DNA of 64,000 bases. Source: Phycisphaera sp. (lineage in GTDB: Bacteria > Planctomycetota > Phycisphaerae > Phycisphaerales > UBA1924). Position numbers and translations under genes: made by a program. The first letter of the stretch is position 1, and the number at the start of each line of letters is the position of its first letter. Below, one piece after another: positions 1 through 64,000 of this stretch. Location of the stretch: NCBI GenBank assembly GCA_025916675.1, contig CP098402.1, positions 2,847,205 to 2,911,204 on the forward strand, written 5' to 3'. The notes beneath the pieces were generated by a model, which worked only from the letters and a program-made list of their open reading frames with translations, ran no database searches and was not told where the DNA came from.

Positions 1-1586
1 AAGTCGCGGCGGTTGAGGATGTCGGCCAGCACGGACCAGTCGATCTGACGCACCTGCAGGTTGATGCCAACCCGCGCGAGTTCGTCCTTGATGAAGTTGA
101 CCATCTGTTCAGTGCTTTCGTTCCCCTTTGCAAAGGTGAACTCGAAAGTAAACGGGTTGCCGTCCTCGTCTTCGAGCAGGCCGTCGCCGTCGCGGTCCTG
201 CCAGCCCGCCTCGGCCAGCAAGGCGACCGCTCGGTCGGCATCAACGGGCCAGGCTTCGATATCGGGGTTGGCCTGCGGCGTAGAACTGAGGAACGGCCCG
301 GTTGCCACGCGGGTGACATTCTTGGAAATATCGCGACGGATGCGGTCGCGATCGATGAGCAGGGTCATGGCCTGCCGCACGCGCTTGTCGTGGAATGGCG
401 TGAGCTTACCGCCGTTGCGGGGGCCGCACTGCCAGCCGATGAACGAGTAACCGCCACGCATGTTGAACCACTTGCGGGCCTCGCTGTGCTCGAGGAATCT
501 CGAGTCGGAACGCTGGGCGACGAACTGCTTCGAGTTCGGTCGCATCATGTCACCCTGCCCATTGTTGAAGGCGATCAGCTTCGTCGTGTAGTCCTTAATC
601 ACCGAGATGCGGTAGCTGTCGAGCCTGGGGCGTGGCCCCCAATACTGCTCGTTGCGGACCAGCACGATGTCCTGGCCGGGCGTCCACTGGTTCCCCGGGT
701 CGACCGTGACGAACCGGAAGGGGCCAGAGCCGACCGTCAGGTTGGTGCTCTGGTTGTACCGCGTGGGCGTCTCGACCCACGGCTGGTAGACGTGCTTGGG
801 CAGCACCTTGAATCCGAAGGCCTGATCGAGGTTGTCGAAGCGGGGCTTCTTGAAGGTGAACTCGACCACGCGGCTGGTCGCGGGGTCGCCGATGACCTCG
901 ACCTTCTCAATAGCGTTATACACGCTGCGGAAGCGCTCGGCCTCGATCTGCATATTGAACAGCAGGTCGTGGTACGTCCACCTGACGTCCTCGGCCAGCA
1001 CCGGCTGGCCGTCGCTGTAGCGGGCCTCATCGCGGATCCTGGCTCGCAGCCACATGCCGTTGGGGTCGTACTGCCACGCGTCGGCGAGCCGGCCGCGCAT
1101 CTCGAGGGTCTCCGGGTCGTACCAGCCCAGGCTCTCGCAGATCATGTCGCACACGCGGCGGCCGTACACGTCGGCGTAGGTAAAGGGCGTCAGCTTCGGC
1201 GGCTGCCCCTCGTAGATCTCGTGGAACTCGCCGCCGGTGACGACATCGGGATCGTTGGCCGGGTCGGTCGTGAATCCCCACGGCTCGCTGGTGGTCACCG
1301 CGACGCCCTCGCGGGCCCAATCCGTGCTGGCGCGGGTGGTGGCTGGCTGCTGGCCCGGACCGCCCGAGGGCGTGGTGCCGGGCTGCTGGGTCACGACCAC
1401 GGGCCGCCTGAGAATCTGCTCTTCGAGGCGGACGATCTGCTGCTCGAGATCCCCAAGGCGGGCATTGGCCTCCTGGGTCTTGCCCCAGCGGCGGTCGTCC
1501 TGGTAGATCGAGATCCACACGCTGACGAACAGCCCCAGGATCAGGGCGATGATGATCATGTCTTTCAGACCGAAGTTATTCTGCAT
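1..1586 (-). CDS. Membrane-anchored peptide ABC-transporter substrate-binding protein (SBP_bac_5), 3' end outside window
   Basis: The frame reads from ATG at 1586 to the window edge without a stop, giving at least 528 residues. A single hydrophobic segment (about residues 8-25) without a cleavage site anchors the protein. A short heptad-like stretch (about 40-60, LGDLEQQIVRLEEQI) and a Pro/Thr/Gln-rich linker follow. From about residue 120 the sequence is typical of family-5 oligopeptide-binding proteins (GRLADAWQYDP, YSDGQPVLAEDVRWTY, FPKKPRFDN-like segment, HDKRVRQAMTLLIDRD). Such proteins capture peptides outside the membrane for an ABC importer; no permease gene is visible here. A GAGG element lies 8-10 bases before the start. 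The membrane anchor replaces the usual cleaved signal or lipobox. Confidence 0.85.
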   Translation of the reverse strand, partial: MQNNFGLKDMIIIALILGLFVSVWISIYQDDRRWGKTQEANARLGDLEQQIVRLEEQILRRPVVVTQQPGTTPSGGPGQQPATTRASTDWAREGVAVTTSEPWGFTTDPANDPDVVTGGEFHEIYEGQPPKLTPFTYADVYGRRVCDMICESLGWYDPETLEMRGRLADAWQYDPNGMWLRARIRDEARYSDGQPVLAEDVRWTYHDLLFNMQIEAERFRSVYNAIEKVEVIGDPATSRVVEFTFKKPRFDNLDQAFGFKVLPKHVYQPWVETPTRYNQSTNLTVGSGPFRFVTVDPGNQWTPGQDIVLVRNEQYWGPRPRLDSYRISVIKDYTTKLIAFNNGQGDMMRPNSKQFVAQRSDSRFLEHSEARKWFNMRGGYSFIGWQCGPRNGGKLTPFHDKRVRQAMTLLIDRDRIRRDISKNVTRVATGPFLSSTPQANPDIEAWPVDADRAVALLAEAGWQDRDGDGLLEDEDGNPFTFEFTFAKGNESTEQMVNFIKDELARVGINLQVRQIDWSVLADILNRRD

Positions 1587-1794
1587 GGCGCAACCTCGCG
1601 GCGGGCGTGTTCGGCTCTCGATGGGCGCAACATTGCAGCAGGGCCACCAGCACCCGCGATAGTGTAGCGTGCGGGCCTAAAGAAGCCGTGGGTGCCTTGA
1701 GGGGTTGAGACTCGGGGAGTACCCAAACATCACGGGCCCGCGCGCAACAAGAGATGCGCCGGGCCCGGCTTGGGAATCTGGTTGGATCGACCGA

Positions 1795-2025
1795 TCAGGC
1801 GGCGCGGGGGCCGTCGTCGTCGTCGAGATCGAAGCGATCGATCAGGTCGCGGAGGTTGTCGAGCCGGCGCTGGGCGTGGAACAGGGCGCTTTGCACCTGC
1901 TCGGCGGCATCACTGGAGCCACCCAGATTGAGCCGGAGGGACCCAGCCTGAACCGGGGGCGCCTCCGCGGGCGTTGCGGTCGGGGTAGGGTCGTTGGTTG
2001 TTTGGGTTTCGGTGATCGTAAGCAT
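1795..2025 (-). CDS. Small hypothetical protein
   Basis: A 76-residue frame starts at ATG 2025. The first 35 residues are rich in Thr, Pro and Ala. They are followed by an amphipathic stretch with a DAAEQVQSALFHAQRRLDNL segment that should form a helix, then an acidic DLDDDDGP tail. No family is recognised and no Shine-Dalgarno element stands out. It lies between the substrate-binding protein and plsY on the same strand, with about 120-200 bases on either side. It is kept as a gene because codon use suits this genome and the gap would otherwise be empty. Confidence 0.45.
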   Translation of the reverse strand: MLTITETQTTNDPTPTATPAEAPPVQAGSLRLNLGGSSDAAEQVQSALFHAQRRLDNLRDLIDRFDLDDDDGPRAA

Positions 2026-2146
2026 TGCTATGTCATCGACTTAGCGATGTTCTAGCTTTGCGCACTTGGCCGTCTGTTCGCGCCCGAAACGGGTTATGCA
2101 CCGGCCTAGCCGCTACGGCCCGCGCGGATTCGCATATCGGATGGCG

Positions 2147-2827
2147 TTACTGGGCCTTGGCGGCGGCCTTCTCGGCCTTCGACCTGATCTTGGGCTCGGT
2201 ACCCGCGAGGATGCGCCGGAGGTTGCCCGCGTGGCGGGCCACCACGAGCAAGGCCAGCAGCCCGGACATGGCCAGCATGGGAACGGCCGAATTCGAGAGG
2301 TGACCCTCGATCGTTATCGGGAGCAACGCCGCCCAGAGCGGCACGCTGACGGCGGCGCAGACCGAGGCCAGGCCGACGTAGCGGGAGAGCTTCAGCACAA
2401 CGAGCCACACCAGCAGCCCGCCGACCACCGCGAGGGTGAGCACCCAGAACACGCCCAGGAGCGCCCCGAGGCCCGTGGCCACGCCCTTTCCGCCCTTGAA
2501 GCCGAGCCAGGGGCTGAACATGTGGCCCAGGACCGTCGCCACGGGGGTCAGCAGCCACACCCAGACGGTGGTGGGCGGGGCGTCGAGGTTGCCCAGAGTG
2601 CCGAGGATGAGCCCCGCGGTGAGCGTCGGCAGCAGGCCCTTGGCGACGTCGAGAGCGAAGCAAAGGTTGCCCGGGCCTCGCCCGACGACCCGCTTGACGT
2701 TGGTGGCCCCGATGTTGCCCGAGCCTTCCTTGAGGATGTTCACGCCCTTGGACCGGGCGATGAGATAGCCAAACGGGATTCCCCCAATGAAATAGGCGGC
2801 TACAGCGAGGATGAGGGCGGTGAGCAC
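2147..2827 (-). CDS. plsY: Glycerol-3-phosphate acyltransferase PlsY
   Basis: PlsY transfers an acyl group from acyl-phosphate to glycerol-3-phosphate in the inner membrane, the first acylation step of phospholipid synthesis. The 226-residue protein has several membrane helices and the family motifs GSGNIGATNVKR near the N-terminus, FKGGKGVATGLG in the middle, and the late SRYVGLASV segment. The C-terminus is a Lys/Ala-rich tail (KAEKAAAKAQ). The start is taken as GTG at 2827, because the family begins just before the first helix (LILAVAAYFIGG) and no in-frame ATG precedes it until well into the neighbouring divergent gene. There is no clear ribosome-binding site, so the exact start is uncertain. 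The divergent dockerin gene begins about 100 bases away. Confidence 0.9.
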   Translation of the reverse strand: MLTALILAVAAYFIGGIPFGYLIARSKGVNILKEGSGNIGATNVKRVVGRGPGNLCFALDVAKGLLPTLTAGLILGTLGNLDAPPTTVWVWLLTPVATVLGHMFSPWLGFKGGKGVATGLGALLGVFWVLTLAVVGGLLVWLVVLKLSRYVGLASVCAAVSVPLWAALLPITIEGHLSNSAVPMLAMSGLLALLVVARHAGNLRRILAGTEPKIRSKAEKAAAKAQ

Positions 2828-2864
2828 TGGACGAGGATATGGGGGCGGTTTGGGGCAAGTAGCG

Positions 2865-2893
2865 TTGGCGAATGGGCCGGCTTGGGGTAGGCT
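2865..2893 (+). promoter_or_regulatory. Possible sigma-70-type promoter for the 2928 dockerin gene
   Basis: TTGGCG at 2865 and TAGGCT at 2888 are separated by 17 bases, about 35 bases before the ATG. The spacing is ideal but neither hexamer is a strong match, so this is a weak prediction. A clear ribosome-binding site (AAAGGGAGAG) follows, just before 2928. Confidence 0.25.
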
Positions 2894-2927
2894 GTAGGGG
2901 TACGACTTCTCAAAGGGAGAGCAAGAG

Positions 2928-3614
2928 ATGAACGCACGGATTGGTATCACGGCGGTTCTTGGGCTGGGCTGCGTGGCGATGGCCCAGGAGTCGGTCTCGA
3001 TCGACCTGGCCGGCGTGGAGTTGGAGGATGGGGGCAGCGTCTCGCGCGACAGCGCTCCCGACACGATCTCGCCGGCCAACCGGTACCGCTACGAGGTCTC
3101 TGGGATGGTCCAGGGCAGCGGCATCGTGCTGGGCTCGCTGTTCCCAGACCCGACGCCGCTGGCGGACGCGCTCGAGTCGCTCTCGCCCGGCTCGTCGGAC
3201 TTTTTGACCGGCGAGGTCGAGAACCCCGATGGCACGCACCCGTTCCAGGTGCTGGGTGAGACCATCGAGGGCGAGGAGACGCTGGTGGGCATCACCGTAC
3301 GCTTCTCGGCGACCTTCGACGCGGGCATCGGGGCCGATGACGTGGCGTTCTTCAACGTCACCGACATCGTCCTCTCGCCCAGCTTCCTGGTGGGCTCGCT
3401 GCGCTTCACCGAGGGCGCGGCGCTGATCGAGCGCATCGAGGACGTGTGCCGGGCCGATCTGGATGGCGATGGCGAGCTGACATTGTTCGACTTCCTCGCG
3501 TTCCAGAACGCATTCGACATGGGCGACCTGATCGCCGACTTCGACGGCGACGGCGAGCTGACGTTGTTCGACTTCCTGGCGTTCCAGAACGCGTTCGCGG
3601 CGGGGTGTGCGTAA
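2928..3614 (+). CDS. Secreted GC-type dockerin-domain protein
   Basis: The 228-residue protein has a short signal peptide (residues 1-20, cleavage after MAQ or a nearby Ala). A roughly 150-residue beta-rich region of unrecognised family follows. The last ~55 residues are a two-repeat dockerin-like module: each repeat has DxDGDGELTLFDFLAFQNAF and the protein ends with a Gly-Cys-Ala. The Asp-rich loops should bind calcium. In planctomycetes this C-terminal module is attached to many secreted proteins, but its binding partner is not known to me. A strong Shine-Dalgarno (GGGAGAG) precedes the ATG. A second dockerin gene follows 197 bases downstream on the same strand. Confidence 0.85.
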   Translation: MNARIGITAVLGLGCVAMAQESVSIDLAGVELEDGGSVSRDSAPDTISPANRYRYEVSGMVQGSGIVLGSLFPDPTPLADALESLSPGSSDFLTGEVENPDGTHPFQVLGETIEGEETLVGITVRFSATFDAGIGADDVAFFNVTDIVLSPSFLVGSLRFTEGAALIERIEDVCRADLDGDGELTLFDFLAFQNAFDMGDLIADFDGDGELTLFDFLAFQNAFAAGCA

Positions 3615-3811
3615 CGACGGGGATTGAGCACGCCGTTGTGGAACAGAGGCCAATCAGGTTCATTGATTGGGTCGGGTCGTGTTCGCGACATCGCCCTGTT
3701 CACGGTCATGACGGCCTTCGCAGGGATAACACCTAAACCAATAACTGGCTTGTTGCAGTATCATTGAAGATGCGGGAAGGGCGCGCACACGGAGAAAGGA
3801 AGGGGCAAAAG

Positions 3812-6136
3812 ATGGGTTACGCGGCACGGGCGTGCTGGAGGCAGAGAGGATTTCTGGCAGCGGTCTTGGGGGGTCTGCTGCTGCCCGGCACCGCCCTGGC
3901 GGACTGCGGCCAGTTCCCCGAGCGTGTACTCGTGACCGTTGGGAGTGCCCCCCGGTCCGTGGCGATCGGCGATCTTGATGGTGATGGCGATCGCGACTTG
4001 GCCGTCGCGAACTCGGGCACCGACGACGTATCGGTCTTGCTGGGCAACGGCGACGGGACGTTCGCACCGGAGGTCCGGTACGCTGCGGGCGAGAGACCCA
4101 CCGCGATTGCGATTGGCGACTTCGATAACGATGGCAATGGCGACCTTGCCGTTGCCAACGTCTTCAGCATCGAAGTCTTGATCTTGCTGGGCAACGGCGA
4201 TGGGACGTTCGCACCAGCGCTCCGCTACGGCACTATCGGCAGGCCGAGTTCACTCGCGATTGCGGACCTCGATGGGAACGGCACCGACGATCTCGCGTTG
4301 ACGATCTCCAGCATCGACAACGTTCTGATCCTGCTGGGCAATGGCGATGGGACGTTCGCCGCTCCGCTCAGGCTGCTGGTCGGCAACGACCCCATTTCCA
4401 TCTCGATCGGCGACCTGGATAACGATGGCGATGCCGACCTCGCCGTCGCGTACAACCGCGACGACTTCGTTTCGATTGTGCTAGGCAACGGCGATGGGAC
4501 GTTCGAGCGCGAAGTCCGCTACGACACGGGCACTCGTCCCGAGTCCGTTTCGATCGGCGACCTTGACGGCGATGGCGATGCCGATCTGGCTGTCGCGAAT
4601 CCTGGAAGCGATGACGTTTCGATCCTGCTGGGCAATGGCGATGGGACGTTTGTCGTGGGGGACCGCTACCACGCGGGAGATGCCCCCGCGTCTGTGCTGA
4701 TCGGCGATCTCGATGATGATGGCGCTGCCGATCTGGTCACGGCAAACGCGGGCAGCGATGACGTTTCGATCCTGCTTGGCAACGGCGATGGGACGTTCGC
4801 CGATCAGGTTCGATACGTGACGGGCAATTCACCCATCTTCGTGGCGATCGGCGACCTCGACGGCGATGACGATGCGGACCTCGTCGTGGCGAATCGTGTC
4901 AGCAGCGGCGTTTCCGTCCTGTTCGCCAACGGCGACGGCACCTTCCCAACCGATCGCCGCTACGGCGCGGGCGACCGCCCCTATTCGGTTGCGGTCGGCG
5001 ATTTTGATGGCGATGGAATCGTGGACCTGGTCGTGGCGAACGCGGATAGCGACGATGCCTCGGTCTTGCTCGGCACTGGCCCGGGGACGTTCGCCCACGA
5101 GGTTCGGTATGGCGTGGGCGGCATTCCGCACGCTGTTGCCGTGGGAGATCTCGATGGCGATGGCAATAGCGATCTGGTCTTCGCCAATACGGGCAGCGAT
5201 GACGCCTCCGTTCTGCTGGGCAACGGCGACGGGGCGTTCGCACGCGAGGTCCGTTATGTTGTAGGGGCACGGCCCCAGTCCGTGGCGATCGGTGATTTTG
5301 ATGGCGACGGCGACAATGACCTTGCGGTGGCGAACGCGGGCACTGCCGATGTCTCGATCCTGCTCGGCAATGGCGACGGAACGTTCGCAACCCAGGTTAC
5401 TTACAGAACGGGCGTCAGCCCCTGGTCCGTTGCGATCTCGGACCTGGATGGGGACGGCAATCTCGACCTGGCTTTGGCGAACGCGGGCAGCGACAGCGCC
5501 TCGGTGCTGCTGGGCAACGGTGACGGGACGTTCGCGCGTGAGGCCCGCTTCAGCGCGGGCGATCTTGCCCAATCCATCGCGATCGGAGACTTCGATGGCG
5601 ACGGCGATGCCGATCTGGCCCTGGCGAACGCGAGCAGCGACGATGTCTCGATCCTGCTGAACAACGGCAACGGGAGGTTCCCATCGGGGGCCCGCTACGA
5701 CGTGGGCGACCTTCCCCAGTCGATTGCGATCGGTGATCTGGATGAAGACGGGGTTCTCGACCTCGCCGTGGCGAATGTTTCTGGCCAGAGCATTTCCATC
5801 CTGTTTGGCAACGGCGACGGGACATTCGCATCCGCGGTGCGCTACGACACGCCCAACGGTCCCCAATCCGTTGCGATCGGGGACTTCGATGGCGACGGCG
5901 ATCGCGACCTTGCCGTGGCCAACAGCGGCGTCCGTGGCGTTTCGATCCTGTTCAACCAGTGTGGCGATTGCCGCCCGGACCTCGACGGCGACGGCGTGCT
6001 GACCATCTTCGATTTCCTACTGTTCTTCAACGCCTTTGACGCCGGCGACCCCATCGCCGACTTCGATGGCGATGGGGAACTGACGCTCTTCGACTTCCTG
6101 GCCTTCCAGAACGCGTTTGACGTTGGGTGCGAGTAA
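3812..6136 (+). CDS. FG-GAP/VCBS-repeat secreted protein with GC-type dockerin
   Basis: The 774-residue protein starts at the second in-frame ATG (3812), which has GGAGAAAGGAAGGGG upstream and begins a clean signal peptide ending GTALA-DC. The body is fourteen tandem units of 49 residues. Each contains a calcium-loop motif (GDLDGDGDxDLAVAN) followed by LLGNGDGTF, the FG-GAP/VCBS signature expected to fold as beta-propeller blades. The last ~55 residues are a GC-type dockerin pair like that of the upstream gene. The repeats hint at an extracellular binding or scaffold role, but no catalytic motif is visible. The stop overlaps the possible early start region of the acyltransferase gene that follows. 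Confidence 0.88.
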   Translation: MGYAARACWRQRGFLAAVLGGLLLPGTALADCGQFPERVLVTVGSAPRSVAIGDLDGDGDRDLAVANSGTDDVSVLLGNGDGTFAPEVRYAAGERPTAIAIGDFDNDGNGDLAVANVFSIEVLILLGNGDGTFAPALRYGTIGRPSSLAIADLDGNGTDDLALTISSIDNVLILLGNGDGTFAAPLRLLVGNDPISISIGDLDNDGDADLAVAYNRDDFVSIVLGNGDGTFEREVRYDTGTRPESVSIGDLDGDGDADLAVANPGSDDVSILLGNGDGTFVVGDRYHAGDAPASVLIGDLDDDGAADLVTANAGSDDVSILLGNGDGTFADQVRYVTGNSPIFVAIGDLDGDDDADLVVANRVSSGVSVLFANGDGTFPTDRRYGAGDRPYSVAVGDFDGDGIVDLVVANADSDDASVLLGTGPGTFAHEVRYGVGGIPHAVAVGDLDGDGNSDLVFANTGSDDASVLLGNGDGAFAREVRYVVGARPQSVAIGDFDGDGDNDLAVANAGTADVSILLGNGDGTFATQVTYRTGVSPWSVAISDLDGDGNLDLALANAGSDSASVLLGNGDGTFAREARFSAGDLAQSIAIGDFDGDGDADLALANASSDDVSILLNNGNGRFPSGARYDVGDLPQSIAIGDLDEDGVLDLAVANVSGQSISILFGNGDGTFASAVRYDTPNGPQSVAIGDFDGDGDRDLAVANSGVRGVSILFNQCGDCRPDLDGDGVLTIFDFLLFFNAFDAGDPIADFDGDGELTLFDFLAFQNAFDVGCE
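3941..5959 (+). repeat. Fourteen tandem 147-bp coding repeats (FG-GAP units)
   Basis: Within the preceding gene the segment encoding LGNGDGTF recurs every 147 bases (for example at about 4041 and 4188). Synonymous positions differ between copies, so this is an old or recombining protein repeat rather than a recent DNA expansion. Units 7, 8 and 12 depart most from the consensus (ANGDGTF, GTGPGTF, NNGNGRF). The final unit lacks the terminal strand and runs into the dockerin. Confidence 0.85.
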
Positions 6137-6152
6137 TGCCGATAGTCTCGGC

Positions 6153-6773
6153 GTGAGCGGTTCACTCGTTCTTGTTGGCGGCGGCGGGCACGCGAAGGTC
6201 GTGGCTGATGCCGCCCGCGCGGCGGGTTTCAACGTGGCGGGGTTTGTCGATGACGATCCCGAGGCGAAGGTGCCGGCACTGGAGTGGCTCGGCGGGCTCG
6301 ATCGAGCGCGCGAGCCCTGGATTGTTTGCATCGGTGATGTTGGCACGCGGATGCGGGTTCTTGGCTCGCTGCATGGCCAGGCGGCGATGGTGTTGCATCC
6401 CGCCGCGATCCTGAGCGAGCGCGTGGAGATCGGGCTGGGGGCGTTCGTTGGCCCCGGAGCGGTGGTGAACGCCGACGCGGTTGTGGAAGACCACGCGATC
6501 GTGAACAGCGCGGCCGTCGTCGAGCACGATGCGCGGGTGGGGCGTGGGAGCCATGTCGCGCCCGGGGCCGTGTTGTGCGGCAACGTGGATGTTGGCGTGG
6601 GGTGCCTGATCGGTGCGGGCGCGGTGGTGCTGCCGGGCGTTGGGGTTGGCGATGGCGCGATCGTGGGCGCGGGGGCCGTGGTTACCGGGGCGGTGCCGCC
6701 TCGGACGCGGGCGGTTGGGGTGCCGGCGCGGCTGCTGGACGCTCGAGGTGCCCGCGGAGTACGGCACCTATAG
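6153..6773 (+). CDS. NeuD/PglB-family sugar O- or N-acyltransferase
   Basis: The N-terminal ~80 residues form a nucleotide-binding-like fold with the family start LVLVGGGGHAKVVADAA. The rest is a left-handed beta-helix made of hexapeptide repeats (VEIGLGAFVGPGAVV, ARVGRGSHVAPGAV, VGVGCLIGAGAVVLPGVGV) with the active-site segment NSAAVVEHD. Such enzymes acetylate sugars for surface polysaccharides. The start is probably GTG at 6153 (206 residues). A longer TTG start at 6117 would overlap the upstream dockerin gene and has no ribosome-binding site. The 3' end overlaps the convergent glycosyltransferase gene by 92 bases. Both probably act in surface glycan synthesis. Confidence 0.85.
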   Translation: MSGSLVLVGGGGHAKVVADAARAAGFNVAGFVDDDPEAKVPALEWLGGLDRAREPWIVCIGDVGTRMRVLGSLHGQAAMVLHPAAILSERVEIGLGAFVGPGAVVNADAVVEDHAIVNSAAVVEHDARVGRGSHVAPGAVLCGNVDVGVGCLIGAGAVVLPGVGVGDGAIVGAGAVVTGAVPPRTRAVGVPARLLDARGARGVRHL

Positions 6774-7917
6774 CGGCCTCGAAGCGGTCTTCGCTGAAGC
6801 GTTGGGCGTTCTCGACACAATCGCTTGAATCGCATGCGATCGCGCGATTGGCGGCTTCGGCGAGCGCCTTGGGTGAGCCATCGCACAGAGCGCCGGTGAT
6901 GCCGTCTTGCACGATGTCGAGTGCGCCACCTTCGTTCCTTGCGGCGACGGGGAGGCCGCAGGCCTGGGCCTCGACGGCGGTGATGCCGAAGTCTTCGACC
7001 TGGGGAAAGAGCAGGACGGCGGCGGTGCGCATCTCGTGGCGGAGTTGCTCGTCGGTCAGGCGGCCGGTGAAGGTGACGTTGCTCGGGGCGTTGCGTTCGA
7101 GGTCGGCACGTACGCTGCCATCGCCAACGATGCGGAGTTGTGTTCCGGCGAGCTTGGCGGCTTCGATAGCGGTATCGAAGCGTTTGTAGGGCTCGATGGC
7201 CCCCACCGCCAGCCAGTGGTCGCCGCGGGGTTCGCTGCCCGGGGTAAAGAACGCGGTGCGTGCGGGGGGATGGATGACGGTGGCGTCACGGCCGTAGGCG
7301 TGCTCAATGAGTTTGGCGACGTGTGTGGAGTTGGCGATGAAGGCTGTGGCGTGGGCGGCGGTGGAGCGGTCCCATGCGCGCAGGGGCCTGCCGAAGGCGC
7401 GGAGGCCGAGGCGTTGGAGCGGGCCGTATTGGTCGGCCTGGGACCAGAGGTATCGCGCGGGGCTGTGGCAATAGCAGACGTGCGGCACGCCGGCGGGCGG
7501 GCACAGGCCCTTGATGGCGGCCGAGCTGGTGGAGACGAGCAGGTCGATCGGGCGGCGCTGGTGCATGCCCAGCAGGCGGTAGGTGAGCTGGCCGACGGCG
7601 GCGGGGTAGAGCGGGAGCATCCAGCGACGGGCCCTGAGCGAGCCGGGCAGGTTGCCGAGAGTTGAGACCTGGCGGGGGAGGGCGTCGAGCTCGGGCGTGA
7701 GCGGCTGCCCATCGTCAAACATGGTGAGGATGGCTTCGACGTGGCCGAGGCTCTGGGCGACGCGGGCGATATGGTGGAGCACGCGCTCGCCGCCGCGGAG
7801 GCCGACGAGCCAGTCGTGGGCCAGGACGATGCGCGGGCGATCCCCAGGATTCGCGCGGCTTTCATCATCGGCGGGGGTGCTGGGGTTTACAGTGGTGGAT
7901 GAATCCGCCTGAGGCAT
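6682..7917 (-). CDS. GT4-family glycosyltransferase
   Basis: The GT-B fold is recognisable. The N-terminal Rossmann half begins IVLAHDWLVGLRGGERVL after a Pro/Asp-rich lead. The C-terminal half has VGAIEPYKRFDTAIEAA, the nucleotide-binding IVGDGS and the family-4 E-x7-E motif (EDFGITAVEAQACGLPV). It should transfer a sugar from a nucleotide sugar onto a glycan or lipid acceptor at the cytoplasmic face. The tail is Ala/Pro-rich. The ATG at 7917 is preferred; an upstream TTG at 7947 is in frame. The 5' end overlaps the divergent amidohydrolase start by 19 bases, and the 3' end overlaps the acyltransferase gene. Confidence 0.88.
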   Translation of the reverse strand: MPQADSSTTVNPSTPADDESRANPGDRPRIVLAHDWLVGLRGGERVLHHIARVAQSLGHVEAILTMFDDGQPLTPELDALPRQVSTLGNLPGSLRARRWMLPLYPAAVGQLTYRLLGMHQRRPIDLLVSTSSAAIKGLCPPAGVPHVCYCHSPARYLWSQADQYGPLQRLGLRAFGRPLRAWDRSTAAHATAFIANSTHVAKLIEHAYGRDATVIHPPARTAFFTPGSEPRGDHWLAVGAIEPYKRFDTAIEAAKLAGTQLRIVGDGSVRADLERNAPSNVTFTGRLTDEQLRHEMRTAAVLLFPQVEDFGITAVEAQACGLPVAARNEGGALDIVQDGITGALCDGSPKALAEAANRAIACDSSDCVENAQRFSEDRFEAAIGAVLRGHLERPAAAPAPQPPASEAAPPR

Positions 7918-9020
7918 CCCAGACTGTACATCGCCGGACTCCTGCAAACTTGCTGGGCTTGGACTATCTGGCCGAGGCCGGGCGGTTCGGGCCGCCGGCG
8001 GTGCCGATCATCGACAGCCACGCGCACATCAACGGCGTGAAGGCGGCCCCGGTGTATCGCAAGGCGATGGAGGCTTTCAGCGTGGCGCGGGTGTACTCGC
8101 AGACGCAGATCGCCCAGGCGGCGGCGATGCGGGAGATCTTGGGCGACAGGATCCGGTTCGTGGCGATCCCCGAGTACATGTCCGACGATCGGCGGCGGGC
8201 GATGCGGGAGGGGTTCTTCGAGAACATGCGGCGGTTCCATAGCGAGTTCGGCTCGCGGATGCTGAAGTTCTGGGCGGCACCGCGGCTGCGGGATTTTCTT
8301 GATCCGGTGCAGGACGCGGACATCATCCGAATCGACAGCCCGCTGCGGCGGGAGCTGGCGAGCGAGGCGATGTCGATTGGGTACATGTTCCAGGCGCACA
8401 TCGCCGACCCGGACACGTGGTTTGCCACGAAGTACGCCGACGCGAGCAAGTATGGTGCGAAGGCCGAGCACTACGAGCCGCTGGAGCGGATGGCCGATGA
8501 CTTCCCGGTGCCGTGGCTGGTGGCGCACATGGGCGGGTGGCCCGAAGACTTGGGATTTCTCGATGGGTTGCTGACACGGCATGACAACATCCATCTCGAC
8601 ACATCGGCAACGAAATGGATGGTGCGCGAGCTGAGCAAGCACCCGCGGGACGCGTTCCTGGCATTCCTTGAAAAGTGGCGCGGGCGCATCTTGTTTGGGT
8701 CGGACATCGTGACGCTGGACGACCATTTCGAGGCGAGCGACGACGCGAACAACCGGTTTGGCGCGCATCAGGCGAGTGGTGAGGCCGAGGCGTTCGACTT
8801 GTACGCGAGCCGATATTGGGCGCTGCGGACGATGTTTGAGCGGGAGTATGCTGGGCCGAGCCCGATCGCGGACCCGGACTTGATGATGGTGGAGCCGGAG
8901 AAGTTTGACGCGATGAGTTCGCCGGCGCTCAAGGGGTTTGCGTTACCCGAAGACTTGTTGAGGGTTGTGTATGCGGGGGCGGCGGAGTCGTTGCTCGAGC
9001 GGTGGTGGGCGGAGCACTAG
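7899..9020 (+). CDS. Amidohydrolase-2 family metal-dependent hydrolase
   Basis: The 373-residue TIM-barrel protein has the metal-binding HxH near the N-terminus (IIDSHAHING), a His on a later strand (VAHMGGWPEDLG) and the late Asp in LFGSDIVTLD. These are the hallmarks of the amidohydrolase-2 family (PF04909), whose members are decarboxylases or lactone/amide hydrolases. The substrate cannot be told from the sequence. ATG 7899 is preceded by a GGTGG element but puts the 5' end across the start of the divergent glycosyltransferase. A TTG near 7950 is an alternative. A strong bidirectional hairpin follows the stop. Confidence 0.8.
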   Translation: MNPPEASQTVHRRTPANLLGLDYLAEAGRFGPPAVPIIDSHAHINGVKAAPVYRKAMEAFSVARVYSQTQIAQAAAMREILGDRIRFVAIPEYMSDDRRRAMREGFFENMRRFHSEFGSRMLKFWAAPRLRDFLDPVQDADIIRIDSPLRRELASEAMSIGYMFQAHIADPDTWFATKYADASKYGAKAEHYEPLERMADDFPVPWLVAHMGGWPEDLGFLDGLLTRHDNIHLDTSATKWMVRELSKHPRDAFLAFLEKWRGRILFGSDIVTLDDHFEASDDANNRFGAHQASGEAEAFDLYASRYWALRTMFEREYAGPSPIADPDLMMVEPEKFDAMSSPALKGFALPEDLLRVVYAGAAESLLERWWAEH

Positions 9021-9041
9021 GCGGTCGTTGAATCGTGGATG

Positions 9042-9071
9042 ACGAGCCCCTCGCGTGAGCGAGGGGCTCGT
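9042..9071. terminator. Bidirectional hairpin terminator between convergent genes
   Basis: A perfect 13-bp stem (ACGAGCCCCTCGC paired with its complement) encloses a GTGA loop. It sits between the stop codons of the amidohydrolase (9020) and the convergent PEP-mutase family gene (9091). There is no long T tract on either side, but the position and perfection of the stem fit a shared terminator. Confidence 0.7.
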
Positions 9072-9090
9072 TGGGGTGTTGTCGGTACTC

Positions 9091-10038
9091 TTACCGGAAG
9101 CTCCAAGGCTCGCCTGGCGTGTAGCCCAGAAGGTCGTAGAGCTCGGCGCGGGTCTGCATGTTGCCCAGCGAACGCTCGACGCTGCCGTTGGCGGCGAGGT
9201 TGGCGAGCATGTCGTCGACGGCTTTCATCGCGATGCGCAGGGTCGAGACCGGGAAGATCACGATGTGGTAGCCGATCTCGGCGAAGCGGTCGCGGGGGAT
9301 GATGGGGGTCTTGCCGAACTCGGTCATGTTGGCGAGCATGTAGGGGGGCTTGCCGGTGTCTCCGACTTGGGCGCCCTGCATGGCTTTGGCGAATTGCTCG
9401 AACTCACTCTCATCCTTGAGGCCCTCTGGGAAGATCATGCTGGCGCCGGCCTTGGCGTATTGGGTGGCGCGGGCGATGGCATCGTCGATGTCATTGACAC
9501 CGCGAGCGTCGGTACGCGCGCAGATGATGAAATTGGGGTCGCTTGTGTCTTTGGCGGCGCGGGCGGCCCACTCGATCTTGCTGGCGGCTTGGTCGGTGGG
9601 GATGAGCGTCTTGCCGTCGAGGTGGCCGCAACGCTTGGGGAAGACCTGGTCTTCGAGATGCAAGCCGGCCGCGCCGGCGCGCTGGTACTCGATCACGGTG
9701 CGGCGGGTCATTTCTTCCTCGCCGAAGCCGGTGTCGGCGTCGGCGATGACGGGCAGGGCCGGGCCGCCGGGGGCGAGTCGCGAGCCGTCGACGACCTCAC
9801 GGACAACGGCGGCGAAGCGGTCGAGGGTGAGCAGGCCAACATCGGGCACGCCCGCGGCTGCGCTGGTGGCGGCGCCCGAGACGTAGGCGGCCTCAAACCC
9901 CTGGCGGGCGACGGCGCGGGCTGTCAGGCCGTTGAAGGCGCCCGGAGCCATGACGCAGCCCTTGTCCATAGCGGCCCTGAGGCGCTGGGAGGGGGTAGCG
10001 GAGGTATCTTGTTCGGTTTCTGTGGTGGTTACTGGCAT
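9091..10038 (-). CDS. Isocitrate lyase/PEP mutase family enzyme (methylisocitrate-lyase-like)
   Basis: The 315-residue protein matches the PrpB/PEP-mutase family. It has APGAFNGLTARAVARQG at the start, the substrate/Mg2+ segment PVIADADTGFGE, and the lyase loop motif KRCGH (as PKRCGHLDGK) with the catalytic Cys. The Cys loop favours a C-C lyase (2-methylisocitrate or a similar 2,3-dialkylmalate) over a phosphonomutase. No methylcitrate synthase or dehydratase lies nearby, so the exact substrate is open. ATG 10038 gives the usual family length; longer frames only add non-conserved sequence. Confidence 0.85.
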   Translation of the reverse strand: MPVTTTETEQDTSATPSQRLRAAMDKGCVMAPGAFNGLTARAVARQGFEAAYVSGAATSAAAGVPDVGLLTLDRFAAVVREVVDGSRLAPGGPALPVIADADTGFGEEEMTRRTVIEYQRAGAAGLHLEDQVFPKRCGHLDGKTLIPTDQAASKIEWAARAAKDTSDPNFIICARTDARGVNDIDDAIARATQYAKAGASMIFPEGLKDESEFEQFAKAMQGAQVGDTGKPPYMLANMTEFGKTPIIPRDRFAEIGYHIVIFPVSTLRIAMKAVDDMLANLAANGSVERSLGNMQTRAELYDLLGYTPGEPWSFR

Positions 10039-10167
10039 TCTCACATGATAGGAATGCGGGCTGGGAGGTCTGCGCGGATTTTTCCGGCTGCGGGGATATT
10101 GGACTGAATCGGGGTTTGGGAACGGTCGATGGGCTTTGGGAGAGGTCCGAGTAGACCGGAGCAAGCC

Positions 10168-11196
10168 ATGACCAGAATCGACACTGAACACGAATTACGG
10201 ATTGGGTGCGAGGGCGTGTGCGGCGAGTGCGACTGCACCGAGCCCGAGGACGGCAAGGTCGGGGTGGCCATCGATGGCGACCCCGAAGAGGTCGACATCC
10301 TGACCCGTGGGCTGCTTGGCAACTTCGCGAGGTTCATTGCCACGGGCGAGGACAGCGAAGACGAAGCCGGGGCCGAGCCAGAAGACACCGAACCGAAGCC
10401 CGACCCTGCCATGGATGATGCGCTCGGCCGCGTTGAGCAAGCAATGACGGCCTTGGTATCGGCCATGCCGAGCCTGGAAGAGCGGCTGGCGGACATGGAA
10501 GAGCGCGTCGAGGACTGGGGCGGCAGCGAGATCGCCGAAGGGATCGACCGAGACGAGGTCGCTCTGGGGTTGCGGGACCGCTTGGCTGGTGTGGAGCGTG
10601 AGTGCAAGCGGCTGGCCAGCGTGCCAATCGAGCGGATCGAGACGCGCGTGGCGTCGGCCGAGCGTTCGCTTGGGTCGCTTGTGGAGCGCGCGGAGGCCGC
10701 GGTGCTTGAGTGTGCGAGCCAGCGAGAGGCCGCCGAGCGGGCTGTCGAGCAGCTCTCGTCGCTTGCGAGTGCCTTGGCGCCGTGGGTCGAACTGCTGGAA
10801 CTGCGTGAGAGCGAGGGCGGTCTGCCCAAGCCCATGTCGACGCTGCTGCGCGTAGCGGGTGCCGAACTGGCACGAGAGATGGCGGGCGTCCGCGGGAGCT
10901 TGGAGCGCTTCGCGGGCGTGCTGGAGTTGCCCGGGGCGGAGCCGGCGGCGCGAGAGGTCGAGGCACCGACGATCCCGGATGTTGAGGGATTGCCCGGGGA
11001 GGGAGACATCGTGGCGCCAGAAGAGCCGAGTGAGGGACGGCCACGCAAGAACGGCCGAGGGAAGAAGCCCAAGGCGGTGCGCGCGAAGGGCAGCGAGGCC
11101 GAAGCGCCGCGGCGCGGCGCTTCGGACAGGCGGCTGAGCGCCGAAGCGCGCCTGCGCGCGCGGAGTCGCGCCGAGGGCCGCCCGCCGCGACGGTAA
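10168..11196 (+). CDS. Hypothetical coiled-coil protein with Cys-rich N-terminus and basic tail
   Basis: The 342-residue protein starts at ATG 10168, with GGAG 8 bases upstream. Residues ~13-21 contain CEGVCGECDC, a cluster of four Cys that could bind a metal. An acidic linker follows, then about 180 residues rich in Glu, Arg, Leu and Ala (LEERLADMEERVEDW, ECASQREAAERAVEQL) that should form coiled coil. The last ~70 residues are strongly basic (GRPRKNGRGKKPK, RRLSAEARLRARSR), suggesting nucleic-acid or membrane-surface binding. There is no signal peptide or membrane helix. The family is not recognised. Confidence 0.6.
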   Translation: MTRIDTEHELRIGCEGVCGECDCTEPEDGKVGVAIDGDPEEVDILTRGLLGNFARFIATGEDSEDEAGAEPEDTEPKPDPAMDDALGRVEQAMTALVSAMPSLEERLADMEERVEDWGGSEIAEGIDRDEVALGLRDRLAGVERECKRLASVPIERIETRVASAERSLGSLVERAEAAVLECASQREAAERAVEQLSSLASALAPWVELLELRESEGGLPKPMSTLLRVAGAELAREMAGVRGSLERFAGVLELPGAEPAAREVEAPTIPDVEGLPGEGDIVAPEEPSEGRPRKNGRGKKPKAVRAKGSEAEAPRRGASDRRLSAEARLRARSRAEGRPPRR

Positions 11197-11255
11197 AACG
11201 GCGCTAGGGTATTGGTGTTAGCACGATCGGGGCGCGGCCCCGGGGGAACGACGCC

Positions 11256-11726
11256 ATGGACCCACACGCCATAGGACTCACGAGCAGCGCCGATCCCGGC
11301 CAGCACGGGTCGGACACGATCACGCCTGTCAAGACAGACGCGGGCGAGGCTTCGGTGCGCGTGCGGGTTCGCCCGGAGTATCTGCCATCGCGCAGCGATC
11401 CGCGGCAGCCGATGCACGTGTTCGCGTATCACATCACGATCGACTACCAGGCCGAGACCGGTGCGCCGATGGTGCAGTTGGTCGACCGGTATTGGCGCAT
11501 CGTCGATGCGCACGGGACCGAGCAAATCGCGCAGGGGGAAGGGCTCGTCGGCCAGCAGCCCACGCTGCGGCCGGGCGAGCAATTCGAGTACGCGAGCTAC
11601 AGCCCGATCCGCACGAGCTGGGGCACGATGGAGGGCCGGTTCGGCCTCGTGCTGCTCGACGGGCGGGATCAGCCCACGTCGCGGCAGATCGTTGATGTCG
11701 GCCGGTTCTATCTGGTTTCAGAGTAG
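11256..11726 (+). CDS. apaG: ApaG domain protein
   Basis: The 156-residue protein carries the ApaG (DUF525) fold over most of its length: FAYHITIDYQAETGAPMVQLVDRYWRI and the closing EYASYSPIRTSWGTMEGRF are characteristic. ApaG proteins are small fibronectin-III-like domains; in enterobacteria apaG lies with apaH (diadenosine tetraphosphatase) but its biochemical role is not settled. Here no apaH is nearby. The N-terminal ~30 residues are an extension before the domain. The stop codon directly abuts the stop codon of the convergent kynureninase gene, with no bases between them. Confidence 0.85.
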   Translation: MDPHAIGLTSSADPGQHGSDTITPVKTDAGEASVRVRVRPEYLPSRSDPRQPMHVFAYHITIDYQAETGAPMVQLVDRYWRIVDAHGTEQIAQGEGLVGQQPTLRPGEQFEYASYSPIRTSWGTMEGRFGLVLLDGRDQPTSRQIVDVGRFYLVSE

Positions 11727-13010
11727 TCAGGCGTTCGCGGGCGCGGTGGACTGGGCTATGGTCGTGGCCGCGCGTGCGACGTCGGCGAAGGTGTTGTAGA
11801 GCGGCACGGGAGCGAGGCGGACGACGTCGGGCTCGCGGAAGTCGGCGACCACGCCGTGCTCTTGGAGCGTATCGCGGATTGCCTTGGCGCGATCACCGAA
11901 CGAGATGCTGAGCTGGCAGCCGCGCTGGTTGGGATCGGTGGGCGTGATGATGCGTGCGGCGGGCGCGACGCTCAGGACGGCCCGTTCGAGGAAGGCGGTG
12001 AGCTTCAGGCTCTTCTCACGAAGGGCGGGCATGCCCACGCGGTCGAAGATCTCAAGCGAGGCGGCAAGCGGTGCCATCGCAAGGATGGGCGGGTTGGAGA
12101 GCTGCCAGCCGTCGGCGCCCTTTCTCGGGACGAATCCGGATTCCATCTTGAATCGTGTGTTCGGGTCGTTGCCCCACCAGCCGGCCAGGCGGGGGAGGCT
12201 TGGGTTGTTGCCATGGCGTTCGTGGACGAAGCAGCCGGCGATGGCGCCAGGGCCCGAGTTGAGGTATTTGTAGCTGCACCAGACGGCGAAGTCTGCGTTG
12301 CAATCGTGCAATTGCAGAGGCGCATTGCCGGCGGCGTGGGCGCAATCCCAGCCGACGAGTGCGCCCGCGCGATGGCCAGCCTCGGTAATGGCGGGCATGT
12401 CGAACCACTGGCCGGTGCGGTATTGCACGCCGGCGAGCATGACCAGGGCGAGCGTATCGCCGGCTTGCTTGATGGCCTCGATGATGTCGTCGGTGCGGAG
12501 CGTTTCCTCGCCGTTGCGTGGGCGCAGGCGGATTATGTTCTCGCTGGCGTCCAGCCCTCGATGCTGGACGTGGCTCTCGACGGCGTAGTCGTCGCTGGGG
12601 AAGAGGGCGTCTTCCACCACGATCTTCGTGCGGCCGCCCTTGGGCTGGTAGAAGCTCGCCAGCATGAAGTGCAGGTTGGCGGTCAGGCCGTTCATCATCA
12701 CGACCTCGCCGGGTTTCGCGCCGACGAGGCGGGCCCCGCTCTCGCGGAAGCGCTCGTGATAGCCGAACCAGGGGTTCTTCGCGTTCAGGTGGCCGTCGAC
12801 GGCGAGCTTGGCCCAGTCGTCGAGTTCCTGCTCGACGGCGGCCCGGGCGCTCAGGGGCATGAGGCCAAGGGAGTTGCCGGTGAAGTAGGCCAGGTCGTTG
12901 TCGGCGGGGTCTTTCGGGATCGCGAAGCTGGCGCGCTCGCCTTTCAATGGGTCGGCGGCGTCGAGCTTCGCGGCTTCCTCGAACAGGGTGTTCGCGTCTA
13001 GGTCCCTCAC
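11727..13010 (-). CDS. kynU: Kynureninase
   Basis: Kynureninase cleaves kynurenine (or 3-hydroxykynurenine) to anthranilate (or 3-hydroxyanthranilate) and alanine using PLP. The 427-residue protein has the family landmarks FTGNSLGLMP, GLTANLHFMLASFYQP, the WDCAHAAGN cofactor aspartate region and the PLP lysine in CSYKYLNSGPG, followed by HERH and GWWGND. The start is GTG at 13010, which overlaps the TGA of the upstream gene as GTGA, so the two are probably translationally coupled. The longer open frame upstream is only antisense-like sequence within the neighbour. It pairs with the ACMSD-like gene for tryptophan catabolism. Confidence 0.93.
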   Translation of the reverse strand: MRDLDANTLFEEAAKLDAADPLKGERASFAIPKDPADNDLAYFTGNSLGLMPLSARAAVEQELDDWAKLAVDGHLNAKNPWFGYHERFRESGARLVGAKPGEVVMMNGLTANLHFMLASFYQPKGGRTKIVVEDALFPSDDYAVESHVQHRGLDASENIIRLRPRNGEETLRTDDIIEAIKQAGDTLALVMLAGVQYRTGQWFDMPAITEAGHRAGALVGWDCAHAAGNAPLQLHDCNADFAVWCSYKYLNSGPGAIAGCFVHERHGNNPSLPRLAGWWGNDPNTRFKMESGFVPRKGADGWQLSNPPILAMAPLAASLEIFDRVGMPALREKSLKLTAFLERAVLSVAPAARIITPTDPNQRGCQLSISFGDRAKAIRDTLQEHGVVADFREPDVVRLAPVPLYNTFADVARAATTIAQSTAPANA

Positions 13011-14161
13011 TTGCCCGCCTCGCTTCCGGTTTGGGCGGACTCGGCGGGGAAGGTCGCGGCCCGCTCGCGGGCGGCCTCGCGTTCTTCGATGAGGTCGGGG
13101 AAGGCGTCGGCCTCCATCCCCAGGAACTCGAGGGCCGAGCCGCTCATGAGCTGGCGTTTGGTCTTGTCGGTGAGGTCGTACATCGAGTCGATCATCGCGC
13201 CGGGCCTGGCCTCGCCGAGCGGGAAGGGGTAGTCGCTGCCCAGCGCGACGCGGCGCTCGTCCATCATGGCGATGAGGTAGCGCAGGGCGTTGCGGCTGTA
13301 GACCGCCGAATCGACCCAGAAGCGGGCCGGGCGGCCGTAGTCGGCAAGATAACTCCAGGGGTTGTGCTCGCTGTCGACGGCGACGATGTCCGGGCGGCTG
13401 TTGTAGCCGTGCTCGATGCGGCCGATGGTGTAGGGGAACGACCCCCCGCCGTGGGCGAAGCACACTCGTAAATCCGGCAGCCGCTCGAACACGCCGCCGA
13501 AGATGAGCGCGCACACCGCCCGGGCCGTCTCGGCGGGCATGCCCACTAGCCACGGCAGCCAGTACTTGCCCATCTGGTCGCGGCCCATCATGTCCCACGG
13601 GTGGACGAGGATGCTCGCGCCCAGGTCCTGGCAGGCCTCGAAGACGTCGAAGAGGGCGGGCTCCCACAGGTTCCAGTCGGCCTCGCCCGGGCGCTCGATG
13701 TGGCTGCCGATCTGGATGCCGGCCATGCCCAGGTCCTTCATGCAGCGTTCGAGTTCCTTCACCGCCAGCTTTGGATCCTGCATCGGCAGCGTGCCCAGGG
13801 CGATGAAGCGGTCGGGGTGCGCGCGGCAGCGGTCGGCCAGGTCGTCGTTGAGCAGCACGGCGGCCTCGAGGGCGTGCTCCGCCTTGGCCCAGTAATTGAA
13901 CATCACCGGCACCGTCGAGACGACCTGCACCTGGACGTTGTGCAGTTCCATGTCGCGCAGCCGGGCGTCGGCGTGCAGGCAGTTGGGCTTGACGTCGCGG
14001 AAGAAGTTCCCGTTGATCGACATCCGCGCCCCGCCGGCGAAGTCGCCGGGGTCATCGGCGGGGATGGGCGTGAGGTTGACCCAATCGCCGTAGCCAAACT
14101 TGGCGGCAAAATCGGGCACTGTTGGGGGGAGCATGTGGGTGTGGAGGTCGATCTTGAACAT
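13007..14161 (-). CDS. 2-amino-3-carboxymuconate-6-semialdehyde decarboxylase-like amidohydrolase
   Basis: ACMSD decarboxylates the ring-cleavage product of 3-hydroxyanthranilate, diverting it from quinolinate/NAD synthesis to degradation. The 384-residue protein begins FKIDLHTHMLPP (metal HxH) and has HPWDMMG, CFAHGGGSFPYTIGRI and the late metal Asp in ALGSDYPFPLGE, all typical of ACMSD. ATG 14161 gives the correct start right before the HxH strand. It is first in a two-gene unit with kynU (GTGA overlap). The 3-hydroxyanthranilate dioxygenase that should act between the two enzymes is not in this window. Confidence 0.88.
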   Translation of the reverse strand: MFKIDLHTHMLPPTVPDFAAKFGYGDWVNLTPIPADDPGDFAGGARMSINGNFFRDVKPNCLHADARLRDMELHNVQVQVVSTVPVMFNYWAKAEHALEAAVLLNDDLADRCRAHPDRFIALGTLPMQDPKLAVKELERCMKDLGMAGIQIGSHIERPGEADWNLWEPALFDVFEACQDLGASILVHPWDMMGRDQMGKYWLPWLVGMPAETARAVCALIFGGVFERLPDLRVCFAHGGGSFPYTIGRIEHGYNSRPDIVAVDSEHNPWSYLADYGRPARFWVDSAVYSRNALRYLIAMMDERRVALGSDYPFPLGEARPGAMIDSMYDLTDKTKRQLMSGSALEFLGMEADAFPDLIEEREAARERAATFPAESAQTGSEAGK

Positions 14162-14276
14162 GGAAGTCTCGCGGGGCTTGGGCAGGCAGTAGCGCACGTC
14201 AGTGTATGGGCCCTGCCGCGGCTCGGTTGGCAAGTCACGTTCGTGTCACGAGCGCTGCTCCGGATGGAAAATAGGC

Positions 14277-14305
14277 TTGGAGAATACCGACTTTCATGGT
14301 ATGGT
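14277..14305 (+). promoter_or_regulatory. Predicted sigma-70-type promoter for the 14341 gene
   Basis: TTGGAG (14277) and TATGGT (14300) are spaced by 17 bases and sit 35 bases before the ATG at 14341, in the divergent interval with the ACMSD gene. GGAGG precedes the ATG. Both hexamers match consensus at four of six positions. Confidence 0.4.
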
Positions 14306-14340
14306 GGGGTGTTCGCACACCCTGCTCTCTGGAGGTTGCC

Positions 14341-15336
14341 ATGCGTGGATTGGTGTTGGTCGCGGGAGTGGTTCTGGCAGTGTCTTCGGCGGTTGCTTCG
14401 CAATCGGGGGGTGGGGGCTTCCCGCCGCCGGTGGACGTGCTGGGCGTGCGTGTCGAGTTTCGCACGATCTCGGCGACGATCAACGTGCAGAACGCCGAGC
14501 AAGGTGGGACTCAAGCTACACGATCCATCACGGTGAACGGCTCGGCGACGCCGCTGGCGCGGATCGAGGGCTCCAAATCGCCGGCGGAGGAAGATGGTGG
14601 TTTCGTTGGCACGACGGCCGTGCTCTGGGCCGAGATCGTGTCGCTCGTGGGAGATGATCGCGAGGTTGCGTTCGAGGGCACGCGGCAACGACATCTTGGG
14701 AGCGTGACGCAGCGTCGCCATCGATTCTCTCAGGTGCTGCTGAACAACCCACACGCGCTGCTCCAACCCCCGCCGCACCTCTCGCCGCAGCAGATCCAGG
14801 TCATGCAGATGACCTCCGGTGGGTTTACGGCGCACGCAAAAGTCGATACGCAGCCGGCCCGGATCGATCGGATGGTCGTGAGTCTGGACGTCGTACATGC
14901 GGCGAAGATGGAGATCGTCAGCCTGCCGCTGGAGGCCATGGCCGAGCACCAGGAGATCGTGCCGGGCGTGCGGTTCCTGGTGCGCTCGGTGGAGGACGTT
15001 GAATCATCTGGGCGTGCGTATACGCGGGTGGCATTGGAGTACTTCATCGAGCGTGATCATTTGGAACAGGATGCTGATGATCCCGATGCGTTCGAAGACA
15101 CGCCGCTGGTGCCGGCGATCGCCATTCGTGATGCGAACGGGCAGATCGTCCACATGGTGCAGCGGGTGCAGGAGACCGAGACGCGCGATGAGTTCATCGT
15201 GTCGATCGGGGATCTCAACTTGGGGTTGTCACCGCAGGTCAAGCGGCCGCTGACCGTCGACGTCATCGTGCTGCACGAGTTGGAACGGCACGAGGTCGAA
15301 ATGGTGGTTGAGGACGTGCCGCTAGCGGGGGAATGA
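14341..15336 (+). CDS. Secreted hypothetical protein
   Basis: The 331-residue protein starts at ATG 14341 with a strong TGGAGG Shine-Dalgarno and a good signal peptide (MRGLVLVAGVVLAVSSAVAS). The mature part has no membrane helices and alternates short beta-like strands. Phrases such as RVEFRTISATINVQNAEQGG, VRFLVRSVEDVESSGRAYTRVALEY and IAIRDANGQIVHMVQRVQETETRDEFIV recall immunoglobulin-like or repeat-bearing periplasmic proteins, but no family is recognised. No dockerin is present, unlike its downstream neighbour. Function unknown. Confidence 0.7.
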   Translation: MRGLVLVAGVVLAVSSAVASQSGGGGFPPPVDVLGVRVEFRTISATINVQNAEQGGTQATRSITVNGSATPLARIEGSKSPAEEDGGFVGTTAVLWAEIVSLVGDDREVAFEGTRQRHLGSVTQRRHRFSQVLLNNPHALLQPPPHLSPQQIQVMQMTSGGFTAHAKVDTQPARIDRMVVSLDVVHAAKMEIVSLPLEAMAEHQEIVPGVRFLVRSVEDVESSGRAYTRVALEYFIERDHLEQDADDPDAFEDTPLVPAIAIRDANGQIVHMVQRVQETETRDEFIVSIGDLNLGLSPQVKRPLTVDVIVLHELERHEVEMVVEDVPLAGE

Positions 15337-15407
15337 GGTGCAGCATGGGCAGTCCAGAGAATTTGGGTCGCCTCGGCATGCGTGTTAATGATTGCTCTTT
15401 GCTCGGG

Positions 15408-15436
15408 TTGTGGCCGCGAGCCAGTTCGAGTATGAT
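15408..15436 (+). promoter_or_regulatory. Predicted sigma-70-type promoter for the 15482 dockerin gene
   Basis: TTGTGG at 15408 and TATGAT at 15431 are 17 bases apart, 46 bases before the ATG at 15482. The -10 hexamer matches five of six consensus positions, the best in the window. An AGGAGCGGAG ribosome-binding region follows. Confidence 0.5.
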
Positions 15437-15481
15437 TCGAGTCGTTGGCGAGTGCTCGCCCAGGAGCGGAGAGGCGGACCT

Positions 15482-16120
15482 ATGCACGTTCGATTTTTCG
15501 CAGTGTGGTGTTGCGCAGCCTTGCTCGGCCTGGCTCCATCGGCGCTGCGGGCGCAGGACGTGTACAACCTCGACGCTGTAGCCCAGTGTTGGGTGCCCCC
15601 GGCGGTGGATGGATTGCCGCTCGATCTGCTCGCGGGCCTGTACACGACGCTGCCCGTTGCCGGCGCGTTCAATGCCTGGAACGCGTGGGGCGGATCGGTG
15701 AGCGGATGCGACGGCAGTGGTTACGACTGCTCGACGGGATGGGCTACCGCGCACACCGTGTCGCGACCAGATAGATTGGCGATCGCCCGAACCCCGATCA
15801 TTGGTGAGGTCGCCGAGAACCCTGCGCTGGCACTGCTTCGCCCGAGACGGATGATCTTCCGCATCTACGGAGGTGAAATTATCCTGCTGGGGATCGCGGA
15901 CAGCACGTGTGGCGATAACATCGGGGGTGTGTCGGTGCGTGTCGAGCCCGCGGTGTGTGAGGCCGATCTGAACCTCGATGGCTCGCTGGACCTGTTCGAT
16001 CTGCTCGAATTCCAGAACGCCTTCGATGTGAACAACCTGGTTGCCGACTTCGACGGCGACGGCGTGCTGACCATCTTCGATTTTCTCGCGTTCCAGAACG
16101 CGTTCTCGGCGGGGTGCTGA
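15482..16120 (+). CDS. Secreted GC-type dockerin-domain protein
   Basis: The 212-residue protein starts at ATG 15482, where a clear signal peptide (MHVRFFAVWCCAALLGLAPS, cleaved after LRA) begins and GGAG elements lie upstream. A ~125-residue domain rich in Cys, Trp and Gly follows (GCDGSGYDCSTGWATAH), then IFRIYGGEIILLG. The C-terminal ~55 residues are the dockerin pair. The first repeat is degenerate (DLNLDGSLDLFDLLEFQNAF, one calcium-loop Asp replaced by Asn), the second is canonical, and the protein ends Ala-Gly-Cys. The middle domain is not recognised. Confidence 0.82.
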   Translation: MHVRFFAVWCCAALLGLAPSALRAQDVYNLDAVAQCWVPPAVDGLPLDLLAGLYTTLPVAGAFNAWNAWGGSVSGCDGSGYDCSTGWATAHTVSRPDRLAIARTPIIGEVAENPALALLRPRRMIFRIYGGEIILLGIADSTCGDNIGGVSVRVEPAVCEADLNLDGSLDLFDLLEFQNAFDVNNLVADFDGDGVLTIFDFLAFQNAFSAGC

Positions 16121-16173
16121 TCGCCCCCTGCGGCTTGGCACTCTCTCGGGCGGCCTGCTCCTAGACTCGGCCC

Positions 16174-19100
16174 ATGCACCGAACCGGCCGCCGAACCAGG
16201 ACTCTCGCCGCCCTCGTGGTGATTGCTGGGCTCGCGAACGGCGTGCTGGGTCAGGACGATCCTGTTGGGATTGACCCCCTGGCCATCACCGGCGAGGGGT
16301 TCGGGCCCGTGCGGCTGCCAGCGGCGCAGGGGCTAGACACCATCGAGGTGGCCGGGCAACGGGCGTGGGCGTGGAACGAGGCGTCCCTGACGACCGGCGT
16401 GGCCCCCACGCGGCGGCTGGTGCTCGAGGGCGACGTGCGGATGGTCCTGGGCACGCTCGAGTTGCGGGCCCGGCGATTGCACGCGTGGGTGCAGGGTTTG
16501 CCCGACGGTGGGCAGCAGTTTTATATCCTCTTAGAGGATGCGAACATGCCCACCGGAGCGCCCGGAAGCGGGGTGGCCGGGCCGATCATCCCGATCGAGG
16601 GATCCCTGGCACCGGGGGCCAAGGTTGACCTGTCGTCGATCGTTCTCGAACAAGCGCCCCCCGCCGGCTCGGGCGAGACGGGGCGGGCGGTGGCGATGGC
16701 CCAGGGCGTGTTCACCGATCGGTTACGCCAGGTCGTGGGGATCGCGCTGCCCGAGGTGAGCGGCGAGATGCTGGCCGCCGAGGACGCGGCGCTGCGTGGC
16801 GTGTTGCAATTGGCGCGCGAGCGGCTGGGTGCGCTGGACGTGCGCGAGCCGATCCTGCCCGTGCGCGGGCGGGTGAGTTTTTCGGCCGCTGGCATCGAAC
16901 AGGTGCGGCTGGGCGACGGTAGCGATGGCAGCGATGGCAGCCCGCCCTACGCCGTGGTGCTGCGCGGGCCCGTGGCGATCATGTTTACCGACATCGCTGG
17001 CGGGCGGCGGGCGCAGCTGACGGCTCAAGATGCGGTGCTGTTCCACAAGGCCGACCTGGTGGGCGCGCCGCGGCTGGACGCGGGCGACGTGATGGGCGTG
17101 TACCTCGAGGGCGAGGTTGTGGCCGATATCGAGCGTGACCGCGCGGGCCAGCGGGGCGGGATCGACCGCTATCGGGTGCGCTCACCGCGAGTGTACTACG
17201 ACCTGGCGGGCGATCGGGCGCTGCTGCTCGACGCGATATTCCGGGCCGAGCCGGCGGGCTCGCCGGTGCCGATCTATGTTCGGGCGGGGGAGATCCGCCA
17301 GCGTTCGCTCAAGGAAGTGACCGCCACGGATGCCCGGCTGACCACAACCGGCTTCTTCCGCCCCCATCTGGCGCTCGGTGCCAGCACGCTCACGCTGCGA
17401 TCCGAGGACGCCGCCGACGGCGGGACCCGGATGATCGCGGACGCACGCAACATCACCGTGCGTGCGGCGGGCGTGCCGTTCCTGTACTGGCCGATCTACG
17501 TGGGCGATCCGTCGCAGATCCCGCTGCGCAACATCGGCTTCGAGACGAGCGATCGGCACGGCGAGGTGGTTCGAACGGCCTGGGACGGGTTCGCGCTGAC
17601 TGGTGCCAATCAGCCGGCGGGCGTGGACCTGGACTTACTCATCGACGCGTACTTCCAGCGCGGGGCAGGGTTGGGTGGCGAGTTGAGCTGGCAGGATCGC
17701 GCGGGCGGCGATGGCAGCCTGTTCGTCTACAACCTGTTCAACGACACGGGCCGCGACCTGTTGCCCACGGGGGCACGCATCGACCGCGACGGCGAGAACC
17801 GCACCCTGGCGATGCTCGAGCACCTGGGCAGGCTCGACGATCGGTGGACGCTGCGGGCCGAGGCGTCTTGGTTCGGCGATGAGAACGTGGTTGGCGCGTT
17901 CTTCCCGGCGATGACATTCAACGAACGCGAGCCGATGACCGGGGCGAGCGTGCAGCGTATCGACGAGAGCAGCATGCTGATGCTGGGCGCGAACGTGCAA
18001 CTCAACGATTTCCTGGTGAGCGACTATCAGCTCCGCTCGCGCGGGTACATCACCGAGCGCCTGCCAGAGCTTCGCTATGCGCGACCGGGCGACGACCTGC
18101 TGAGCGATTCGAGCCCGGGGCTGCTGACCTACCGCAGCGACAGCCGGGTCGGGCAGCTCCGGTTGAGTTTTACCGAGCCCACCGCGGCCGAACTCGGATT
18201 CGTCAGGACGTCTCGCGCGCAGGCGGCGTTGGGTATCGACCCGGGCCAGAGCCCCGGCGATCGGCTCCGGGCGCAAGGGCTCACCGAGTCGTCGATCTTC
18301 CGCTTCGACACGCAACACGAGATCAGCAGCCAGTTCGAGATCGGCGTGGTGCGCGTGCAGCCGTTCGTGACCGGTCGATTGACCGGGTACGACACCGACT
18401 TTGACGGCTTCAGCGCCGTGAGCGGCGAGGATGCCGACTCGCTGGTGGCCAGCGGCGCCGTGGGCACGCGGTTCTCGACCCAGCTCACCCGCGTGTACGA
18501 CAACGTGGACGTGCCGGTGCTGGACCTGTACCGCGTGCGGCACGTGATCGAGCCCAACGCGACGCTGTGGTACGGCGATTCGACCGTGGCCCAGGGCGCG
18601 ATCCCGGTGTACGACGAGTACGTCGAGACTTTTGCGCGGGGGCCGGCCATCCGATTCGGCGTTGATCAGACATTCCAGACCATGCGCGGGTCGCTCGGTA
18701 GTTACGAATCGGTCGACGTGCTGAAGCTTGGAACCCACCTGGTGTTTGCCGGCGAGGACCGGCCCGATGAGGATCGCACGCCACGGTTCTTCGACGCGTA
18801 CCCCGAGCGCAGCCAGTTTGGCGACTCGCTCGACCTGGAAGCCGCGTGGCGGCCAACCGACGTGTTGGGCATCACCGGGCAGTTCATCTATGACCTCGAG
18901 GCCAATCGGGCCGCCGAGGGCGTGTTCGGCATCGAAATCGAGCAGTGGCCCGACATGCGGCTGTTCACCGAGTTGCGGCGCTTGGGCTATAGCGAGGACA
19001 CATACGTCAACGCGGGCCTGGACTACCAACTGGGCGATCGGTACTCGTTGGGGGCGGTGGGCGTGTACAACGAGAGGGCCGGACAATTCCAGAGCGCGAC

Positions 19101-19263
19101 GTTCCGCGTCGGTCGCGAGATGCCGCACCTGATCTTGACCGGGCGGCTGACGTACAACGACATCACGGGCGACACAGCGATCGGTTTTGATTTCCAGCCG
19201 ACGGGCATCGACCCAAGGCGCGAGCAGGTGCGACGGCTTGGCGCGGCAACCCTCGGATACTGA
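16174..19263 (+). CDS. lptD: LptD-like outer-membrane LPS assembly protein
   Basis: LptD forms the outer-membrane barrel that inserts lipopolysaccharide. This 1029-residue protein has a signal peptide (residues ~1-26, ending VLG-QD) and an OstA-type beta-jellyroll region (about 60-470) with repeats such as LRARRLHAWVQG, LTAQDAVLF and SPRVYYDLAGDRALLLDA. The barrel follows, entered at the family motif GVPFLYWPIYVGDPSQIPLR. The remainder alternates strands and ends in an aromatic residue (TLGY), as outer-membrane proteins do. It is longer than the ~780-residue E. coli protein. Its presence argues for a didermic, LPS-like envelope. Confidence 0.85.
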   Translation: MHRTGRRTRTLAALVVIAGLANGVLGQDDPVGIDPLAITGEGFGPVRLPAAQGLDTIEVAGQRAWAWNEASLTTGVAPTRRLVLEGDVRMVLGTLELRARRLHAWVQGLPDGGQQFYILLEDANMPTGAPGSGVAGPIIPIEGSLAPGAKVDLSSIVLEQAPPAGSGETGRAVAMAQGVFTDRLRQVVGIALPEVSGEMLAAEDAALRGVLQLARERLGALDVREPILPVRGRVSFSAAGIEQVRLGDGSDGSDGSPPYAVVLRGPVAIMFTDIAGGRRAQLTAQDAVLFHKADLVGAPRLDAGDVMGVYLEGEVVADIERDRAGQRGGIDRYRVRSPRVYYDLAGDRALLLDAIFRAEPAGSPVPIYVRAGEIRQRSLKEVTATDARLTTTGFFRPHLALGASTLTLRSEDAADGGTRMIADARNITVRAAGVPFLYWPIYVGDPSQIPLRNIGFETSDRHGEVVRTAWDGFALTGANQPAGVDLDLLIDAYFQRGAGLGGELSWQDRAGGDGSLFVYNLFNDTGRDLLPTGARIDRDGENRTLAMLEHLGRLDDRWTLRAEASWFGDENVVGAFFPAMTFNEREPMTGASVQRIDESSMLMLGANVQLNDFLVSDYQLRSRGYITERLPELRYARPGDDLLSDSSPGLLTYRSDSRVGQLRLSFTEPTAAELGFVRTSRAQAALGIDPGQSPGDRLRAQGLTESSIFRFDTQHEISSQFEIGVVRVQPFVTGRLTGYDTDFDGFSAVSGEDADSLVASGAVGTRFSTQLTRVYDNVDVPVLDLYRVRHVIEPNATLWYGDSTVAQGAIPVYDEYVETFARGPAIRFGVDQTFQTMRGSLGSYESVDVLKLGTHLVFAGEDRPDEDRTPRFFDAYPERSQFGDSLDLEAAWRPTDVLGITGQFIYDLEANRAAEGVFGIEIEQWPDMRLFTELRRLGYSEDTYVNAGLDYQLGDRYSLGAVGVYNERAGQFQSATFRVGREMPHLILTGRLTYNDITGDTAIGFDFQPTGIDPRREQVRRLGAATLGY

Positions 19264-19290
19264 TATCGCCGTGGTAGAGAGGAATGAGAC

Positions 19291-19884
19291 ATGGGATGCG
19301 CCATGGTTCGGTTGAACGTTCTTGTGATCGGCGGGATGATCCTGATGCTCGGTGCTGGGTGTTCGGGCAAGCCCAAGGTGATGCCCCAGGACACCTATTG
19401 GGAGAACCTGAGCGCCATGTGTGGCAAGGCCTACCCGGGCCGGGTCGTGGTTGACAGCACGAAGAGCTCGACCTTTCGCGACAAGCCGCTGTCGTTGCAC
19501 GTTGCCGACTGCACCGAAGAGGCGATCGTGATGCCGTTGCTGATCAATGGGCAAGCGTGGGCGACACTCACGGTTTCGCGGGTCGATGGCACGCTGAGGC
19601 TCAAGCACACGCACGAGCCGGACGCCGATGGCACGAGCCCGCCGAGCGGCTACGGCGGCGGCACACGCGGGCCCGGAACGGAAATGGCCCAGGACTTCTA
19701 CGCCGATGCGTTCACCGAACGCCTCGGCGAGGGAACCGGCGACACCGTGTGGACCATCGAGGTGCGGCCCGGATCGGTGATGAGCTACAAGCTGCGTCGC
19801 GAGGGCACGAGCCGGCGGTTCCATGCGGTGTTCGACCTCTCGCGCGGGCGGCCCGCACCGGCGGCGCTGCCACGGGCACCGTGA
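19291..19884 (+). CDS. Hypothetical lipoprotein
   Basis: The 197-residue protein has a signal peptide with a lipobox (LMLGAGC), so Cys ~25 should be lipidated. GAGAGGA lies 8-10 bases before the ATG. The mature part has no recognised domain; it contains ADCTEEAIVMPLLINGQAWATL and LKHTHEPDADGTSPPSGYGG with a Gly-rich stretch. It follows lptD by 27 bases on the same strand and is probably co-transcribed, which suggests an envelope role. Its stop codon directly abuts that of the convergent DUF2071 gene. Confidence 0.75.
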   Translation: MGCAMVRLNVLVIGGMILMLGAGCSGKPKVMPQDTYWENLSAMCGKAYPGRVVVDSTKSSTFRDKPLSLHVADCTEEAIVMPLLINGQAWATLTVSRVDGTLRLKHTHEPDADGTSPPSGYGGGTRGPGTEMAQDFYADAFTERLGEGTGDTVWTIEVRPGSVMSYKLRREGTSRRFHAVFDLSRGRPAPAALPRAP

Positions 19885-20628
19885 TCAGAGCACTCGGCGG
19901 GGACGCCACGCCCGGACCGTGATCGGTTCGGCCATGTGCAGCAAGGCCTTGTCGGCTGGCGTGTCGATGCCCAGCGGCGCCGCCATGGAGTTGTGCCGAA
20001 CATCGCACGACGCGGGCGCGAGCTGCCAGGGTTCGTGGTCGATCTCACCGACCCACAGACGCCTTGGCTCGCGTGGGGGCAGCTCGCTGGCGAACAAGCG
20101 GTAGCGGCTGGTCAGGAAGTCTTCGAGCGAGCCCGGTGTGGTTCGTGATGGCGCACCCTCGCCCCGATACGAGCATCGCAGCGAGGCGGCTTGGCCGCGA
20201 GCATCGACGCGCTCGCTGGCGTATTCCACACTGCCATCATGCTCGGTGAGCGACATGCGGGCCTTGAAGTAGGCCAGGTTGAAGCCGAAGCGTGCCGCCT
20301 CGACGGCCAGGCGGCTGGCGGCGTCGAGGCTGAAGAACCACACGCCCGGCTTGTCTTCATGCGTCACGTACGTGCGAACGTTGAGCTCGTGGAAGGCCCC
20401 AGGCCCGGGCAGCGCGGGCGTGAACCGGGCGCGCACGCCGGTCATGGTGAAGGGGACAATGCCGAGCCAGGCGTGGCCATCGGACGTGTCGATGTCGAGC
20501 ATGGGTGGGACGTGGGGGCGGAGCGATTCAACCGGCACCGACCAGTGCATGAAGATCAATCGCGACCAGTGCATGGCCATGATCCACGGCGTTCGTGGTG
20601 GCGGGTAGGGGCGGTGGCTGGCGGGCAC
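19885..20628 (-). CDS. DUF2071 (YqjF-like) family protein
   Basis: The 247-residue protein matches the DUF2071 family. It has the N-terminal LIFMHWSVPVESLRPHVPP, then AWLGIVPFTMTGVRARFTPALPG, ELNVRTYVTHEDKPGVWFFSLDA and the late RYRLFA segment. Family members have a lipocalin/acetoacetate-decarboxylase-like beta-barrel and no established activity. The start is a GTG at 20628, 9 bases after the stop of the gene upstream, so the two probably share a transcript. An internal ATG at about residue 17 or 19 is an alternative start that would still keep the whole domain. Confidence 0.85.
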   Translation of the reverse strand: MPASHRPYPPPRTPWIMAMHWSRLIFMHWSVPVESLRPHVPPMLDIDTSDGHAWLGIVPFTMTGVRARFTPALPGPGAFHELNVRTYVTHEDKPGVWFFSLDAASRLAVEAARFGFNLAYFKARMSLTEHDGSVEYASERVDARGQAASLRCSYRGEGAPSRTTPGSLEDFLTSRYRLFASELPPREPRRLWVGEIDHEPWQLAPASCDVRHNSMAAPLGIDTPADKALLHMAEPITVRAWRPRRVL

Positions 20629-20636
20629 TGCGGCGT

Positions 20637-21485
20637 TTACTTGCGTTCGTCTGGGAAGGCGGCGGCCCAGCCAGCCTTGAGGGCTTCGAGCGTGTCGGCC
20701 ATAACGCGCACTTGGTCATTGTTGGCTTGCGCGCTCTTGTGGCGATCACCGGTGTTGGTAATGCACAAGCGCTCGCGGGCACCGAGGTTCACGCCGTCAT
20801 CCGGGTTATCTTTCCAATCGATCACGGCCGACCTGCCCTCGACCAGCGACACGAGTGTGGTGGAACTGGTTTGGCCTTCCTTGGGGGTACTCACGACGAG
20901 CAACCGTGTGCCCTCGGCACCAGCCACCAGGGCATGGGTGATGATCATGGGCCAGAACGGGAAAAAGCCGAGCCGTATGTCGCGGGGGCTATCGCCTTCG
21001 CCGGACTGGCCCGAGCGCGAGTCGCTGCCGAGTTCGGCGGCTTCGGCCACGATTGGATGGTCTGCGCCGGCCTGTGGGGCCAGGTCGACCAGTGCGGCGC
21101 CGGCGTGCAGTTCGAGGCCGACGTACTCACCGGCCCTTGTGCGACTAGTGAACAAGCCGTACTTCAACTCGCCGGCGTTGCCTTGCCCTCGGCCGCCCTC
21201 GTCGCTGACGGGCATGAGCACCATGCGAATCGGGCGGATCGAGCCGTCCACGTTGGAACGCATCGACACGCCGCGCGCGACCACGCCCTCGACGGTGCGC
21301 TCGCTACCGTCGGCGTTCCGTACGGTCCATTTGAGGGGCGTCACGGACATGCCGTAGACTGGCGCTGGTGCCTGCGCTGGCTCGGCTCGGGTCGCCGGCG
21401 AGGGGAGGAAGGTCAGGGCCACTAAGGCCGCCGCCATTGCCGGCATGATCTGTCTGCCGATGGATCGCTTGGTCATACAACGCAT
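20637..21485 (-). CDS. Secreted hypothetical protein
   Basis: The 282-residue protein is started at ATG 21485 because GAAAGGTGG lies upstream and a signal peptide follows directly (KRSIGRQIMPAMAAALVALT, cleaved near ATRA-EP). The mature protein contains VYGMSVTPLKWTVRNADGSE, MVLMPVSDEG, a LVDLAPQAG stretch and FFPFWPMIITHALVAGAEGTRLLVVSTP. No family is recognised. The TrpThrVal-Arg-Asn-Ala-Asp-Gly phrase resembles periplasmic beta-sandwich proteins but this is weak. It lies between the CHASE2 kinase and the DUF2071 gene on the same strand. Confidence 0.65.
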   Translation of the reverse strand: MRCMTKRSIGRQIMPAMAAALVALTFLPSPATRAEPAQAPAPVYGMSVTPLKWTVRNADGSERTVEGVVARGVSMRSNVDGSIRPIRMVLMPVSDEGGRGQGNAGELKYGLFTSRTRAGEYVGLELHAGAALVDLAPQAGADHPIVAEAAELGSDSRSGQSGEGDSPRDIRLGFFPFWPMIITHALVAGAEGTRLLVVSTPKEGQTSSTTLVSLVEGRSAVIDWKDNPDDGVNLGARERLCITNTGDRHKSAQANNDQVRVMADTLEALKAGWAAAFPDERK

Positions 21486-21579
21486 GGGACCACCTTTCTC
21501 TCGAAGTGGCATTATTGCCCGTTGATGGGTCGTCCGCGTCAAGGGGCCGCGGGGCAGACCTCGGTCCATTTCGCGCGTG

Positions 21580-23943
21580 TCAGGGTGTGGTACCAGGGGA
21601 ACTGCCGGCAGCATACGGCCAGCCGCGCCCCGAGGCTTCTCGGAAGCTGAGCCGTCGCCCACCGGCAAACCGAGCACTCAGATACGAGGCCGTCAGACAC
21701 GAGATTACCACGGCTAACAGCCAGAGTGCCGGGAGTGTCATCAGGCCGAAGTAGGTATACAGCAACAAGGTGCCCGCAGCAACGGCCGCGATGACCAGGC
21801 ACAACAGGGCCAAACGCACGGCGCGCAACCCCCACCGAATCCCGGGCCGATGGCCAGTCGTGCGCACACTCACGCCAACGCCCGCACCAAGCGCCACGAT
21901 GGGGATGCACACCAACAAGGTCATCAGTTTGGGTATCTTCCGGAATGTACGATTGGCCATGAGCACTTGGACCGCGCCAGCCAGAACTTCCCCACCGAAC
22001 ACATCGCGTTCGAGCCCGACGTCAATCCGGCTGTCATGCGTGGGATCGAGCACGACCAACGTTCGTTGCCCGACCTTTCGCGATCGTTCCTGGGGAGGAT
22101 CGCGCAGCAACTGGGCGTAGTCGAGCGTCGCTTTGTCTAGAGCGTCGATGCCGAACACCGCCCGCTGCGTGTATGCCATGTTCCAGTCTTCGCCCCGGCC
22201 CCGGCGGGCGGCCTTGGGCACACGGCTCACCGATTGCTGAATTGCGGCTGGCCACAGTACATCGACGCCGATGCGGCGACGTTGTCCGGTATCGCCGACC
22301 GGCTGCCAGAACCGCATGCGCACGCCGTCAGCGGTGGTCCATGCCGAGAACTGCGCCTGTGGCTGTAAGGCCGCGGCGTTCGTCGCCAGCACGAAGCTCG
22401 GCAACCCCTCGCCCTCCGGAGGCTGGGCGACCAACGGGATGAGCGGCAACGGCCCCGCCAGATCGAGCAGCAGCGAGCCCCAGCGCGCTCCTGCCTGCCC
22501 AAAGGCCTCGGGCATGACCGGGCGATCGGCGGCGTCGACGATCCAAGAATTGGCCCCGATGACCACCGGCGTGCCACGCTCGGTGCTGCGTTCGATCGCG
22601 GCGGCGAAGGGGGCATCGAGTTCGGGCCACGCCTGGGGGAAGTACAGATCGAAGGCCACGACACGCGCGCCCGCTTGCGACATCGCATCGACGAACTGGC
22701 CGTGCATGGGTCGCCATGTTCGGGCCGGGGACGCTTGGACACCCTTGACACCGAGTTCGGTTGCCAGAGCGACCATCTCGAAGGGCGGCGGCATGCGCAC
22801 GATGCGGACTTCCTCGAAGTCGTTGACCGTTTCGGCGTCGAGTGCTGGGAGCTGCGCGAGATACCAGTTCTCTAGCGGGCGGAACATGCGCAGCGGGAAC
22901 GAGAACGCGAACGCGAGCACCAGGCCGATGACCATGCCCAGTACCCACGCCACCAATCTAGGCCTTGTTCGGCACCAGCCGGCGAGCACGGCTTTGCCGC
23001 GACCCACCGGCGTACGCCCCTCGGCACGCACTTGCGCAATCGCGTTCGCGAAGGCGTGGGCGCTCTCGTGCCGGTCCTCCCGCTGGGCCGCCAGGGCCTT
23101 GCGGAGCAAGGACACCAGCGCCAAGGGAGTATCCGCTGGCAGCAATGAGAGCATAGGATCGCTCTCAAGCTTGATGCGGCGGGTTTCCTCACGCGTTGGG
23201 ATTGCCGGCATCGGTACTGGAACGGCACCATCGGTGAGCGAGCTGAAGAGCGTGGCCCCGAGCGCGTACACATCGCTGCGCGCATCGAGATCGGTCGCCG
23301 ATAGGGAGCACTGCTCGGGGCTTTGATACGCCCGAGTGCCACCGCTTGGAGTATGTCCCGCTTCGATGCGGAGCTGCGCCAGCCCGAAGTCGGCAACCTT
23401 GGCCGTGCCGAAGCGATCAACCAAGATATTCGCGGGCTTGAGGTCGTGGTGGAGCACGCCAAGCGAGTGCGCATAGGCCACGCCCCGGGCGGCCTCTTCG
23501 ATAAGCCGCAGGCGCTCGTCGAGGGCGGGCTTATGCTCGGCGATCCAGTAGTCGAGGGCGGCACCACGGCTCAGCAGTTCCATCACGATGTACGGCCGCT
23601 CCCGGCCCTGGCGGTCAGTGAGCGTCCCGAAGTCTTCCACCGCGACTACGTTGGGGTGATCGATGGCCTCATGGATCAGCGCCTCGGCCTGGCCATCGGT
23701 CGGGCGGAGGACCTTGATGGCGCGCTGGCGTTGGCGGCCTCGCTTCCGCGCGCGGTAGACGCGGCCCATCGCCCCGCCGCCGATGAACTCGAGCAGTTCG
23801 TACGAGCCCGCGTTGAGACCCGTAAGGTCATCCGTGCTATCGGCTTGAGTATCCGGCTCGTGCTCCCACGGATCGAGCGAGACAATTACCGTGGGATCTT
23901 GCTTCCCGCTGGTGCGCCCCTGGCTATCAGGCCCGTGCGTCAT
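21580..23943 (-). CDS. Serine/threonine protein kinase with C-terminal CHASE2 sensor
   Basis: The 787-residue protein has an N-terminal kinase domain (about 48-310): Gly loop IGGGAMGRVYRA, ATP-binding Lys77 in RAIKVL, catalytic loop HHDLKPANI (Asp167) and DFGLA (185-189). The usual HRD arginine is His here. A membrane helix (about 328-350) leads into a ~300-residue extracytoplasmic CHASE2 domain (VVAFDLYFPQAWPELD, TPVVIGANSW, ERDVFGGEVLAGAVQVL). Three C-terminal helices (about 685-775) follow. CHASE2 normally precedes the output domain; here the order is inverted. It probably phosphorylates cytoplasmic targets in response to an outside signal, which is unknown. Confidence 0.9.
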   Translation of the reverse strand: MTHGPDSQGRTSGKQDPTVIVSLDPWEHEPDTQADSTDDLTGLNAGSYELLEFIGGGAMGRVYRARKRGRQRQRAIKVLRPTDGQAEALIHEAIDHPNVVAVEDFGTLTDRQGRERPYIVMELLSRGAALDYWIAEHKPALDERLRLIEEAARGVAYAHSLGVLHHDLKPANILVDRFGTAKVADFGLAQLRIEAGHTPSGGTRAYQSPEQCSLSATDLDARSDVYALGATLFSSLTDGAVPVPMPAIPTREETRRIKLESDPMLSLLPADTPLALVSLLRKALAAQREDRHESAHAFANAIAQVRAEGRTPVGRGKAVLAGWCRTRPRLVAWVLGMVIGLVLAFAFSFPLRMFRPLENWYLAQLPALDAETVNDFEEVRIVRMPPPFEMVALATELGVKGVQASPARTWRPMHGQFVDAMSQAGARVVAFDLYFPQAWPELDAPFAAAIERSTERGTPVVIGANSWIVDAADRPVMPEAFGQAGARWGSLLLDLAGPLPLIPLVAQPPEGEGLPSFVLATNAAALQPQAQFSAWTTADGVRMRFWQPVGDTGQRRRIGVDVLWPAAIQQSVSRVPKAARRGRGEDWNMAYTQRAVFGIDALDKATLDYAQLLRDPPQERSRKVGQRTLVVLDPTHDSRIDVGLERDVFGGEVLAGAVQVLMANRTFRKIPKLMTLLVCIPIVALGAGVGVSVRTTGHRPGIRWGLRAVRLALLCLVIAAVAAGTLLLYTYFGLMTLPALWLLAVVISCLTASYLSARFAGGRRLSFREASGRGWPYAAGSSPGTTP

Positions 23944-24079
23944 GACGCCCCCATGGCGATGCCTGCCGGAGATCGGAGCCGATCTCTGTCCAGTTATTAT
24001 GACAGCCCACGGGGGAGGTTCCCCGTAGGGGATGAGATTCTTGGGTTTCTAGGGAAGCTGCCCCGGAGGGACTCTTGAA

Positions 24080-25804
24080 TCAGACATTGAAGTACTTTGC
24101 CTGCGGATGGTGGACCACGAACGCGCTGGTGCTCTGCTCGGGATCGATCTGCCAGTTCTCGGTGAGCTCGCAGCCGATGCGTTCGGGCTGCAGCAAGCGC
24201 CAGATGATGCCCTGGTCGCTCATGTCGGGGCAGGCGGGGTAGCCCGGGCTGTATCGGCTGCCTCGATACTTCTGGCGGAAGAGGTCGGGGATCTTTGGAG
24301 AATCCTCGCCGCCGATGCCCAGCTCGGCCCGGATGCGCTTGTGCCAGAGTTCGGCGAGCGCCTCGGCGCTCTCAACGCCCATGCCGTGGACGAAGAGGTA
24401 CTCCTTGTAGTCGTTGTCGGCGCGGAGCTTGTTAGCAAATTCGGTGACCTGTTCACCCATCGTGACGCACGTGAGCCCCAGCACGTCCTTGTGACCGCTG
24501 TCGACACTCTTGAAGAAGTCGGCGATGCAGAGGTTCTTCTTGCCGTCCTGGCGCGGGAAGCGGAAGCGCTCGATCTCCTTGTCGTGATCGTCGGCGTCGA
24601 ACACGATGAGGTCGTCACCGTCGCTCTGCACGGGCCAGTAGCCGTAGGCCACGCGGGGGTGCAGAACGTTCTCGTCGCGGAGCTGTGCGGTAAGCCGATC
24701 GAAGACCGGATGGACCTTGTCGTCGAGGAATCGCTCGTATTCCTCGGGGCTCATCGAGCCCTTCTTGAACTGCCACTGGCCGCGATAGAGGGCGGTCTTG
24801 TTGATGAAGGGGTAGATCTCGTCGAGCTTGATGGTCTCGACCACGCGCGAGCCCCAGAAGGGGGCCTCGGGCACGTCGATGTCGGTGGCCACGGCGCTGC
24901 GCACACGCTCGGCGGTGGCAGCCCCGCTGTCTTTTGAAGCGGCGAAGTCATCCTGCCGCTCGGCTTTCTTGGCACGCGCTTCAGCGACGACCTTCTGGGC
25001 GTCGGAGCGCTTGGTCAAACGTTCGCTAATCTCGCCGTCGAGCACGTCGGTCTTGCCGCCCTTGAGCATGTCCATGGTGCGCAGGCCCTCGAACGCATCC
25101 TTGCCGTAGAAGACCTTGCCGGCGTAGAGGTCGCGCAGGTGGCTCTCGCAGTAGTGCCGCGTGAGGGCGGCACCGCCGAGGATGATGGGCACGTCGATGT
25201 CCTGGGCGTTCAATTCCTTGAGGTTCTCTTCCATCACGGTGACGGACTTGACCAGCAGGCCGCTCAGGCCGATGGCGTCGGCCTTGGTTTCCTTCCATGC
25301 CTCCAGGATCTGCGGCAGGGTCTGCTTGATGCCGATGTTGTGGACGGTGTAGCCGTTGTTGGAGAGGATGATGTCGACGAGGTTCTTGCCGATGTCGTGG
25401 ACGTCGCCCTTCACGGTCGCCAGCACGATGGAGCCCTTGCCCTCGCCCTCGATCTTCTCCATGTGGGGCTCGAGATGCGCGACGGCCATCTTCATGACCT
25501 CGGCCGATTGCAGCACGAAGGGGAGTTGCATCTGGCCGCTGCCGAAGAGCTCGCCGACGGTCTTCATGCCGTCGAGCAGGTGGTCGTTGACGATCTCGAG
25601 GGGCTTGTACTTCTGCATCGCCTCTTCGAGGGTGTCATGAAGATTTTCCTTCTCGCCGTCGATGATGTGGGCGCGCAGGCGCTCTTCAAGGGTGAGGTCC
25701 TTCTTCTCTTCAACTGTGGCACCGACGCTGTCGACGTCCTTGAAGAGTTCGATGAAGGCCTGGAGGGGGTCGTAGCTCTTGTCGTAGGGCTTGGTCTCAG
25801 GCAA
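24080..25804 (-). CDS. metH: Methionine synthase, cobalamin-binding and reactivation half
   Basis: This 574-residue protein carries the second half of cobalamin-dependent methionine synthase. It has the helical cap (GELFGSGQMQLPFVLQSAEV), the B12 domain with the DxHxxG ligand motif (GDVHDIGKNLVDIIL), GLSGLLVKSVTVM and GGAALTR. The S-adenosylmethionine-dependent reactivation domain follows, ending at the diagnostic YSPGYPACPDMSDQ. The start is TTG at 25804, inside the end of the upstream half gene, with an AGGAGG Shine-Dalgarno exactly 6 bases before it (25811-25816). The two proteins overlap by 8 bases and lie in different frames, so they are separate polypeptides that must assemble to give one enzyme. 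Confidence 0.9.
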   Translation of the reverse strand: MPETKPYDKSYDPLQAFIELFKDVDSVGATVEEKKDLTLEERLRAHIIDGEKENLHDTLEEAMQKYKPLEIVNDHLLDGMKTVGELFGSGQMQLPFVLQSAEVMKMAVAHLEPHMEKIEGEGKGSIVLATVKGDVHDIGKNLVDIILSNNGYTVHNIGIKQTLPQILEAWKETKADAIGLSGLLVKSVTVMEENLKELNAQDIDVPIILGGAALTRHYCESHLRDLYAGKVFYGKDAFEGLRTMDMLKGGKTDVLDGEISERLTKRSDAQKVVAEARAKKAERQDDFAASKDSGAATAERVRSAVATDIDVPEAPFWGSRVVETIKLDEIYPFINKTALYRGQWQFKKGSMSPEEYERFLDDKVHPVFDRLTAQLRDENVLHPRVAYGYWPVQSDGDDLIVFDADDHDKEIERFRFPRQDGKKNLCIADFFKSVDSGHKDVLGLTCVTMGEQVTEFANKLRADNDYKEYLFVHGMGVESAEALAELWHKRIRAELGIGGEDSPKIPDLFRQKYRGSRYSPGYPACPDMSDQGIIWRLLQPERIGCELTENWQIDPEQSTSAFVVHHPQAKYFNV

Positions 25805-27707
25805 GGGCGACCTCCTCGGTCTTCTGCTCGTCTTCGGCGGGCAGGCCGGTGCCGCCGATGCTCGTGTCGCGCTTGTCGTAGACCAGGTGCATCGCCACAC
25901 GCTTCTGGTCGTCGTTGATCTTCGCCAGCGGCAGGATCTTGCTGGCATGCACAATAGCGCTGGTCATGCCGGCCTTGACCAGCTCGTCGAGGAACACGCT
26001 GTTGAGCACCTGCCGCGCGGCGGGCTTGAGCCCGAAGCTCACGTTGCTCAGGCCGCAGGTGATCTGCACGTTGGGGAACGCCTCGGCGATCCGCTTGGTG
26101 CCCTCGATAAGGGCGAGCGCGCTGCGGCGATCGTCGTCCATGCCCGTCGAGATCGGCAGCACCAGCGGATCGATGAAGATGTCGGTCTCATCGAGCCCGT
26201 GGACCTCGGTCGCTCGCTTGATGGACCGCTCGGCGATGGCGAACTTGCGGTCGGCGGTGCGGGCCATGGCGGCCTCGGGGTCTTCGTCGATGGTGCCGAT
26301 GACCAGGGCGGCGCCGTAGGTCTTGGCCATGGCACAGATGGCGTCGAACTTCTCCTCGCCGTCCTCGAAGTTGGCGCTGTTGATGATGCACTTGCCGCCC
26401 GCGCACTGCAGGCCGGCCTCGATGGTGGCCACCTGGGTGCTATCGATCATGAGCGGGGCGTCGACCTGGCGGACGAGCCGCTGGACCACCTCGCGCATGT
26501 CGGCGGCGTTGTCGCGGCCGGCGTAGTCGACGTTGACGTCCAGCACGTGGCTGCCCTCGCGCACCTGGTTCTTGGCCAGGGCGACGATGCCGTCCCAGTC
26601 TTCCTCTTCGAGCAGGCGCTTGAACTTGCGGCTGCCCGAGGCGTTGCACCGCTCGCCCACGATGAGGAACGAATTGTCCTGGCGGTACTCGACGGGCTGG
26701 TAGAGGCTGGTGCAACTGGCGGGCATAGTCGCCCGCTCGGTGCGCTCGGCCTCGCGACCATTCACCATCTCAGCCAATTGCTTGATGTGCTCGGGCGTGG
26801 TGCCACAGCAGCCGCCCACCAGGCCCACGCCGCTCTGCTCAATGAATCGCTGCTGGGCCTCGGCGAAGGGGCCGGGCTTGAGCGGGTACTCGGTGCGGCC
26901 CTCGACCAGCACGGGCAGGCCCGCGTTGGGGGCTACCGAGACGTGGCGGTCCCAGTACTTACCGAGCCAGCCGATGTATTCGGCCATCTCCGTCGGGCCG
27001 GTGGCGCAGTTGAGGCCCAGGCTGAGGATGGGGTAGCGCCGCAGGGCGTGGGCCGCGGCCTCGATGCTGGTGCCCATGAGCATGGTGCCGGTCTGCTCGA
27101 TGGTGACGCTGACGCAGATGGGGACGTCGGAGACCGACTTGCCTTTCTGCTCGAGCGCGCGCAGGCAGGCGTTGACGGCGCACTTGACCTGCAAGAGGTC
27201 CTGGCAGGTCTCGATCAGGAACGCGTCGACGCCGCCCTCGATCAGGCCCAGCGCCTGCTGGGTGTAGCTGTCGAGCATCGCCTGCCAGGTCGTATTGCCC
27301 AGCGTGATGAGCTTGGTGCCCGGGCCCATCGAGCCCATGACGAAGCGGGGCTTGTCCTTGGTCGAATAGGCATCGGCGGCAGACCGGGCGATCTCGGCCG
27401 ACTTGCGGCTGAACTCGAACGCCTTCTCGGACAGGTCGAACTCGCCCAGCACCAGCGTGTTGGCACCGAAGCTGTTGGTCTCGACGCAGTCGGCCCCAAC
27501 CTCGAGGAACTCCTTGTGGATCTCCTCGACCACGTCGGGTCGGCTGTCGACCAGGATGTCGGTGCAGTTCTCGCAGCCGCAGTAGTCGCCCTCGACCGTC
27601 AGGTCGCGGCTGTACAGGCTGGTGCCCATGGCGCCGTCGAGCACCAGCACGCGGCTGGCCATGGCCCGAGCGAAGGGGCTGGCAAACAGGGGATCGTTCG
27701 CGGTCAT
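25797..27707 (-). CDS. metH: Methionine synthase, homocysteine- and methyltetrahydrofolate-binding half
   Basis: The 636-residue protein carries the first half of cobalamin-dependent methionine synthase. The homocysteine-binding barrel starts VLVLDGAMGTSLYSRDL and holds the zinc cysteines (GLNCATGP and GGCCGTTPEHI). The pterin-binding barrel follows (FLIVGERCNASGSRKF, VNVDYAGRDNA, ITCGLSNVSFGL, NSVFLDELVKAGMTSAIV). It ends just after the pterin domain, where normal MetH (~1200 residues) would continue into the cobalamin cap. It transfers methyl from methyltetrahydrofolate through B12 on the partner protein to homocysteine. ATG 27707 is the conserved start; upstream in-frame sequence lacks family similarity. 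Confidence 0.92.
   Translation of the reverse strand: MTANDPLFASPFARAMASRVLVLDGAMGTSLYSRDLTVEGDYCGCENCTDILVDSRPDVVEEIHKEFLEVGADCVETNSFGANTLVLGEFDLSEKAFEFSRKSAEIARSAADAYSTKDKPRFVMGSMGPGTKLITLGNTTWQAMLDSYTQQALGLIEGGVDAFLIETCQDLLQVKCAVNACLRALEQKGKSVSDVPICVSVTIEQTGTMLMGTSIEAAAHALRRYPILSLGLNCATGPTEMAEYIGWLGKYWDRHVSVAPNAGLPVLVEGRTEYPLKPGPFAEAQQRFIEQSGVGLVGGCCGTTPEHIKQLAEMVNGREAERTERATMPASCTSLYQPVEYRQDNSFLIVGERCNASGSRKFKRLLEEEDWDGIVALAKNQVREGSHVLDVNVDYAGRDNAADMREVVQRLVRQVDAPLMIDSTQVATIEAGLQCAGGKCIINSANFEDGEEKFDAICAMAKTYGAALVIGTIDEDPEAAMARTADRKFAIAERSIKRATEVHGLDETDIFIDPLVLPISTGMDDDRRSALALIEGTKRIAEAFPNVQITCGLSNVSFGLKPAARQVLNSVFLDELVKAGMTSAIVHASKILPLAKINDDQKRVAMHLVYDKRDTSIGGTGLPAEDEQKTEEVALA
25811..25816 (-). 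promoter_or_regulatory. Consensus Shine-Dalgarno for the second metH half
   Basis: AGGAGG (read on the minus strand) lies inside the last codons of the upstream metH half (Glu-Glu-Val), 6 bases before TTG 25804. It fits re-initiation at the overlap and makes a simple sequencing frameshift less likely. Confidence 0.7.
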
Positions 27708-27780
27708 GCGGGAGTATATCCATTCATCCGCATGGATGGATGAAAAGATAGGCGAATCCGGGCAATACCGTACAACTGAC

Positions 27781-27817
27781 AAAAGAATAAGCGGGCACAC
27801 CTCTTCGTGAACCCGCT
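27781..27817 (-). terminator. Rho-independent terminator of csbD
   Basis: Read on the minus strand, AGCGGG pairs with CCCGCT (27790-27817) and is followed by a T-rich run (TTATTCTTTT). It lies 45 bases after the csbD stop and upstream of the metH start, so it separates the two units. Confidence 0.7.
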
Positions 27818-27861
27818 CCTTCTCCCTCGGAGTCGGTCAGAAACCGACGATCAGCCCGCGA

Positions 27862-28065
27862 TCAGCAGTTGCAGGACTTCTTGAACTCGTCGACTTCGTT
27901 CTCAGCCTCTTCTCGGGACTTGCCGTACTTCTCCTGGATCTTGCCGGCGAGCTGGTCGCGCTTGCCCTCGATCTGGTCGAGCTCGTCGTCGGTCAGCTTG
28001 CCCCAGCGCTCCTTGGCTTTGCCCTTAAGCTGCTTCCAGTTACCTTGCATGGTGTCTTGGTTCAT
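27862..28065 (-). CDS. CsbD-family stress protein
   Basis: The 67-residue protein is a near-complete CsbD domain: NQDTMQGNWKQLKGKAKERW, TDDELDQIEGKRDQLAGKIQ, then EEAENEVDEF. CsbD proteins are small, highly charged, helical and induced by general stress in many bacteria; their activity is unknown. AGGAG precedes ATG 28065. The C-terminal KSCNC is an addition with two Cys. It lies directly downstream of a PfpI-type protein gene (44-base gap), a pairing that supports a general stress role. Confidence 0.9.
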   Translation of the reverse strand: MNQDTMQGNWKQLKGKAKERWGKLTDDELDQIEGKRDQLAGKIQEKYGKSREEAENEVDEFKKSCNC

Positions 28066-28108
28066 TGTGGATCTCCTGTGTGGGTGTTGGAAGTGGATAG
28101 ATTGGGAC

Positions 28109-28684
28109 TCATGCGGTCTTCTGGCCGGCGTGCTTGCCCTCACGGATCTCCTCGATGGTCTTGTCGATGAACGCGGGCAGGTCGGCGGGCGAGCGGCTTG
28201 TCGTTAGCGCCTGATCGCATACGACTTCCTTGTCGACCCAGCGGGCACCGGCGTTCTTCAGGTCGTTCTTCAGCGACGGCCAACTGGTCACCTCGCGGCC
28301 GTCAAGAACGCCACAATCGATGAGGATCCAGGGCGCGTGGCAGATGGCGCTCACGGGCTTGCCGGCCTTGAAGAACTCACGCACGAACGTCGTCGCGTCT
28401 TCCCGCGTCCGCAGCTTGTCTGGGTTCATCACGCCGCCGGGCAGGACCAAGGCATCGTAGTTGTCGGCCCGAGCGTCGGTGATCGAACGATCGGCGTTGA
28501 CGGTGTCGCCCCAGTCTCCGTCGTTCCAGCCTCGGATGTCCTTGCCATCGGGCGTGACAATGTGGACCTCCGCACCGGCCTCCTGGAGGGCGGTTAGGGG
28601 TTGTTCGAGTTCGCTCTGCTCGAACCCGTCGGTGGAGAGGATTGCAATGGTCTTGCCTTCAAGTTTCTTGTTGGTTGTGGTCAT
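28109..28684 (-). CDS. DJ-1/PfpI-family protein (protease/glyoxalase-like)
   Basis: The 191-residue protein matches the PfpI branch of the DJ-1 superfamily. It has KTIAILSTDGFEQSELEQPL (conserved Glu), DYDALVLPGG-type segment YDALVLPGGVMNPDKLR, and the nucleophile elbow VSAICHAPWILIDCGV with the catalytic Cys-His pair. Members act as intracellular proteases, deglycases or glyoxalases, and the sequence alone does not choose among these. ATG 28684 fits the conserved N-terminus. It is probably co-transcribed with csbD. Confidence 0.88.
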   Translation of the reverse strand: MTTTNKKLEGKTIAILSTDGFEQSELEQPLTALQEAGAEVHIVTPDGKDIRGWNDGDWGDTVNADRSITDARADNYDALVLPGGVMNPDKLRTREDATTFVREFFKAGKPVSAICHAPWILIDCGVLDGREVTSWPSLKNDLKNAGARWVDKEVVCDQALTTSRSPADLPAFIDKTIEEIREGKHAGQKTA

Positions 28685-28834
28685 GAAAGTATCTTCGACC
28701 CCGGCGGTGACCGCAGGGTGAAGGCCCCATGAATCTCGGCTCATTCTTACTGACCGAGCGCCAAACCCACGCGCGGCGGTCCGTAGGATGCTCCATCTTC
28801 GGGAATCTCAGGACATAATCAAAGGGATATCACT

Positions 28835-30289
28835 GTGGACTCCAAGGACAACCTCAAGACCGACAACCTGATCAACGGCTCGTGGATCAAGGCCGACGAC
28901 GGCACCACGCTCGATGTTACCGATCCGGCGACCGATGAGATCGTCGCCACCATCCCCAGTGTGGGTGAAGCTGAGTCGAAGCGCGCCATCGACGCGGCGC
29001 ACGAGGCGTTCGGCCCGTGGGCCAAGCGGCCCGCCGCCGAGCGCGGCAAGCTGGTGCGCAAGCTGGGCGAGCTGATGCTGCGCGACGCCGACCGGCTGGC
29101 GGCGATCATGACCGCCGAGCAGGGCAAGCCGCTGAGCGAGGCGAAGGGCGAGATCAACTACGCCGCGTCGTTCCTGGAGTGGGCCGCCGGCGAGGCGCCG
29201 CGGATGTATGGCGAGACCATCCCCGCCAACAGCAACGACAAGCGCATCCTCGTGATGCGCCAGCCCGTGGGCGTGTGCGCGATTATTACACCGTGGAACT
29301 TCCCCGCCGCGATGATCACGCGGAAGATCGGGCCCGCCCTGGCGGCCGGATGCACGGTGGTGGTCAAGCCCGCCGAGTTGACCCCGCTCAGCGCGATCGC
29401 CATCGGCGAGCTGGCGATCGAGGCCGGGCTGCCCGCGGGCACGGTGAACATCGTCACGGGCGATAGCAAGGCGGTCGCCGGGCCCATGTTCGAAAACAGC
29501 CGCGTGCGCAAGCTGAGTTTTACCGGCTCGACGCCGGTGGGCCAGGTGCTGATGAAGCAGGCCAGCGAGAACTTGTTGAGGCTCTCGATGGAGCTCGGCG
29601 GGCACGCGCCGTTCATTGTGTTCGATGATGCCGACCTCGACCGCGCCGTGAGCGCGGCGGTCGCGTGCAAGTTCCGCAACGCCGGGCAGACGTGCATCTG
29701 CGCCAATCGCTTTTACGTCGAGAGCGGCATCTACGAGACGTTCATGGATCGCTTCGCCAAGGCCGTCGAGAAGCTCAAGGTGGGCCGCGGCACGCAGGAG
29801 GGCGTGGACCTCGGTCCGCTCATCAATGACAAGGCCATCCAGAAAGTCCAGGAGCACGTGGAAGACGCCAAGAGCAAAGGCGCGACGATCAAGGTGGGCG
29901 GCGAGATGGTGAAGCTCGACGGCCTGGCCGACCGCTTCTACGCCCCCACCGTCATCGACGGCATGAAGCCCGACATGAAGTGCGCCAGCGAGGAGACCTT
30001 CGGCCCCGTCGCCCCCGTGGCAAAGTTTGAAAAGGACCAGGAGGCCATCGACGCAGCCAACAACACGCCCTTCGGGCTCGCGAGCTACTTCTTCACCAGC
30101 AACGCCACCCGGCTGATGCGGGTCGCAGAGGCCCTGGAGTACGGCATCGTCGGCGCCAACGACGCGGCACCCTCGACCGCGCAAGCCCCATTCGGCGGCG
30201 TGAAGCACTCGGGCTTCGGCCGCGAGGGTGGGAAGTATGTGATGGAGGAGTACACGAGCTTGAAGTATGTGTCGTGGGGGTTGGTGTAG
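28835..30289 (+). CDS. gabD: Succinate-semialdehyde dehydrogenase (NAD(P)+)
   Basis: The 484-residue aldehyde dehydrogenase matches the GabD branch. It has TPWNFPAAMITRKIGPALAA, the general-base Glu in LRLSMELGGHAPFIVFDDAD, the catalytic Cys287 in FRNAGQTCICANR, and EETFGPVAPV plus the closing GGVKHSGFGREGG. It should oxidise succinate semialdehyde to succinate, the last step of GABA degradation. The start is GTG 28835 with AAGGGA upstream. A GABA aminotransferase lies 2 kb downstream on the same strand. The next small gene starts with the base after the stop codon, so the two are co-transcribed. Confidence 0.9.
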   Translation: MDSKDNLKTDNLINGSWIKADDGTTLDVTDPATDEIVATIPSVGEAESKRAIDAAHEAFGPWAKRPAAERGKLVRKLGELMLRDADRLAAIMTAEQGKPLSEAKGEINYAASFLEWAAGEAPRMYGETIPANSNDKRILVMRQPVGVCAIITPWNFPAAMITRKIGPALAAGCTVVVKPAELTPLSAIAIGELAIEAGLPAGTVNIVTGDSKAVAGPMFENSRVRKLSFTGSTPVGQVLMKQASENLLRLSMELGGHAPFIVFDDADLDRAVSAAVACKFRNAGQTCICANRFYVESGIYETFMDRFAKAVEKLKVGRGTQEGVDLGPLINDKAIQKVQEHVEDAKSKGATIKVGGEMVKLDGLADRFYAPTVIDGMKPDMKCASEETFGPVAPVAKFEKDQEAIDAANNTPFGLASYFFTSNATRLMRVAEALEYGIVGANDAAPSTAQAPFGGVKHSGFGREGGKYVMEEYTSLKYVSWGLV

Positions 30290-30520
30290 GTGGAAAACGA
30301 CACGCCATCTCGCTTCGAATGCTCGGCTTGCGGTCGCACGGTTGACCACGTGACGCGGCAGATCCAGGTCCATACGACCGGACTGTTCGATCGCTTCGAG
30401 ATGGCCACCTTGTGCGCACGTTGCCGCAAACGGCAACGGTTGTACGCCGTGTTCGGCCTCGGGCTCCTGCTCGCGCTCGCGGCAGCTCTGGCCGTAATCA
30501 CGATCATGGCCTTGGCTTAA
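30290..30520 (+). CDS. Small zinc-ribbon membrane protein
   Basis: The 76-residue protein starts at GTG 30290, immediately after the gabD stop. It has two CxxC pairs (CSACG and CARC, about residues 11-14 and 42-45) that should form one zinc ribbon. One C-terminal membrane helix follows (LYAVFGLGLLLALAAALAVI). No family name is recognised. The zero-base spacing to gabD means it is probably translated by re-initiation. Confidence 0.65.
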   Translation: MENDTPSRFECSACGRTVDHVTRQIQVHTTGLFDRFEMATLCARCRKRQRLYAVFGLGLLLALAAALAVITIMALA

Positions 30521-30527
30521 TTCAGCT

Positions 30528-30971
30528 TCAACGAAGCTGCGGATGCGCCGCCAGCACGTCGGCTTCGGAGATGTCCTTGCCGGTCTTCTCGCTCAGCTCG
30601 GTCGCCAGCCGCTCGGCGGTCAGTTCGCTGGTTGGGATCTGCAGGTCGGGGGCCCGCGACGAGCCGTCGGTGTCGAGCAGCCCCTCCTCCTCGGGCGGCA
30701 GGTAGATCGCGCCGGTGCTGAAGTCGACCGCGTAGGCGATGATGCCGGGGATGAGGAAGAACAGCAGGCCCACGCCGTTGAGCAGCACTACGCCGATGTC
30801 CAGGTCGCCGCCGTCCTGGCCGCGGCGCTCGGGGTAGAAGATCGTGCCGCAGCCGCTCTGGAAGGCGATGGCGGCCAGCAGGAGCGACGCGGCCGTGGTC
30901 GCGCGGCGGCGGCGGTAGATGGGGCGGCCGGCGATGGTGCGAGCGAACGAGCGGGTGCGGCTGGTGGTCAT
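30528..30971 (-). CDS. Hypothetical lipoprotein with two hydrophobic stretches
   Basis: The 147-residue protein starts at ATG 30971 with GGAGG 7 bases upstream. A basic N-terminus and hydrophobic segment end in a lipobox-like FQSGC, so Cys ~41 may be lipidated. A hydrophobic stretch follows (IGVVLLNGVGLLFFLIPGII), then AYAVDFSTGAIYLPPEE, a pattern I associate with small YceK-like outer-membrane lipoproteins, though not firmly. The C-terminus is acidic and helical. It is convergent with the gabD unit. Confidence 0.65.
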   Translation of the reverse strand: MTTSRTRSFARTIAGRPIYRRRRATTAASLLLAAIAFQSGCGTIFYPERRGQDGGDLDIGVVLLNGVGLLFFLIPGIIAYAVDFSTGAIYLPPEEEGLLDTDGSSRAPDLQIPTSELTAERLATELSEKTGKDISEADVLAAHPQLR

Positions 30972-31137
30972 CACGAATCCTCCACGAGATGTACGGTCAC
31001 GAGATGCACGGTTCCGGACGTGCCACGGACCGTACCCCGCGTCATCGGGCGGGGGCTTGTCGTGAGTCAGATTTCATTGTGGCCTCGGGCGGGGCTGTTT
31101 TTCAGCGGGCTACCGACCGGGCTACGCCCGGAACCCG

Positions 31138-32283
31138 CTACGGCCGACGAACGATCTCGACCGAAGCCGGTGCACCGAAACGCTTGTGCAGCCACACGGG
31201 TTGCAGGCCGCGCCGCGGATCTCCGACACGTCGCCAGAGGCGTTTGCCGTTTTCGTGGACCTCGTGGACGCGCGCGTCGTTGCGAGGCACCTTGAAGCCC
31301 GGATCACCCGATATGACGAAGCGGCCATCCGGCGACATGGCCGACGCCGTTCGGAACACGCCGGGTACGTCCAGCACGCGACGGCCCGTGGGCTCTTCGT
31401 CCGCCGGCCACTCGAGGCTGTAGATGCGATCGCGGTTGCTCTCGAAGCCGAAGTAGGCGTTGCCCGGACCATCGACCCAACCGTCCTGGAAGGGCACCAC
31501 GCGGTGGGGGCCATCGCCGCCCGATGGGCCGGGGCGCCAGAGGTACGCGCCCTCCTTCATGGGCGGGTTGTCGCTGCCGTCATATGGGAAGAGCACGGCC
31601 GTATCACCGAGCACCGGGTACACCGCGCCAACATCCAGGCCCGGGGCCCAGCCGGGGTCGGGCATCGGGTTGCCGTCCCAATCGAGGGCGACCAGCCCTT
31701 CGCGCGTGCGGACCACGATCGCCCGGCCGGGGATGACCGCGATGGAATTCCAGCCCCTCAGATCGGTGCGACCGATGGGCCGGAAGCCGTCGGCCTCGCT
31801 CCAGAGGACGGGTTGCGTACCGCGATCACCGTAGAAAATGCAGTAGTAGTTCTGTGCAGCCGGGACGATGTCGTGGGCGCCCTCGAACAGCAGGCAATCG
31901 ACCTGGAGGCCCGGCCTGTTCTGATCGTCCTCGCGTTGGATCAGCAGGCCGCAGGCCTGCGGGGAGGGGTAGCCGCCAGAATCGACCTGTTCGAGGTCCG
32001 GTACCAAGCCGTCGCGGAGATCGCCTTTGAGAACCAAGATCTTGACGGCCGGGTCGTAGGTATTGCCAACAGACGCCTCCTCGGCGGCGTCGATGAGCCA
32101 CAGCCGCAGCCGCAAGTGTGGGATGGAGTCGTCCCGCCAGCCCTGCCAGATCGGCTCGACCTCCGACGAGACGGAGAAGTAGTTCGGGCTCGGGCCGCGG
32201 TCGCCGGGCATGCCGCCAAACAAGCCGCACCCCGGCAGCACGCCAATCGCCAGCACGAAGAACGCGAACCGCAGACCACGCAT
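31138..32283 (-). CDS. Hypothetical lipoprotein with WD/beta-propeller-like C-terminal half
   Basis: The 381-residue protein starts at ATG 32283, six bases after GGGAGG. The signal peptide ends in the lipobox GVLPGC, so Cys ~18 should carry lipid. The C-terminal ~220 residues hold repeated blade-like phrases (IVVRTREGLVALDWDGNP, GNAYFGFESNRDRIYSLEW, ASAMSPDGRFVISGDPGF) that suggest a beta-propeller, but the repeats are too diverged to count. No enzyme motif is visible. It is divergent from gabT. Confidence 0.7.
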   Translation of the reverse strand: MRGLRFAFFVLAIGVLPGCGLFGGMPGDRGPSPNYFSVSSEVEPIWQGWRDDSIPHLRLRLWLIDAAEEASVGNTYDPAVKILVLKGDLRDGLVPDLEQVDSGGYPSPQACGLLIQREDDQNRPGLQVDCLLFEGAHDIVPAAQNYYCIFYGDRGTQPVLWSEADGFRPIGRTDLRGWNSIAVIPGRAIVVRTREGLVALDWDGNPMPDPGWAPGLDVGAVYPVLGDTAVLFPYDGSDNPPMKEGAYLWRPGPSGGDGPHRVVPFQDGWVDGPGNAYFGFESNRDRIYSLEWPADEEPTGRRVLDVPGVFRTASAMSPDGRFVISGDPGFKVPRNDARVHEVHENGKRLWRRVGDPRRGLQPVWLHKRFGAPASVEIVRRP

Positions 32284-32388
32284 GGGCATCCTCCCTGCTC
32301 TCCCGAGTCCGTTCTTAGAAACTAGGCGCGTCCGGTCGCGCATACACTCTGTTTCCAGCCCGAATCCCGCTGTGTCAGGAGTTCCTCA

Positions 32389-33741
32389 GTGCCAGCTACC
32401 GCCTCGACAGATACCGCCCAGGCCGCCTCGGCCGCCCTCGTCGCCCGCCGCCAGAAGGTGGTCTGCTCGGGCGTGGGCATGCTTAGCCCCATGACCGCCG
32501 CCAGCGCCGATGGTGCCATCATCACCGACGCCGATGGCAACGAGTTCATCGACTTTGCCAGCGGCATCGGCGTGATGGGCGTGGGCCATTCCGACCCGGC
32601 AGTGGTCGAGGCCGTCCGCCAGCAGGTTGGCACGCTCCAGCACGCGTGCATCCACGTGGCGACCTACGAGCCCTACGTGGCCCTGTGCGAGAAGCTCGTC
32701 GACCTCTTCCCGCATCACGAGGACGCGAGCGATAGCACGAAGGCCATGCTCATCAGCACCGGGGCCGAGGCGGTCGAGAACGCCATCAAGATCGCCCGCC
32801 AGGCCACCGGCCGCGCGGGCGTGATCTGTTTTGCGGGTGCCTTCCACGGCCGGACGCTACTGGCCGCCACGCTGACCAGCAAGACGCGCCTGAAAGAAGG
32901 CTGCGGCCCGTACGCGCCCGAGGTCTACCGGTTGCCCTTTCCCAAGGCGCTGCCGGGCGAGGCGATTCACGAAGCAGCGGTGGTCGAGCGCGAGCTGGTG
33001 CGCCTGGAGCGTGCCTTCGTCGACACCGTGTCGCCCACGCAGGTCGCGGCCATCATCATCGAGGTCGTCCAGGGCGAGGGCGGCTTCAACGTCGCGCCCA
33101 AGGCGTACTTAGAAGGCTTACGTCGAATCTGCGACGAGCACGGCATCGTGCTCATCTTTGATGAGGTCCAGTCGGGCTTCTGCCGCACGGGCAGGTGGGC
33201 GGGGTACGAGCACAGCGGCGTGAAGCCCGATCTTTCGCCCTGGGCCAAGGCCATGGGCGGCGGGCTGCCCATCGCGTGCGTCATCGGCAAGGCCAGCGTG
33301 ATGGACAAGGTGAACCCCGGCACGCTGGGGGGCACCTACGGCGGCAACCCCGTGGCGTGCGCCGCGGCGCTCGCGACGATCAAGCGGATGGAAGAGCTCG
33401 ACCTGAACGCACGGGCCACGCGCATCGGCGACACCATCCACCGCCGATTCAGCGAACTGGCCGGCAAGGTCAAGGCCGTCACCGAGATCCGTGGGCTTGG
33501 CGCCATGAAGGCCATCGAATTGTGCGAGGACGGTGATTCCGCCAAGCCTTCCGCCGCGATGGTCAAGGCGGTCATCGACGACTGCCGGAGCAAGGGCCTG
33601 CTGGTCATCGCCGCGGGCGTGGCGGGCAACTGCATCCGAGTACTGACGCCGCTGGTGATCACCGACGAGCAACTGGACCGCGGGCTCGACATCTTGTGCA
33701 AGAGCATCGAACAGCACGCGAACGGCTCGGGATCGAAATAG
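32389..33741 (+). CDS. gabT: 4-aminobutyrate aminotransferase-like class III aminotransferase
   Basis: The 450-residue PLP enzyme shows the class-III pattern: FIDFASGIGVMGVGHSDPAV, LISTGAEAVENAIKIAR, AFHGRTLLAATLT, the cofactor Asp in LIFDEVQSGFCRTG and the PLP Lys287 in PWAKAMGGGLP. The whole sequence is closest to GabT, which moves the amino group of GABA to 2-oxoglutarate and yields succinate semialdehyde for GabD. An AGGAG lies 8 bases before GTG 32389. The C-terminal region RVLTPLVITDEQLDRGLDIL is also family-typical. Other omega-amino acids are possible substrates. Confidence 0.88.
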   Translation: MPATASTDTAQAASAALVARRQKVVCSGVGMLSPMTAASADGAIITDADGNEFIDFASGIGVMGVGHSDPAVVEAVRQQVGTLQHACIHVATYEPYVALCEKLVDLFPHHEDASDSTKAMLISTGAEAVENAIKIARQATGRAGVICFAGAFHGRTLLAATLTSKTRLKEGCGPYAPEVYRLPFPKALPGEAIHEAAVVERELVRLERAFVDTVSPTQVAAIIIEVVQGEGGFNVAPKAYLEGLRRICDEHGIVLIFDEVQSGFCRTGRWAGYEHSGVKPDLSPWAKAMGGGLPIACVIGKASVMDKVNPGTLGGTYGGNPVACAAALATIKRMEELDLNARATRIGDTIHRRFSELAGKVKAVTEIRGLGAMKAIELCEDGDSAKPSAAMVKAVIDDCRSKGLLVIAAGVAGNCIRVLTPLVITDEQLDRGLDILCKSIEQHANGSGSK

Positions 33742-33770
33742 GCCCCGGCCGCGCGTGATTCCCCGTATCC

Positions 33771-33799
33771 CTGACCCTCGTAACTTCGGCCCCTATGGT
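33771..33799 (+). promoter_or_regulatory. Predicted promoter for the amine/amide operon
   Basis: CTGACC (33771) and TATGGT (33794) are 17 bases apart in the gap between gabT and the nitrilase-fold gene, 26 bases before ATG 33826. AAGGCGA serves as the ribosome-binding site. It would give the five-gene operon its own transcript. Confidence 0.35.
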
Positions 33800-33825
33800 G
33801 CTTTGTACGAAAGGCGAACGAACTT

Positions 33826-34812
33826 ATGCGCCCCTATGCCATCGCTGGCCTGCAATTGAACGTCTCGGGCCGTCGCTCGAACCTCGACCACATCTCCGAC
33901 CGCATCGAGATGGTCATGCACCTGTACCCGTGGGTGCAGATGGTCATCGTGAGCGAGCTGGCCACCTTCGGCGGGTGGACGGGCCACGCCACGCCATTGC
34001 CAGGCGACGTCGAGCAGCACTACCAGAAGCTGGCCGCCCGCCACGGCATCTGGCTGCTGCCGGGTTCGCTCTACGAGAAGACCGACACGGGCATCTACAA
34101 CACCACACCGGTGATCAACCCCGCGGGCGAGGTCATCGCGCGGTATCGCAAGATGTTCCCCTTCATGCCCTACGAGACAGGTGTGGAGTGGGGCACCGAG
34201 TTCTGCGTGTTCGACGTGCCCGAGGTCGGCCGCTTCGGCGTGAGCATCTGCTACGACATGTGGTTCCCCGAGACCACGCGCACGCTGGCGGCGATGGGCG
34301 CCGAGGTCATCCTGCACCCCACGCTGACGCCCACGATGGACCGCGACGTGGAGTTGTCGATCGTGCGCGCGACGGCGGCGATGAACCAGTGCTTCGTAGT
34401 CGACATCAACGGCATCGGCGACGGCGGCAACGGCCGCTCGCTGTTCGTGGCACCCACTGGCGACGTGCTGTACCAAGCCGGCAGCAACGAGGAACTGCTG
34501 CCCATCGAGATCGACCTTGACCGCGTTCGGCGATCGCGTGAGGTCGGGCTCAAGGGGCTCGGCCAGCCGCTCAAGAGCTTCCGCGATCGGGCCGTCGACT
34601 TCGAGGTGTACCAGCGGGGCAGCCCGACCGCCGAATACCTCAACACGCTGGGCACGCTCGAAAAGATGGCGCGGGGCAGCCGGGCCGGCATCGCGTTTGG
34701 CGAGCACCAGCCCGAGCCCATGCCCCCGCTGCCGAGCCAGCCGGCCACGCCTGCGCCTCCGGCCGCGCCCGATACGTTGACGCAGCCGCCCGTGCCGGGA
34801 TCCACGCCATGA
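33826..34812 (+). CDS. Carbon-nitrogen hydrolase (nitrilase superfamily amidohydrolase)
   Basis: The 328-residue protein has the three catalytic residues of the superfamily: Glu44 (IVSELATFGG), Lys109 (ARYRKMFPF) and Cys142 (GVSICYDMWFPE). Members cleave non-peptide C-N bonds such as those of N-carbamoylputrescine or omega-amides. The last ~45 residues are a Pro-rich tail (PPLPSQPATPAPPAAP) not needed for the fold. Its stop overlaps the next start as ATGA. Beside a basic-amino-acid decarboxylase, N-carbamoylputrescine amidase is a reasonable guess, but no agmatine deiminase is in the window. Confidence 0.85.
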   Translation: MRPYAIAGLQLNVSGRRSNLDHISDRIEMVMHLYPWVQMVIVSELATFGGWTGHATPLPGDVEQHYQKLAARHGIWLLPGSLYEKTDTGIYNTTPVINPAGEVIARYRKMFPFMPYETGVEWGTEFCVFDVPEVGRFGVSICYDMWFPETTRTLAAMGAEVILHPTLTPTMDRDVELSIVRATAAMNQCFVVDINGIGDGGNGRSLFVAPTGDVLYQAGSNEELLPIEIDLDRVRRSREVGLKGLGQPLKSFRDRAVDFEVYQRGSPTAEYLNTLGTLEKMARGSRAGIAFGEHQPEPMPPLPSQPATPAPPAAPDTLTQPPVPGSTP

Positions 34813-37511
34813 CGCAGGCCGAGTCGGTCGACACCCGCCCCCAGCGCCAGCGGGGGCGCCAGTACAGCGCCTTCCAATTGCGCATGGACACCTGGAACGA
34901 GCTGCAGGTGCGCACCAACTGGCTGCGCGAGTTGACACGGTCGGGCCAGGACGCCAGCGAGCCCCGTGCGCAGGTGGCCGAGAGCCTCGACGTGCTGGCC
35001 AGCCTGGAGCCCTACTGGGCGTTCCCCGGGCCGGCCCGGATGGACGAACTCACCCGCCTGTGCGCCGCGGGCGCGACGGGCGAGTTGGCCGATCGGGTCT
35101 CGAGCATCAGCCGCCTGCTCATCGGCGACGCGTACCGCGAACGCGGCGGCGCGGTGTTCGACGAGCCCGGACGCGACCCGCGCAAGAACGGGCAGGAGAT
35201 CGATCCGAGATCGCAAGTCCGCGGTCGACCGTACTTCGAGGTGCTGTTCGTCGATGGGGCCGACGCGTACGACCACGATTCGTTGCGTGAGGGCCTGGCC
35301 GAGTGCCGGCGCGAGGGCGACGAGTTCGTCTACGACGTGCTTACGGTGCCCAGCGCGCAGGACGCGGTGATCGCGGCGTTGTTCAACCCGACCATCCAGG
35401 CCGTGTTCCTGCGATACAACTTCGCCTTCAACACCGAGAACAGCCACCCCGCCCTGCGGCGGTACCTCAACGCGCTCTCGGCCGAGAACATGCCCAACAG
35501 CTACGGGCTCGATCGGAGCCTGCACCTGGCCAAGGTGCTCAAGAAGCTGCGGCCCGAGCTTGATCTGTATCTCGTCACCGACACACCGCTCGACTCGGTG
35601 GCCGGCAACGTGGGCAACGCCTTCCGCCGCACGTTCTACCGGCTCGAGCAGTACATGGAGCAGCACCTGAGCATCCTGCGGGGTGTTCGCGAGCGGTACG
35701 AGACGCCGTTCTTCGACGCGCTGCGCAAGTATGCGGCCAAGCCCACGGGCGTGTTCCACGCGCTGCCGATCGCGCGCGGCAAGAGCATGACCACCAGCCA
35801 CTGGGCTCGTGACTTCCACGAGTTCTACGGCGACAACTTGTTTATGGCCGAGACCAGCGCGACCAGCGGCGGGCTCGACTCGCTGCTGCAGCCGCGCGGG
35901 CCCATCCGCAAGGCCCAGGAAGCGGCGGCCCGTGCCTTCGGCGCTCGCCAGACGTTCTTCGTCACCAACGGCACCTCGACGGCCAACAAGATCGTGCAGC
36001 AGGCGCTCATCCGTCCGGGCGACATCGTGCTGGTCGATCGGGACTGCCACAAGAGCCACCACTACGCCTTCGTGCTGGCCGGGGCCCACCCGGTGTACCT
36101 CGACTCGTACCCGCTCCAGAAGTACACGATGTACGGCGCGGTGCAACTCGAAGAGATCGAGAAGCAACTGCTCGCGCTCAAGGACGCGGGCAAGCTCGAC
36201 CGCGTGCGCATGCTGGTGCTGACCAACTGCACGTTCGACGGCCTGACGTACGACCCGGTGCGCATCATGAAGCGCATCCTGGCGATCAAGCCCGACATGA
36301 TCTTTCTGTGGGACGAGGCGTGGTTCGCCTACGCCCGCTTCAGCCCCACGCTGCGCCGCCGGACGGCGATGGACGCGGCCAGCACGCTCCGCAAGCTGTA
36401 CCGCAGCTCCGAGTATCGCATCGCCTACGCGAATCGCGCCGAGGGCGACGAGCCGATGGCCGACCCCACCGAGGTCCGGGTGCGTGTGTACGCCACCCAG
36501 TCAACGCACAAGACGCTCACGAGCCTGCGGCAGGGCTCGATGATCCACGTATACGACGAGGACTTCGAGCAGCAGGCCAGCACTGCGTTCAACGAGGCGT
36601 TCATGACGCACACCTCGACCTCGCCCAATTACCAGATCATCGCCTCGCTCGACGCCGGGCGGCGGCAGGTCGAGCTTGAGGGCTTCGAGCTGGTCGAGAA
36701 GACCATCGACCTGGCCATGACGCTGCGCAAGCGCGTGAACGAGCACCCCGACATCTCGCGGTTCTTCCGCGTGCTGCGGCCGGCCGACATGATCCCCAGT
36801 GGGCACCGGCCCAGCGGGCTTGAGTTCTACTACCACCCCGAGCAGGGCTGGGGCAAGATGGACGCCGCATGGCGCGAGGACGAGTTCACGCTCGACCCCA
36901 CCCGCGTGACGCTCGAGGTGGGCACCACGGGTATCGACGGCGACACCATCCGCCACCTGCTGATGGACCGCTACGACATCCAGATCAACAAGACCTCGCG
37001 CAATACCGCGTTGTTCATGCCCAACATCGGCACCACGCGGGGCGACGTGGCATACCTCATCGAGACGCTGGCCGACATCTCACGCCGCGTCGAGGACAAC
37101 CTCAGCACCGAGAGCGCCGCGGGGCTGAACCTGCACACACAAAAGGTCGACTCGCTGCTCGAGGGCCCACCGCTACCCAACTTCAGCCATTTCCACCAGG
37201 CTTTCCGCGACGGCGACGCCTCGACGCCCGAGGGCGACCTGCGGCGGGCGTTCTTCCTGGCGTACGACCAGGACAACACCGAATGGGTAAAACTCGGCGG
37301 CGACCTGCTCAAGCAGATCAAGGACGGCCGCGAGTTTGTGTCGGCGGCGTTCGTGACGCCGTACCCGCCGGGGTTCCCGATCCTGGTGCCCGGGCAGGTG
37401 TTCAGCGCCGAGATCATCGCGTACCTGCTGGCGCTGGACGTCAAGGAGATCCACGGCTATCACTCCACGTACGGCCTTCGCGTCTTCGAGGAGCACGCGC
37501 TTCGGACCTAA
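34809..37511 (+). CDS. Orn/Lys/Arg-decarboxylase family PLP enzyme
   Basis: This 900-residue fold-type-I enzyme resembles the large biodegradative basic-amino-acid decarboxylases. The N-terminal ~330 residues are a poorly conserved wing. The PLP core has ETSATSGGLDSLL, FFVTNGTSTANKI, CHKSHHYAFVLAG, the cofactor Asp502 in FLWDEAWFAYA and the PLP Lys568 in ATQSTHKTLTSL. The C-terminal domain ends with FVTPYPPGFPILVPGQV, as in the family. It should produce a diamine or agmatine from lysine, ornithine or arginine. It starts inside the end of the upstream amidohydrolase (ATGA) and precedes an ATP-grasp gene by 30 bases. Confidence 0.88.
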   Translation: MTQAESVDTRPQRQRGRQYSAFQLRMDTWNELQVRTNWLRELTRSGQDASEPRAQVAESLDVLASLEPYWAFPGPARMDELTRLCAAGATGELADRVSSISRLLIGDAYRERGGAVFDEPGRDPRKNGQEIDPRSQVRGRPYFEVLFVDGADAYDHDSLREGLAECRREGDEFVYDVLTVPSAQDAVIAALFNPTIQAVFLRYNFAFNTENSHPALRRYLNALSAENMPNSYGLDRSLHLAKVLKKLRPELDLYLVTDTPLDSVAGNVGNAFRRTFYRLEQYMEQHLSILRGVRERYETPFFDALRKYAAKPTGVFHALPIARGKSMTTSHWARDFHEFYGDNLFMAETSATSGGLDSLLQPRGPIRKAQEAAARAFGARQTFFVTNGTSTANKIVQQALIRPGDIVLVDRDCHKSHHYAFVLAGAHPVYLDSYPLQKYTMYGAVQLEEIEKQLLALKDAGKLDRVRMLVLTNCTFDGLTYDPVRIMKRILAIKPDMIFLWDEAWFAYARFSPTLRRRTAMDAASTLRKLYRSSEYRIAYANRAEGDEPMADPTEVRVRVYATQSTHKTLTSLRQGSMIHVYDEDFEQQASTAFNEAFMTHTSTSPNYQIIASLDAGRRQVELEGFELVEKTIDLAMTLRKRVNEHPDISRFFRVLRPADMIPSGHRPSGLEFYYHPEQGWGKMDAAWREDEFTLDPTRVTLEVGTTGIDGDTIRHLLMDRYDIQINKTSRNTALFMPNIGTTRGDVAYLIETLADISRRVEDNLSTESAAGLNLHTQKVDSLLEGPPLPNFSHFHQAFRDGDASTPEGDLRRAFFLAYDQDNTEWVKLGGDLLKQIKDGREFVSAAFVTPYPPGFPILVPGQVFSAEIIAYLLALDVKEIHGYHSTYGLRVFEEHALRT

Positions 37512-37541
37512 GCCACGTTCTTCCACCGCTCAGGGGGCAGC

Positions 37542-39068
37542 ATGACCACCGTCACCACCAAGCCAACCAACCTCACGAAAGCCAAATCGCTCACCAGCGA
37601 CGTCGGCAAGCGTAAACGCAAGGGCACGCTGTACGGCATCTCGGAGATCCGACGGTTCTTCCACCGCAACACCGAGCCCATCTACTTCATCAGCGCGACG
37701 AACTTCAACCTGCTGGGCATCGACGAGTGGGTCCGCAACTTCACGTACATCAATTACATCGACTGCTTCGACGGGCAGCACCCCAACGTGTTCGTGCCGC
37801 CCGAGCGGCCGCACGAGCCGTTCGAGAGCATCGAGGACATCAACAACTACCTGCTGCGCCACCCGGCCGTCAAGGAACTCATCAAGAGCCGTGGCAAGGG
37901 CCTGAAGACCAACGGCAAGGCCGTGTTCCTGATGTTCGACGAGACCACCGAGAAGCTCTGCAAGGAGCTGGGCCTTGAGGTCTGCTTCCCGCCCGCGTCG
38001 CTGCGCAGCGTGGTCGATGACAAGATGGAGACCACCCGCATCGGCAACAAGGCCCGCGTGTACAGCGTGCCCAATAAGCTGGTGAGCGTGAAGGACTACG
38101 AGGACCTGCGCAAGAAGACCAAGAATCTCGGCGACGACGTGGTGATCCAGACCGCCTACGGCGACTCGGGGCACACGACCTTCTTCGTGAAGAATGAAGG
38201 CGACTTCGCCAAGCACGAGGCCGACATCACCAGCGCCCCCGAGGTCAAGGTGATGAAGCGTATCCGCTGCCGCGGCAGCGCGCTCGAAGCGTGCGTCACC
38301 CGGCACGGCACGATCGTGGGCCCGCTGATGACCGAGTTGGTGGGCTTCAAGGAGCTGACGCCCTATCGCGGCGGGTGGTGCGGCAACGAGGTGTTCGACG
38401 ATGCGTTCGATAAGCGCATCCGCAGGAACGCCCGCCGGGCCGCGATGGCCTTCGGCGACCAGCTCCGCGAGATGGGCTACCTGGGCTACTTCGAGATCGA
38501 CTACCTGACCGACCTGGACACCGGAAAGGTGTACCTGGGCGAGTGCAACCCGCGCATCACCGGCGCGAGCAGCATGACCAACCTAGCCGCCTTCGCCCAC
38601 GCCGACGCGCCGCTGTTCCTGTTCCACCTGCTCGAGTGGATGGGCGTGAAGTACGAGCTCGACGTCGACGAGTTGAACGAGCGTTGGGCCGACCCGCAGA
38701 ATATCGATAGCTGGTCGCAACTGGTCATCAAGCACACCGACGACACGGTCGACCGCATCACCCACGCGCCGCCGAGCGGCATCTATGAATTAGACGGCAA
38801 GGGAGGCATGCACTACGTGCGCATGCAGACGCACCGCCGCACGGTGCAGTTCGAGAACCGGGCGTTCTTCCTGCGCATCGCGGCCCCGGGTGACTACCGG
38901 TACGAGGGCGCCGACCTGGGCATCCTGGTCAGCCCGGGCCGGTTCATGGATGACGACTTCCAGCTGACGCCGCGGGCGAAGCAGTGGATCAAGGGCATCC
39001 GCAGGTTCTACGCGGGCGAGAGCGACGGGGCGGGCCAGCCCGAATTGACCGGCTTCAAGCTGCTGTGA
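37542..39068 (+). CDS. ATP-grasp ligase of unknown substrate
   Basis: The 508-residue protein contains an ATP-grasp core at about 160-370: the ATP-binding lysine region DDVVIQTAYGDSGHTTFF, MKRIRCRGSALEAC, and the Mg2+ Glu/Asn in YLGECNPRITGASSMTN. ATP-grasp enzymes activate a carboxylate as acyl-phosphate and join it to an amine or other nucleophile. The N-terminus (~20-150) and the C-terminal ~130 residues are not recognised. A GGGGG ribosome-binding stretch precedes ATG 37542. Between an amine-making decarboxylase and an amide-cleaving Ntn hydrolase, a carboxylate-amine ligase role is likely, but this is inference. Confidence 0.8.
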   Translation: MTTVTTKPTNLTKAKSLTSDVGKRKRKGTLYGISEIRRFFHRNTEPIYFISATNFNLLGIDEWVRNFTYINYIDCFDGQHPNVFVPPERPHEPFESIEDINNYLLRHPAVKELIKSRGKGLKTNGKAVFLMFDETTEKLCKELGLEVCFPPASLRSVVDDKMETTRIGNKARVYSVPNKLVSVKDYEDLRKKTKNLGDDVVIQTAYGDSGHTTFFVKNEGDFAKHEADITSAPEVKVMKRIRCRGSALEACVTRHGTIVGPLMTELVGFKELTPYRGGWCGNEVFDDAFDKRIRRNARRAAMAFGDQLREMGYLGYFEIDYLTDLDTGKVYLGECNPRITGASSMTNLAAFAHADAPLFLFHLLEWMGVKYELDVDELNERWADPQNIDSWSQLVIKHTDDTVDRITHAPPSGIYELDGKGGMHYVRMQTHRRTVQFENRAFFLRIAAPGDYRYEGADLGILVSPGRFMDDDFQLTPRAKQWIKGIRRFYAGESDGAGQPELTGFKLL

Positions 39069-40045
39069 GCCCGGGCGCCACGACCAGCCCGACCATGCTC
39101 TTCCGCGTCATGCGTGACGGATTCGAGCTAGATGAAGCGTTCGCGGCTTATTGGCCCGCGTACCAGAAGTGGATCGCAAAGAGCAAGGGCCGCATGAGCG
39201 CCAAGGCGGCGCGAGAAGCACTGGCTCAGCACGTGCCAGAATTGCTGCCGACGTACGCGGCGCTGCTCGCGCGCTTTGGCGACAAGGCCGATATCGCCCG
39301 CTTCCTCGCGCTGTACAAGCCACCGCCGCTGGTGCGCGGCTGCACACAAGCCGTGTGGCTGGGCGAGGGCGGGCCCGCCCTGGTGCGCAACTACGACCAC
39401 GCGCCGCACCTGTCCGATGGCATCGTGCTGCACGCCAACTGGGATGACGTCTCAACGGTGTGCATGACCGATTGCATCTGGGGCGCGCTCGACGGCGTGA
39501 ACGAGCACGGCCTGTGCGTCGCGCTGGCCTTCGGCGGGCGCAATGTGTCGGGCGATGGGTTCGCCGCTCCGCTGCTGGTGCGGTATGCGCTCCAGACCTG
39601 CACCACCGCGAGCGAGGCGGCCAGGGCCATCGCCCGCGTGCCATGCTCGATGACCTACACGTTCGTGTGCCTGGATAAGAACGGCGACCACGCGACGGTG
39701 TACGCCGCGCCGGACCGCTCCAGCCGCATCGACCACGCAACGGCGAGCACCAACCACCAGGGCAAGGTCGAGTGGCCGCAGTACGCCATCTCGTGCAAGA
39801 CGGTTGAGCGGCTGAACCGGGCCCGCGACCTGCTCGGCGACGAGGGCCAGACGCTCGGCACACTCACCCAGAGGTTCCTGGAGCCCCCGCTCTATCGCGC
39901 AAGCTACGCCAAGGGCTCGGGCACGCTGTATACAAGCGTGTATGTGCCCGCAAACGGCTCGTTGGCACTACACTGGCGGGGTGCAGCGCTGCGCCAGACG
40001 ATCGGGCGATTCGAGCCGGCGGCGATCGAGGTACGGCTGGGCTGA
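39065..40045 (+). CDS. C45-family Ntn hydrolase (acyl-CoA:6-APA acyltransferase-like)
   Basis: The 326-residue protein resembles the acyl-coenzyme A:6-aminopenicillanate acyltransferase family. A self-cleavage site is expected before Cys93 (LVRG-CTQAVW), which then becomes the N-terminal nucleophile. RNYDHAP, CIWGALDGVNEHGLCVAL and STNHQGK are family features. Members hydrolyse or transfer amide-bound acyl groups. The start is GTG 39065, overlapping the ATP-grasp TGA as GTGA; ATG 39095 is an alternative. The ligase and the hydrolase being coupled suggests one makes and the other breaks the same kind of amide. Confidence 0.82.
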   Translation: MSPGATTSPTMLFRVMRDGFELDEAFAAYWPAYQKWIAKSKGRMSAKAAREALAQHVPELLPTYAALLARFGDKADIARFLALYKPPPLVRGCTQAVWLGEGGPALVRNYDHAPHLSDGIVLHANWDDVSTVCMTDCIWGALDGVNEHGLCVALAFGGRNVSGDGFAAPLLVRYALQTCTTASEAARAIARVPCSMTYTFVCLDKNGDHATVYAAPDRSSRIDHATASTNHQGKVEWPQYAISCKTVERLNRARDLLGDEGQTLGTLTQRFLEPPLYRASYAKGSGTLYTSVYVPANGSLALHWRGAALRQTIGRFEPAAIEVRLG

Positions 40046-40068
40046 CGCATCTCACCTACCATGTACCG

Positions 40069-40545
40069 ATGGCCGAACTGTCTCCCAACACCAACTCGAC
40101 CCCCGCCCTGCGCATCACCGAGCCCCTGTGCGCCGTGTTCCGGCGTCAGCTCAAGGCCGAGGGGCAGAAGTACACGCCCGAGCGGGCCCAGGTGCTCGAC
40201 GCGATCATCCAGCTCGACCGCATCTTCGAGGCCGAGCAGGTGATCGACGAGCTGCGCGAGCGGCAGCATCGCGTGAGCAAGGCGACGGTGTACCGCACCA
40301 TCCACCTGCTGCAAGAGGCGGGCATCATCCAGCGCGTGCTGACCGAGGGCGACCAGGCCCAGTACCAGCTCGCCTATGGCGAGAGCCCAAGCGACACGCT
40401 CGTGCGCCTCGACACGCGCGAGGTCGTCACCATCGACGTGCCCGAACTCGCGGCCATCCGCGATCGCATCTGCAAGGAATTGGGGTTGTTGCCCCAGGGG
40501 CATAAGTTGCAGATCTTCGCCGTAGCGCCCGAAGCGGAGGACTGA
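40069..40545 (+). CDS. Fur-fold transcriptional regulator without metal ligands
   Basis: The 158-residue protein has the Fur-family winged helix: KYTPERAQVLDAIIQLDRIF, AEQVIDELRERQHRVSKATVYRTIHLLQEAGIIQRV. The dimerisation half is present as well (VVTIDVPELAAIRDRICKELGL, HKLQIFAV). The His-rich metal site and the CxxC that normally sit between them (HHDHLICxxCG) are replaced by ESPSDTLVRLDTREVV, with no Cys and no His. It follows the C45 gene by 23 bases and probably regulates this operon. The signal it senses cannot be Fe2+, Zn2+ or Mn2+ at the canonical site. Confidence 0.85.
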   Translation: MAELSPNTNSTPALRITEPLCAVFRRQLKAEGQKYTPERAQVLDAIIQLDRIFEAEQVIDELRERQHRVSKATVYRTIHLLQEAGIIQRVLTEGDQAQYQLAYGESPSDTLVRLDTREVVTIDVPELAAIRDRICKELGLLPQGHKLQIFAVAPEAED

Positions 40546-40548
40546 GCC

Positions 40549-42174
40549 TCAACCGCACCCCGCATCGAACGCGTTCTGGAAGCACAGAAAGTCGAAGAGC
40601 GTGAGCGACCCATCACCATCGCAGTCGGCCCTCGGGTCGCCCGCGTCGAAGGCGTTTTGGAAGCACAGGAAGTCGAAGAGTGTGAGCGAACCATCGCCGT
40701 CGCAGTTGGCCACGCAAAGCTCGGCTTCGTCGATCACCAGGTCGGCCACCCACACCGTGTCGACCTGACGGCTGACCACGAACACTCGGCCCGATTCATC
40801 TGAACCGAAGCGAGGGTCCACGCGATCGAGGCCCAAAATGTCGTTGATCCCACCAGGCGTGCTGCCGTCCACGCTCACGTTCATCACGAACACATCGGCC
40901 TGCGTATCGCCCGCGTCGGCCGCGAACAACTCGCCCAGGTCGGCGTGGAAGAAGGCCCCGCGCGCGAGGTCGCTGAACAGCACCTGCTCGCCAAACCCCG
41001 GATCGCTCGGATCGATCACCGGGAACCCGCCGACGATGGCGGTGTTCTCGGCCGTCGGCGTCGCACCGGGCGTGTTTGGGATCTCGTGGTCGTACACCGC
41101 GGCGGGGAACTCGAGCGTCGAGCCCGAGGGCAGGCGGAGTACCGTGCCCAGATTGCCATCGTCGGGCCCGTCGTATCGCGTCCAGCCGTGGTTGTCGCCG
41201 TTGTCGACGATATTGATCTCTTCGAACTTCTCGTCGCCGATGTCGAAAACAAGCAGCCGCCCGTTCCCCAACGCGTCGCGCGCGAAGCACATGTTCTGCG
41301 GGTTTCGCATGCCCCAGGCGAAGATCTCCTCGGTGTTGCCGTCATCGTCGAGCAACGGCCCACCATCGGCGTAGAAATTGCTCGCGGGTACCGAATACCG
41401 ATCCGTACCGTTCTGCAGCGGATCGATGCGCAAGATCTTGCCGAAGGGGTTGTCGCGGTCTTGCACGTGCTGCCAGCCGGGATTGCCAGAGCCGTTGTTC
41501 ATGTCACCCAACGGGATGTGCAGCAGCCCATAGTTCGCGTCGCCAGGCTCGGCGTACGGATCGAACATGAGCTGGCCGACGCTGTGCGAGTCGACCACTC
41601 GGCCGCTGAACTCGAAGCGGATGACCTCACGCCGCGACGTGGTGTCGATGCGGTTCGGGTCGCTCGCGTCGACCGTCCATTCGGTGATGGCGTACTGCGC
41701 CCGGCTGTCGCCCGGCCGGCTGGGGAGCGCCGCGCCACTGTAATCGGGCGCGCGCGAGCCTGGCCTCACGCTCATCGAAGTGGTATAGAACTTGCCCTCT
41801 CCCGCTGTGCCCGGCACGGCGTAGTCGGGGTGAAATGCGCTGTAGGAAAGCCCATTGGTCGACAGTCGGAAGATCTGCCGGAAGTCGGGGAGCACGCCCG
41901 GTGCGGCCAGATCGAGGAACACGCCCAGCGGATCGCCCGCCGCCGAGAAGATGAACACCTTGCCCTCGTTCGTGCTCACGAACACGCGGCCCGAGCCGTC
42001 GCGGGGCGCGTCCAGGTCGATGGCCCCCGAACGATCGATCGTCGAGATCGTTGCGAAGGTCGACAATTCGAGCACCGTCGACGACGGCAGCGGATCGGGT
42101 GCCTGGGCCATCGTGGCTCCGCACGCACCAACCAGCACCACAACACTACCCCGACAACGCCCCATCGCAACCAT
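40549..42174 (-). CDS. PQQ-dependent sugar dehydrogenase-like secreted protein with GC-type dockerin
   Basis: The 541-residue protein is started at ATG 42174 because AGGAGG lies six bases upstream and a signal peptide follows (MVAMGRCRGSVVVLVGACGA, cleaved at MAQA-PD). The body is a six-bladed propeller of the soluble glucose dehydrogenase/HIPL type: RVFVSTNEGKVFIF, HIPLGDMNNGSGNPGWQHVQ, GKILRIDPLQNG, WGMRNPQNMCF and EINIVDNGDNHGW. The C-terminal dockerin pair uses CDGDGSLTLFDFLCFQNAFDAG twice with extra Cys and ends Gly-Cys-Gly. It probably oxidises sugars outside the cell. It is convergent with the Fur-fold gene, with only 3 bases between stops. Confidence 0.87.
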   Translation of the reverse strand: MVAMGRCRGSVVVLVGACGATMAQAPDPLPSSTVLELSTFATISTIDRSGAIDLDAPRDGSGRVFVSTNEGKVFIFSAAGDPLGVFLDLAAPGVLPDFRQIFRLSTNGLSYSAFHPDYAVPGTAGEGKFYTTSMSVRPGSRAPDYSGAALPSRPGDSRAQYAITEWTVDASDPNRIDTTSRREVIRFEFSGRVVDSHSVGQLMFDPYAEPGDANYGLLHIPLGDMNNGSGNPGWQHVQDRDNPFGKILRIDPLQNGTDRYSVPASNFYADGGPLLDDDGNTEEIFAWGMRNPQNMCFARDALGNGRLLVFDIGDEKFEEINIVDNGDNHGWTRYDGPDDGNLGTVLRLPSGSTLEFPAAVYDHEIPNTPGATPTAENTAIVGGFPVIDPSDPGFGEQVLFSDLARGAFFHADLGELFAADAGDTQADVFVMNVSVDGSTPGGINDILGLDRVDPRFGSDESGRVFVVSRQVDTVWVADLVIDEAELCVANCDGDGSLTLFDFLCFQNAFDAGDPRADCDGDGSLTLFDFLCFQNAFDAGCG

Positions 42175-42389
42175 ATCGAACCTCCTGACCTTTGCCATAC
42201 CCCGCTAGATCGGGGCGTCCATACACACAATCTACCACAAATCGGCCACCCGATCAATGGAAATCGCACGATTGCGGTGTACTTGGGAATGGGCGAGCGG
42301 GGACCCGGAGGGCGGGTCGGCCATCTCCAGGCGGCTTCGGCCAGAGCGATGTTGAACGTAGCCAGGTGCTCGTGGATCTGCCGCCAGGG

Positions 42390-43406
42390 CTAAGCCAGTA
42401 ACCGTACCCGTTCGTGCGACAGCGCCGCCCGGGCCGTGAGCCCTTCGATCTCCGAGGAGGCCTTTTCCATCGATCGGACGACGTCCGGCGCAAATTCGCT
42501 CCGGGCCGAGTTGCAGGCGTGCACGAGCACGTCCGCGCCGGCCTCTGCGCCCAGGCAGATCGTCTCCTCGAGCGACCAGCGTGCCCGCACGCCCTCCATG
42601 TCGAGCGCATCGGTGAACACAGGGCCAGCAAAACCGAGCTCGTCACGGAGTAGCCCTGTCGTCACCGCGCGCGACAGCGATGCCGGACGGTCCGCATCGA
42701 ACGCGGCCAGCAATAGGTGCCCCGTCATCACGCCAACACGCTTGCCCATCAGCAAGCGGTACGGCGCCAGCTCGCGATCACGCTTCCAAGTTCGGGAGAT
42801 GTCAACGAGGTCGTGGTGCGAGTCGACCGTCGCCGACCCATGACCGGGGAAGTGCTTGAGCACACAGGCGACCCCCGCCTCCCGATGCGCCCGCACCACG
42901 CGCTCGGCACACGCCGCGACCTCCCCCGGCTCACCCGAGAACGACCGCTCCAGTGCCCCAATCACCGGCGACGCAGGATTAATGTTCACGTCAACACACG
43001 GCGCGAAGTTCAGGGCGATGCCGGCGTCGCGCAGTGCGACCGCCATCGAACGCGATTGTGCCAACTGCTCCTGCTCCGTCAGCAACGCGAACTCATGCGC
43101 CGAGGGCCAGCCCGCGAAGCCGTGCGCACGGGAGAGGCGCTGCACGCGCCAGCCCTCTTGGTCGATCGCGACCAGAGCGTCGTCGCCAAGGCGCGAGCGC
43201 ACGTGATCCGTCAGCACCCGGACCTGCCCGGGCGATCGCACGTTCCGTTCCCCACCGGTGGCCACGTCGCGATCGAACAGAATCACCATCCGCACCCCCG
43301 CATGAGCACAGGCATCGAGGTCTTCTTCCAGCCCCGGGTCGCCCGGCGTCGCGCCGCGGATGCCGAGCATGGTCATCGCCCCAAGCTCGCGCAGCGCGGC
43401 GCTCAC
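42390..43406 (-). CDS. nagZ: Beta-N-acetylglucosaminidase NagZ (GH3)
   Basis: NagZ removes GlcNAc from GlcNAc-anhydroMurNAc muropeptides in the cytoplasm. The 338-residue protein has the GH3/NagZ signature LKHFPGHG (184-190), the catalytic-loop DSHHDL (195-200) and the nucleophile Asp266 in PVFTDALDMEGV. No signal peptide is present, which fits cytosolic recycling. The start is GTG 43406, overlapping the symporter stop as GTGA; ATG 43373 is an alternative. It is the last gene of the anmK-murQ-symporter-nagZ operon. Confidence 0.92.
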   Translation of the reverse strand: MSAALRELGAMTMLGIRGATPGDPGLEEDLDACAHAGVRMVILFDRDVATGGERNVRSPGQVRVLTDHVRSRLGDDALVAIDQEGWRVQRLSRAHGFAGWPSAHEFALLTEQEQLAQSRSMAVALRDAGIALNFAPCVDVNINPASPVIGALERSFSGEPGEVAACAERVVRAHREAGVACVLKHFPGHGSATVDSHHDLVDISRTWKRDRELAPYRLLMGKRVGVMTGHLLLAAFDADRPASLSRAVTTGLLRDELGFAGPVFTDALDMEGVRARWSLEETICLGAEAGADVLVHACNSARSEFAPDVVRSMEKASSEIEGLTARAALSHERVRLLA

Positions 43407-44854
43407 TGCTTTGGCCCCTTGGCAAGCGAGCAGACAGCGAGGCTCATGAGAAAGCCGCCGAGCATGCGCCACCCCAATGAGGGCGCCGGTTCGACCATGA
43501 ACTGCAGCGCCGCGACGTAGCCCGCGCCGAACACCAGCGCGCACAGGATCGACAGCGCGCTCCCGCGTCCGAGCAGCAGCGTCGACACGAAGACCCCCAG
43601 CAGCCCCGCGTAGGCGTAGATCATCACGCCCAGCGCGAAGGGGATCAACCCCTCGTCCTTCCCGCCCTCCGCCAACACAAACACACACGCCATCGCGATC
43701 AACGCCGAGCCGCAGAGTGCGTTCACGATCCGGGCGGTGCGAGCGCCGGCGTCCTTCTTACCGAAGCCGAGGTCCACGACCACGGAGCTCGACATGGCGT
43801 TGAGCGCCGAGTCTGTGCTGCTCATCGCGGCGGCGAACAGACCAGCGATCAGCAGGCCGCGTAGGCCCGTCGGGAGATCGTCGAGGATGAAGGCGAGGTA
43901 CACCCCGCGCGTGTCGCCCTCGACCACCCCGCCGCCCGAGGCGTCTCGTACGAAGAGCAGAAGCCCCACGCACAGGAACAGCCCGACGACGAGTGTCCCC
44001 AGCAGACTCGACGCGATCAGCGACCACGCCGCCCGCGGAGCGCTCCGCGAGGTCAGGAGGCGCTGCGCGAGGTCCTGGTCCGTCCCGAACGCCGCGGCGT
44101 TGAAGAGTGTCAGCCCCAGCAGCACCGCCCAGAGCGTGTAGGGTGAGCCGAGGTCCCACGACAGGTCGATCAGCACGAGCTTGTCGCCCGTTGGGTCGGC
44201 GTGGGCGATCGCGCCAGGCAAGTCGCTCGGCGCGATGCCGATCTGCCCCACCAGCACCCAGATGCTCGCGACCACCGCGACCACCATCACCAGGGCCTGC
44301 AGCGCGTCCGTCCAGATCACCGCCCTGATCCCGCCCCACGACGTGTAGATCATCGCCAGCGTGCCCATCGCCGCCACGCACACCAGCAGGTGATCGATCG
44401 CGAGGTCGCCGAACACGATGAGGCTGCACGGCACCGCAGCAATGTAGAGCCGCGAACCGCTCGCGAGCAGGCGGCCGAGCAGGAACGCCGCGGCACAGGA
44501 CTTCTGCGCGAACACCCCGTGTCGTGCGCCGATCGGCTCGTACACCGTCGTCGCACGGGCCGCATAGAACTTCGGCAGGAGCAGCCACGCGACCAGCACC
44601 GCACCGAGCACCGACGCGATCGACGCCGACAGATACGTCAGGTTCGACGTGTATGACTCCTGTGGTCCTCCAATGAACGTTGCACCCGAGACCGACGTCG
44701 CGACGACCGAGACCGCGATCGCCCACGCCGGCACGCGCCGCTCGCCCGTGTACAGCGCCTCCGCGCTCCGCACCCGTCGTGCCGCGAGCCAGCCGATCAC
44801 CAGCACCGCGAGGGCGTACGCCGCGAAGACCACGCCGTCGAGCACTGTTAGCAC
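43403..44854 (-). CDS. Sodium:solute symporter (SSS family), probable muropeptide-sugar importer
   Basis: The 483-residue protein has about 13 membrane helices and SSS motifs: an early SVVATSVSGATFIGGPQE, YEPIGARHG, and the LFAAAMSSTDSALNAMSS segment of helix 8 that binds Na+. It starts at GTG 44854, 7 bases inside the murQ gene, and its stop overlaps nagZ. Members carry sugars, amino acids or vitamins with Na+. Its place inside a complete MurNAc-recycling operon makes MurNAc, anhydroMurNAc or the GlcNAc-anhydroMurNAc disaccharide the likely cargo. That is inference from context. Confidence 0.88.
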   Translation of the reverse strand: MLTVLDGVVFAAYALAVLVIGWLAARRVRSAEALYTGERRVPAWAIAVSVVATSVSGATFIGGPQESYTSNLTYLSASIASVLGAVLVAWLLLPKFYAARATTVYEPIGARHGVFAQKSCAAAFLLGRLLASGSRLYIAAVPCSLIVFGDLAIDHLLVCVAAMGTLAMIYTSWGGIRAVIWTDALQALVMVVAVVASIWVLVGQIGIAPSDLPGAIAHADPTGDKLVLIDLSWDLGSPYTLWAVLLGLTLFNAAAFGTDQDLAQRLLTSRSAPRAAWSLIASSLLGTLVVGLFLCVGLLLFVRDASGGGVVEGDTRGVYLAFILDDLPTGLRGLLIAGLFAAAMSSTDSALNAMSSSVVVDLGFGKKDAGARTARIVNALCGSALIAMACVFVLAEGGKDEGLIPFALGVMIYAYAGLLGVFVSTLLLGRGSALSILCALVFGAGYVAALQFMVEPAPSLGWRMLGGFLMSLAVCSLAKGPKQ

Positions 44855-45762
44855 GACGCCCCCCGTTCCAACGCGCCACGCAGCGCCCCATCCGATACCT
44901 CGAGCAGCGCCTCCGCCTCGCCTCGTGATACAAGCAGCGAGCGCATGACCACCGCGGTCTTCACGCGACCGCCCGCCTCGTCGAGCAGCGCGAGGGCGTC
45001 CTCGCGCGACCCGCCGACCAAGCGTACCACGATCCGCGCCGCCCGGTCGTGCAGCTTGTCATTCGTAGCGCTCACGTCGACCATCAGCCCGTCGTGCACC
45101 TTGCCCAGGCGCACCATCAGGGCGGTCGAGATCATGTTGAGCACGAGCTTCGTTGCGGTCCCCGCCTTCAGGCGCGTCGACCCCGCCAGCACTTCGGGCC
45201 CCGTCTCGAGGCGGATCACGTGGTCCGCATCGAGGCTCTCGGGCAGGCTGCCGCACGTCACCAGCGCCGTCAGCGCACCGCGCGAGTGTGCTATGTCAAT
45301 CGCTCCTAGCGGGTAGGGCGTAGTCCCGCCCGCGGTCAGCCCGATGACCGTGTCGAGCCGGCCCACACCGAGCCGCTCCAGCTCCGCGCCGGCGCCCTGC
45401 GGATCGTCCTCGAGCGACTCGCTCGACCGGCGTAATGCGGCATCGCCACCAGCGATGATCCCGATGACGCGCGATGGGTCCACGAGGAACGTGGGCGGGC
45501 ACTCCGAGGCATCGAGCACGCCCAGGCGCCCCGACGTCCCGGCGCCGACATAGATGAGGCGACCGCCCGCTCGGAACCTCGGTACGACATCCTCCACCAG
45601 CGCCGCGATGCGCTCTGTCTCGGCGCTCACCGCGCGTGCAGCCCGCTCGTCCTCTGCCGACATCAGCGCCAGCAATTCCGCGGTCGGCAGCGCATCCAGA
45701 CCCACGCTGCGCGGGTGGACGCCCTCGGTAGGCACGCCCGAACGGTCCGGCGGCGACTTCAC
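44848..45762 (-). CDS. murQ: N-acetylmuramic acid 6-phosphate etherase
   Basis: MurQ cleaves the lactyl ether of MurNAc-6-phosphate to GlcNAc-6-phosphate and D-lactate. The 304-residue protein has the SIS-domain signature IYVGAGTSGRLGVLDASECP, then VIGIIAGGDAALRRSSESLE, VIGLTAGGTTPY and KAGTATKLVLNMISTALMV, all diagnostic. GTG 45762 overlaps the anmK stop as GTGA, so the two are coupled; the product of AnmK is the substrate of MurQ. The C-terminal ~60 residues form the usual helical extension. Confidence 0.94.
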   Translation of the reverse strand: MKSPPDRSGVPTEGVHPRSVGLDALPTAELLALMSAEDERAARAVSAETERIAALVEDVVPRFRAGGRLIYVGAGTSGRLGVLDASECPPTFLVDPSRVIGIIAGGDAALRRSSESLEDDPQGAGAELERLGVGRLDTVIGLTAGGTTPYPLGAIDIAHSRGALTALVTCGSLPESLDADHVIRLETGPEVLAGSTRLKAGTATKLVLNMISTALMVRLGKVHDGLMVDVSATNDKLHDRAARIVVRLVGGSREDALALLDEAGGRVKTAVVMRSLLVSRGEAEALLEVSDGALRGALERGASC

Positions 45763-46838
45763 GGGCGCACCCCAATCCACGCCCCTTCGGTCATCAGTCG
45801 ATCCTTCCGCCCTGTGATAGGCCCTTGCGTGTACATGACGCCATCGAGCGCGAGCAGGCCAAGCACCGCGACACACGTCGCCTCGCGGTCCTGCGCACCG
45901 ACACCGAACGCTTCAGTGGTCCGGCTGGGGCCCGCGATATCCTCGATCGAGTGCACGAGCGCCGGGTTCCGAACACCACCACCCGCAAGCACCGCTGCGC
46001 CCGAGCCCCGCACCCGCTCTCCGATCACGGTGCCAACCGCACGGGCGGCACTGGCCATCAGGTTATTCCCATCGAGCGAGGCGTACCGGTCCACCCACGC
46101 CCCGCACTCGTCACCCGTGCCGAGCGAGCGAGTTCCTAATGACTGCGCACGGAGGATGTCGAGGAGCGAGCCCGCCGCGTCGTCGTCGGGCGTGCCGGCC
46201 AGGGCCGCTCGCCCGTCCTCGTCGTACGCCTCGCCCAGCGCCCGTCTGGCGCAGGCGTCGAGGACCTGGTTGCAGGTGCACACGTCGAACCCTCGCACGT
46301 CCTCGGGCCCAGAGCCGGCCGGCAGCGTCGTGACATTGCAGAACCCGCCGAGGTTCACGATCGCGCGGTCCTCCTCTTCGGACCGGAACAGCACCCAGTC
46401 CGCGATCGGGGTGATCGGGGCGCCCTGACCGCCCGCCGCGAGGTCGGCACCGCGCAGGTCGTGGAGCACCGGGCAGCCCAGCCGCTGCGCGGCGGGCCAT
46501 GGGTTGATGAGCTGCATCGAGACGGGGGGGGCGTGAACGACCGTCTGGCCCGGAAGCACGCACACCGCAGGCACGATGCCGGCGGTATCGACCATGTCCC
46601 CGACCACCCGGGCGTGCAGTTCCCCGAGTTCCAGCGCGAGGCGCGAGAACTCCCCGGCGCTCATCGGCGTGCCGCTTGCTGCCGCGCGGAGCCCGTCTGC
46701 GAGATCACCGAGCCCCGCCCCCTCGTGCCCGACCGCGCGCACGCGCAGGTCCAAGCCCGTTCCCTCCGCCTCCACGAGGACGGCGTCCAGCCCGTCGAGG
46801 CTCGTCCCGGTCATGCAGCCTATCGCGTAGCGCACCAT
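45759..46838 (-). CDS. anmK: Anhydro-N-acetylmuramic acid kinase
   Basis: AnmK opens the 1,6-anhydro bond of anhydroMurNAc and phosphorylates it to MurNAc-6-phosphate. The 359-residue protein starts at ATG 46838 with the family N-terminus YAIGCMTGTSLDGLDAVLVE. LPGQTVVHAPP, SMQLINPWPAAQRLGCPV, the phosphate loop region AIVNLGGFCNVT, and VLAGGGVRNPALV in the second ASKHA lobe follow. It heads the recycling operon; no strong ribosome-binding site is seen. An upstream in-frame extension is not conserved sequence. Confidence 0.93.
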   Translation of the reverse strand: MVRYAIGCMTGTSLDGLDAVLVEAEGTGLDLRVRAVGHEGAGLGDLADGLRAAASGTPMSAGEFSRLALELGELHARVVGDMVDTAGIVPAVCVLPGQTVVHAPPVSMQLINPWPAAQRLGCPVLHDLRGADLAAGGQGAPITPIADWVLFRSEEEDRAIVNLGGFCNVTTLPAGSGPEDVRGFDVCTCNQVLDACARRALGEAYDEDGRAALAGTPDDDAAGSLLDILRAQSLGTRSLGTGDECGAWVDRYASLDGNNLMASAARAVGTVIGERVRGSGAAVLAGGGVRNPALVHSIEDIAGPSRTTEAFGVGAQDREATCVAVLGLLALDGVMYTQGPITGRKDRLMTEGAWIGVRP

Positions 46839-47703
46839 CGACACAGTATCGGCGACCACCCCACCTTGCCCCCCATGCAGTTTGCACATCCAGGGCTGAA
46901 TCTGGTAGAGTACTTGCCATGCTACCGGTGAGCTCGGGCTTCGCTCGCTTTGCCGATCGCCACCGCGCAGCGACACGGGGCCACATCCAGAGCCCAGTGC
47001 TGATCTTCCCGGGCGAGCATGGGGTCAAATACGGATCGCTCGAGCAGCCCAGTATTGAGAGCGGGTGGGTAGGGCCGGCAGCGTCGGCCGATCAGGAGGA
47101 CACTGCCATTGCCTGTCGAGCAGGTCGATGATCCCTAGAGCCCCATCGGCGGCGTATCTCCCGAGCAACTCGTGGATGCATTGCCGAGAGCCTGGATAAC
47201 GGAGCCGTGCGGCATCCCACACTTAATCCTGACAAAAACCGTCCGTACGGCTCTGCTGCAAGATGATCTCCCGGCATGGGTTGCCAAGGCCATGATCAAT
47301 GTTTGCTAATTTGAGCCGGGTAGCGGATCGGGATGGCCATCTCGACCGTGAACGGCCGGGCCGGGCGTTGGTGTTCCAAGCTCCCGACACCCGCCTGGCT
47401 GATCCCAGGAGCTTGGACTGACCACCATCACGGAAGATCGGCAGCGGGTGGCGATTGAGCCTCTGCGGGACTGTTGCGAAATGGCGCGGGACTCGTCGAC
47501 TCTCTCCCAGCTCTGCTTCCTCGCCCGACCCGTCGCTACCGAATTCGCCGACCTCGATGCTTGGGCCGTGCGACGAACCTCCGAGAGCCCGAACGGCCAC
47601 GACTTCGGCTTGTTGGATGGCGATTGGTATCGACTTTCGTCTAAGCCGTATCCAGACGTGTGCTGGCACACTCGTCATCCTCGGCCGCCTGATGCAGCAC
47701 CTT
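46839..47703. other. Long interval without a convincing gene
   Basis: This 865-base stretch separates the recycling operon from the integrase remnant. Short frames occur on both strands but none has a recognisable domain. I suspect decayed mobile-element DNA, because the right end grades into an integrase tail fragment. One plus-strand frame (46919-47131) has decent codon use and is listed separately. Confidence 0.5.
46919..47131 (+). CDS. Possible small or truncated hypothetical gene
   Basis: A 70-residue frame starts at ATG 46919, divergent from anmK. It reads MLPVSSGFARFADRHRAA, GHIQSPVLIFPGEHGVKYGS and so on. Codon choice suits the genome for most of its length. No family is recognised and no Shine-Dalgarno is clear. 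It may be the N-terminal remnant of a gene cut by later insertions. Confidence 0.25.
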   Translation: MLPVSSGFARFADRHRAATRGHIQSPVLIFPGEHGVKYGSLEQPSIESGWVGPAASADQEDTAIACRAGR

Positions 47704-47864
47704 GAGGCCGCCGGACTTGGAGGGCACGGGTGGGTTCAAAAGCGGCGCAAAGCATCGCAGTAGAATCCGGCACCAACTCGAAGCGCACGCCGCAAACCCT
47801 TGGAATCGCGGACTTTCTGCCGCACGACGCCGAGGGTTGCAACGCTTCGCATTCCGATCTAATA
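47704..47864 (+). pseudogene. Decayed 3' end of a tyrosine integrase
   Basis: The plus strand encodes a relative of the last ~60 residues of the integrase at 61582-62886: SKAAQSIAVESGTNSKRTPQ and GIADFLPHDAEGCNASHSDL here, against KATRSIAADSGTESKRTPQ and GIADFLPHDAQGCNASHSGL there. The frame is intact from 47724. Upstream, similarity continues weakly to about 47704, but with a gap of about 16 bases relative to the intact gene and an in-frame stop. The catalytic domain is absent, so this is the leftover of a second, related element. Confidence 0.75.
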
Positions 47865-47886
47865 GGCGGGCGGGGACTCGAACCCC
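47724..47886. repeat. Left copy of a 163-bp direct repeat (attachment region)
   Basis: It aligns without gaps to 62707-62869, offset exactly 14,983 bases, with about 17 mismatches by hand count (~90% identity). The last 22 bases (47865-47886) are identical in both copies and correspond to the acceptor and T-arm 3' end of the tRNA-Val gene. The rest is integrase 3' coding sequence. This is the expected footprint of site-specific integration at a tRNA gene. Confidence 0.88.
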
Positions 47887-48265
47887 CCCACGATTCCCCG
47901 AGAGAAACGCACGAGCGGGCGCGGGGTGGCGCTCGACCTGACGCACTGAGCCCGGCGCAGAGGGCCGTGGTGGGCTGGCTGACCTCCCCCGTGAAGGGCC
48001 TGGCTCGTGCGTGAGACACCGAACGCGCCCGATCGGAACGGTGGCGGTGCCCTCGATGCCCGGGACACCCGAGCCTGGTTTGCCTGTGGCAATCAGGCGG
48101 CCAAGAGGCCGGTGCGGGTGTGATCCGTTAGGCCGCAACGAACGATGACGTACGAACCAGCATGCAGGCTCCAGTGATCGGTGCCAAGGCGGGTAGCATC
48201 GCCTAGCTGCCGAGGAACTGCTCGGCTGTCTGTCTAACGAGCCCGAGCTACCGAAAACTCGGCTA
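47887..48265. other. Left end of the element, no gene recognised
   Basis: About 380 bases between the attachment core and ccoS. Open frames on both strands are short and lack conserved motifs. No terminator with a T tract is visible after ccoS. Confidence 0.5.
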
Positions 48266-48406
48266 TCAATCTTCATCAATCAGAACCCGGGTTGCGGGCG
48301 TGTCGAGGTCGTCGCACTGGCCCGAACGGACCATCCAAACGAAACCACATACCGCTGCCCCGGCGAGCGCGAGTGCAATCGGCAGCACGATGAACAATAC
48401 GCTCAT
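48266..48406 (-). CDS. ccoS: cbb3-type oxidase assembly protein CcoS
   Basis: This 46-residue gene is easily missed. It reads [19 protein letters not shown], then [19 protein letters not shown] and ends TRVLIDED. A single membrane helix followed by GQxDDLDTPAxRxLxDE is the CcoS signature. CcoS is needed to put haem and copper into the catalytic subunit of cbb3 oxidase. Its ATG overlaps the ccoI stop as ATGA, so translation is coupled. It is the last gene of the cbb3 operon, next to the element's left end. Confidence 0.93.
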
Positions 48407-50835
48407 TGTTGACTCTCACCTTCCTGTGGACCTTGCCCCGCACCAATGGCAATGGCCAACACCGTTAGTGAACTCAGGGGCATTACGATGGCTGCGAGGA
48501 TTGGTGACATCAAACCCGCAAGCGTGAGCCCAGCGGCGACGAGATTGTAACTGACGGCCAAACCGAGGCAGAGCCGGATGCGCCTGATCACGCCGCGACT
48601 CGTATGGGCCAGATCCACCAGGGGTGCCAGGCCCGGCCGCCCCAGATACACGTTCGCGGCGGCCATCGATGCCTCGGTACCCCCGTTCACCGCCACCCCA
48701 ACGGTTGCACTTGCAAGCGCTGCCGCGTCGTTGACGCCATCGCCCACCATGACCACCGGGCCGGTGCGTTTCAGTTCGCTCACTCGGTCTCGCTTGGTTT
48801 CGGGAAGGGCATTGCCAGCGGCCTGACCAATTCCCACGGCTCGCGCGACGGCTTGCACAGTGCGCGGGTCGTCACCCGAGAGTACTTGGGGCGTCCAACC
48901 CAGAGCGCGCAGGGCATCAACCGAGGAGCGCGTATCTTGCCGGAGCTTATCGCCCAGCGAAGCGACGGCTTCGACGCGATCATTGACGCCGATGAAGACG
49001 ACCGAATAGCCTTGCGTTCGTGAGTCTTCGGCGAATTCGAGAGCCCAGGCAGGCGTTTCGATCCCGAGCATACCCATGAGCACCGAAGACCCGCTCGCGA
49101 TGCGGCAGCCCTGGTTCTCGGCAATGACACCCAGGCCCGTGCGATGCTCGATGTTGGTTACCTGAGTTGGTGTATCGTGCCACGAGGCCAGCGCACGAGC
49201 GATGGGGTGCTGGGCGCCCATCTCCATGGCGGCGACAACAGGCTTGAGTTGATCGTTACCCACCCAATCGCACACAGTGTACACGCCTTCGGTGAGCGTG
49301 CCGGTCTTGTCAAGCACGAGCGTGGGGGTACCGGCCAATGCCTCGAACGTATCACCGCCCTTGACCAGCGTGTCGCGTGAGGCCAGGCGGCCGATTGCCA
49401 TCGACGTGGCGAGCGGCGTGGCCAGCGCGACGGCGCACGGGCAGCACACGATCAGCATGGCCACCGTCGACTGGATCGCGGCGTCGAAGCCCACTGGCAA
49501 ACGCACAAAGAAGCACACCAAAGCGAGCCCGATCACGCCTACCACAAACGGCATAGCAAGGCGGTCGGCGCTGCCGATGACCGGCGTACGCGAGCGGCTG
49601 AGACGCTCGATGTCTGCCATGAGCCTGCCGACGCGGGTGTGACGCCCGCACGCGGCCACGCGTACACGAATTGTGCTCGACATGTTCACCGCGCCGGCGG
49701 CCACCTCGTTGCCCACACGCATAGGTTCGGGACGGCTCTCGCCGGTGAGCACGGCGCTGTCGATGAGCGTGGAGCCCGACTCAATCACGCCGTCCACGGG
49801 CACGCATTGCTGGGGGGCCACTTCCACCAGATCGCCCACGTTGACCGCGTCGATCGCGGCTTCGGTCGCGATGCCGTCTTTGACCAGCATGACGCGCTGC
49901 GGGGTGACGCTGAAGAGTAGTTCGATGGCGTCGCTTGCCCGGCGCTGCTGGCGCATCTGGAGCCATCTGCCAATGAGCAGCAGGAAGATGAGCATCGTGA
50001 TGCTGTCGAAGTATATCTCGCCACGGTTGAGGGCAACTGCCGCGAGCCCGGCGATCGAACCCGCCACCAGCGCGATGGCGATGGGTGTGTCGAGGTGCCA
50101 CGTCCGCGTGCGGATGGACATGATCGCACCCTGGACGAATACGCGTCCGGGCCAGAGCAAGGCGAGCAACCCGATAGCGGCGCTCAGCCACCGAAAGGAC
50201 GAGCGATACGGTTCGGCGATGGTGTCGAAGTGACCGCTATACAGCGCGAAGGCAAGGAGCATGACGTTGCCCGCACACGCCGCGGCCACGCCGATGCGGA
50301 TGAGATAGGCCCGGTCTTCCATCCGGCGAGCATCGCGTGCTGCCGAAGGCTCGACGGGATGCGGCGGATAGCCAAATCGAGCGAAATGCTGCGCGACCCG
50401 CGACAGACTCGTCTCGGCCGGGCTCCACACAACCTGGGCAGTACGCCTGGCGAGGTCGAGCTCGACACTGTGTAAGCCGGGCACGACCGTCGGCAGCCGT
50501 TCGATCAACCAGAGGCATGCGGCACAGTGGACGCCCCTGACGTAGAGCTCGACGGACATGAGCCCACCCGGAAGGGCGCGGGCGTGGCGGGCCGAGAATG
50601 CTGGATCATCGAGCTCGGCGTACGCGCCCTGGGGGAGTTCGACCGGCTTGCTCGTATCGTCGAGCCGACGCTTGAGGGCGTAGTACTGATCGAGTCCGCA
50701 CGCGCTGATGGCTTCGAATGCCGTTTCGCAGCCCGAGCAGCAGAACTGATCGCCCACGGGCGAAGCCAGACCGCAGTGAGCACAAGCCTTGCGTTCGTTG
50801 ATGAGCGGTGCTGATGTCGCGGTAATCGCGGTCAT
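48403..50835 (-). CDS. ccoI: Copper-transporting P-type ATPase CcoI/FixI
   Basis: The 810-residue P1B ATPase supplies copper for cbb3 oxidase assembly. It has the FixI-type N-terminus (CAHCG then FCCSGCE, residues ~18-37), a metal-binding domain with GVHCAACLW, and eight membrane helices. The ion-channel motif [11 protein letters not shown], the phosphorylation site DKTGTLTEG and the hinge [10 protein letters not shown] follow. The dual Cys-rich N-terminus separates CcoI from ordinary CopA. The start overlaps nothing: a 3-base gap separates it from the safE-like gene upstream. ccoS follows with an ATGA overlap. Confidence 0.94.
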
Positions 50836-50838
50836 TGA

Positions 50839-51591
50839 TTACTCTGTGGGTTCACACAATGGGCAGGGGGCCTCACGCTGAGCGGTGGGCTCGACGGTTG
50901 GGGCGTTGTGCAGGAGCGAGAGATCGGCCTTGTACACCCGAAACACCATGATGCTCGCGATGGCGATCATCGCCAGAGCCGCGACGGTGCGCACGCGCGG
51001 GCCAAGCCGGGAACGCAAGGCCCCAGCCCCCAGACCAAGGGCCGCCAGCACCGGCACCGTGCCAACCCAGAACACCGCCATCACCGCGGCTCCCCATGCC
51101 GGGCTAGCCGTGCCTGCCGCAATGAGTGCGAACGCCCACAACCAACCGCACGGCAGGAGCACGGTCAACAACCCCAACGTCAGAGCACGGCCGGTGGCTC
51201 CGAAGCGGTCGCTCTGTTGCACTCCAGCCCGAAATACCTTCTTAAGCCAAAGCGGCGTGGGTACTCGCGGCAAGCCGACGCCGGCCTCGCGCAAGAGCCA
51301 TATGCCACCAACGATCAGCATGGTCGTAGCGGCGAGTATCGCTGCCGAATGCTGGAGCCCTGCGGCTCGTGCTCCCAGGTCGATAGCACCGCCCAACACG
51401 CCCGCAACCATGCCGAGAGACGTGTATCCCACCAAGCGCCCGCCGTGGTACGCCAGTTGTAAGCGTACATGCCCGCGAGGGTTCTTGCGATCGAATCCAC
51501 AAGCCATCACAACGAACACGCCGCACATGCCAGCGCAGTGCGGGCTCCCCGCGAGGCTGGCCACGAGCACTGCAGCCAGCGTACCGATCAT
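50839..51591 (-). CDS. SafE/UreH-like membrane protein of cbb3 clusters
   Basis: The 250-residue protein has about six membrane helices and begins TLAAVLVASLAGSPHCAGMC, with His and Cys residues in the first helix as is usual for the TauE/SafE-like (UreH) proteins encoded in ccoGHIS clusters. LTVLLPCGWLWAFALIAAG is the second conserved segment. It is probably involved in copper handling during oxidase assembly. ATG 51591 overlaps the ccoH stop as ATGA. The C-terminus has PCPLC, a further possible metal site. Confidence 0.85.
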   Translation of the reverse strand: MIGTLAAVLVASLAGSPHCAGMCGVFVVMACGFDRKNPRGHVRLQLAYHGGRLVGYTSLGMVAGVLGGAIDLGARAAGLQHSAAILAATTMLIVGGIWLLREAGVGLPRVPTPLWLKKVFRAGVQQSDRFGATGRALTLGLLTVLLPCGWLWAFALIAAGTASPAWGAAVMAVFWVGTVPVLAALGLGAGALRSRLGPRVRTVAALAMIAIASIMVFRVYKADLSLLHNAPTVEPTAQREAPCPLCEPTE

Positions 51592-52091
51592 CGGCCATCT
51601 TCCGTTGTCGCGATGATGTCGGAGGTTTGTACGAAAGTGTCGCGGCCAGAAACCACCCGCAGGCGTACTTGCCATTCGCCCTGGCGAGGGCGCGCCAATG
51701 GTGCCGAATACACACCGTTTCCTTCGGCCTCCAGCTTGAGATCCTCGGCGAGGCCCCGCCGGGCGTGATGGAACACCGTCGCCCGCACCCAAGCGCCCTC
51801 GACGGGTTGCCCCTGGGCGTCACGTACGGTCAACCGAAGCCGGCTCGCACTGCTATCAATGGTGGGCTCGGCTGACCATCCCAAGGCGTCGCTCTCGGCT
51901 TGTGCCTGCCGTGACTGGTCCCAGTCGACCGCGCGCTGGTAGTAGTCGTCTTCGATCGCGTAGCCTGGATCGCTTGTCGCCGCAATAACCGTAATCGTGC
52001 AGGTCACCAGCGACACACACAGTATGGCCACGACGGCCACGGGCCAACGCCATGAACCACGCTTCGGATCTGCCTGAACGGGCGTGTCCAT
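51588..52091 (-). CDS. ccoH: FixH/CcoH-family oxidase assembly protein
   Basis: The 167-residue protein has one N-terminal membrane helix (WPVAVVAILCVSLVTCTITV) and a periplasmic FixH domain: DDYYQRAVDWDQSRQAQAES, RLRLTVRDAQGQPVEGA, and the closing GEWQVRLRV. CcoH is a membrane protein required for stable cbb3 oxidase. It lies 1 base from the ccoG stop and overlaps the safE-like gene as ATGA. Confidence 0.9.
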   Translation of the reverse strand: MDTPVQADPKRGSWRWPVAVVAILCVSLVTCTITVIAATSDPGYAIEDDYYQRAVDWDQSRQAQAESDALGWSAEPTIDSSASRLRLTVRDAQGQPVEGAWVRATVFHHARRGLAEDLKLEAEGNGVYSAPLARPRQGEWQVRLRVVSGRDTFVQTSDIIATTEDGR

Positions 52092-52092
52092 G

Positions 52093-53511
52093 TCAGTTTT
52101 CCCCGGTGGTGAATGTTGCCGGCCCGAACATCAGGTATTCCACGTCGCGATCAAAACCCTCGGCTTGGACATGTATCCTCACCGGCAAACGCCCGGCCTT
52201 GAACGCGGCTGCCGGCGCGATCAGCGTCATGGGTTCGGTGAACATCTGCCCTGGCTCCAGCGTGATGGGGTTCGTGCCCTCGATGCGCCCGCCTTCGAGG
52301 TCGACGAGTGAGATCTCGTAGACCGCCCCTTCGGGCGAGCGATCGTGGATCTTGAGCTTGATGGGGTTGGCAACCATGCCGTCTTCGAGCGACGTGAAGG
52401 GGCTGCCCGGACCACGCATGACGGTCACCAATGCCGCCGCTCGTGTAACCATGAGAATACTCATGATCGTGACCAGGACCGCGATAATCGCAGGGTACAC
52501 GATCACACGCGGCCGCAGCCAGTGCCGACCGTTGCCATCCATCGACCGCTGCGAAGCGTATCGGATAAGCCCGCGGGGCCGCCCGATCTTGTCCATGACA
52601 GCATCGCACGCGTCGATGCACTGCGTGCAACTCACGCACTCCATCTGCAGGCCATCACGAATGTCAATGCCCGTTGGGCAAGTCTGGACACACATCGTGC
52701 AGTCGATGCAATCGCCCAAAGGGGGGGCGTCCTCGTTCACTTCCACGACTTTCAGCGACACGTCTCCGCCCTTGCGCCGCTTCTTCCCACGAGGCTCGCC
52801 GCGCTTACGGTCGTAGCCCACGATGAGCGAGTCCTGGTCGAGCATGACGCTCTGGAATCGACCATACGGGCAGGCCACGATGCACGATTGCTCACGAAAA
52901 AAACCAAAATCGAAGAGCATCAGCCCCGTGACGGCGATAATGATGATGAAGGCCAGCGGGTGGTCCAGTGGCGATCCGAAGATCCACTGCCGGAGTGCGT
53001 CTGTCCCAACGAAGTAGCTCAGAAAGGTGTGGGCAAGACCAAAGGCCAGCGCGATGTAGACAACAACCTTGATCGCGCTGCCCGCGCCACCAAACCGGGC
53101 CTTCCGGCCCGGCTTCTCCTCAAAGAATCGCTCGATCGGCCGAAACACGAGCTCCAGGTATACCGTCTGCGGACAAGCCCAGCCACACCACACACGGCCG
53201 AACATCGCGGTAAAAAAGAAGATCGAGAGCGCGATGATGATCAGAAGCAAGGCGAGCAGCAACGTATCGGTCGGGTATAGAGTGGCACCGAAGAGCGTGA
53301 GCTCTCGATGCAGGATGTCAATGAGCACCGGAGGGCGTCCTGCCAGGCGAACGTGCGGGAGCGTGACAAACAAGGCGATGAGCCCGTACCCGACAACACG
53401 TCGCCGGTTCAGCCAACGACCGGGCGAAGGGCGAGGCTTCAGCCAGCGACGGGAGCCATCGGCATTCAACGTCGAGAGGACTTGCTCGGCTTGTGGGGTG
53501 TTGGCACTCAT
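52093..53511 (-). CDS. ccoG: CcoG/RdxA iron-sulfur protein
   Basis: The 472-residue membrane protein has four or five helices in its first half, with WCGWACPQTVYLELVFRPIE and SCIVACPYGRFQ. Two 4Fe-4S motifs follow (CIDCTMCVQTCP and CVSCTQCIDACD). A final helix leads into a periplasmic immunoglobulin-like domain (MRGPGSPFTSL onward, with DLEGGRIEGTNPITLEPGQ). CcoG reduces Cu2+ for delivery to the oxidase. It sits 15 bases after ccoP in the operon. Confidence 0.94.
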   Translation of the reverse strand: MSANTPQAEQVLSTLNADGSRRWLKPRPSPGRWLNRRRVVGYGLIALFVTLPHVRLAGRPPVLIDILHRELTLFGATLYPTDTLLLALLLIIIALSIFFFTAMFGRVWCGWACPQTVYLELVFRPIERFFEEKPGRKARFGGAGSAIKVVVYIALAFGLAHTFLSYFVGTDALRQWIFGSPLDHPLAFIIIIAVTGLMLFDFGFFREQSCIVACPYGRFQSVMLDQDSLIVGYDRKRGEPRGKKRRKGGDVSLKVVEVNEDAPPLGDCIDCTMCVQTCPTGIDIRDGLQMECVSCTQCIDACDAVMDKIGRPRGLIRYASQRSMDGNGRHWLRPRVIVYPAIIAVLVTIMSILMVTRAAALVTVMRGPGSPFTSLEDGMVANPIKLKIHDRSPEGAVYEISLVDLEGGRIEGTNPITLEPGQMFTEPMTLIAPAAAFKAGRLPVRIHVQAEGFDRDVEYLMFGPATFTTGEN

Positions 53512-53526
53512 CGGATGAAGTGTTGG

Positions 53527-54120
53527 TCAGTTGCCCGATTCTGGTGCGTCGGGCCAGGCCGGAATGGCTTCGCCTTCGGCACCCTTCCCTGACGCATTGG
53601 TTCCACGGAGTGAAGCGACGTACGAAGTAAGGAGGACAAGCTCGTTCGGGTGCAAGCGTTTGCCCCAGGCGGGCATGGCACCGTTGTTGGCCCCCTTATC
53701 GATAACCGTGTGGATGTCGGTGATCGATTTCACATTGATGTACGCTTCATCGGTGAGATTCGCACCAATGCCCCCACCGCCACTCACACCGTGGCACGAT
53801 GTGCAGTTGCCCGAGTACAGGCTCTGAGCAAACCTCATCCATTCTGGATCATCCATGAGGCTCAGGATGGTCGCCTCATCAGCGGCCAGGTCGCCAATGT
53901 CGGCAAACAGCCGCTCGATCTCGGCGACTTGTGCGGCCTCCAGGCGATCGGTTTGATGGACGAACCACGGGCTCTCGAGCGATACAAAGAAGTACACGAC
54001 GCTGAAGATCATCGAGCCGAGCCAGATCAGGTGCCACCACAGTGGCGTTGGATTGTCGTACTCCATGATCCCGTCGTATTCATGGCCTTGGATCAGTGTG
54101 CTCTCGGACTTGTCAGCCAT
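53527..54120 (-). CDS. ccoP: cbb3 oxidase subunit CcoP, mono-haem form
   Basis: The 197-residue protein starts at ATG 54120 (AGGAGCGCACC upstream). It has the CcoP N-terminus (YDGIMEYDNPTPLWWHLIWL) and its membrane helix, then one cytochrome c domain: CTSCHG with the Met ligand in GAMPAWGKRL. Typical CcoP has two haem c domains and about 290 residues; here only one CxxCH exists. The product passes electrons to the catalytic subunit. It overlaps ccoQ by 8 bases. Confidence 0.9.
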   Translation of the reverse strand: MADKSESTLIQGHEYDGIMEYDNPTPLWWHLIWLGSMIFSVVYFFVSLESPWFVHQTDRLEAAQVAEIERLFADIGDLAADEATILSLMDDPEWMRFAQSLYSGNCTSCHGVSGGGGIGANLTDEAYINVKSITDIHTVIDKGANNGAMPAWGKRLHPNELVLLTSYVASLRGTNASGKGAEGEAIPAWPDAPESGN

Positions 54121-54304
54121 TGGTGCGCTCCTGTGGGCCAACGACAAGGCCATCGTCAAGGGGGGCCACCGCCATCTGCTGTGCCAACGAACGCCCGCCC
54201 CGTAACGCCCGAATGGAGACCATAACAAACACACCAACAAAGAGCACCAATGCCGCCTCGGGCCACACGCTGAGATCGACGTAGCGGATCGTGTCTGGGA
54301 GCAT
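54113..54304 (-). CDS. ccoQ: CcoQ-like small subunit
   Basis: The 63-residue protein has one membrane helix (AALVLFVGVFVMVSIRALRG) after a short periplasmic lead and a charged tail. Size, position between ccoNO and ccoP, and topology fit CcoQ, which stabilises the oxidase complex. The ATG at 54304 shares its A with the TGA of ccoNO, so translation is coupled. Confidence 0.8.
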   Translation of the reverse strand: MLPDTIRYVDLSVWPEAALVLFVGVFVMVSIRALRGGRSLAQQMAVAPLDDGLVVGPQERTNG

Positions 54305-56661
54305 CACTCGCCCCCTTCTTCGTTGGCCGCGGCCTCTTCTACCGCTGGCTCCTTGCTGATGTCGGTGCCGAGGCGCTGCATGTACGCGATGAGCGCCACG
54401 ATCTTGCGATCACTGATGTCCAGCGACGGGTTCTGGGCTTGATCCGAGACTTGCTTGGAAATCTCGAGTGCCTGCTCGCGCGCCATTTCCGGTGCGTTCT
54501 TCACGGCCTCGCCATAGGGCACGCCGAGCATTGCCATGGTCCCCACCCGAGCCTGGATGGCCTCGAAGTCGAGCGCTTGCGTGTTCAGGTGGCGGTAATC
54601 TGGCATGATCGACCCCGCCGAGTACTTCTGAGGATCCAAGAAGTGCTCGTAGTGCCAGTACGAACTCTGCCGGCCCCCTTCGCGAGCGAGGTCCGGGCCA
54701 ATACGACGGCTGCCCCACTGGAACGGCCTGTCGTAGATGAACTCTCCCGGCTTGCTGTACTCACCATACCGCTTCACTTCGGCGAAAATCGGCCGGATCA
54801 TCTGCGAGTGGCAGTTGTAGCAGCCCTCGGCGATGTAGATGTCACGGCCAGCGAGTTCCAGAGGCGTGTATGGCTCGACACTGGCAATCGTCGGCACGTT
54901 GCTCCTGATCAGGAAGGTGGGGATGATCTCGAACAATGATGCCACGGCTACAACGATGAGCACCCAGATCGTGAAGCGGATGGGCCTGGCTTCGAGCTTG
55001 CGATGCCACAGGCCTTGGAGCCAGCGGTCGGTCGCGTGTCCGATCTCGACGTTGGTGCTCAGGCGGCTGGTTGCCTTCGCATAGTTCTCGGTGAGCGGCG
55101 AGAGCGGCGCGGCCTCGTGAACGACCACCTCATATTCGTCGGGTCGCATGCGCCAGGTCTGGAAGAGGTTGAGCACGCCGATGACCATGCCCGTGAGATA
55201 GAGCACGCCACCGATGCCGCGAATCCAGTACAGCCATTCCAGGTTCGTGACCGTCTCGATGAACTCACCGTACATGAGCGCGCCATCGGAATCGAACGCA
55301 CGCCACATCAGGCCCTGCGTGATGCCAGCCGCGTACATCGAGAGGACGTACAGCGCGATGCCTATCGTGCTTACCCAGAAGTGGGCGCTGGCGAGCTTCA
55401 CGCTGTACAAGCCCTTGGTCTGGAAGATGCGGGGCGCTAGCCAGTAGGCCATACCGAAGATCATGAATCCGTTCCAACCCAGTGTACCGCTATGGACGTG
55501 CGCGATCGTCCAATCGGTATAGTGGCTCAGGCTATTCACGGTCTTGATGCTCAGCAGCGGTCCCTCGAACGTGGCCATCATGTAGAAGGTGATGCCAACG
55601 ACGAAGAACTTGAGCACCGGGTCGGTGGTCACCTTCTGCCACGCCCCCCGAAGGGTGAGCAAACCATTCAGGCCACCCCCCCAACTAGGCATCCACAGCA
55701 TGATGCTGAAGATCATGCCGAGGCTGCTGGCCCACTCTGGCAGAGACGTGTAGTGCAAGTGGTGCGGCCCGGCCCAGATGTAGATGAACACCAGGCTCCA
55801 GAAATGCACGATGCTGAGCTTGTAGCTAAACACCGGGCGCCCCGCGGCCTTGGGCAAAAAGTAGTACATCAGCCCAAGGAACGGAGTGGTCAGGAAGAAC
55901 GCTACGGCGTTGTGGCCATACCACCACTGCATGAAGGCGTCCTGCACACCGGCGTACACCGGATAGCTCTTCAATGCCACATCGACGCTGGATACCTTGC
56001 CGGTCGTGAAGAGCTCGTACACGCCCACGGGGATCCACAGGTTATTGAAGACGTGCAAGACCGCAACGGTCAAGATCGTCGCGATGTAGAACCAGAGGGC
56101 GACATAAAGGTGCCGTTGGCGGCGGCGTACGAGCGTCATGAAGAAGTTCACGCCGAAGAAGCCGACCCATACCACCGCGATGGCCAGGTCGATGGGCCAC
56201 TCGAGTTCGGCGTACTCCTTGCCCTGGGTGATACCAAAGGGCAGCGTCAAGGCGGCCGAGACGATGATCACCTGCCAACCCCAGAAGTGCAGGCGGCTGA
56301 GCATGTCGCTGAACATGCGTGCTTTGCACAAGCGTTGGGTCGAGTAGTACACCGCCGCAAAGATCGCGTTGCCCGCGAACGCGAAGATCGCCGCGTTAGT
56401 ATGCAATGGCCGAAGCCGTCCAAACGCGATCTGAGGCAGGATGTTGAGTTCGGGCACCGCGAGTTGGAACGCCAGGATCACGCCAACAAGGAGGGCGACG
56501 AGGCCCCAGGCCAAGGTCGCCCAGAAGAACATCCGCACGATCGCGTCGTCGTAGCTGAAGCGATCAAGAACGGCCTTCGAGGGCGTGCCCGTCTCGCCCG
56601 GCAACGCCGCAGCGATGCCGGTTTCGACGGATGGCGTAAAACTCGAGTTCGGCTCTGACAT
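54304..56661 (-). CDS. ccoNO: Fused cbb3 cytochrome c oxidase subunits I and II (CcoN-CcoO)
   Basis: The 785-residue protein fuses the catalytic and first haem-c subunits. The CcoN part (to ~545) has twelve helices and the haem/CuB histidines in PLHTNAAIFAFAGN, WWYGHNAVAFFLT, WAGPHHLHYTSLPEW and DWTIAHVHSGTLGWN. After a linker, the CcoO part has one helix (IRFTIWVLIVVAVASLF) and the haem c site EGCYNCHSQMIRP. It reduces O2 to water at low oxygen while pumping protons. GGGAG precedes ATG 56661. It is the first gene of the operon, with an AT-rich inverted repeat upstream. Confidence 0.95.
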   Translation of the reverse strand: MSEPNSSFTPSVETGIAAALPGETGTPSKAVLDRFSYDDAIVRMFFWATLAWGLVALLVGVILAFQLAVPELNILPQIAFGRLRPLHTNAAIFAFAGNAIFAAVYYSTQRLCKARMFSDMLSRLHFWGWQVIIVSAALTLPFGITQGKEYAELEWPIDLAIAVVWVGFFGVNFFMTLVRRRQRHLYVALWFYIATILTVAVLHVFNNLWIPVGVYELFTTGKVSSVDVALKSYPVYAGVQDAFMQWWYGHNAVAFFLTTPFLGLMYYFLPKAAGRPVFSYKLSIVHFWSLVFIYIWAGPHHLHYTSLPEWASSLGMIFSIMLWMPSWGGGLNGLLTLRGAWQKVTTDPVLKFFVVGITFYMMATFEGPLLSIKTVNSLSHYTDWTIAHVHSGTLGWNGFMIFGMAYWLAPRIFQTKGLYSVKLASAHFWVSTIGIALYVLSMYAAGITQGLMWRAFDSDGALMYGEFIETVTNLEWLYWIRGIGGVLYLTGMVIGVLNLFQTWRMRPDEYEVVVHEAAPLSPLTENYAKATSRLSTNVEIGHATDRWLQGLWHRKLEARPIRFTIWVLIVVAVASLFEIIPTFLIRSNVPTIASVEPYTPLELAGRDIYIAEGCYNCHSQMIRPIFAEVKRYGEYSKPGEFIYDRPFQWGSRRIGPDLAREGGRQSSYWHYEHFLDPQKYSAGSIMPDYRHLNTQALDFEAIQARVGTMAMLGVPYGEAVKNAPEMAREQALEISKQVSDQAQNPSLDISDRKIVALIAYMQRLGTDISKEPAVEEAAANEEGGE

Positions 56662-56760
56662 TACGGGTTCTCCCTGGTCTTATCCGGACGAATCGTCCCA
56701 GAATGCTGCCAAACCGGATTTGTCACTGCATTACAGCATTCCATCGGCAAGCAAGGGAAT

Positions 56761-56793
56761 CAAGTATATATCTATATTTTTATAGATTACTTG
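56761..56793. promoter_or_regulatory. AT-rich inverted repeat between the cbb3 operon and the Rrf2 gene
   Basis: Perfect 7-bp arms ATCTATA/TATAGAT (56770-56776 and 56781-56787) enclose TTTT. A second pair, CAAGTA/TACTTG, extends the dyad at 56761-56766 and 56788-56793, with a 3-base bulge (TAT) on the left. It stands out in very GC-rich DNA, in the 211-base divergent interval. It is a good candidate operator for the adjacent Rrf2 protein, and the AT-rich core could also hold the promoters. Confidence 0.6.
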
Positions 56794-56872
56794 TTTTTTG
56801 GTGCCCATCGATCTACAACCCCGTGATCGCAGCGGCCAGAGATAGGCCACCGTGCGAGGGAGACAGTCCAGC

Positions 56873-57328
56873 ATGTTCACGATGACTACCGAGTACGCCC
56901 TTCGGGCGGCGGTCTTCCTGAGTGAGCGCTATGGCGAGGTCCAAACCGCCAGCAGGGTCGCCGAGAGCACCAAGACGCCCGTGCATTACGCCTCCAGGGT
57001 GCTCCAACTCCTCGTCGAGTCCGGCTTGGCCACCAGCCAGCGTGGGCCAACTGGCGGATTCGCCTTATCGCGCAAGCCCACAACGATCACACTGCTCGAT
57101 GTCGTCCAGGCGATAGAACCCATCCAGCGAATCCTCAAGTGCCCGCTCGACCTGCCCGAGCATGAACACGAGCTCTGCCCGCTCCACAAGGCGATGGATA
57201 CCGTTGCAGCAGATGCCGAGTCAACTCTGGGTGCCGTCACGCTCGCGGACGTAATGGCCCAATCGGTCGTGCCGTTGGGCATCTCCGTAAGCAAGCACAC
57301 GATGCCACGTGATGTCCAGACTCCGTAG
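56873..57328 (+). CDS. Rrf2-family transcriptional regulator
   Basis: The 151-residue protein starts at ATG 56873 (GAGGGAG upstream) with the Rrf2 winged helix: FTMTTEYALRAAVFLSERYG, VHYASRVLQLLVESGLATSQ and the wing RGPTGGFALSRKP. Rrf2 proteins such as NsrR and IscR usually hold an Fe-S cluster with three Cys. Here the loop has only two Cys (ILKCPLDLPEHEHELCPLHK), together with His and Glu, so a different cluster ligation is likely if one is bound. Divergent position makes it the probable regulator of the cbb3 operon. Confidence 0.88.
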   Translation: MFTMTTEYALRAAVFLSERYGEVQTASRVAESTKTPVHYASRVLQLLVESGLATSQRGPTGGFALSRKPTTITLLDVVQAIEPIQRILKCPLDLPEHEHELCPLHKAMDTVAADAESTLGAVTLADVMAQSVVPLGISVSKHTMPRDVQTP

Positions 57329-57681
57329 ATGGAGGTCACGAGGGCGAATAGTAAACCCTCGCCGGGCATCAAGCGGTCAGGGTGGAAGCCGTGCAAGAGC
57401 TTCTCGGTTCCGCTGGCCTACTCGAAGCTCGCCCGGCGTCGAAGCGGGTGGGGAATACGCGGAACGATAACCCTACACTCACGGACGCGGTGCAGTAAAT
57501 CGCTGGGCACCGGCCCCCTGACCCCCTGGGCGCATGGCCCCCCCTCCCCTGCGCAATCCCCCCCCTACCCCAGGCCGATGCCGCCTGCGCTCGCCATCGC
57601 GGACGATTGTTCGCCATAGTGTAGCGCCGGCTACATCATGCCATCCGAGCGATGGCACGGACGCGCCTATATCCTCGCTTC
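57329..57681. other. Interval without a convincing gene
   Basis: About 350 bases between the Rrf2 gene and a small membrane protein. A short hairpin (CGAGGG/CCCTCG, 57338-57360) lies just after the Rrf2 stop but lacks a T tract. Further on, the sequence is unusually C-rich (57490-57570). I see no conserved coding signal. Confidence 0.4.
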
Positions 57682-57840
57682 ATGGCAGACCCTGATATCG
57701 AACGCGCTGTTGAGCGCGCCGTCGAGCGGGCGCTGAGACGCCGAGACCGCGCCCGATCCCGCAACGCCATCATCGTCCTGCTGCTGGTGGTGCTCCCCGC
57801 CATCCTGCTGGGCGTGCGCTATCTCATGCTGGCAGAGTGA
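57682..57840 (+). CDS. Small hypothetical membrane protein
   Basis: The 52-residue protein is started at ATG 57682. It has a charged helical lead (DIERAVERAVERALRRRDRA) with an internal repeat of the AVER motif, and one membrane helix (NAIIVLLLVVLPAILLGVRY). It is convergent with the next gene. No family is recognised. Confidence 0.5.
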   Translation: MADPDIERAVERAVERALRRRDRARSRNAIIVLLLVVLPAILLGVRYLMLAE

Positions 57841-57854
57841 CCTTGCTCACCGAC

Positions 57855-58268
57855 CTACGGAGTGAGCCCAAGATTGAGCGCCGCCACGATCAGCATGAGC
57901 CCGAACCAGATCAGAAACACGAGGATGCTCGACAGGATGATCCCGAGGGCGACGGCCCACACGACCTTGCGGTAGAGGGCATCGAAGTATGCGCTCTTGC
58001 GGCTGGTGAGCGCCCGCCGAATCTCGGCCGCGTCGAGGGCGACGGCCCGAGCCAGTTTGCTATTGACCTCGATGGCATCCTCGATACGGCGAAGCCGATC
58101 GGCGAGGGCATCATCGGGGCTGAGCTGGCGCGCGACCTCGACCGACTCCACGGCCATCCCAATGTCATTAGCGACAGCCTGAGCCTCTGCCCTGTCCACC
58201 GCCTCGATACGGTGCTCGACCTGGCGACCTGTCAGTTTGCCCACACCCTTTGCGACGAACTGTTGCAT
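57855..58268 (-). CDS. Hypothetical protein with C-terminal membrane hairpin
   Basis: The 137-residue protein starts at ATG 58268. Residues ~20-95 are helical and charged (GRQVEHRIEAVDRAEAQAV, DALADRLRRIEDAIEVNSK). The last 45 residues contain one long or two short hydrophobic segments (VVWAVALGIILSSILVFLIW, FGLMLIVAALNLGL). No family is recognised. It lies between the oxidase cargo and the integration module of the element. Confidence 0.55.
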   Translation of the reverse strand: MQQFVAKGVGKLTGRQVEHRIEAVDRAEAQAVANDIGMAVESVEVARQLSPDDALADRLRRIEDAIEVNSKLARAVALDAAEIRRALTSRKSAYFDALYRKVVWAVALGIILSSILVFLIWFGLMLIVAALNLGLTP

Positions 58269-58428
58269 TCCCCATGCTAACCGACAAGTACGGCAAAAAC
58301 CGGCACGGGCTCGCACACATATGTATAATCTCGCACGGGTGGCGGATGACCCCGCCGAACGACCCGGGCTGTCGCTGGATCACGTCCCCAGCATCCGCTC
58401 GGATCGGCCCGCTGACAGAGACGTGAGT

Positions 58429-59313
58429 ATGGCGAAGAAAGCCGCGCGCCCGGCTTCTGGGATCACAGACCCGACTCAATCGTTGCTCCAGGCACTATCC
58501 CAACTTCACACACTTTGTTTGAGTGCTGGTCTCTTCCACGAGTTGGCCAAGCGTCGAGAGCGACAATGGGCAACGCACGCCCATTTGCGGGATGCACAAG
58601 CACAAGCCGCCATCAAACGAGCCAACGATCTAGCCGAGAGTGGTGCTTCACCGCTGGAGCAATTGGAAGCAGCGTTCAATCGGGAACAGGACTCAACCGA
58701 GACTCCAGTATTCAGCGAGCCTGACCAATATATCGAGTACCTTCGCGTCAAGCTCGCCGAGGGACGAGACCGTTGCGAACAGGCGCGAAGCGCGATGCAG
58801 GCGGGTGCAGGCAAGGTGCTGGATGCGGCGACTCAACCCAACACGGCCGGGCAACCCCGGTCGATTGAACTCCACACAAAGTTACAGCAAGCTAGATCGA
58901 TATTCATCGGCTTGGCGATTGGGCTGTCCAACCCACAGATCGTCATAGAGGATGATGCAGCGAACATGGCAAGCCTTGGCGAGTGGTTCAGCCACATCCT
59001 TGCTGAACTGATCGCAGTAGGTGAGTTGGTGCCCGGCGCGCCCACTTCCGAGACCCGCGAGGGCGTAACGATTTCCCAACTGCTCGATGCGTTGAACTGT
59101 AAGGGCGGCATCAGTACCGACACGTTCGGGCGTATTCGCAAAGCCGCTGGCATCAAGTCTGCACTGGGACGTGCGGCGGCGAACTACCGCTATACCCCCG
59201 AAGAGATGGATCGAATCTACGAGACGATCCGCGATGGCAACTGGGATCACCGGGTCGAGATGATGCGAGATTGGGCGGGCTTTACCCTCTCGTACCGGAC
59301 TAATGCGGCATGA
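58429..59313 (+). CDS. Hypothetical protein of the element
   Basis: The 294-residue protein is started at ATG 58429; an earlier ATG at 58321 has no ribosome-binding site. It is largely helical and lower in GC than its neighbours. Recognisable phrases are LLQALSQLHTLCLSAGLFHE, DQYIEYLRVKLAEGRDRCEQ and, near the C-terminus, a winged-helix-like region (GVTISQLLDALNCKGGIS, YRYTPEEMDRIYETIRDG). The base composition and position beside the excisionase suggest it belongs to the mobile element. No function can be assigned. Confidence 0.6.
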   Translation: MAKKAARPASGITDPTQSLLQALSQLHTLCLSAGLFHELAKRRERQWATHAHLRDAQAQAAIKRANDLAESGASPLEQLEAAFNREQDSTETPVFSEPDQYIEYLRVKLAEGRDRCEQARSAMQAGAGKVLDAATQPNTAGQPRSIELHTKLQQARSIFIGLAIGLSNPQIVIEDDAANMASLGEWFSHILAELIAVGELVPGAPTSETREGVTISQLLDALNCKGGISTDTFGRIRKAAGIKSALGRAAANYRYTPEEMDRIYETIRDGNWDHRVEMMRDWAGFTLSYRTNAA

Positions 59314-59429
59314 ACTCCGTAGATATGCCGCAATGCAGCACATCGCCGACTGGTGCTTGAGGAACCTCAACGGCAACGAGAAACTGGTCTCGTAACCACC
59401 GCTTGGAGCGGTTGAACGGAGACCAGACC

Positions 59430-59636
59430 ATGAGCCTCACAAGCACGGAAGCGACAACCACCTCGAAGCTGACCACCCGCGAACTCGCCCGGGAGTGGCG
59501 AATCTCTGAGCGGACGGTCTTCGACCTTCGCACCAACTACGGGCTGCCATTCGTCAGGATGGCCGGGAGCATCCGCTTCGACCGTCAGGCCGTCGAGGCT
59601 TGGGCCGAGGCCGGCACGGAAGGCGGTGCCCAATGA
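59430..59636 (+). CDS. Excisionase-like helix-turn-helix protein
   Basis: The 68-residue protein starts at ATG 59430 (GGAG upstream). KLTTRELAREWRISERTVFD followed by LPFVRMAGSIRFDRQAVEAW is the MerR-like/excisionase (HTH_17) pattern. Such proteins bind attachment sites and steer an integrase toward excision, or act as small regulators. Two genes downstream is the integrase. The stop overlaps the next small frame as ATGA. Confidence 0.82.
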   Translation: MSLTSTEATTTSKLTTRELAREWRISERTVFDLRTNYGLPFVRMAGSIRFDRQAVEAWAEAGTEGGAQ

Positions 59637-59779
59637 CCGTGTGGCGGGAAGCCGCCCCGGGCCTGGCGGGGCCGTGGGGGCAGAAAGTAGCGAGCAATTC
59701 TACGTCCACCGATCTCGAAACGCAGTACCGGCGTGCCCTCGATGCGATGGCACGCTGGCGCTCGACGCCCACCCGCTGA
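59633..59779 (+). CDS. Small hypothetical protein overlapping the excisionase gene
   Basis: A 48-residue frame starts at ATG 59633 inside the excisionase stop (ATGA), which points to coupled translation. It reads MTVWREAAPGLAGPWGQKVA and ends MARWRSTPTR. No family is recognised. A different frame (about 59780-60012) continues with coding-like sequence, so these may be one gene with a frameshift or two genes. Confidence 0.45.
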   Translation: MTVWREAAPGLAGPWGQKVASNSTSTDLETQYRRALDAMARWRSTPTR

Positions 59780-60012
59780 CCCAGCGACACGGCGACCGCG
59801 ACAACCTCGAACTGTTGCGCCAGCACCCTGATCTGGCGTTGCTGGTCCTAGCGGCAATGCCTTGGCACCTGAAGGACAGGGACGTGATGGAAGCCTGGCG
59901 CAGTTGTCGATACTCGGCACCCCACACGTTGCTCGGATTCGACATGCCACGACGCTGGCCCCGAGGTATTGGTCGGCGATTCTGGTGCGCGAACTGGTTG
60001 CAACGTTCGTAG
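59780..60012 (+). CDS. Possible hypothetical gene or frameshifted continuation
   Basis: Codon use is coding-like in the frame reading TQRHGDRDNLELLRQHPDLA and LLVLAAMPWHLKDRDVMEAW, up to the TAG at 60010-60012. Its own start is unclear: the open frame begins at a GTG at 59626, inside the excisionase gene. It may be the second half of the gene starting at 59633 after a one-base shift. Confidence 0.35.
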
Positions 60013-60028
60013 GCGAGGCGGTGGACGC

Positions 60029-61561
60029 ATGAGGCTCAAGCCGAACAACACGCCAGAGTCCGATCACAACAAGCCCCACTCGCACGAACCGACGCCCGAG
60101 TTTGTATTCCCCGAGCCATTCGAGCCCTTCCCCATCGAGGCACTGCCCGAGCCCGTGCGCGGGTTCGTGGTCGAGGGCGCACGAGTGATCGGGTGCGATA
60201 CGTCCTACATCATTCTGCCCGTGATGAGCGTCTTGGCATCGGCCATTGGCAACACCAGGCGCGTGGCGCTCACACGGTCATGGATCGAACCCGCCATTGT
60301 CTGGACGGCGATCGTGGGCGAGTCAGGGACGGCGAAGAGCCCGGCGATGGATCTGGCGTTGAGCCCCGTTCGGCGGCGTCAGCACCAGGCGATGAAAGAA
60401 CACGAGCAAGCGGTGGAACTCCACGAGACGGCTCTGGCCGAGTGGAAGGCATCGCAAGGCAAGCGGGCGTCCGATCCATCATCGGCACCCGTGCGCCCGG
60501 TCTGCCGCCGGACGTGGACCAACGACGTGACCACCGAGAAGCTGGCCGAACTACTGGGCGAGAATCCCCGGGGCTTGCTGGTGGCCCGCGATGAACTGGC
60601 AGGGTGGCTGGGCGGGTTCGACCGCTACAGCGCCGGCAAGGGCGCGGACGTAGCCAAGTGGCTGAAAGTCTTCGGCGGACGGGCGCTCATCATCGACCGC
60701 AAGGGGAGCGGCACCACCTACGTCCCGCGTGCCACCGTGAGCGTTACTGGTGGAATCCAACCCGGCGCGCTGCGCCGGCACCTGAGCCTCACCCACGTCG
60801 AGAATGGACTGACCGCGCGGCTGCTCTTCGCCATGCCACCCCGCACACCGAAGCAGTGGACCGACGCCGAAGTATCCGACGCCACCGAGAAGGCGATCGC
60901 GCTGGTATTCGATCGCCTGTACAACCTCGAACCCGACCACCTCGACGGTGATGATGAACCGCGTCTGGTGCGTCCGAGCGAAGAGGCCAAGCAAGCGTTC
61001 GCTGCATTCGTGAATGAGCACGGCCGGGAGCAAGCCGAGCGCGTCGGGGCCGAGGCGGCGGCGTGGAGCAAGTTGGAGGGCTACGCGGCCCGGCTGGCGT
61101 TGGTAGTCCACCTGGCGCGGTGGGCGGCGGGAGAGGCCGTCGATCCCGACACGATCGACGTGGACGACGTGCGGGCCGCCCTGGCTATGGTCCGATGGTT
61201 CGCCCGCGAGGCCGAGCGGGTGTATGCACACCTCGATGGCGACGACGTGGACGACAAGCGTGGCGAGTTGGTGGAACTCATCCGGCGCAAGGGCGGCAAC
61301 GTGAGCGCCCGCGAGTTGGTCCAGGCATCCAGGCGATTCCCCCGGGTTGCCGACGCCGAGGCGGCGCTGGACGACCTCGAACGCGAAGGCGCTGGCCAAT
61401 GGCACTACCCGCCCATCGGACCCAAGGGCGGACGCCCCGCCCGTCGATTCTCTCTAGCCAAGCGTCTACACCAACGGAACCCCTCGCCAGAGCGCGCGAA
61501 TGGGGGTTCCGTAGACGTAGGCACGCCAGAAAGTGGCACGCCCGACCCGGATCACCAATAA
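60029..61561 (+). CDS. DUF3987 family protein of integrative elements
   Basis: The 510-residue protein starts at ATG 60029. It has LPVMSVLASAIGNTRRVALT, a Walker-A-like GESGTAKSPAMDLAL, WTNDVTTEKLAELLGENPRG, LLVARDELAGWLGGFDRYSA and TGGIQPGALRRHLS, the pattern of DUF3987 proteins. These are common next to integrases in mobile elements and resemble the helicase/ATPase part of primase-helicases. A function in element replication or maintenance is likely but unproven. The integrase follows after 20 bases. Confidence 0.8.
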   Translation: MRLKPNNTPESDHNKPHSHEPTPEFVFPEPFEPFPIEALPEPVRGFVVEGARVIGCDTSYIILPVMSVLASAIGNTRRVALTRSWIEPAIVWTAIVGESGTAKSPAMDLALSPVRRRQHQAMKEHEQAVELHETALAEWKASQGKRASDPSSAPVRPVCRRTWTNDVTTEKLAELLGENPRGLLVARDELAGWLGGFDRYSAGKGADVAKWLKVFGGRALIIDRKGSGTTYVPRATVSVTGGIQPGALRRHLSLTHVENGLTARLLFAMPPRTPKQWTDAEVSDATEKAIALVFDRLYNLEPDHLDGDDEPRLVRPSEEAKQAFAAFVNEHGREQAERVGAEAAAWSKLEGYAARLALVVHLARWAAGEAVDPDTIDVDDVRAALAMVRWFAREAERVYAHLDGDDVDDKRGELVELIRRKGGNVSARELVQASRRFPRVADAEAALDDLEREGAGQWHYPPIGPKGGRPARRFSLAKRLHQRNPSPERANGGSVDVGTPESGTPDPDHQ

Positions 61562-61581
61562 CCCCGTAGGGAGACTCAAGC

Positions 61582-62886
61582 ATGGCAAGCATCACCACCG
61601 ACAAGCGGGGCAATCGGCGACTCCAATTCGTGGACGGCAACGGCACGCGCCAGACCGTGCGGCTCGGCAAGCTCGACGCCACGGCCGCACAGACCATCCG
61701 CACCCACGCCGAGGCGCTGCTGAGCGCCAAACTGAGCGGTTCATCCCCGGCCCGTGCGTCGTCTCTGTGGGCGTCCGAGTTGGGCGACAAGTTGCACGAC
61801 CGCCTGGCCCGCGTCGGGCTCGTGGAGCCACGCACGCCCCCGGAAACGAACACGCTACACGAGTTGGTCGAGCGGTTCATCGATTCCACCACCGTCGCGC
61901 CCACCACGACGATGGCGTACCGCCAGACCGCCAACAGCCTGCTCGAATACTTCGGTGGCGATCACGACGTGCGCCAGATCACCAACGAAGACGCATCACT
62001 CTGGCGACGGGCGCTCGCCGAGGCCGGATACGCCAAGGCCACCCAAGCCAAGCGGGTGTACGTCGCCAAGCTGATATTCAAGCGGGCGCTCTCGTGGGGG
62101 CTGGTGGACGCCAACCCGTTCGCCGATCTCAAGCCGGGATCGCAAGCCAACCCCGAGCGGACGTACTACGTCAGAATCGAAGACGCCGAGAAAATCATCG
62201 ACAAGTGCCCCGATGCCCGCTGGCGTGCCATCGTGGGGCTCTGCCGGTTCGCCGGGCTCCGATGCCCGTCCGAGTTGGTCGGGCTGACGTGGGGCGACGT
62301 AGACCTCGTGGAGCGTCGGCTCGTGGTGCGTTCACCGAAGACCGCCAATCACGAGGGCCATGCGGTCCGGCTCGTGCCGATCGCGCCCAAGCTGGCCCCG
62401 CTGCTCGAAGACCTCCACGAACTCGCCGAAGCCGATGAGCCCAGCCTATTCCCCACGATGCGCGGCCCGTCGAACCTGCGGACCACGATGCACAAGATTA
62501 TCGCCCGCGCCGGGCTGACCCCTTGGCCCCGGTTGTTCCAGAACATGCGCGCCTCGTGCGCCACCGACTGGGCGAGCGAGTTTCCCAACCACGATGCCGC
62601 CTCATGGCTGGGCCATTCGCCCATGATTGCGGCGCAGCACTACCTCAAGCCCCGCGATGAACACTTCCGCAAGGCTGCCGGGCTTGGGGGTTGCGCTCGA
62701 AGCGACGCACGGGTGGAGCCAAAAGCGACGCGGAGCATCGCGGCAGATTCCGGCACCGAATCGAAGCGCACGCCGCAAACCCTTGGAATCGCGGATTTTC
62801 TGCCGCACGACGCCCAGGGTTGCAACGCTTCGCACTCCGGTCTAGTGGGCGGGCGGGGACTCGAACCCCGGACCCTTCGCGTGTAA
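61582..62886 (+). CDS. Tyrosine recombinase (integrase) entering the tRNA-Val attachment site
   Basis: The 434-residue protein has an N-terminal arm- and core-binding part (TLHELVERFIDSTTVAPTTT) and the catalytic domain. Residues are Arg227 (CRFAGLRCPSEL), Lys253 (SPKTANHEGH), Arg323 in QNMR (the usual His is Gln320), His345 (WLGHSP) and the nucleophile Tyr354 (AAQHYLKP). From residue ~376 the sequence is the tail shared with the left-hand repeat, and the last ~14 residues (VGGRGLEPRTLRV) are encoded on the opposite strand of the tRNA gene. It should integrate and excise the element at the tRNA-Val 3' end. Confidence 0.93.
   Translation: MASITTDKRGNRRLQFVDGNGTRQTVRLGKLDATAAQTIRTHAEALLSAKLSGSSPARASSLWASELGDKLHDRLARVGLVEPRTPPETNTLHELVERFIDSTTVAPTTTMAYRQTANSLLEYFGGDHDVRQITNEDASLWRRALAEAGYAKATQAKRVYVAKLIFKRALSWGLVDANPFADLKPGSQANPERTYYVRIEDAEKIIDKCPDARWRAIVGLCRFAGLRCPSELVGLTWGDVDLVERRLVVRSPKTANHEGHAVRLVPIAPKLAPLLEDLHELAEADEPSLFPTMRGPSNLRTTMHKIIARAGLTPWPRLFQNMRASCATDWASEFPNHDAASWLGHSPMIAAQHYLKPRDEHFRKAAGLGGCARSDARVEPKATRSIAADSGTESKRTPQTLGIADFLPHDAQGCNASHSGLVGGRGLEPRTLRV
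62707..62869. repeat. Right copy of the 163-bp direct repeat (attachment region)
   Basis: It comprises the last ~47 codons of the integrase before the tRNA and the tRNA 3' end. It pairs with 47724-47886 at a constant offset of 14,983 bases. The identical core is 62848-62869. Mismatches are mostly third-position or conservative, consistent with a coding tail that diverged under some constraint. Confidence 0.88.
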
Positions 62887-62919
62887 GGCGAATGCTCTAG
62901 CCAACTGAGCTACCCGCCC
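62846..62919 (-). tRNA. tRNA-Val(UAC)
   Basis: The minus strand folds into a complete cloverleaf: acceptor GGGCGGG/CCCGCCC, D-stem GCTC/GAGC, anticodon stem TTCGC/GCGAA with loop CTTACAC (anticodon TAC), a 5-base variable loop, T-stem CGGGG/CCCCG with loop TTCGAGT, and discriminator A. CCA is not encoded. Its 3' end is the integration core of the element, and the gene is left intact by the insertion. Confidence 0.96.
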
Positions 62920-62934
62920 GAGTAGCCTGACATC

Positions 62935-64000
62935 CTACGCCGCCTCGCGGATGGGATTGTCAAGCATCATGTTCACGCCCCTGAGCACCCAGGACACGCG
63001 GTAGGTACCGGGAAGGAAGTGACTCGGCCGCTCGCCGATGACGCTTCGCACACTTGCGGCCATCTTGGCGTTCGCCACCGACAGCAGGACCGGCACGGCC
63101 TGCCCGTCGGCATCGTACCGCTGGATGGTCTTGCGAAGATCGGTGAGATCGTCACGATTGCGGACGCTCCCCAGGATCAGATCGGGCCGCTCGCTTGGTC
63201 CGATCGGCCCGAGGATGTCAGCCCCACCACTCGACAGGTTCTGTTCCGCCAGCCGCCAGGCGAGCAGCCCCATCGGATCCAGAACATCGGCATTGCCCAA
63301 CGAGGCCAGGGTCACGCCATCGGGAACCTGTTCGCGGATCGTTTCGGCATAACTCTGAACCGGAGCACTCTTGTCGGTGCTGGCCATCACCAATCGCAAA
63401 CTCTCCAGTGTTTCATCGGCCCGCTCGACACACGTGCGCACCAAGCCGGTAGCCACTGGCGTTTCCTCCACGTGCAACAGCGCGGAATCAACCCAGTCGC
63501 TCCCGCTGTCGCCGAGCAGCGTCGCGTGCGCGAGCGTGTTGGCGGCTTGCAGGATTCTTGCCTGCCGATAGTTCGATGGATCCATGTGCTTCAGGTTCTT
63601 GGACGACAAGTGGTGGTTAGAGATCGGAGAAGATACCGACTTGTCGAATTCCCACGCGGCAAAATCGTCTCGGCCGCGTCCGCATGGTTCAGCTCAAAGA
63701 ATTGCTTCTCGACCTGGGCGGGCAGCACGTCGTGCATCCGCGCGGCGATGAGGGCATCCACATAATCCTGGCCCAACTCGCACGCCATGACCGCGCGCCC
63801 CATATCGTGCATCAACCCGATCACGAAGGCGTCGTCCGGCGAGATCGAGCCAGCCGAACGCGCGATATCCGCGGCCAGCAGGCCGACCGCGTAGCCATGC
63901 TCCCACAGCATCGCGACGTTCAGCACCTCGGATTCGTTGAACTGGTCGAGCACGGTCATGCTCGAGATCGACTCGCGGATCGTGCTCATGCCCAGCCGCA
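62935..64000 (-). pseudogene. HDOD-domain protein gene with apparent one-base frameshift, 5' end outside window
   Basis: Two frames together make one HDOD-type protein. The upstream part (from beyond 64000 to about 63655) reads RLGMSTIRESISSMTVLDQF, LWEHGYAVGLLAADIARSAG and FVIGLMHDMGRAVMACELGQ. Its frame then runs into a stop at 63591. If one base is added near 63655, the other frame continues as WEFDKSVSSPISNHHLSSKN, the expected His-His end of the domain, and on to 62935. HDOD proteins serve signalling and regulation. Either the gene is broken or the assembly dropped a base. Confidence 0.75.

Follow-up and report, generated by a model that had tools for sequence, protein, structure and literature searches.

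What might a bacterium gain from keeping a nitrilase-type hydrolase, an Orn/Lys/Arg-type decarboxylase, an ATP-grasp ligase and a C45-type hydrolase side by side, as in the window analysed here (that is, a stretch of 64,000 nt from Phycisphaera sp., assembly GCA_025916675.1, contig CP098402.1, positions 2,847,205–2,911,204 of the forward strand)? A sequence-only reading had placed five tightly packed ORFs at 33826–40545 and proposed that they make an amine, conjugate it and hydrolyse the conjugate. All five are present there, and profile scores back their family assignments; together with two upstream genes they are arranged as follows.

28835–30289, + strand: putative succinate-semialdehyde dehydrogenase, SSADH (PF00171 580 bits; TIGR01780 636 bits, just short of the cut-off of 646.35)
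32389–33741, + strand: GABA transaminase-like class III aminotransferase, GabT (PF00202 390 bits; GABA-transaminase profile TIGR00700 478.6 bits, cut-off 506.65)
33826–34812, + strand: carbon-nitrogen hydrolase of the nitrilase superfamily, NIT (CN_hydrolase PF00795 116.7 bits)
34809–37511, + strand: Orn/Lys/Arg-type PLP decarboxylase, DC, 900 aa (OKR_DC_1 PF01276 281.3 bits)
37542–39068, + strand: ATP-grasp ligase, GRASP (NF005096 747 bits, cut-off 684)
39095–40045, + strand: C45/isopenicillin N acyltransferase-like Ntn hydrolase, C45 (NF040521 153.9 bits, cut-off 85)
40069–40545, + strand: Fur-family regulator, outside the conserved unit (FUR PF01475 76.2 bits)

The tight packing holds for the 4-bp ATGA overlap of NIT and DC and for the gaps of 30 bp between DC and GRASP and 23 bp between C45 and the regulator, whereas the GTGA overlap of GRASP and C45 (4 bp) exists only if C45 starts at GTG 39065; with the start at ATG 39095, 26 bp separate the two genes. 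Two minus-strand ORFs lie between SSADH and GabT in the window, and in relatives (for example, locus L018) the genes are close together.

NIT, DC, GRASP and C45 follow one another in the same order and on the same strand in 58 of the 67 loci evaluable for this order (that is, those with at least 4.5 kb upstream), in several phyla, which is far beyond chance; the four-gene unit ranges from Planctomycetota to Rhodobacterales and myxobacteria, and C45 adjoins GRASP in 76/80 loci. Among 294 Planctomycetota genomes, 15 encode a full-length DC and 14 a confident GRASP (13 over the cut-off plus genome G118), and both occur in 14, so that DC is present in 14/14 confident GRASP genomes (Fisher p 5e-23, kinship ignored). 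The view of DC, GRASP and C45 as one unit is thereby borne out, and free separation in relatives, which the sequence-only reading had named as refuting, was not seen: the set stays together. Partial sets do occur, one genome (G207) carrying DC without GRASP and one locus (L044) carrying GRASP without C45 or NIT within 10 kb. The set had no match in 50,697 records searched for phage carriage, and we found no description of it in open-access full texts, in agreement with the earlier remark that it was not recognised as a described pathway.

The limits of the unit nevertheless differ from those first drawn. The regulator, taken earlier as its fifth member, is only a local neighbour, as a Fur-family homologue occurs in just 3/15 Planctomycetota loci and 1/80 others. 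Upstream, GabT and SSADH are linked to the unit, as the earlier mention of nearby GABA-degrading genes had implied: GabT homologues occur in 12 of the 15 Planctomycetota loci examined and SSADH homologues in 11 (10/13 of those with full GRASP). Both lie near the operon in L060, L076 and L100. The window GabT is the best of three PF00202 matches in its genome, one of the others being HemL-like, and transaminases of three other loci exceed the TIGR00700 cut-off (L053, 599.6; L068, 598.1; L093, 526.1 bits). Linked transporters are of importer type, namely a TAXI-TRAP transporter (19/93 loci) and a family 5 ABC solute-binding protein (6/103 loci).

To interpret the four enzymes we looked at the residues expected to be catalytic in each. 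In NIT, the Glu-Lys-Cys triad (E44/K109/C142) is invariant in all 85 homologues extracted. Its closest named family is AguB (N-carbamoylputrescine amidase), an identity that we rejected given a TIGR03381 score far below the cut-off (80.4 versus 410.25 bits). The putative citrullinase CtlX is described in the available text as a distant relative of arginine deiminases (PMC9007349), which would place it outside the family of NIT.

DC is assigned to the OKR (AAT-fold) decarboxylases on its PF01276 score and its PLP lysine (K568, invariant in 91/91 homologues extracted), and belongs to a long, 900-aa clade of Orn/Lys/Arg-type enzymes. Profile scores give a weak lead for arginine decarboxylase and do not single out ornithine (ADC 277, LDC 254 and ODC 161 bits), and no substrate-specific NCBIfam cut-off is reached (LdcC 217 versus 968, ADC 188 versus 1167, ODC 181 versus 794), so that DC was not accepted as an arginine, lysine or ornithine decarboxylase proper. 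Its nearest solved relative, matched over almost the full length, is Rv2531c of M. tuberculosis (PDB 9n0o, 797.4 bits); 9n0n (797.5 bits) bears the identical molecule name, 'probable amino acid decarboxylase'. The activity of Rv2531c (PDB 9N0O) has not been clarified according to the part of the source available (PMC12910592).

C45 has no significant match in the PDB by sequence (best E 0.4 with the single sequence and 0.019 with a profile); its structure model (pLDDT 90.6) has as top Foldseek match 2x1c (E 1.2e-12, TM 0.62). Family score, predicted fold and a putative autoproteolytic Cys conserved in 96/96 homologues extracted identify it as a C45 (AAT) Ntn hydrolase; C83, D101 and N220 are all invariant in this set, and their roles are presumably those known from the C45/isopenicillin N acyltransferase family. 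Isopenicillin N acyltransferase shares the fold, but is only 14–16% identical to the window protein in the structural alignment (TM-score about 0.6). Given that this top structural match is a true acyltransferase, and that the available text of an azaserine-biosynthesis paper mentions a 'C45 family peptidase', the operon could be imagined to build an amide natural product or a polyamine derivative rather than to degrade anything. We consider this quite improbable, as the linked GABA transaminase, SSADH and import-type transporters argue against it and the spread over phyla looks more like core metabolism.

GRASP exceeds the cut-off of an NCBIfam family named 'biotin carboxylase', although the name alone is no proof of activity. 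In a fold search with its structure model (pLDDT 80.8), PurK, PylC, biotin carboxylase and GAR synthetase tie at Z 22–24, and all 50 matches listed fall within Z 2 of one another, so that no single ligase is named thereby. E334, N336 and R338 are invariant in 104/104 homologues extracted. The model thus identifies an ATP-grasp fold with the presumed Mg-ATP acidic residues (E334, N336), and we predict a carboxylate-amine ligase. Biotin carboxylases carry N-x-R-x-Q-V-E-H as their bicarbonate-site motif. After the shared E-x-N-x-R, GRASP instead reads (T/C/S)-G-(A/C/V), with G in 104/104, where biotin carboxylase has Q-V-E-H; AccC of the same genome reads EVNTRVQVEH. These columns were matched through the shared motif itself, as the profile alignment covers only another region and no more than 94 columns of GRASP and AccC align by sequence. 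On the basis of this difference, and of a Pfam scan that found no biotinyl (biotin-carrier) domain in eight window proteins, we rejected GRASP as a biotin carboxylase; the label could mislead metabolic models. A biotin-independent carboxylase (that is, one forming PurK-like carboxyphosphate and carboxylating an amine, guanidine or urea, with NIT and C45 hydrolysing the product) would fit the family name, the tie for the best fold match between PurK and biotin carboxylase and the ureohydrolase genes of 5/103 loci, which could supply urea. We nevertheless consider it very improbable: the window operon has neither a ureohydrolase (the genome has two arginase-family genes at other sites) nor, among the proteins scanned, a carrier domain, and the replaced Q-V-E-H counts against biotin carboxylase, although not fully against a PurK-like enzyme.

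On what, then, might the ligase act? The earlier proposal had the decarboxylation product joined to a carboxylate; the part that makes GRASP one unit with DC stands, whereas the product as substrate is weakened by loci without DC. In loci of Thiofilum and Shinella, DC is absent and GRASP, C45 and NIT are kept beside genes for an ornithine-racemase-like protein, D-amino-acid dehydrogenase, 5-guanidino-2-oxopentanoate decarboxylase (AruI), aldehyde dehydrogenase and ureohydrolase. The DC-less loci L072 and L116 encode AruI at 770 and 737 bits (cut-off 500), an Orr-like racemase at 400 and 393 bits (under the cut-off of 480), and D-amino-acid dehydrogenase, aldehyde dehydrogenase and agmatinase-family genes. 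The GRASP tree places L072 together with L073/L090, which carry DC (SH-aLRT 96), and Shinella together with the DC loci of rhizobia (SH-aLRT 100); on it, the DC-less label takes six changes, five of them forced by starred branches. DC and AruI are not exclusive, AruI being over the cut-off also in 6/13 DC-bearing genomes searched; Pfam and NCBIfam scans found no AruI among the window operon proteins. Since GRASP and C45 persist without DC beside a keto-acid route, GRASP probably does not act on a free decarboxylation product, and its substrate is more likely common to both routes (that is, either the amino acid prior to decarboxylation or the final C4 acid).

These loci also bear on the closest known parallel. 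The Puu pathway of E. coli proceeds through ATP-dependent conjugation, oxidation and amide hydrolysis to GABA, followed by GabT and SSADH; its ligase (PuuA) is of the glutamine-synthetase type and its hydrolase of the PuuD type. The proposed operon shares this logic, but its ligase is ATP-grasp, its hydrolases are C45 and CN hydrolase, and its decarboxylase is built in; with neither a PuuA-type ligase nor a PuuD-type hydrolase among the operon proteins, we rejected the Puu pathway proper. A strict functional analogue would have DC form putrescine (or agmatine) and GRASP gamma-glutamylate this diamine in its free form; oxidation of the other end would fall to a transaminase and a dehydrogenase, and C45 (or NIT) would cleave gamma-glutamyl-GABA. 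The adjacency of DC and GRASP (73/80 loci) and the GabT/SSADH linkage agree with this, as does an XRE-cupin regulator, found in 16/93 loci and adjoining GabT in 14 of the 16, which in L068, the one relative tested, is PuuR-like (NF007408 136 bits, below the cut-off of 211). Locus L093, with neither DC nor a confident AruI, keeps aldehyde dehydrogenase and GabT, as if a diamine were supplied from elsewhere. However, the keto-acid route of Thiofilum and Shinella makes no free diamine, and their GRASPs nest among DC-linked ones, so that we regard this analogue as unlikely.

We instead tentatively propose, at rather less than even confidence, a catabolic operon in which a basic C5 amino acid (most likely arginine or ornithine) is taken through GABA to succinate by means of a transient N-acyl cap. 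In favour of this are the conserved order of the set, its tie to GabT and SSADH, the co-occurrence of DC and GRASP, an XRE-cupin regulator beside GabT, the DC-less loci with an AruI module, the fold of C45, the NifA/sigma-54-type promoters predicted in two rhizobial loci and the published fate of arginine in bacteroids (both below). With ATP, GRASP would attach a carboxylic acid, perhaps gamma-linked glutamate, to the amine on the side chain of this amino acid. The alpha-carboxyl could then be lost either through DC and transamination of the resulting amine, or through conversion of the D-amino acid to the keto acid and an AruI-type decarboxylase. Aldehyde dehydrogenase would yield N-acyl-GABA, C45 would strip the cap to free GABA, and GabT and SSADH would carry it to succinate. 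The cap may keep C4/C5 amino-aldehydes from cyclising. NIT is the weakest step; its probable substrate is an amide or a carbamoyl compound that enters the route.

Several observations sit uneasily with the proposed route. The keto-arginine route needs no cap from arginine, whose guanidino group already blocks cyclisation, so that a cap would be useful only with ornithine as the real substrate. Two amide hydrolases accompany one ligase, leaving NIT over; in the wider set GabT lies inside only 41/80 loci and SSADH 25/80, and among 62 evaluable loci GabT is found upstream on the same strand in just 26 and SSADH in 14; no NIT was found in L113–L115; and L093 lacks both DC and a confident AruI, with L044 and G207 holding partial sets. 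The scores of DC, which do not point to ornithine, the coexistence of DC and AruI in some genomes and the two rhizobial loci without a predicted promoter before DC also count against it.

A ligase acting at the other end of the route deserves weighing here, given that the DC route and the AruI route share the C4 acid, that ATP-grasp enzymes activate carboxylates, and that the best fold matches include PylC, an amino-acid ligase. GRASP might activate the carboxyl of the end product (GABA or 4-guanidinobutyrate); the resulting GABA amide or dipeptide could be stored, exported or put to osmotic use, and C45 and NIT would break it down again. No exporter was recognised among the conserved neighbour clusters and the linked transporters are of importer type, and we hold this to be quite unlikely.

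Other systems share parts of the capping logic that we favour. In the arginine succinyltransferase (AST) pathway, an acyl group from succinyl-CoA blocks the alpha-amine during arginine-family degradation and is later removed, the route ending in glutamate; an amine blocked by an acyl group is also what we propose, and no AST enzymes occur among the window operon proteins. In butirosin synthesis, the ATP-grasp enzyme BtrJ caps GABA-ACP with a gamma-glutamyl group; in insects, Ebony/Tan pairs conjugation with C45 hydrolysis. Likened by description, both cap and uncap (ATP-grasp in one, C45 in the other), but they use carrier-protein or NRPS-like chemistry and other substrates. The keto-arginine (AruI) pathway, as in the S. 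meliloti arginine network, runs through AruI, aldehyde dehydrogenase and ureohydrolase to GABA and succinate, and the available text notes no ATP-grasp or C45 step (PMC7268258). The GRASP loci of Shinella and Thiofilum contain genes of this type, whereas the window operon has neither AruI nor ureohydrolase. If arginine or ornithine is indeed degraded to GABA in capped form, a missing piece in the breakdown of amino acids and polyamines would be supplied, two enzyme families would gain a function, and a lead on Rv2531c-type decarboxylases would follow.

The unit also occurs in a three-gene form, DC-GRASP-C45, on rhizobial symbiosis plasmids (the DC of L113 is on pSym and may correspond to SMa0680/SMa0682), and no NIT was found in the rhizobial loci L113–L115. 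A scan pairing a sigma-54 motif with an upstream NifA-type element predicts a NifA/sigma-54-type promoter before DC-GRASP-C45 in two of four rhizobial loci and none before DC in the other two; when the threshold is lowered, background pairs appear, namely 3 at 9/11 and 22 at 8/11 in 1.41 Mb. As L114 shows no pair before DC and none for nifH, and L115 only an 8/11 pair upstream of DC, the scan probably misses real sites. It is possible, if doubtful, that many bacteria degrade arginine or ornithine to GABA by a route not described so far, in which GRASP caps, C45 uncaps and decarboxylation modules are interchangeable, in some rhizobial bacteroids under NifA/sigma-54. Such a route could bear on how nitrogen-fixing bacteroids use arginine. 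In the portion of the published account available, bacteroids convert labelled arginine to 4-guanidinobutanoate and GABA, and an enzyme network leading to succinate was reconstituted in vitro (PMC7268258).

The operon and the two upstream genes with which it may share a pathway are listed below; the gene spacings given in the sequence-only reading are correct provided that C45 starts at the GTG at 39065.

28835–30289, plus strand, succinate-semialdehyde dehydrogenase (SSADH)
32389–33741, plus strand, GABA transaminase-like protein (GabT)
33826–34812, plus strand, carbon-nitrogen hydrolase (NIT)
34809–37511, plus strand, Orn/Lys/Arg-type decarboxylase (DC)
37542–39068, plus strand, ATP-grasp protein (GRASP)
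39095 or 39065 to 40045, plus strand, Ntn hydrolase (C45)
40069–40545, plus strand, Fur-family regulator

As suspected from the window, this gene set is a real and widespread metabolic unit and, as far as we searched the literature, NIT-DC-GRASP-C45 is undescribed as such. In a sample of 294 Planctomycetota genomes, 16 had GRASP family matches (14 confident; that is, 13 above the cut-off and genome G118) and 16 had DC profile matches (15 full-length), and the search for co-occurrence that had been proposed found both genes in 14 genomes (Fisher p = 5e-23; counting every weak match, 5e-20; neither value corrected for kinship). Genome G207 has DC and lacks GRASP; by eye, genes for an anion transporter and for a protein resembling aspartate 4-decarboxylase are among the neighbours of its DC (L150, 8759–11770). 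The 15 loci fetched from Planctomycetota contain NIT and DC in 13, C45 in 13, GabT in 12, SSADH in 11 and Fur in 3; those without NIT and DC hold a GRASP fragment (L031) or a weak match (L032). Among named genomes of Bacteria and Archaea, a scan gave at least 444 GRASP relatives, and the best 80 of these are accompanied by C45 (77), DC (76), NIT (67), GabT (41), SSADH (25) and Fur (1). By position, C45 directly follows GRASP in 76 of these best 80, and the order NIT-DC-GRASP-C45 is complete in 58 of the 67 of them with at least 4.5 kb upstream; 4 of the 11 listed exceptions adjoin a contig end (L038, L056, L082 and L102). The GRASP tree includes Planctomycetota, Pseudomonadota, Myxococcota, Gemmatimonadota, Acidobacteriota, Bacteroidota and Eiseniibacteriota, and the family occurs in 32 of 72,556 plasmid records, with no match in phage records. 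Two loci sit on this tree at odds with their record names, Oceanobacillus sp. HTM 045 (L097, nested among alphaproteobacteria) and Roseateles sp. XES5 (L118, beside Shinella), which could be explained by mislabelled or mixed assemblies.

The GRASP protein scores above the cut-off of an NCBI family named 'biotin carboxylase', yet its motif (E-x-N-P-R-x-(T/C/S)-G) departs from that of the genome's own AccC (E-V-N-T-R-V-Q-V-E-H) at the bicarbonate-binding site. Its AlphaFold model (pLDDT 80.8) resembles PurK, PylC, biotin carboxylase and GAR synthetase to an equal degree, so that we class it only as an ATP-grasp enzyme. The C45 model (pLDDT 90.6) is closest to isopenicillin N acyltransferase (TM 0.6), followed by bile-salt hydrolases and penicillin V acylase, all enzymes of N-acyl amides. 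By profile, DC scores 277 bits against an arginine, 254 against a lysine and 161 against an ornithine decarboxylase; the solved structures closest to it are 9n0n and 9n0o (797 bits, almost full length), the latter being Rv2531c, whose activity its study left unclarified (PMC12910592). For all of these enzymes and NIT, the expected catalytic residues are retained in every homologue extracted.

The gene neighbourhood points to GABA. Of the three matches to class III aminotransferases in its genome, the window GabT scores highest (of the other two, one is HemL-like and one reaches no family at threshold); it falls just under the GABA-transaminase equivalog cut-off, which the transaminases of L053, L068 and L093 exceed. 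In the window, two minus-strand ORFs separate SSADH and GabT, the matches of which lie approximately 200 bp apart in the relative L018. The dehydrogenase varies by lineage: six Planctomycetota loci encode one with 62–88% identity to that of the window, and in five others the identity is 32–37% (on the opposite strand in two); that of L045 is closest to the succinic-semialdehyde dehydrogenase PRK09406, under the cut-off. The operon of alphaproteobacteria is preceded in 19 of 93 loci by genes for a TAXI-type TRAP receptor and a fused permease, and an XRE-cupin regulator occurs in 16 of 93 loci, adjoining GabT in 14 of these 16 as read by eye; the sole one scored (L068) is PuuR-like, under the cut-off. 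As to other window ORFs, one of 401 aa between SSADH and GabT (31138–32343, minus) is lipoprotein-like by eye and gave no match in a Pfam scan. At 40549–42198 (minus) lies by eye a secreted sugar-dehydrogenase-like protein with a dockerin-like C-terminal motif around DGDGSLTLFDFLCFQNAFDAG, repeated twice, and 42390–46976 (minus) presumably holds a cell-wall recycling group, judged by eye from its ORFs (NagZ-like glycosidase, sodium-solute symporter, MurQ-like etherase and AnmK-like kinase).

The sequence-only reading proposed that an amine made by decarboxylation is conjugated and the conjugate hydrolysed. Conjugation and hydrolysis by the operon are likely, but the molecule conjugated is probably not the decarboxylation product itself. 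Some lineages keep NIT, GRASP and C45 without DC. In Thiofilum flexile (L072), NIT-GRASP-C45 is accompanied by a permease, an agmatinase-family gene, an aldehyde dehydrogenase, a D-amino-acid dehydrogenase, a 5-guanidino-2-oxopentanoate decarboxylase (AruI; 770 bits against a cut-off of 500) and an ornithine-racemase-like protein, the second half of which resembles arginase. Corresponding genes occur in Shinella and near-identical plasmids (L116, L118 and L120), with GRASP and C45 central and NIT on the opposite strand. In Plasticicumulans (L082), the DC search gives only an ordinary OKR match, and AruI (855 bits) lies on another contig, where an aldehyde dehydrogenase, an agmatinase-family gene and a permease were also matched; in L093, neither DC nor AruI was found. 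Cupriavidus necator pBB1 (L121) also has NIT-GRASP-C45 without DC; beside these genes (13876–18193) lie a YheO-like PAS regulator, an amino-acid ABC transporter and a D-amino-acid-dehydrogenase-like gene (159 bits against a cut-off of 383), which again hints at a connection to D-amino acids.

On a quick GRASP tree, the DC-less rows are scattered, requiring 6 changes, 5 of them forced by well-supported branches; L044 counts as DC-less because no DC lies within 10 kb (its genome has one elsewhere), and for plasmid rows DC was sought in the fetched stretch only. L072 groups with L073 and L090, both of which bear DC, and the rows of Shinella adjoin DC-bearing rhizobia. As the keto-acid route involves no free diamine, a GRASP substrate common to all lineages would be expected either ahead of decarboxylation, as the amino acid, or after it, as the C4 acid, although the substrate could vary by lineage.

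If the side-chain amine of ornithine were capped, either decarboxylation module could work without cyclisation, and capped ornithine would yield N-acyl-GABA and, via C45, GABA. Ornithine is favoured because the racemase of both DC-less types resembles ornithine racemase (under the cut-off) and because, in one study, the AruI homologue of S. meliloti was sevenfold more active on 5-amino-oxopentanoate than on the guanidino acid (PMC7268258). Against capped ornithine, arginine itself requires no cap, and two arginase-family genes lie elsewhere in the window genome, near agmatinase in one case and near formimidoylglutamase in the other.

A three-gene form, DC-GRASP-C45, also occurs on rhizobial symbiosis plasmids. 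In R. leguminosarum Vaf10, the three genes are divergent from nifHDKEN, from which a single hypothetical gene separates them, and beyond them come a family 5 ABC transporter and an amidase; other rhizobial loci partly resemble this arrangement. We searched for promoter pairs (that is, a sigma-54 site at 10 or more of 11 with a TGT-N10-ACA element 60–200 bp upstream) and found five in four rhizobial loci (79.6 kb) and none in 1.41 Mb of 80 other loci, where looser thresholds gave 3 pairs at 9 of 11 and 22 at 8 of 11. Three of these rhizobial pairs precede DC: two in S. meliloti SM11 pSmeSM11c (L113), as near-identical tandem NifA/sigma-54-type candidate promoters (5727–5844 and 6568–6687) upstream of a DC whose conserved part starts at 6931, and one in L122. 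The others precede glutamate dehydrogenase (L115) and the TlpA/fixA/fixB genes of L122, the latter with letters identical to those of the L122 DC site. As none precedes DC in L114 or L115 at 10 or more of 11, a role in nitrogen-fixing bacteroids is a testable prediction from sequence rather than a finding. The C45 reading frame of L122 is truncated ahead of insertion-sequence genes.
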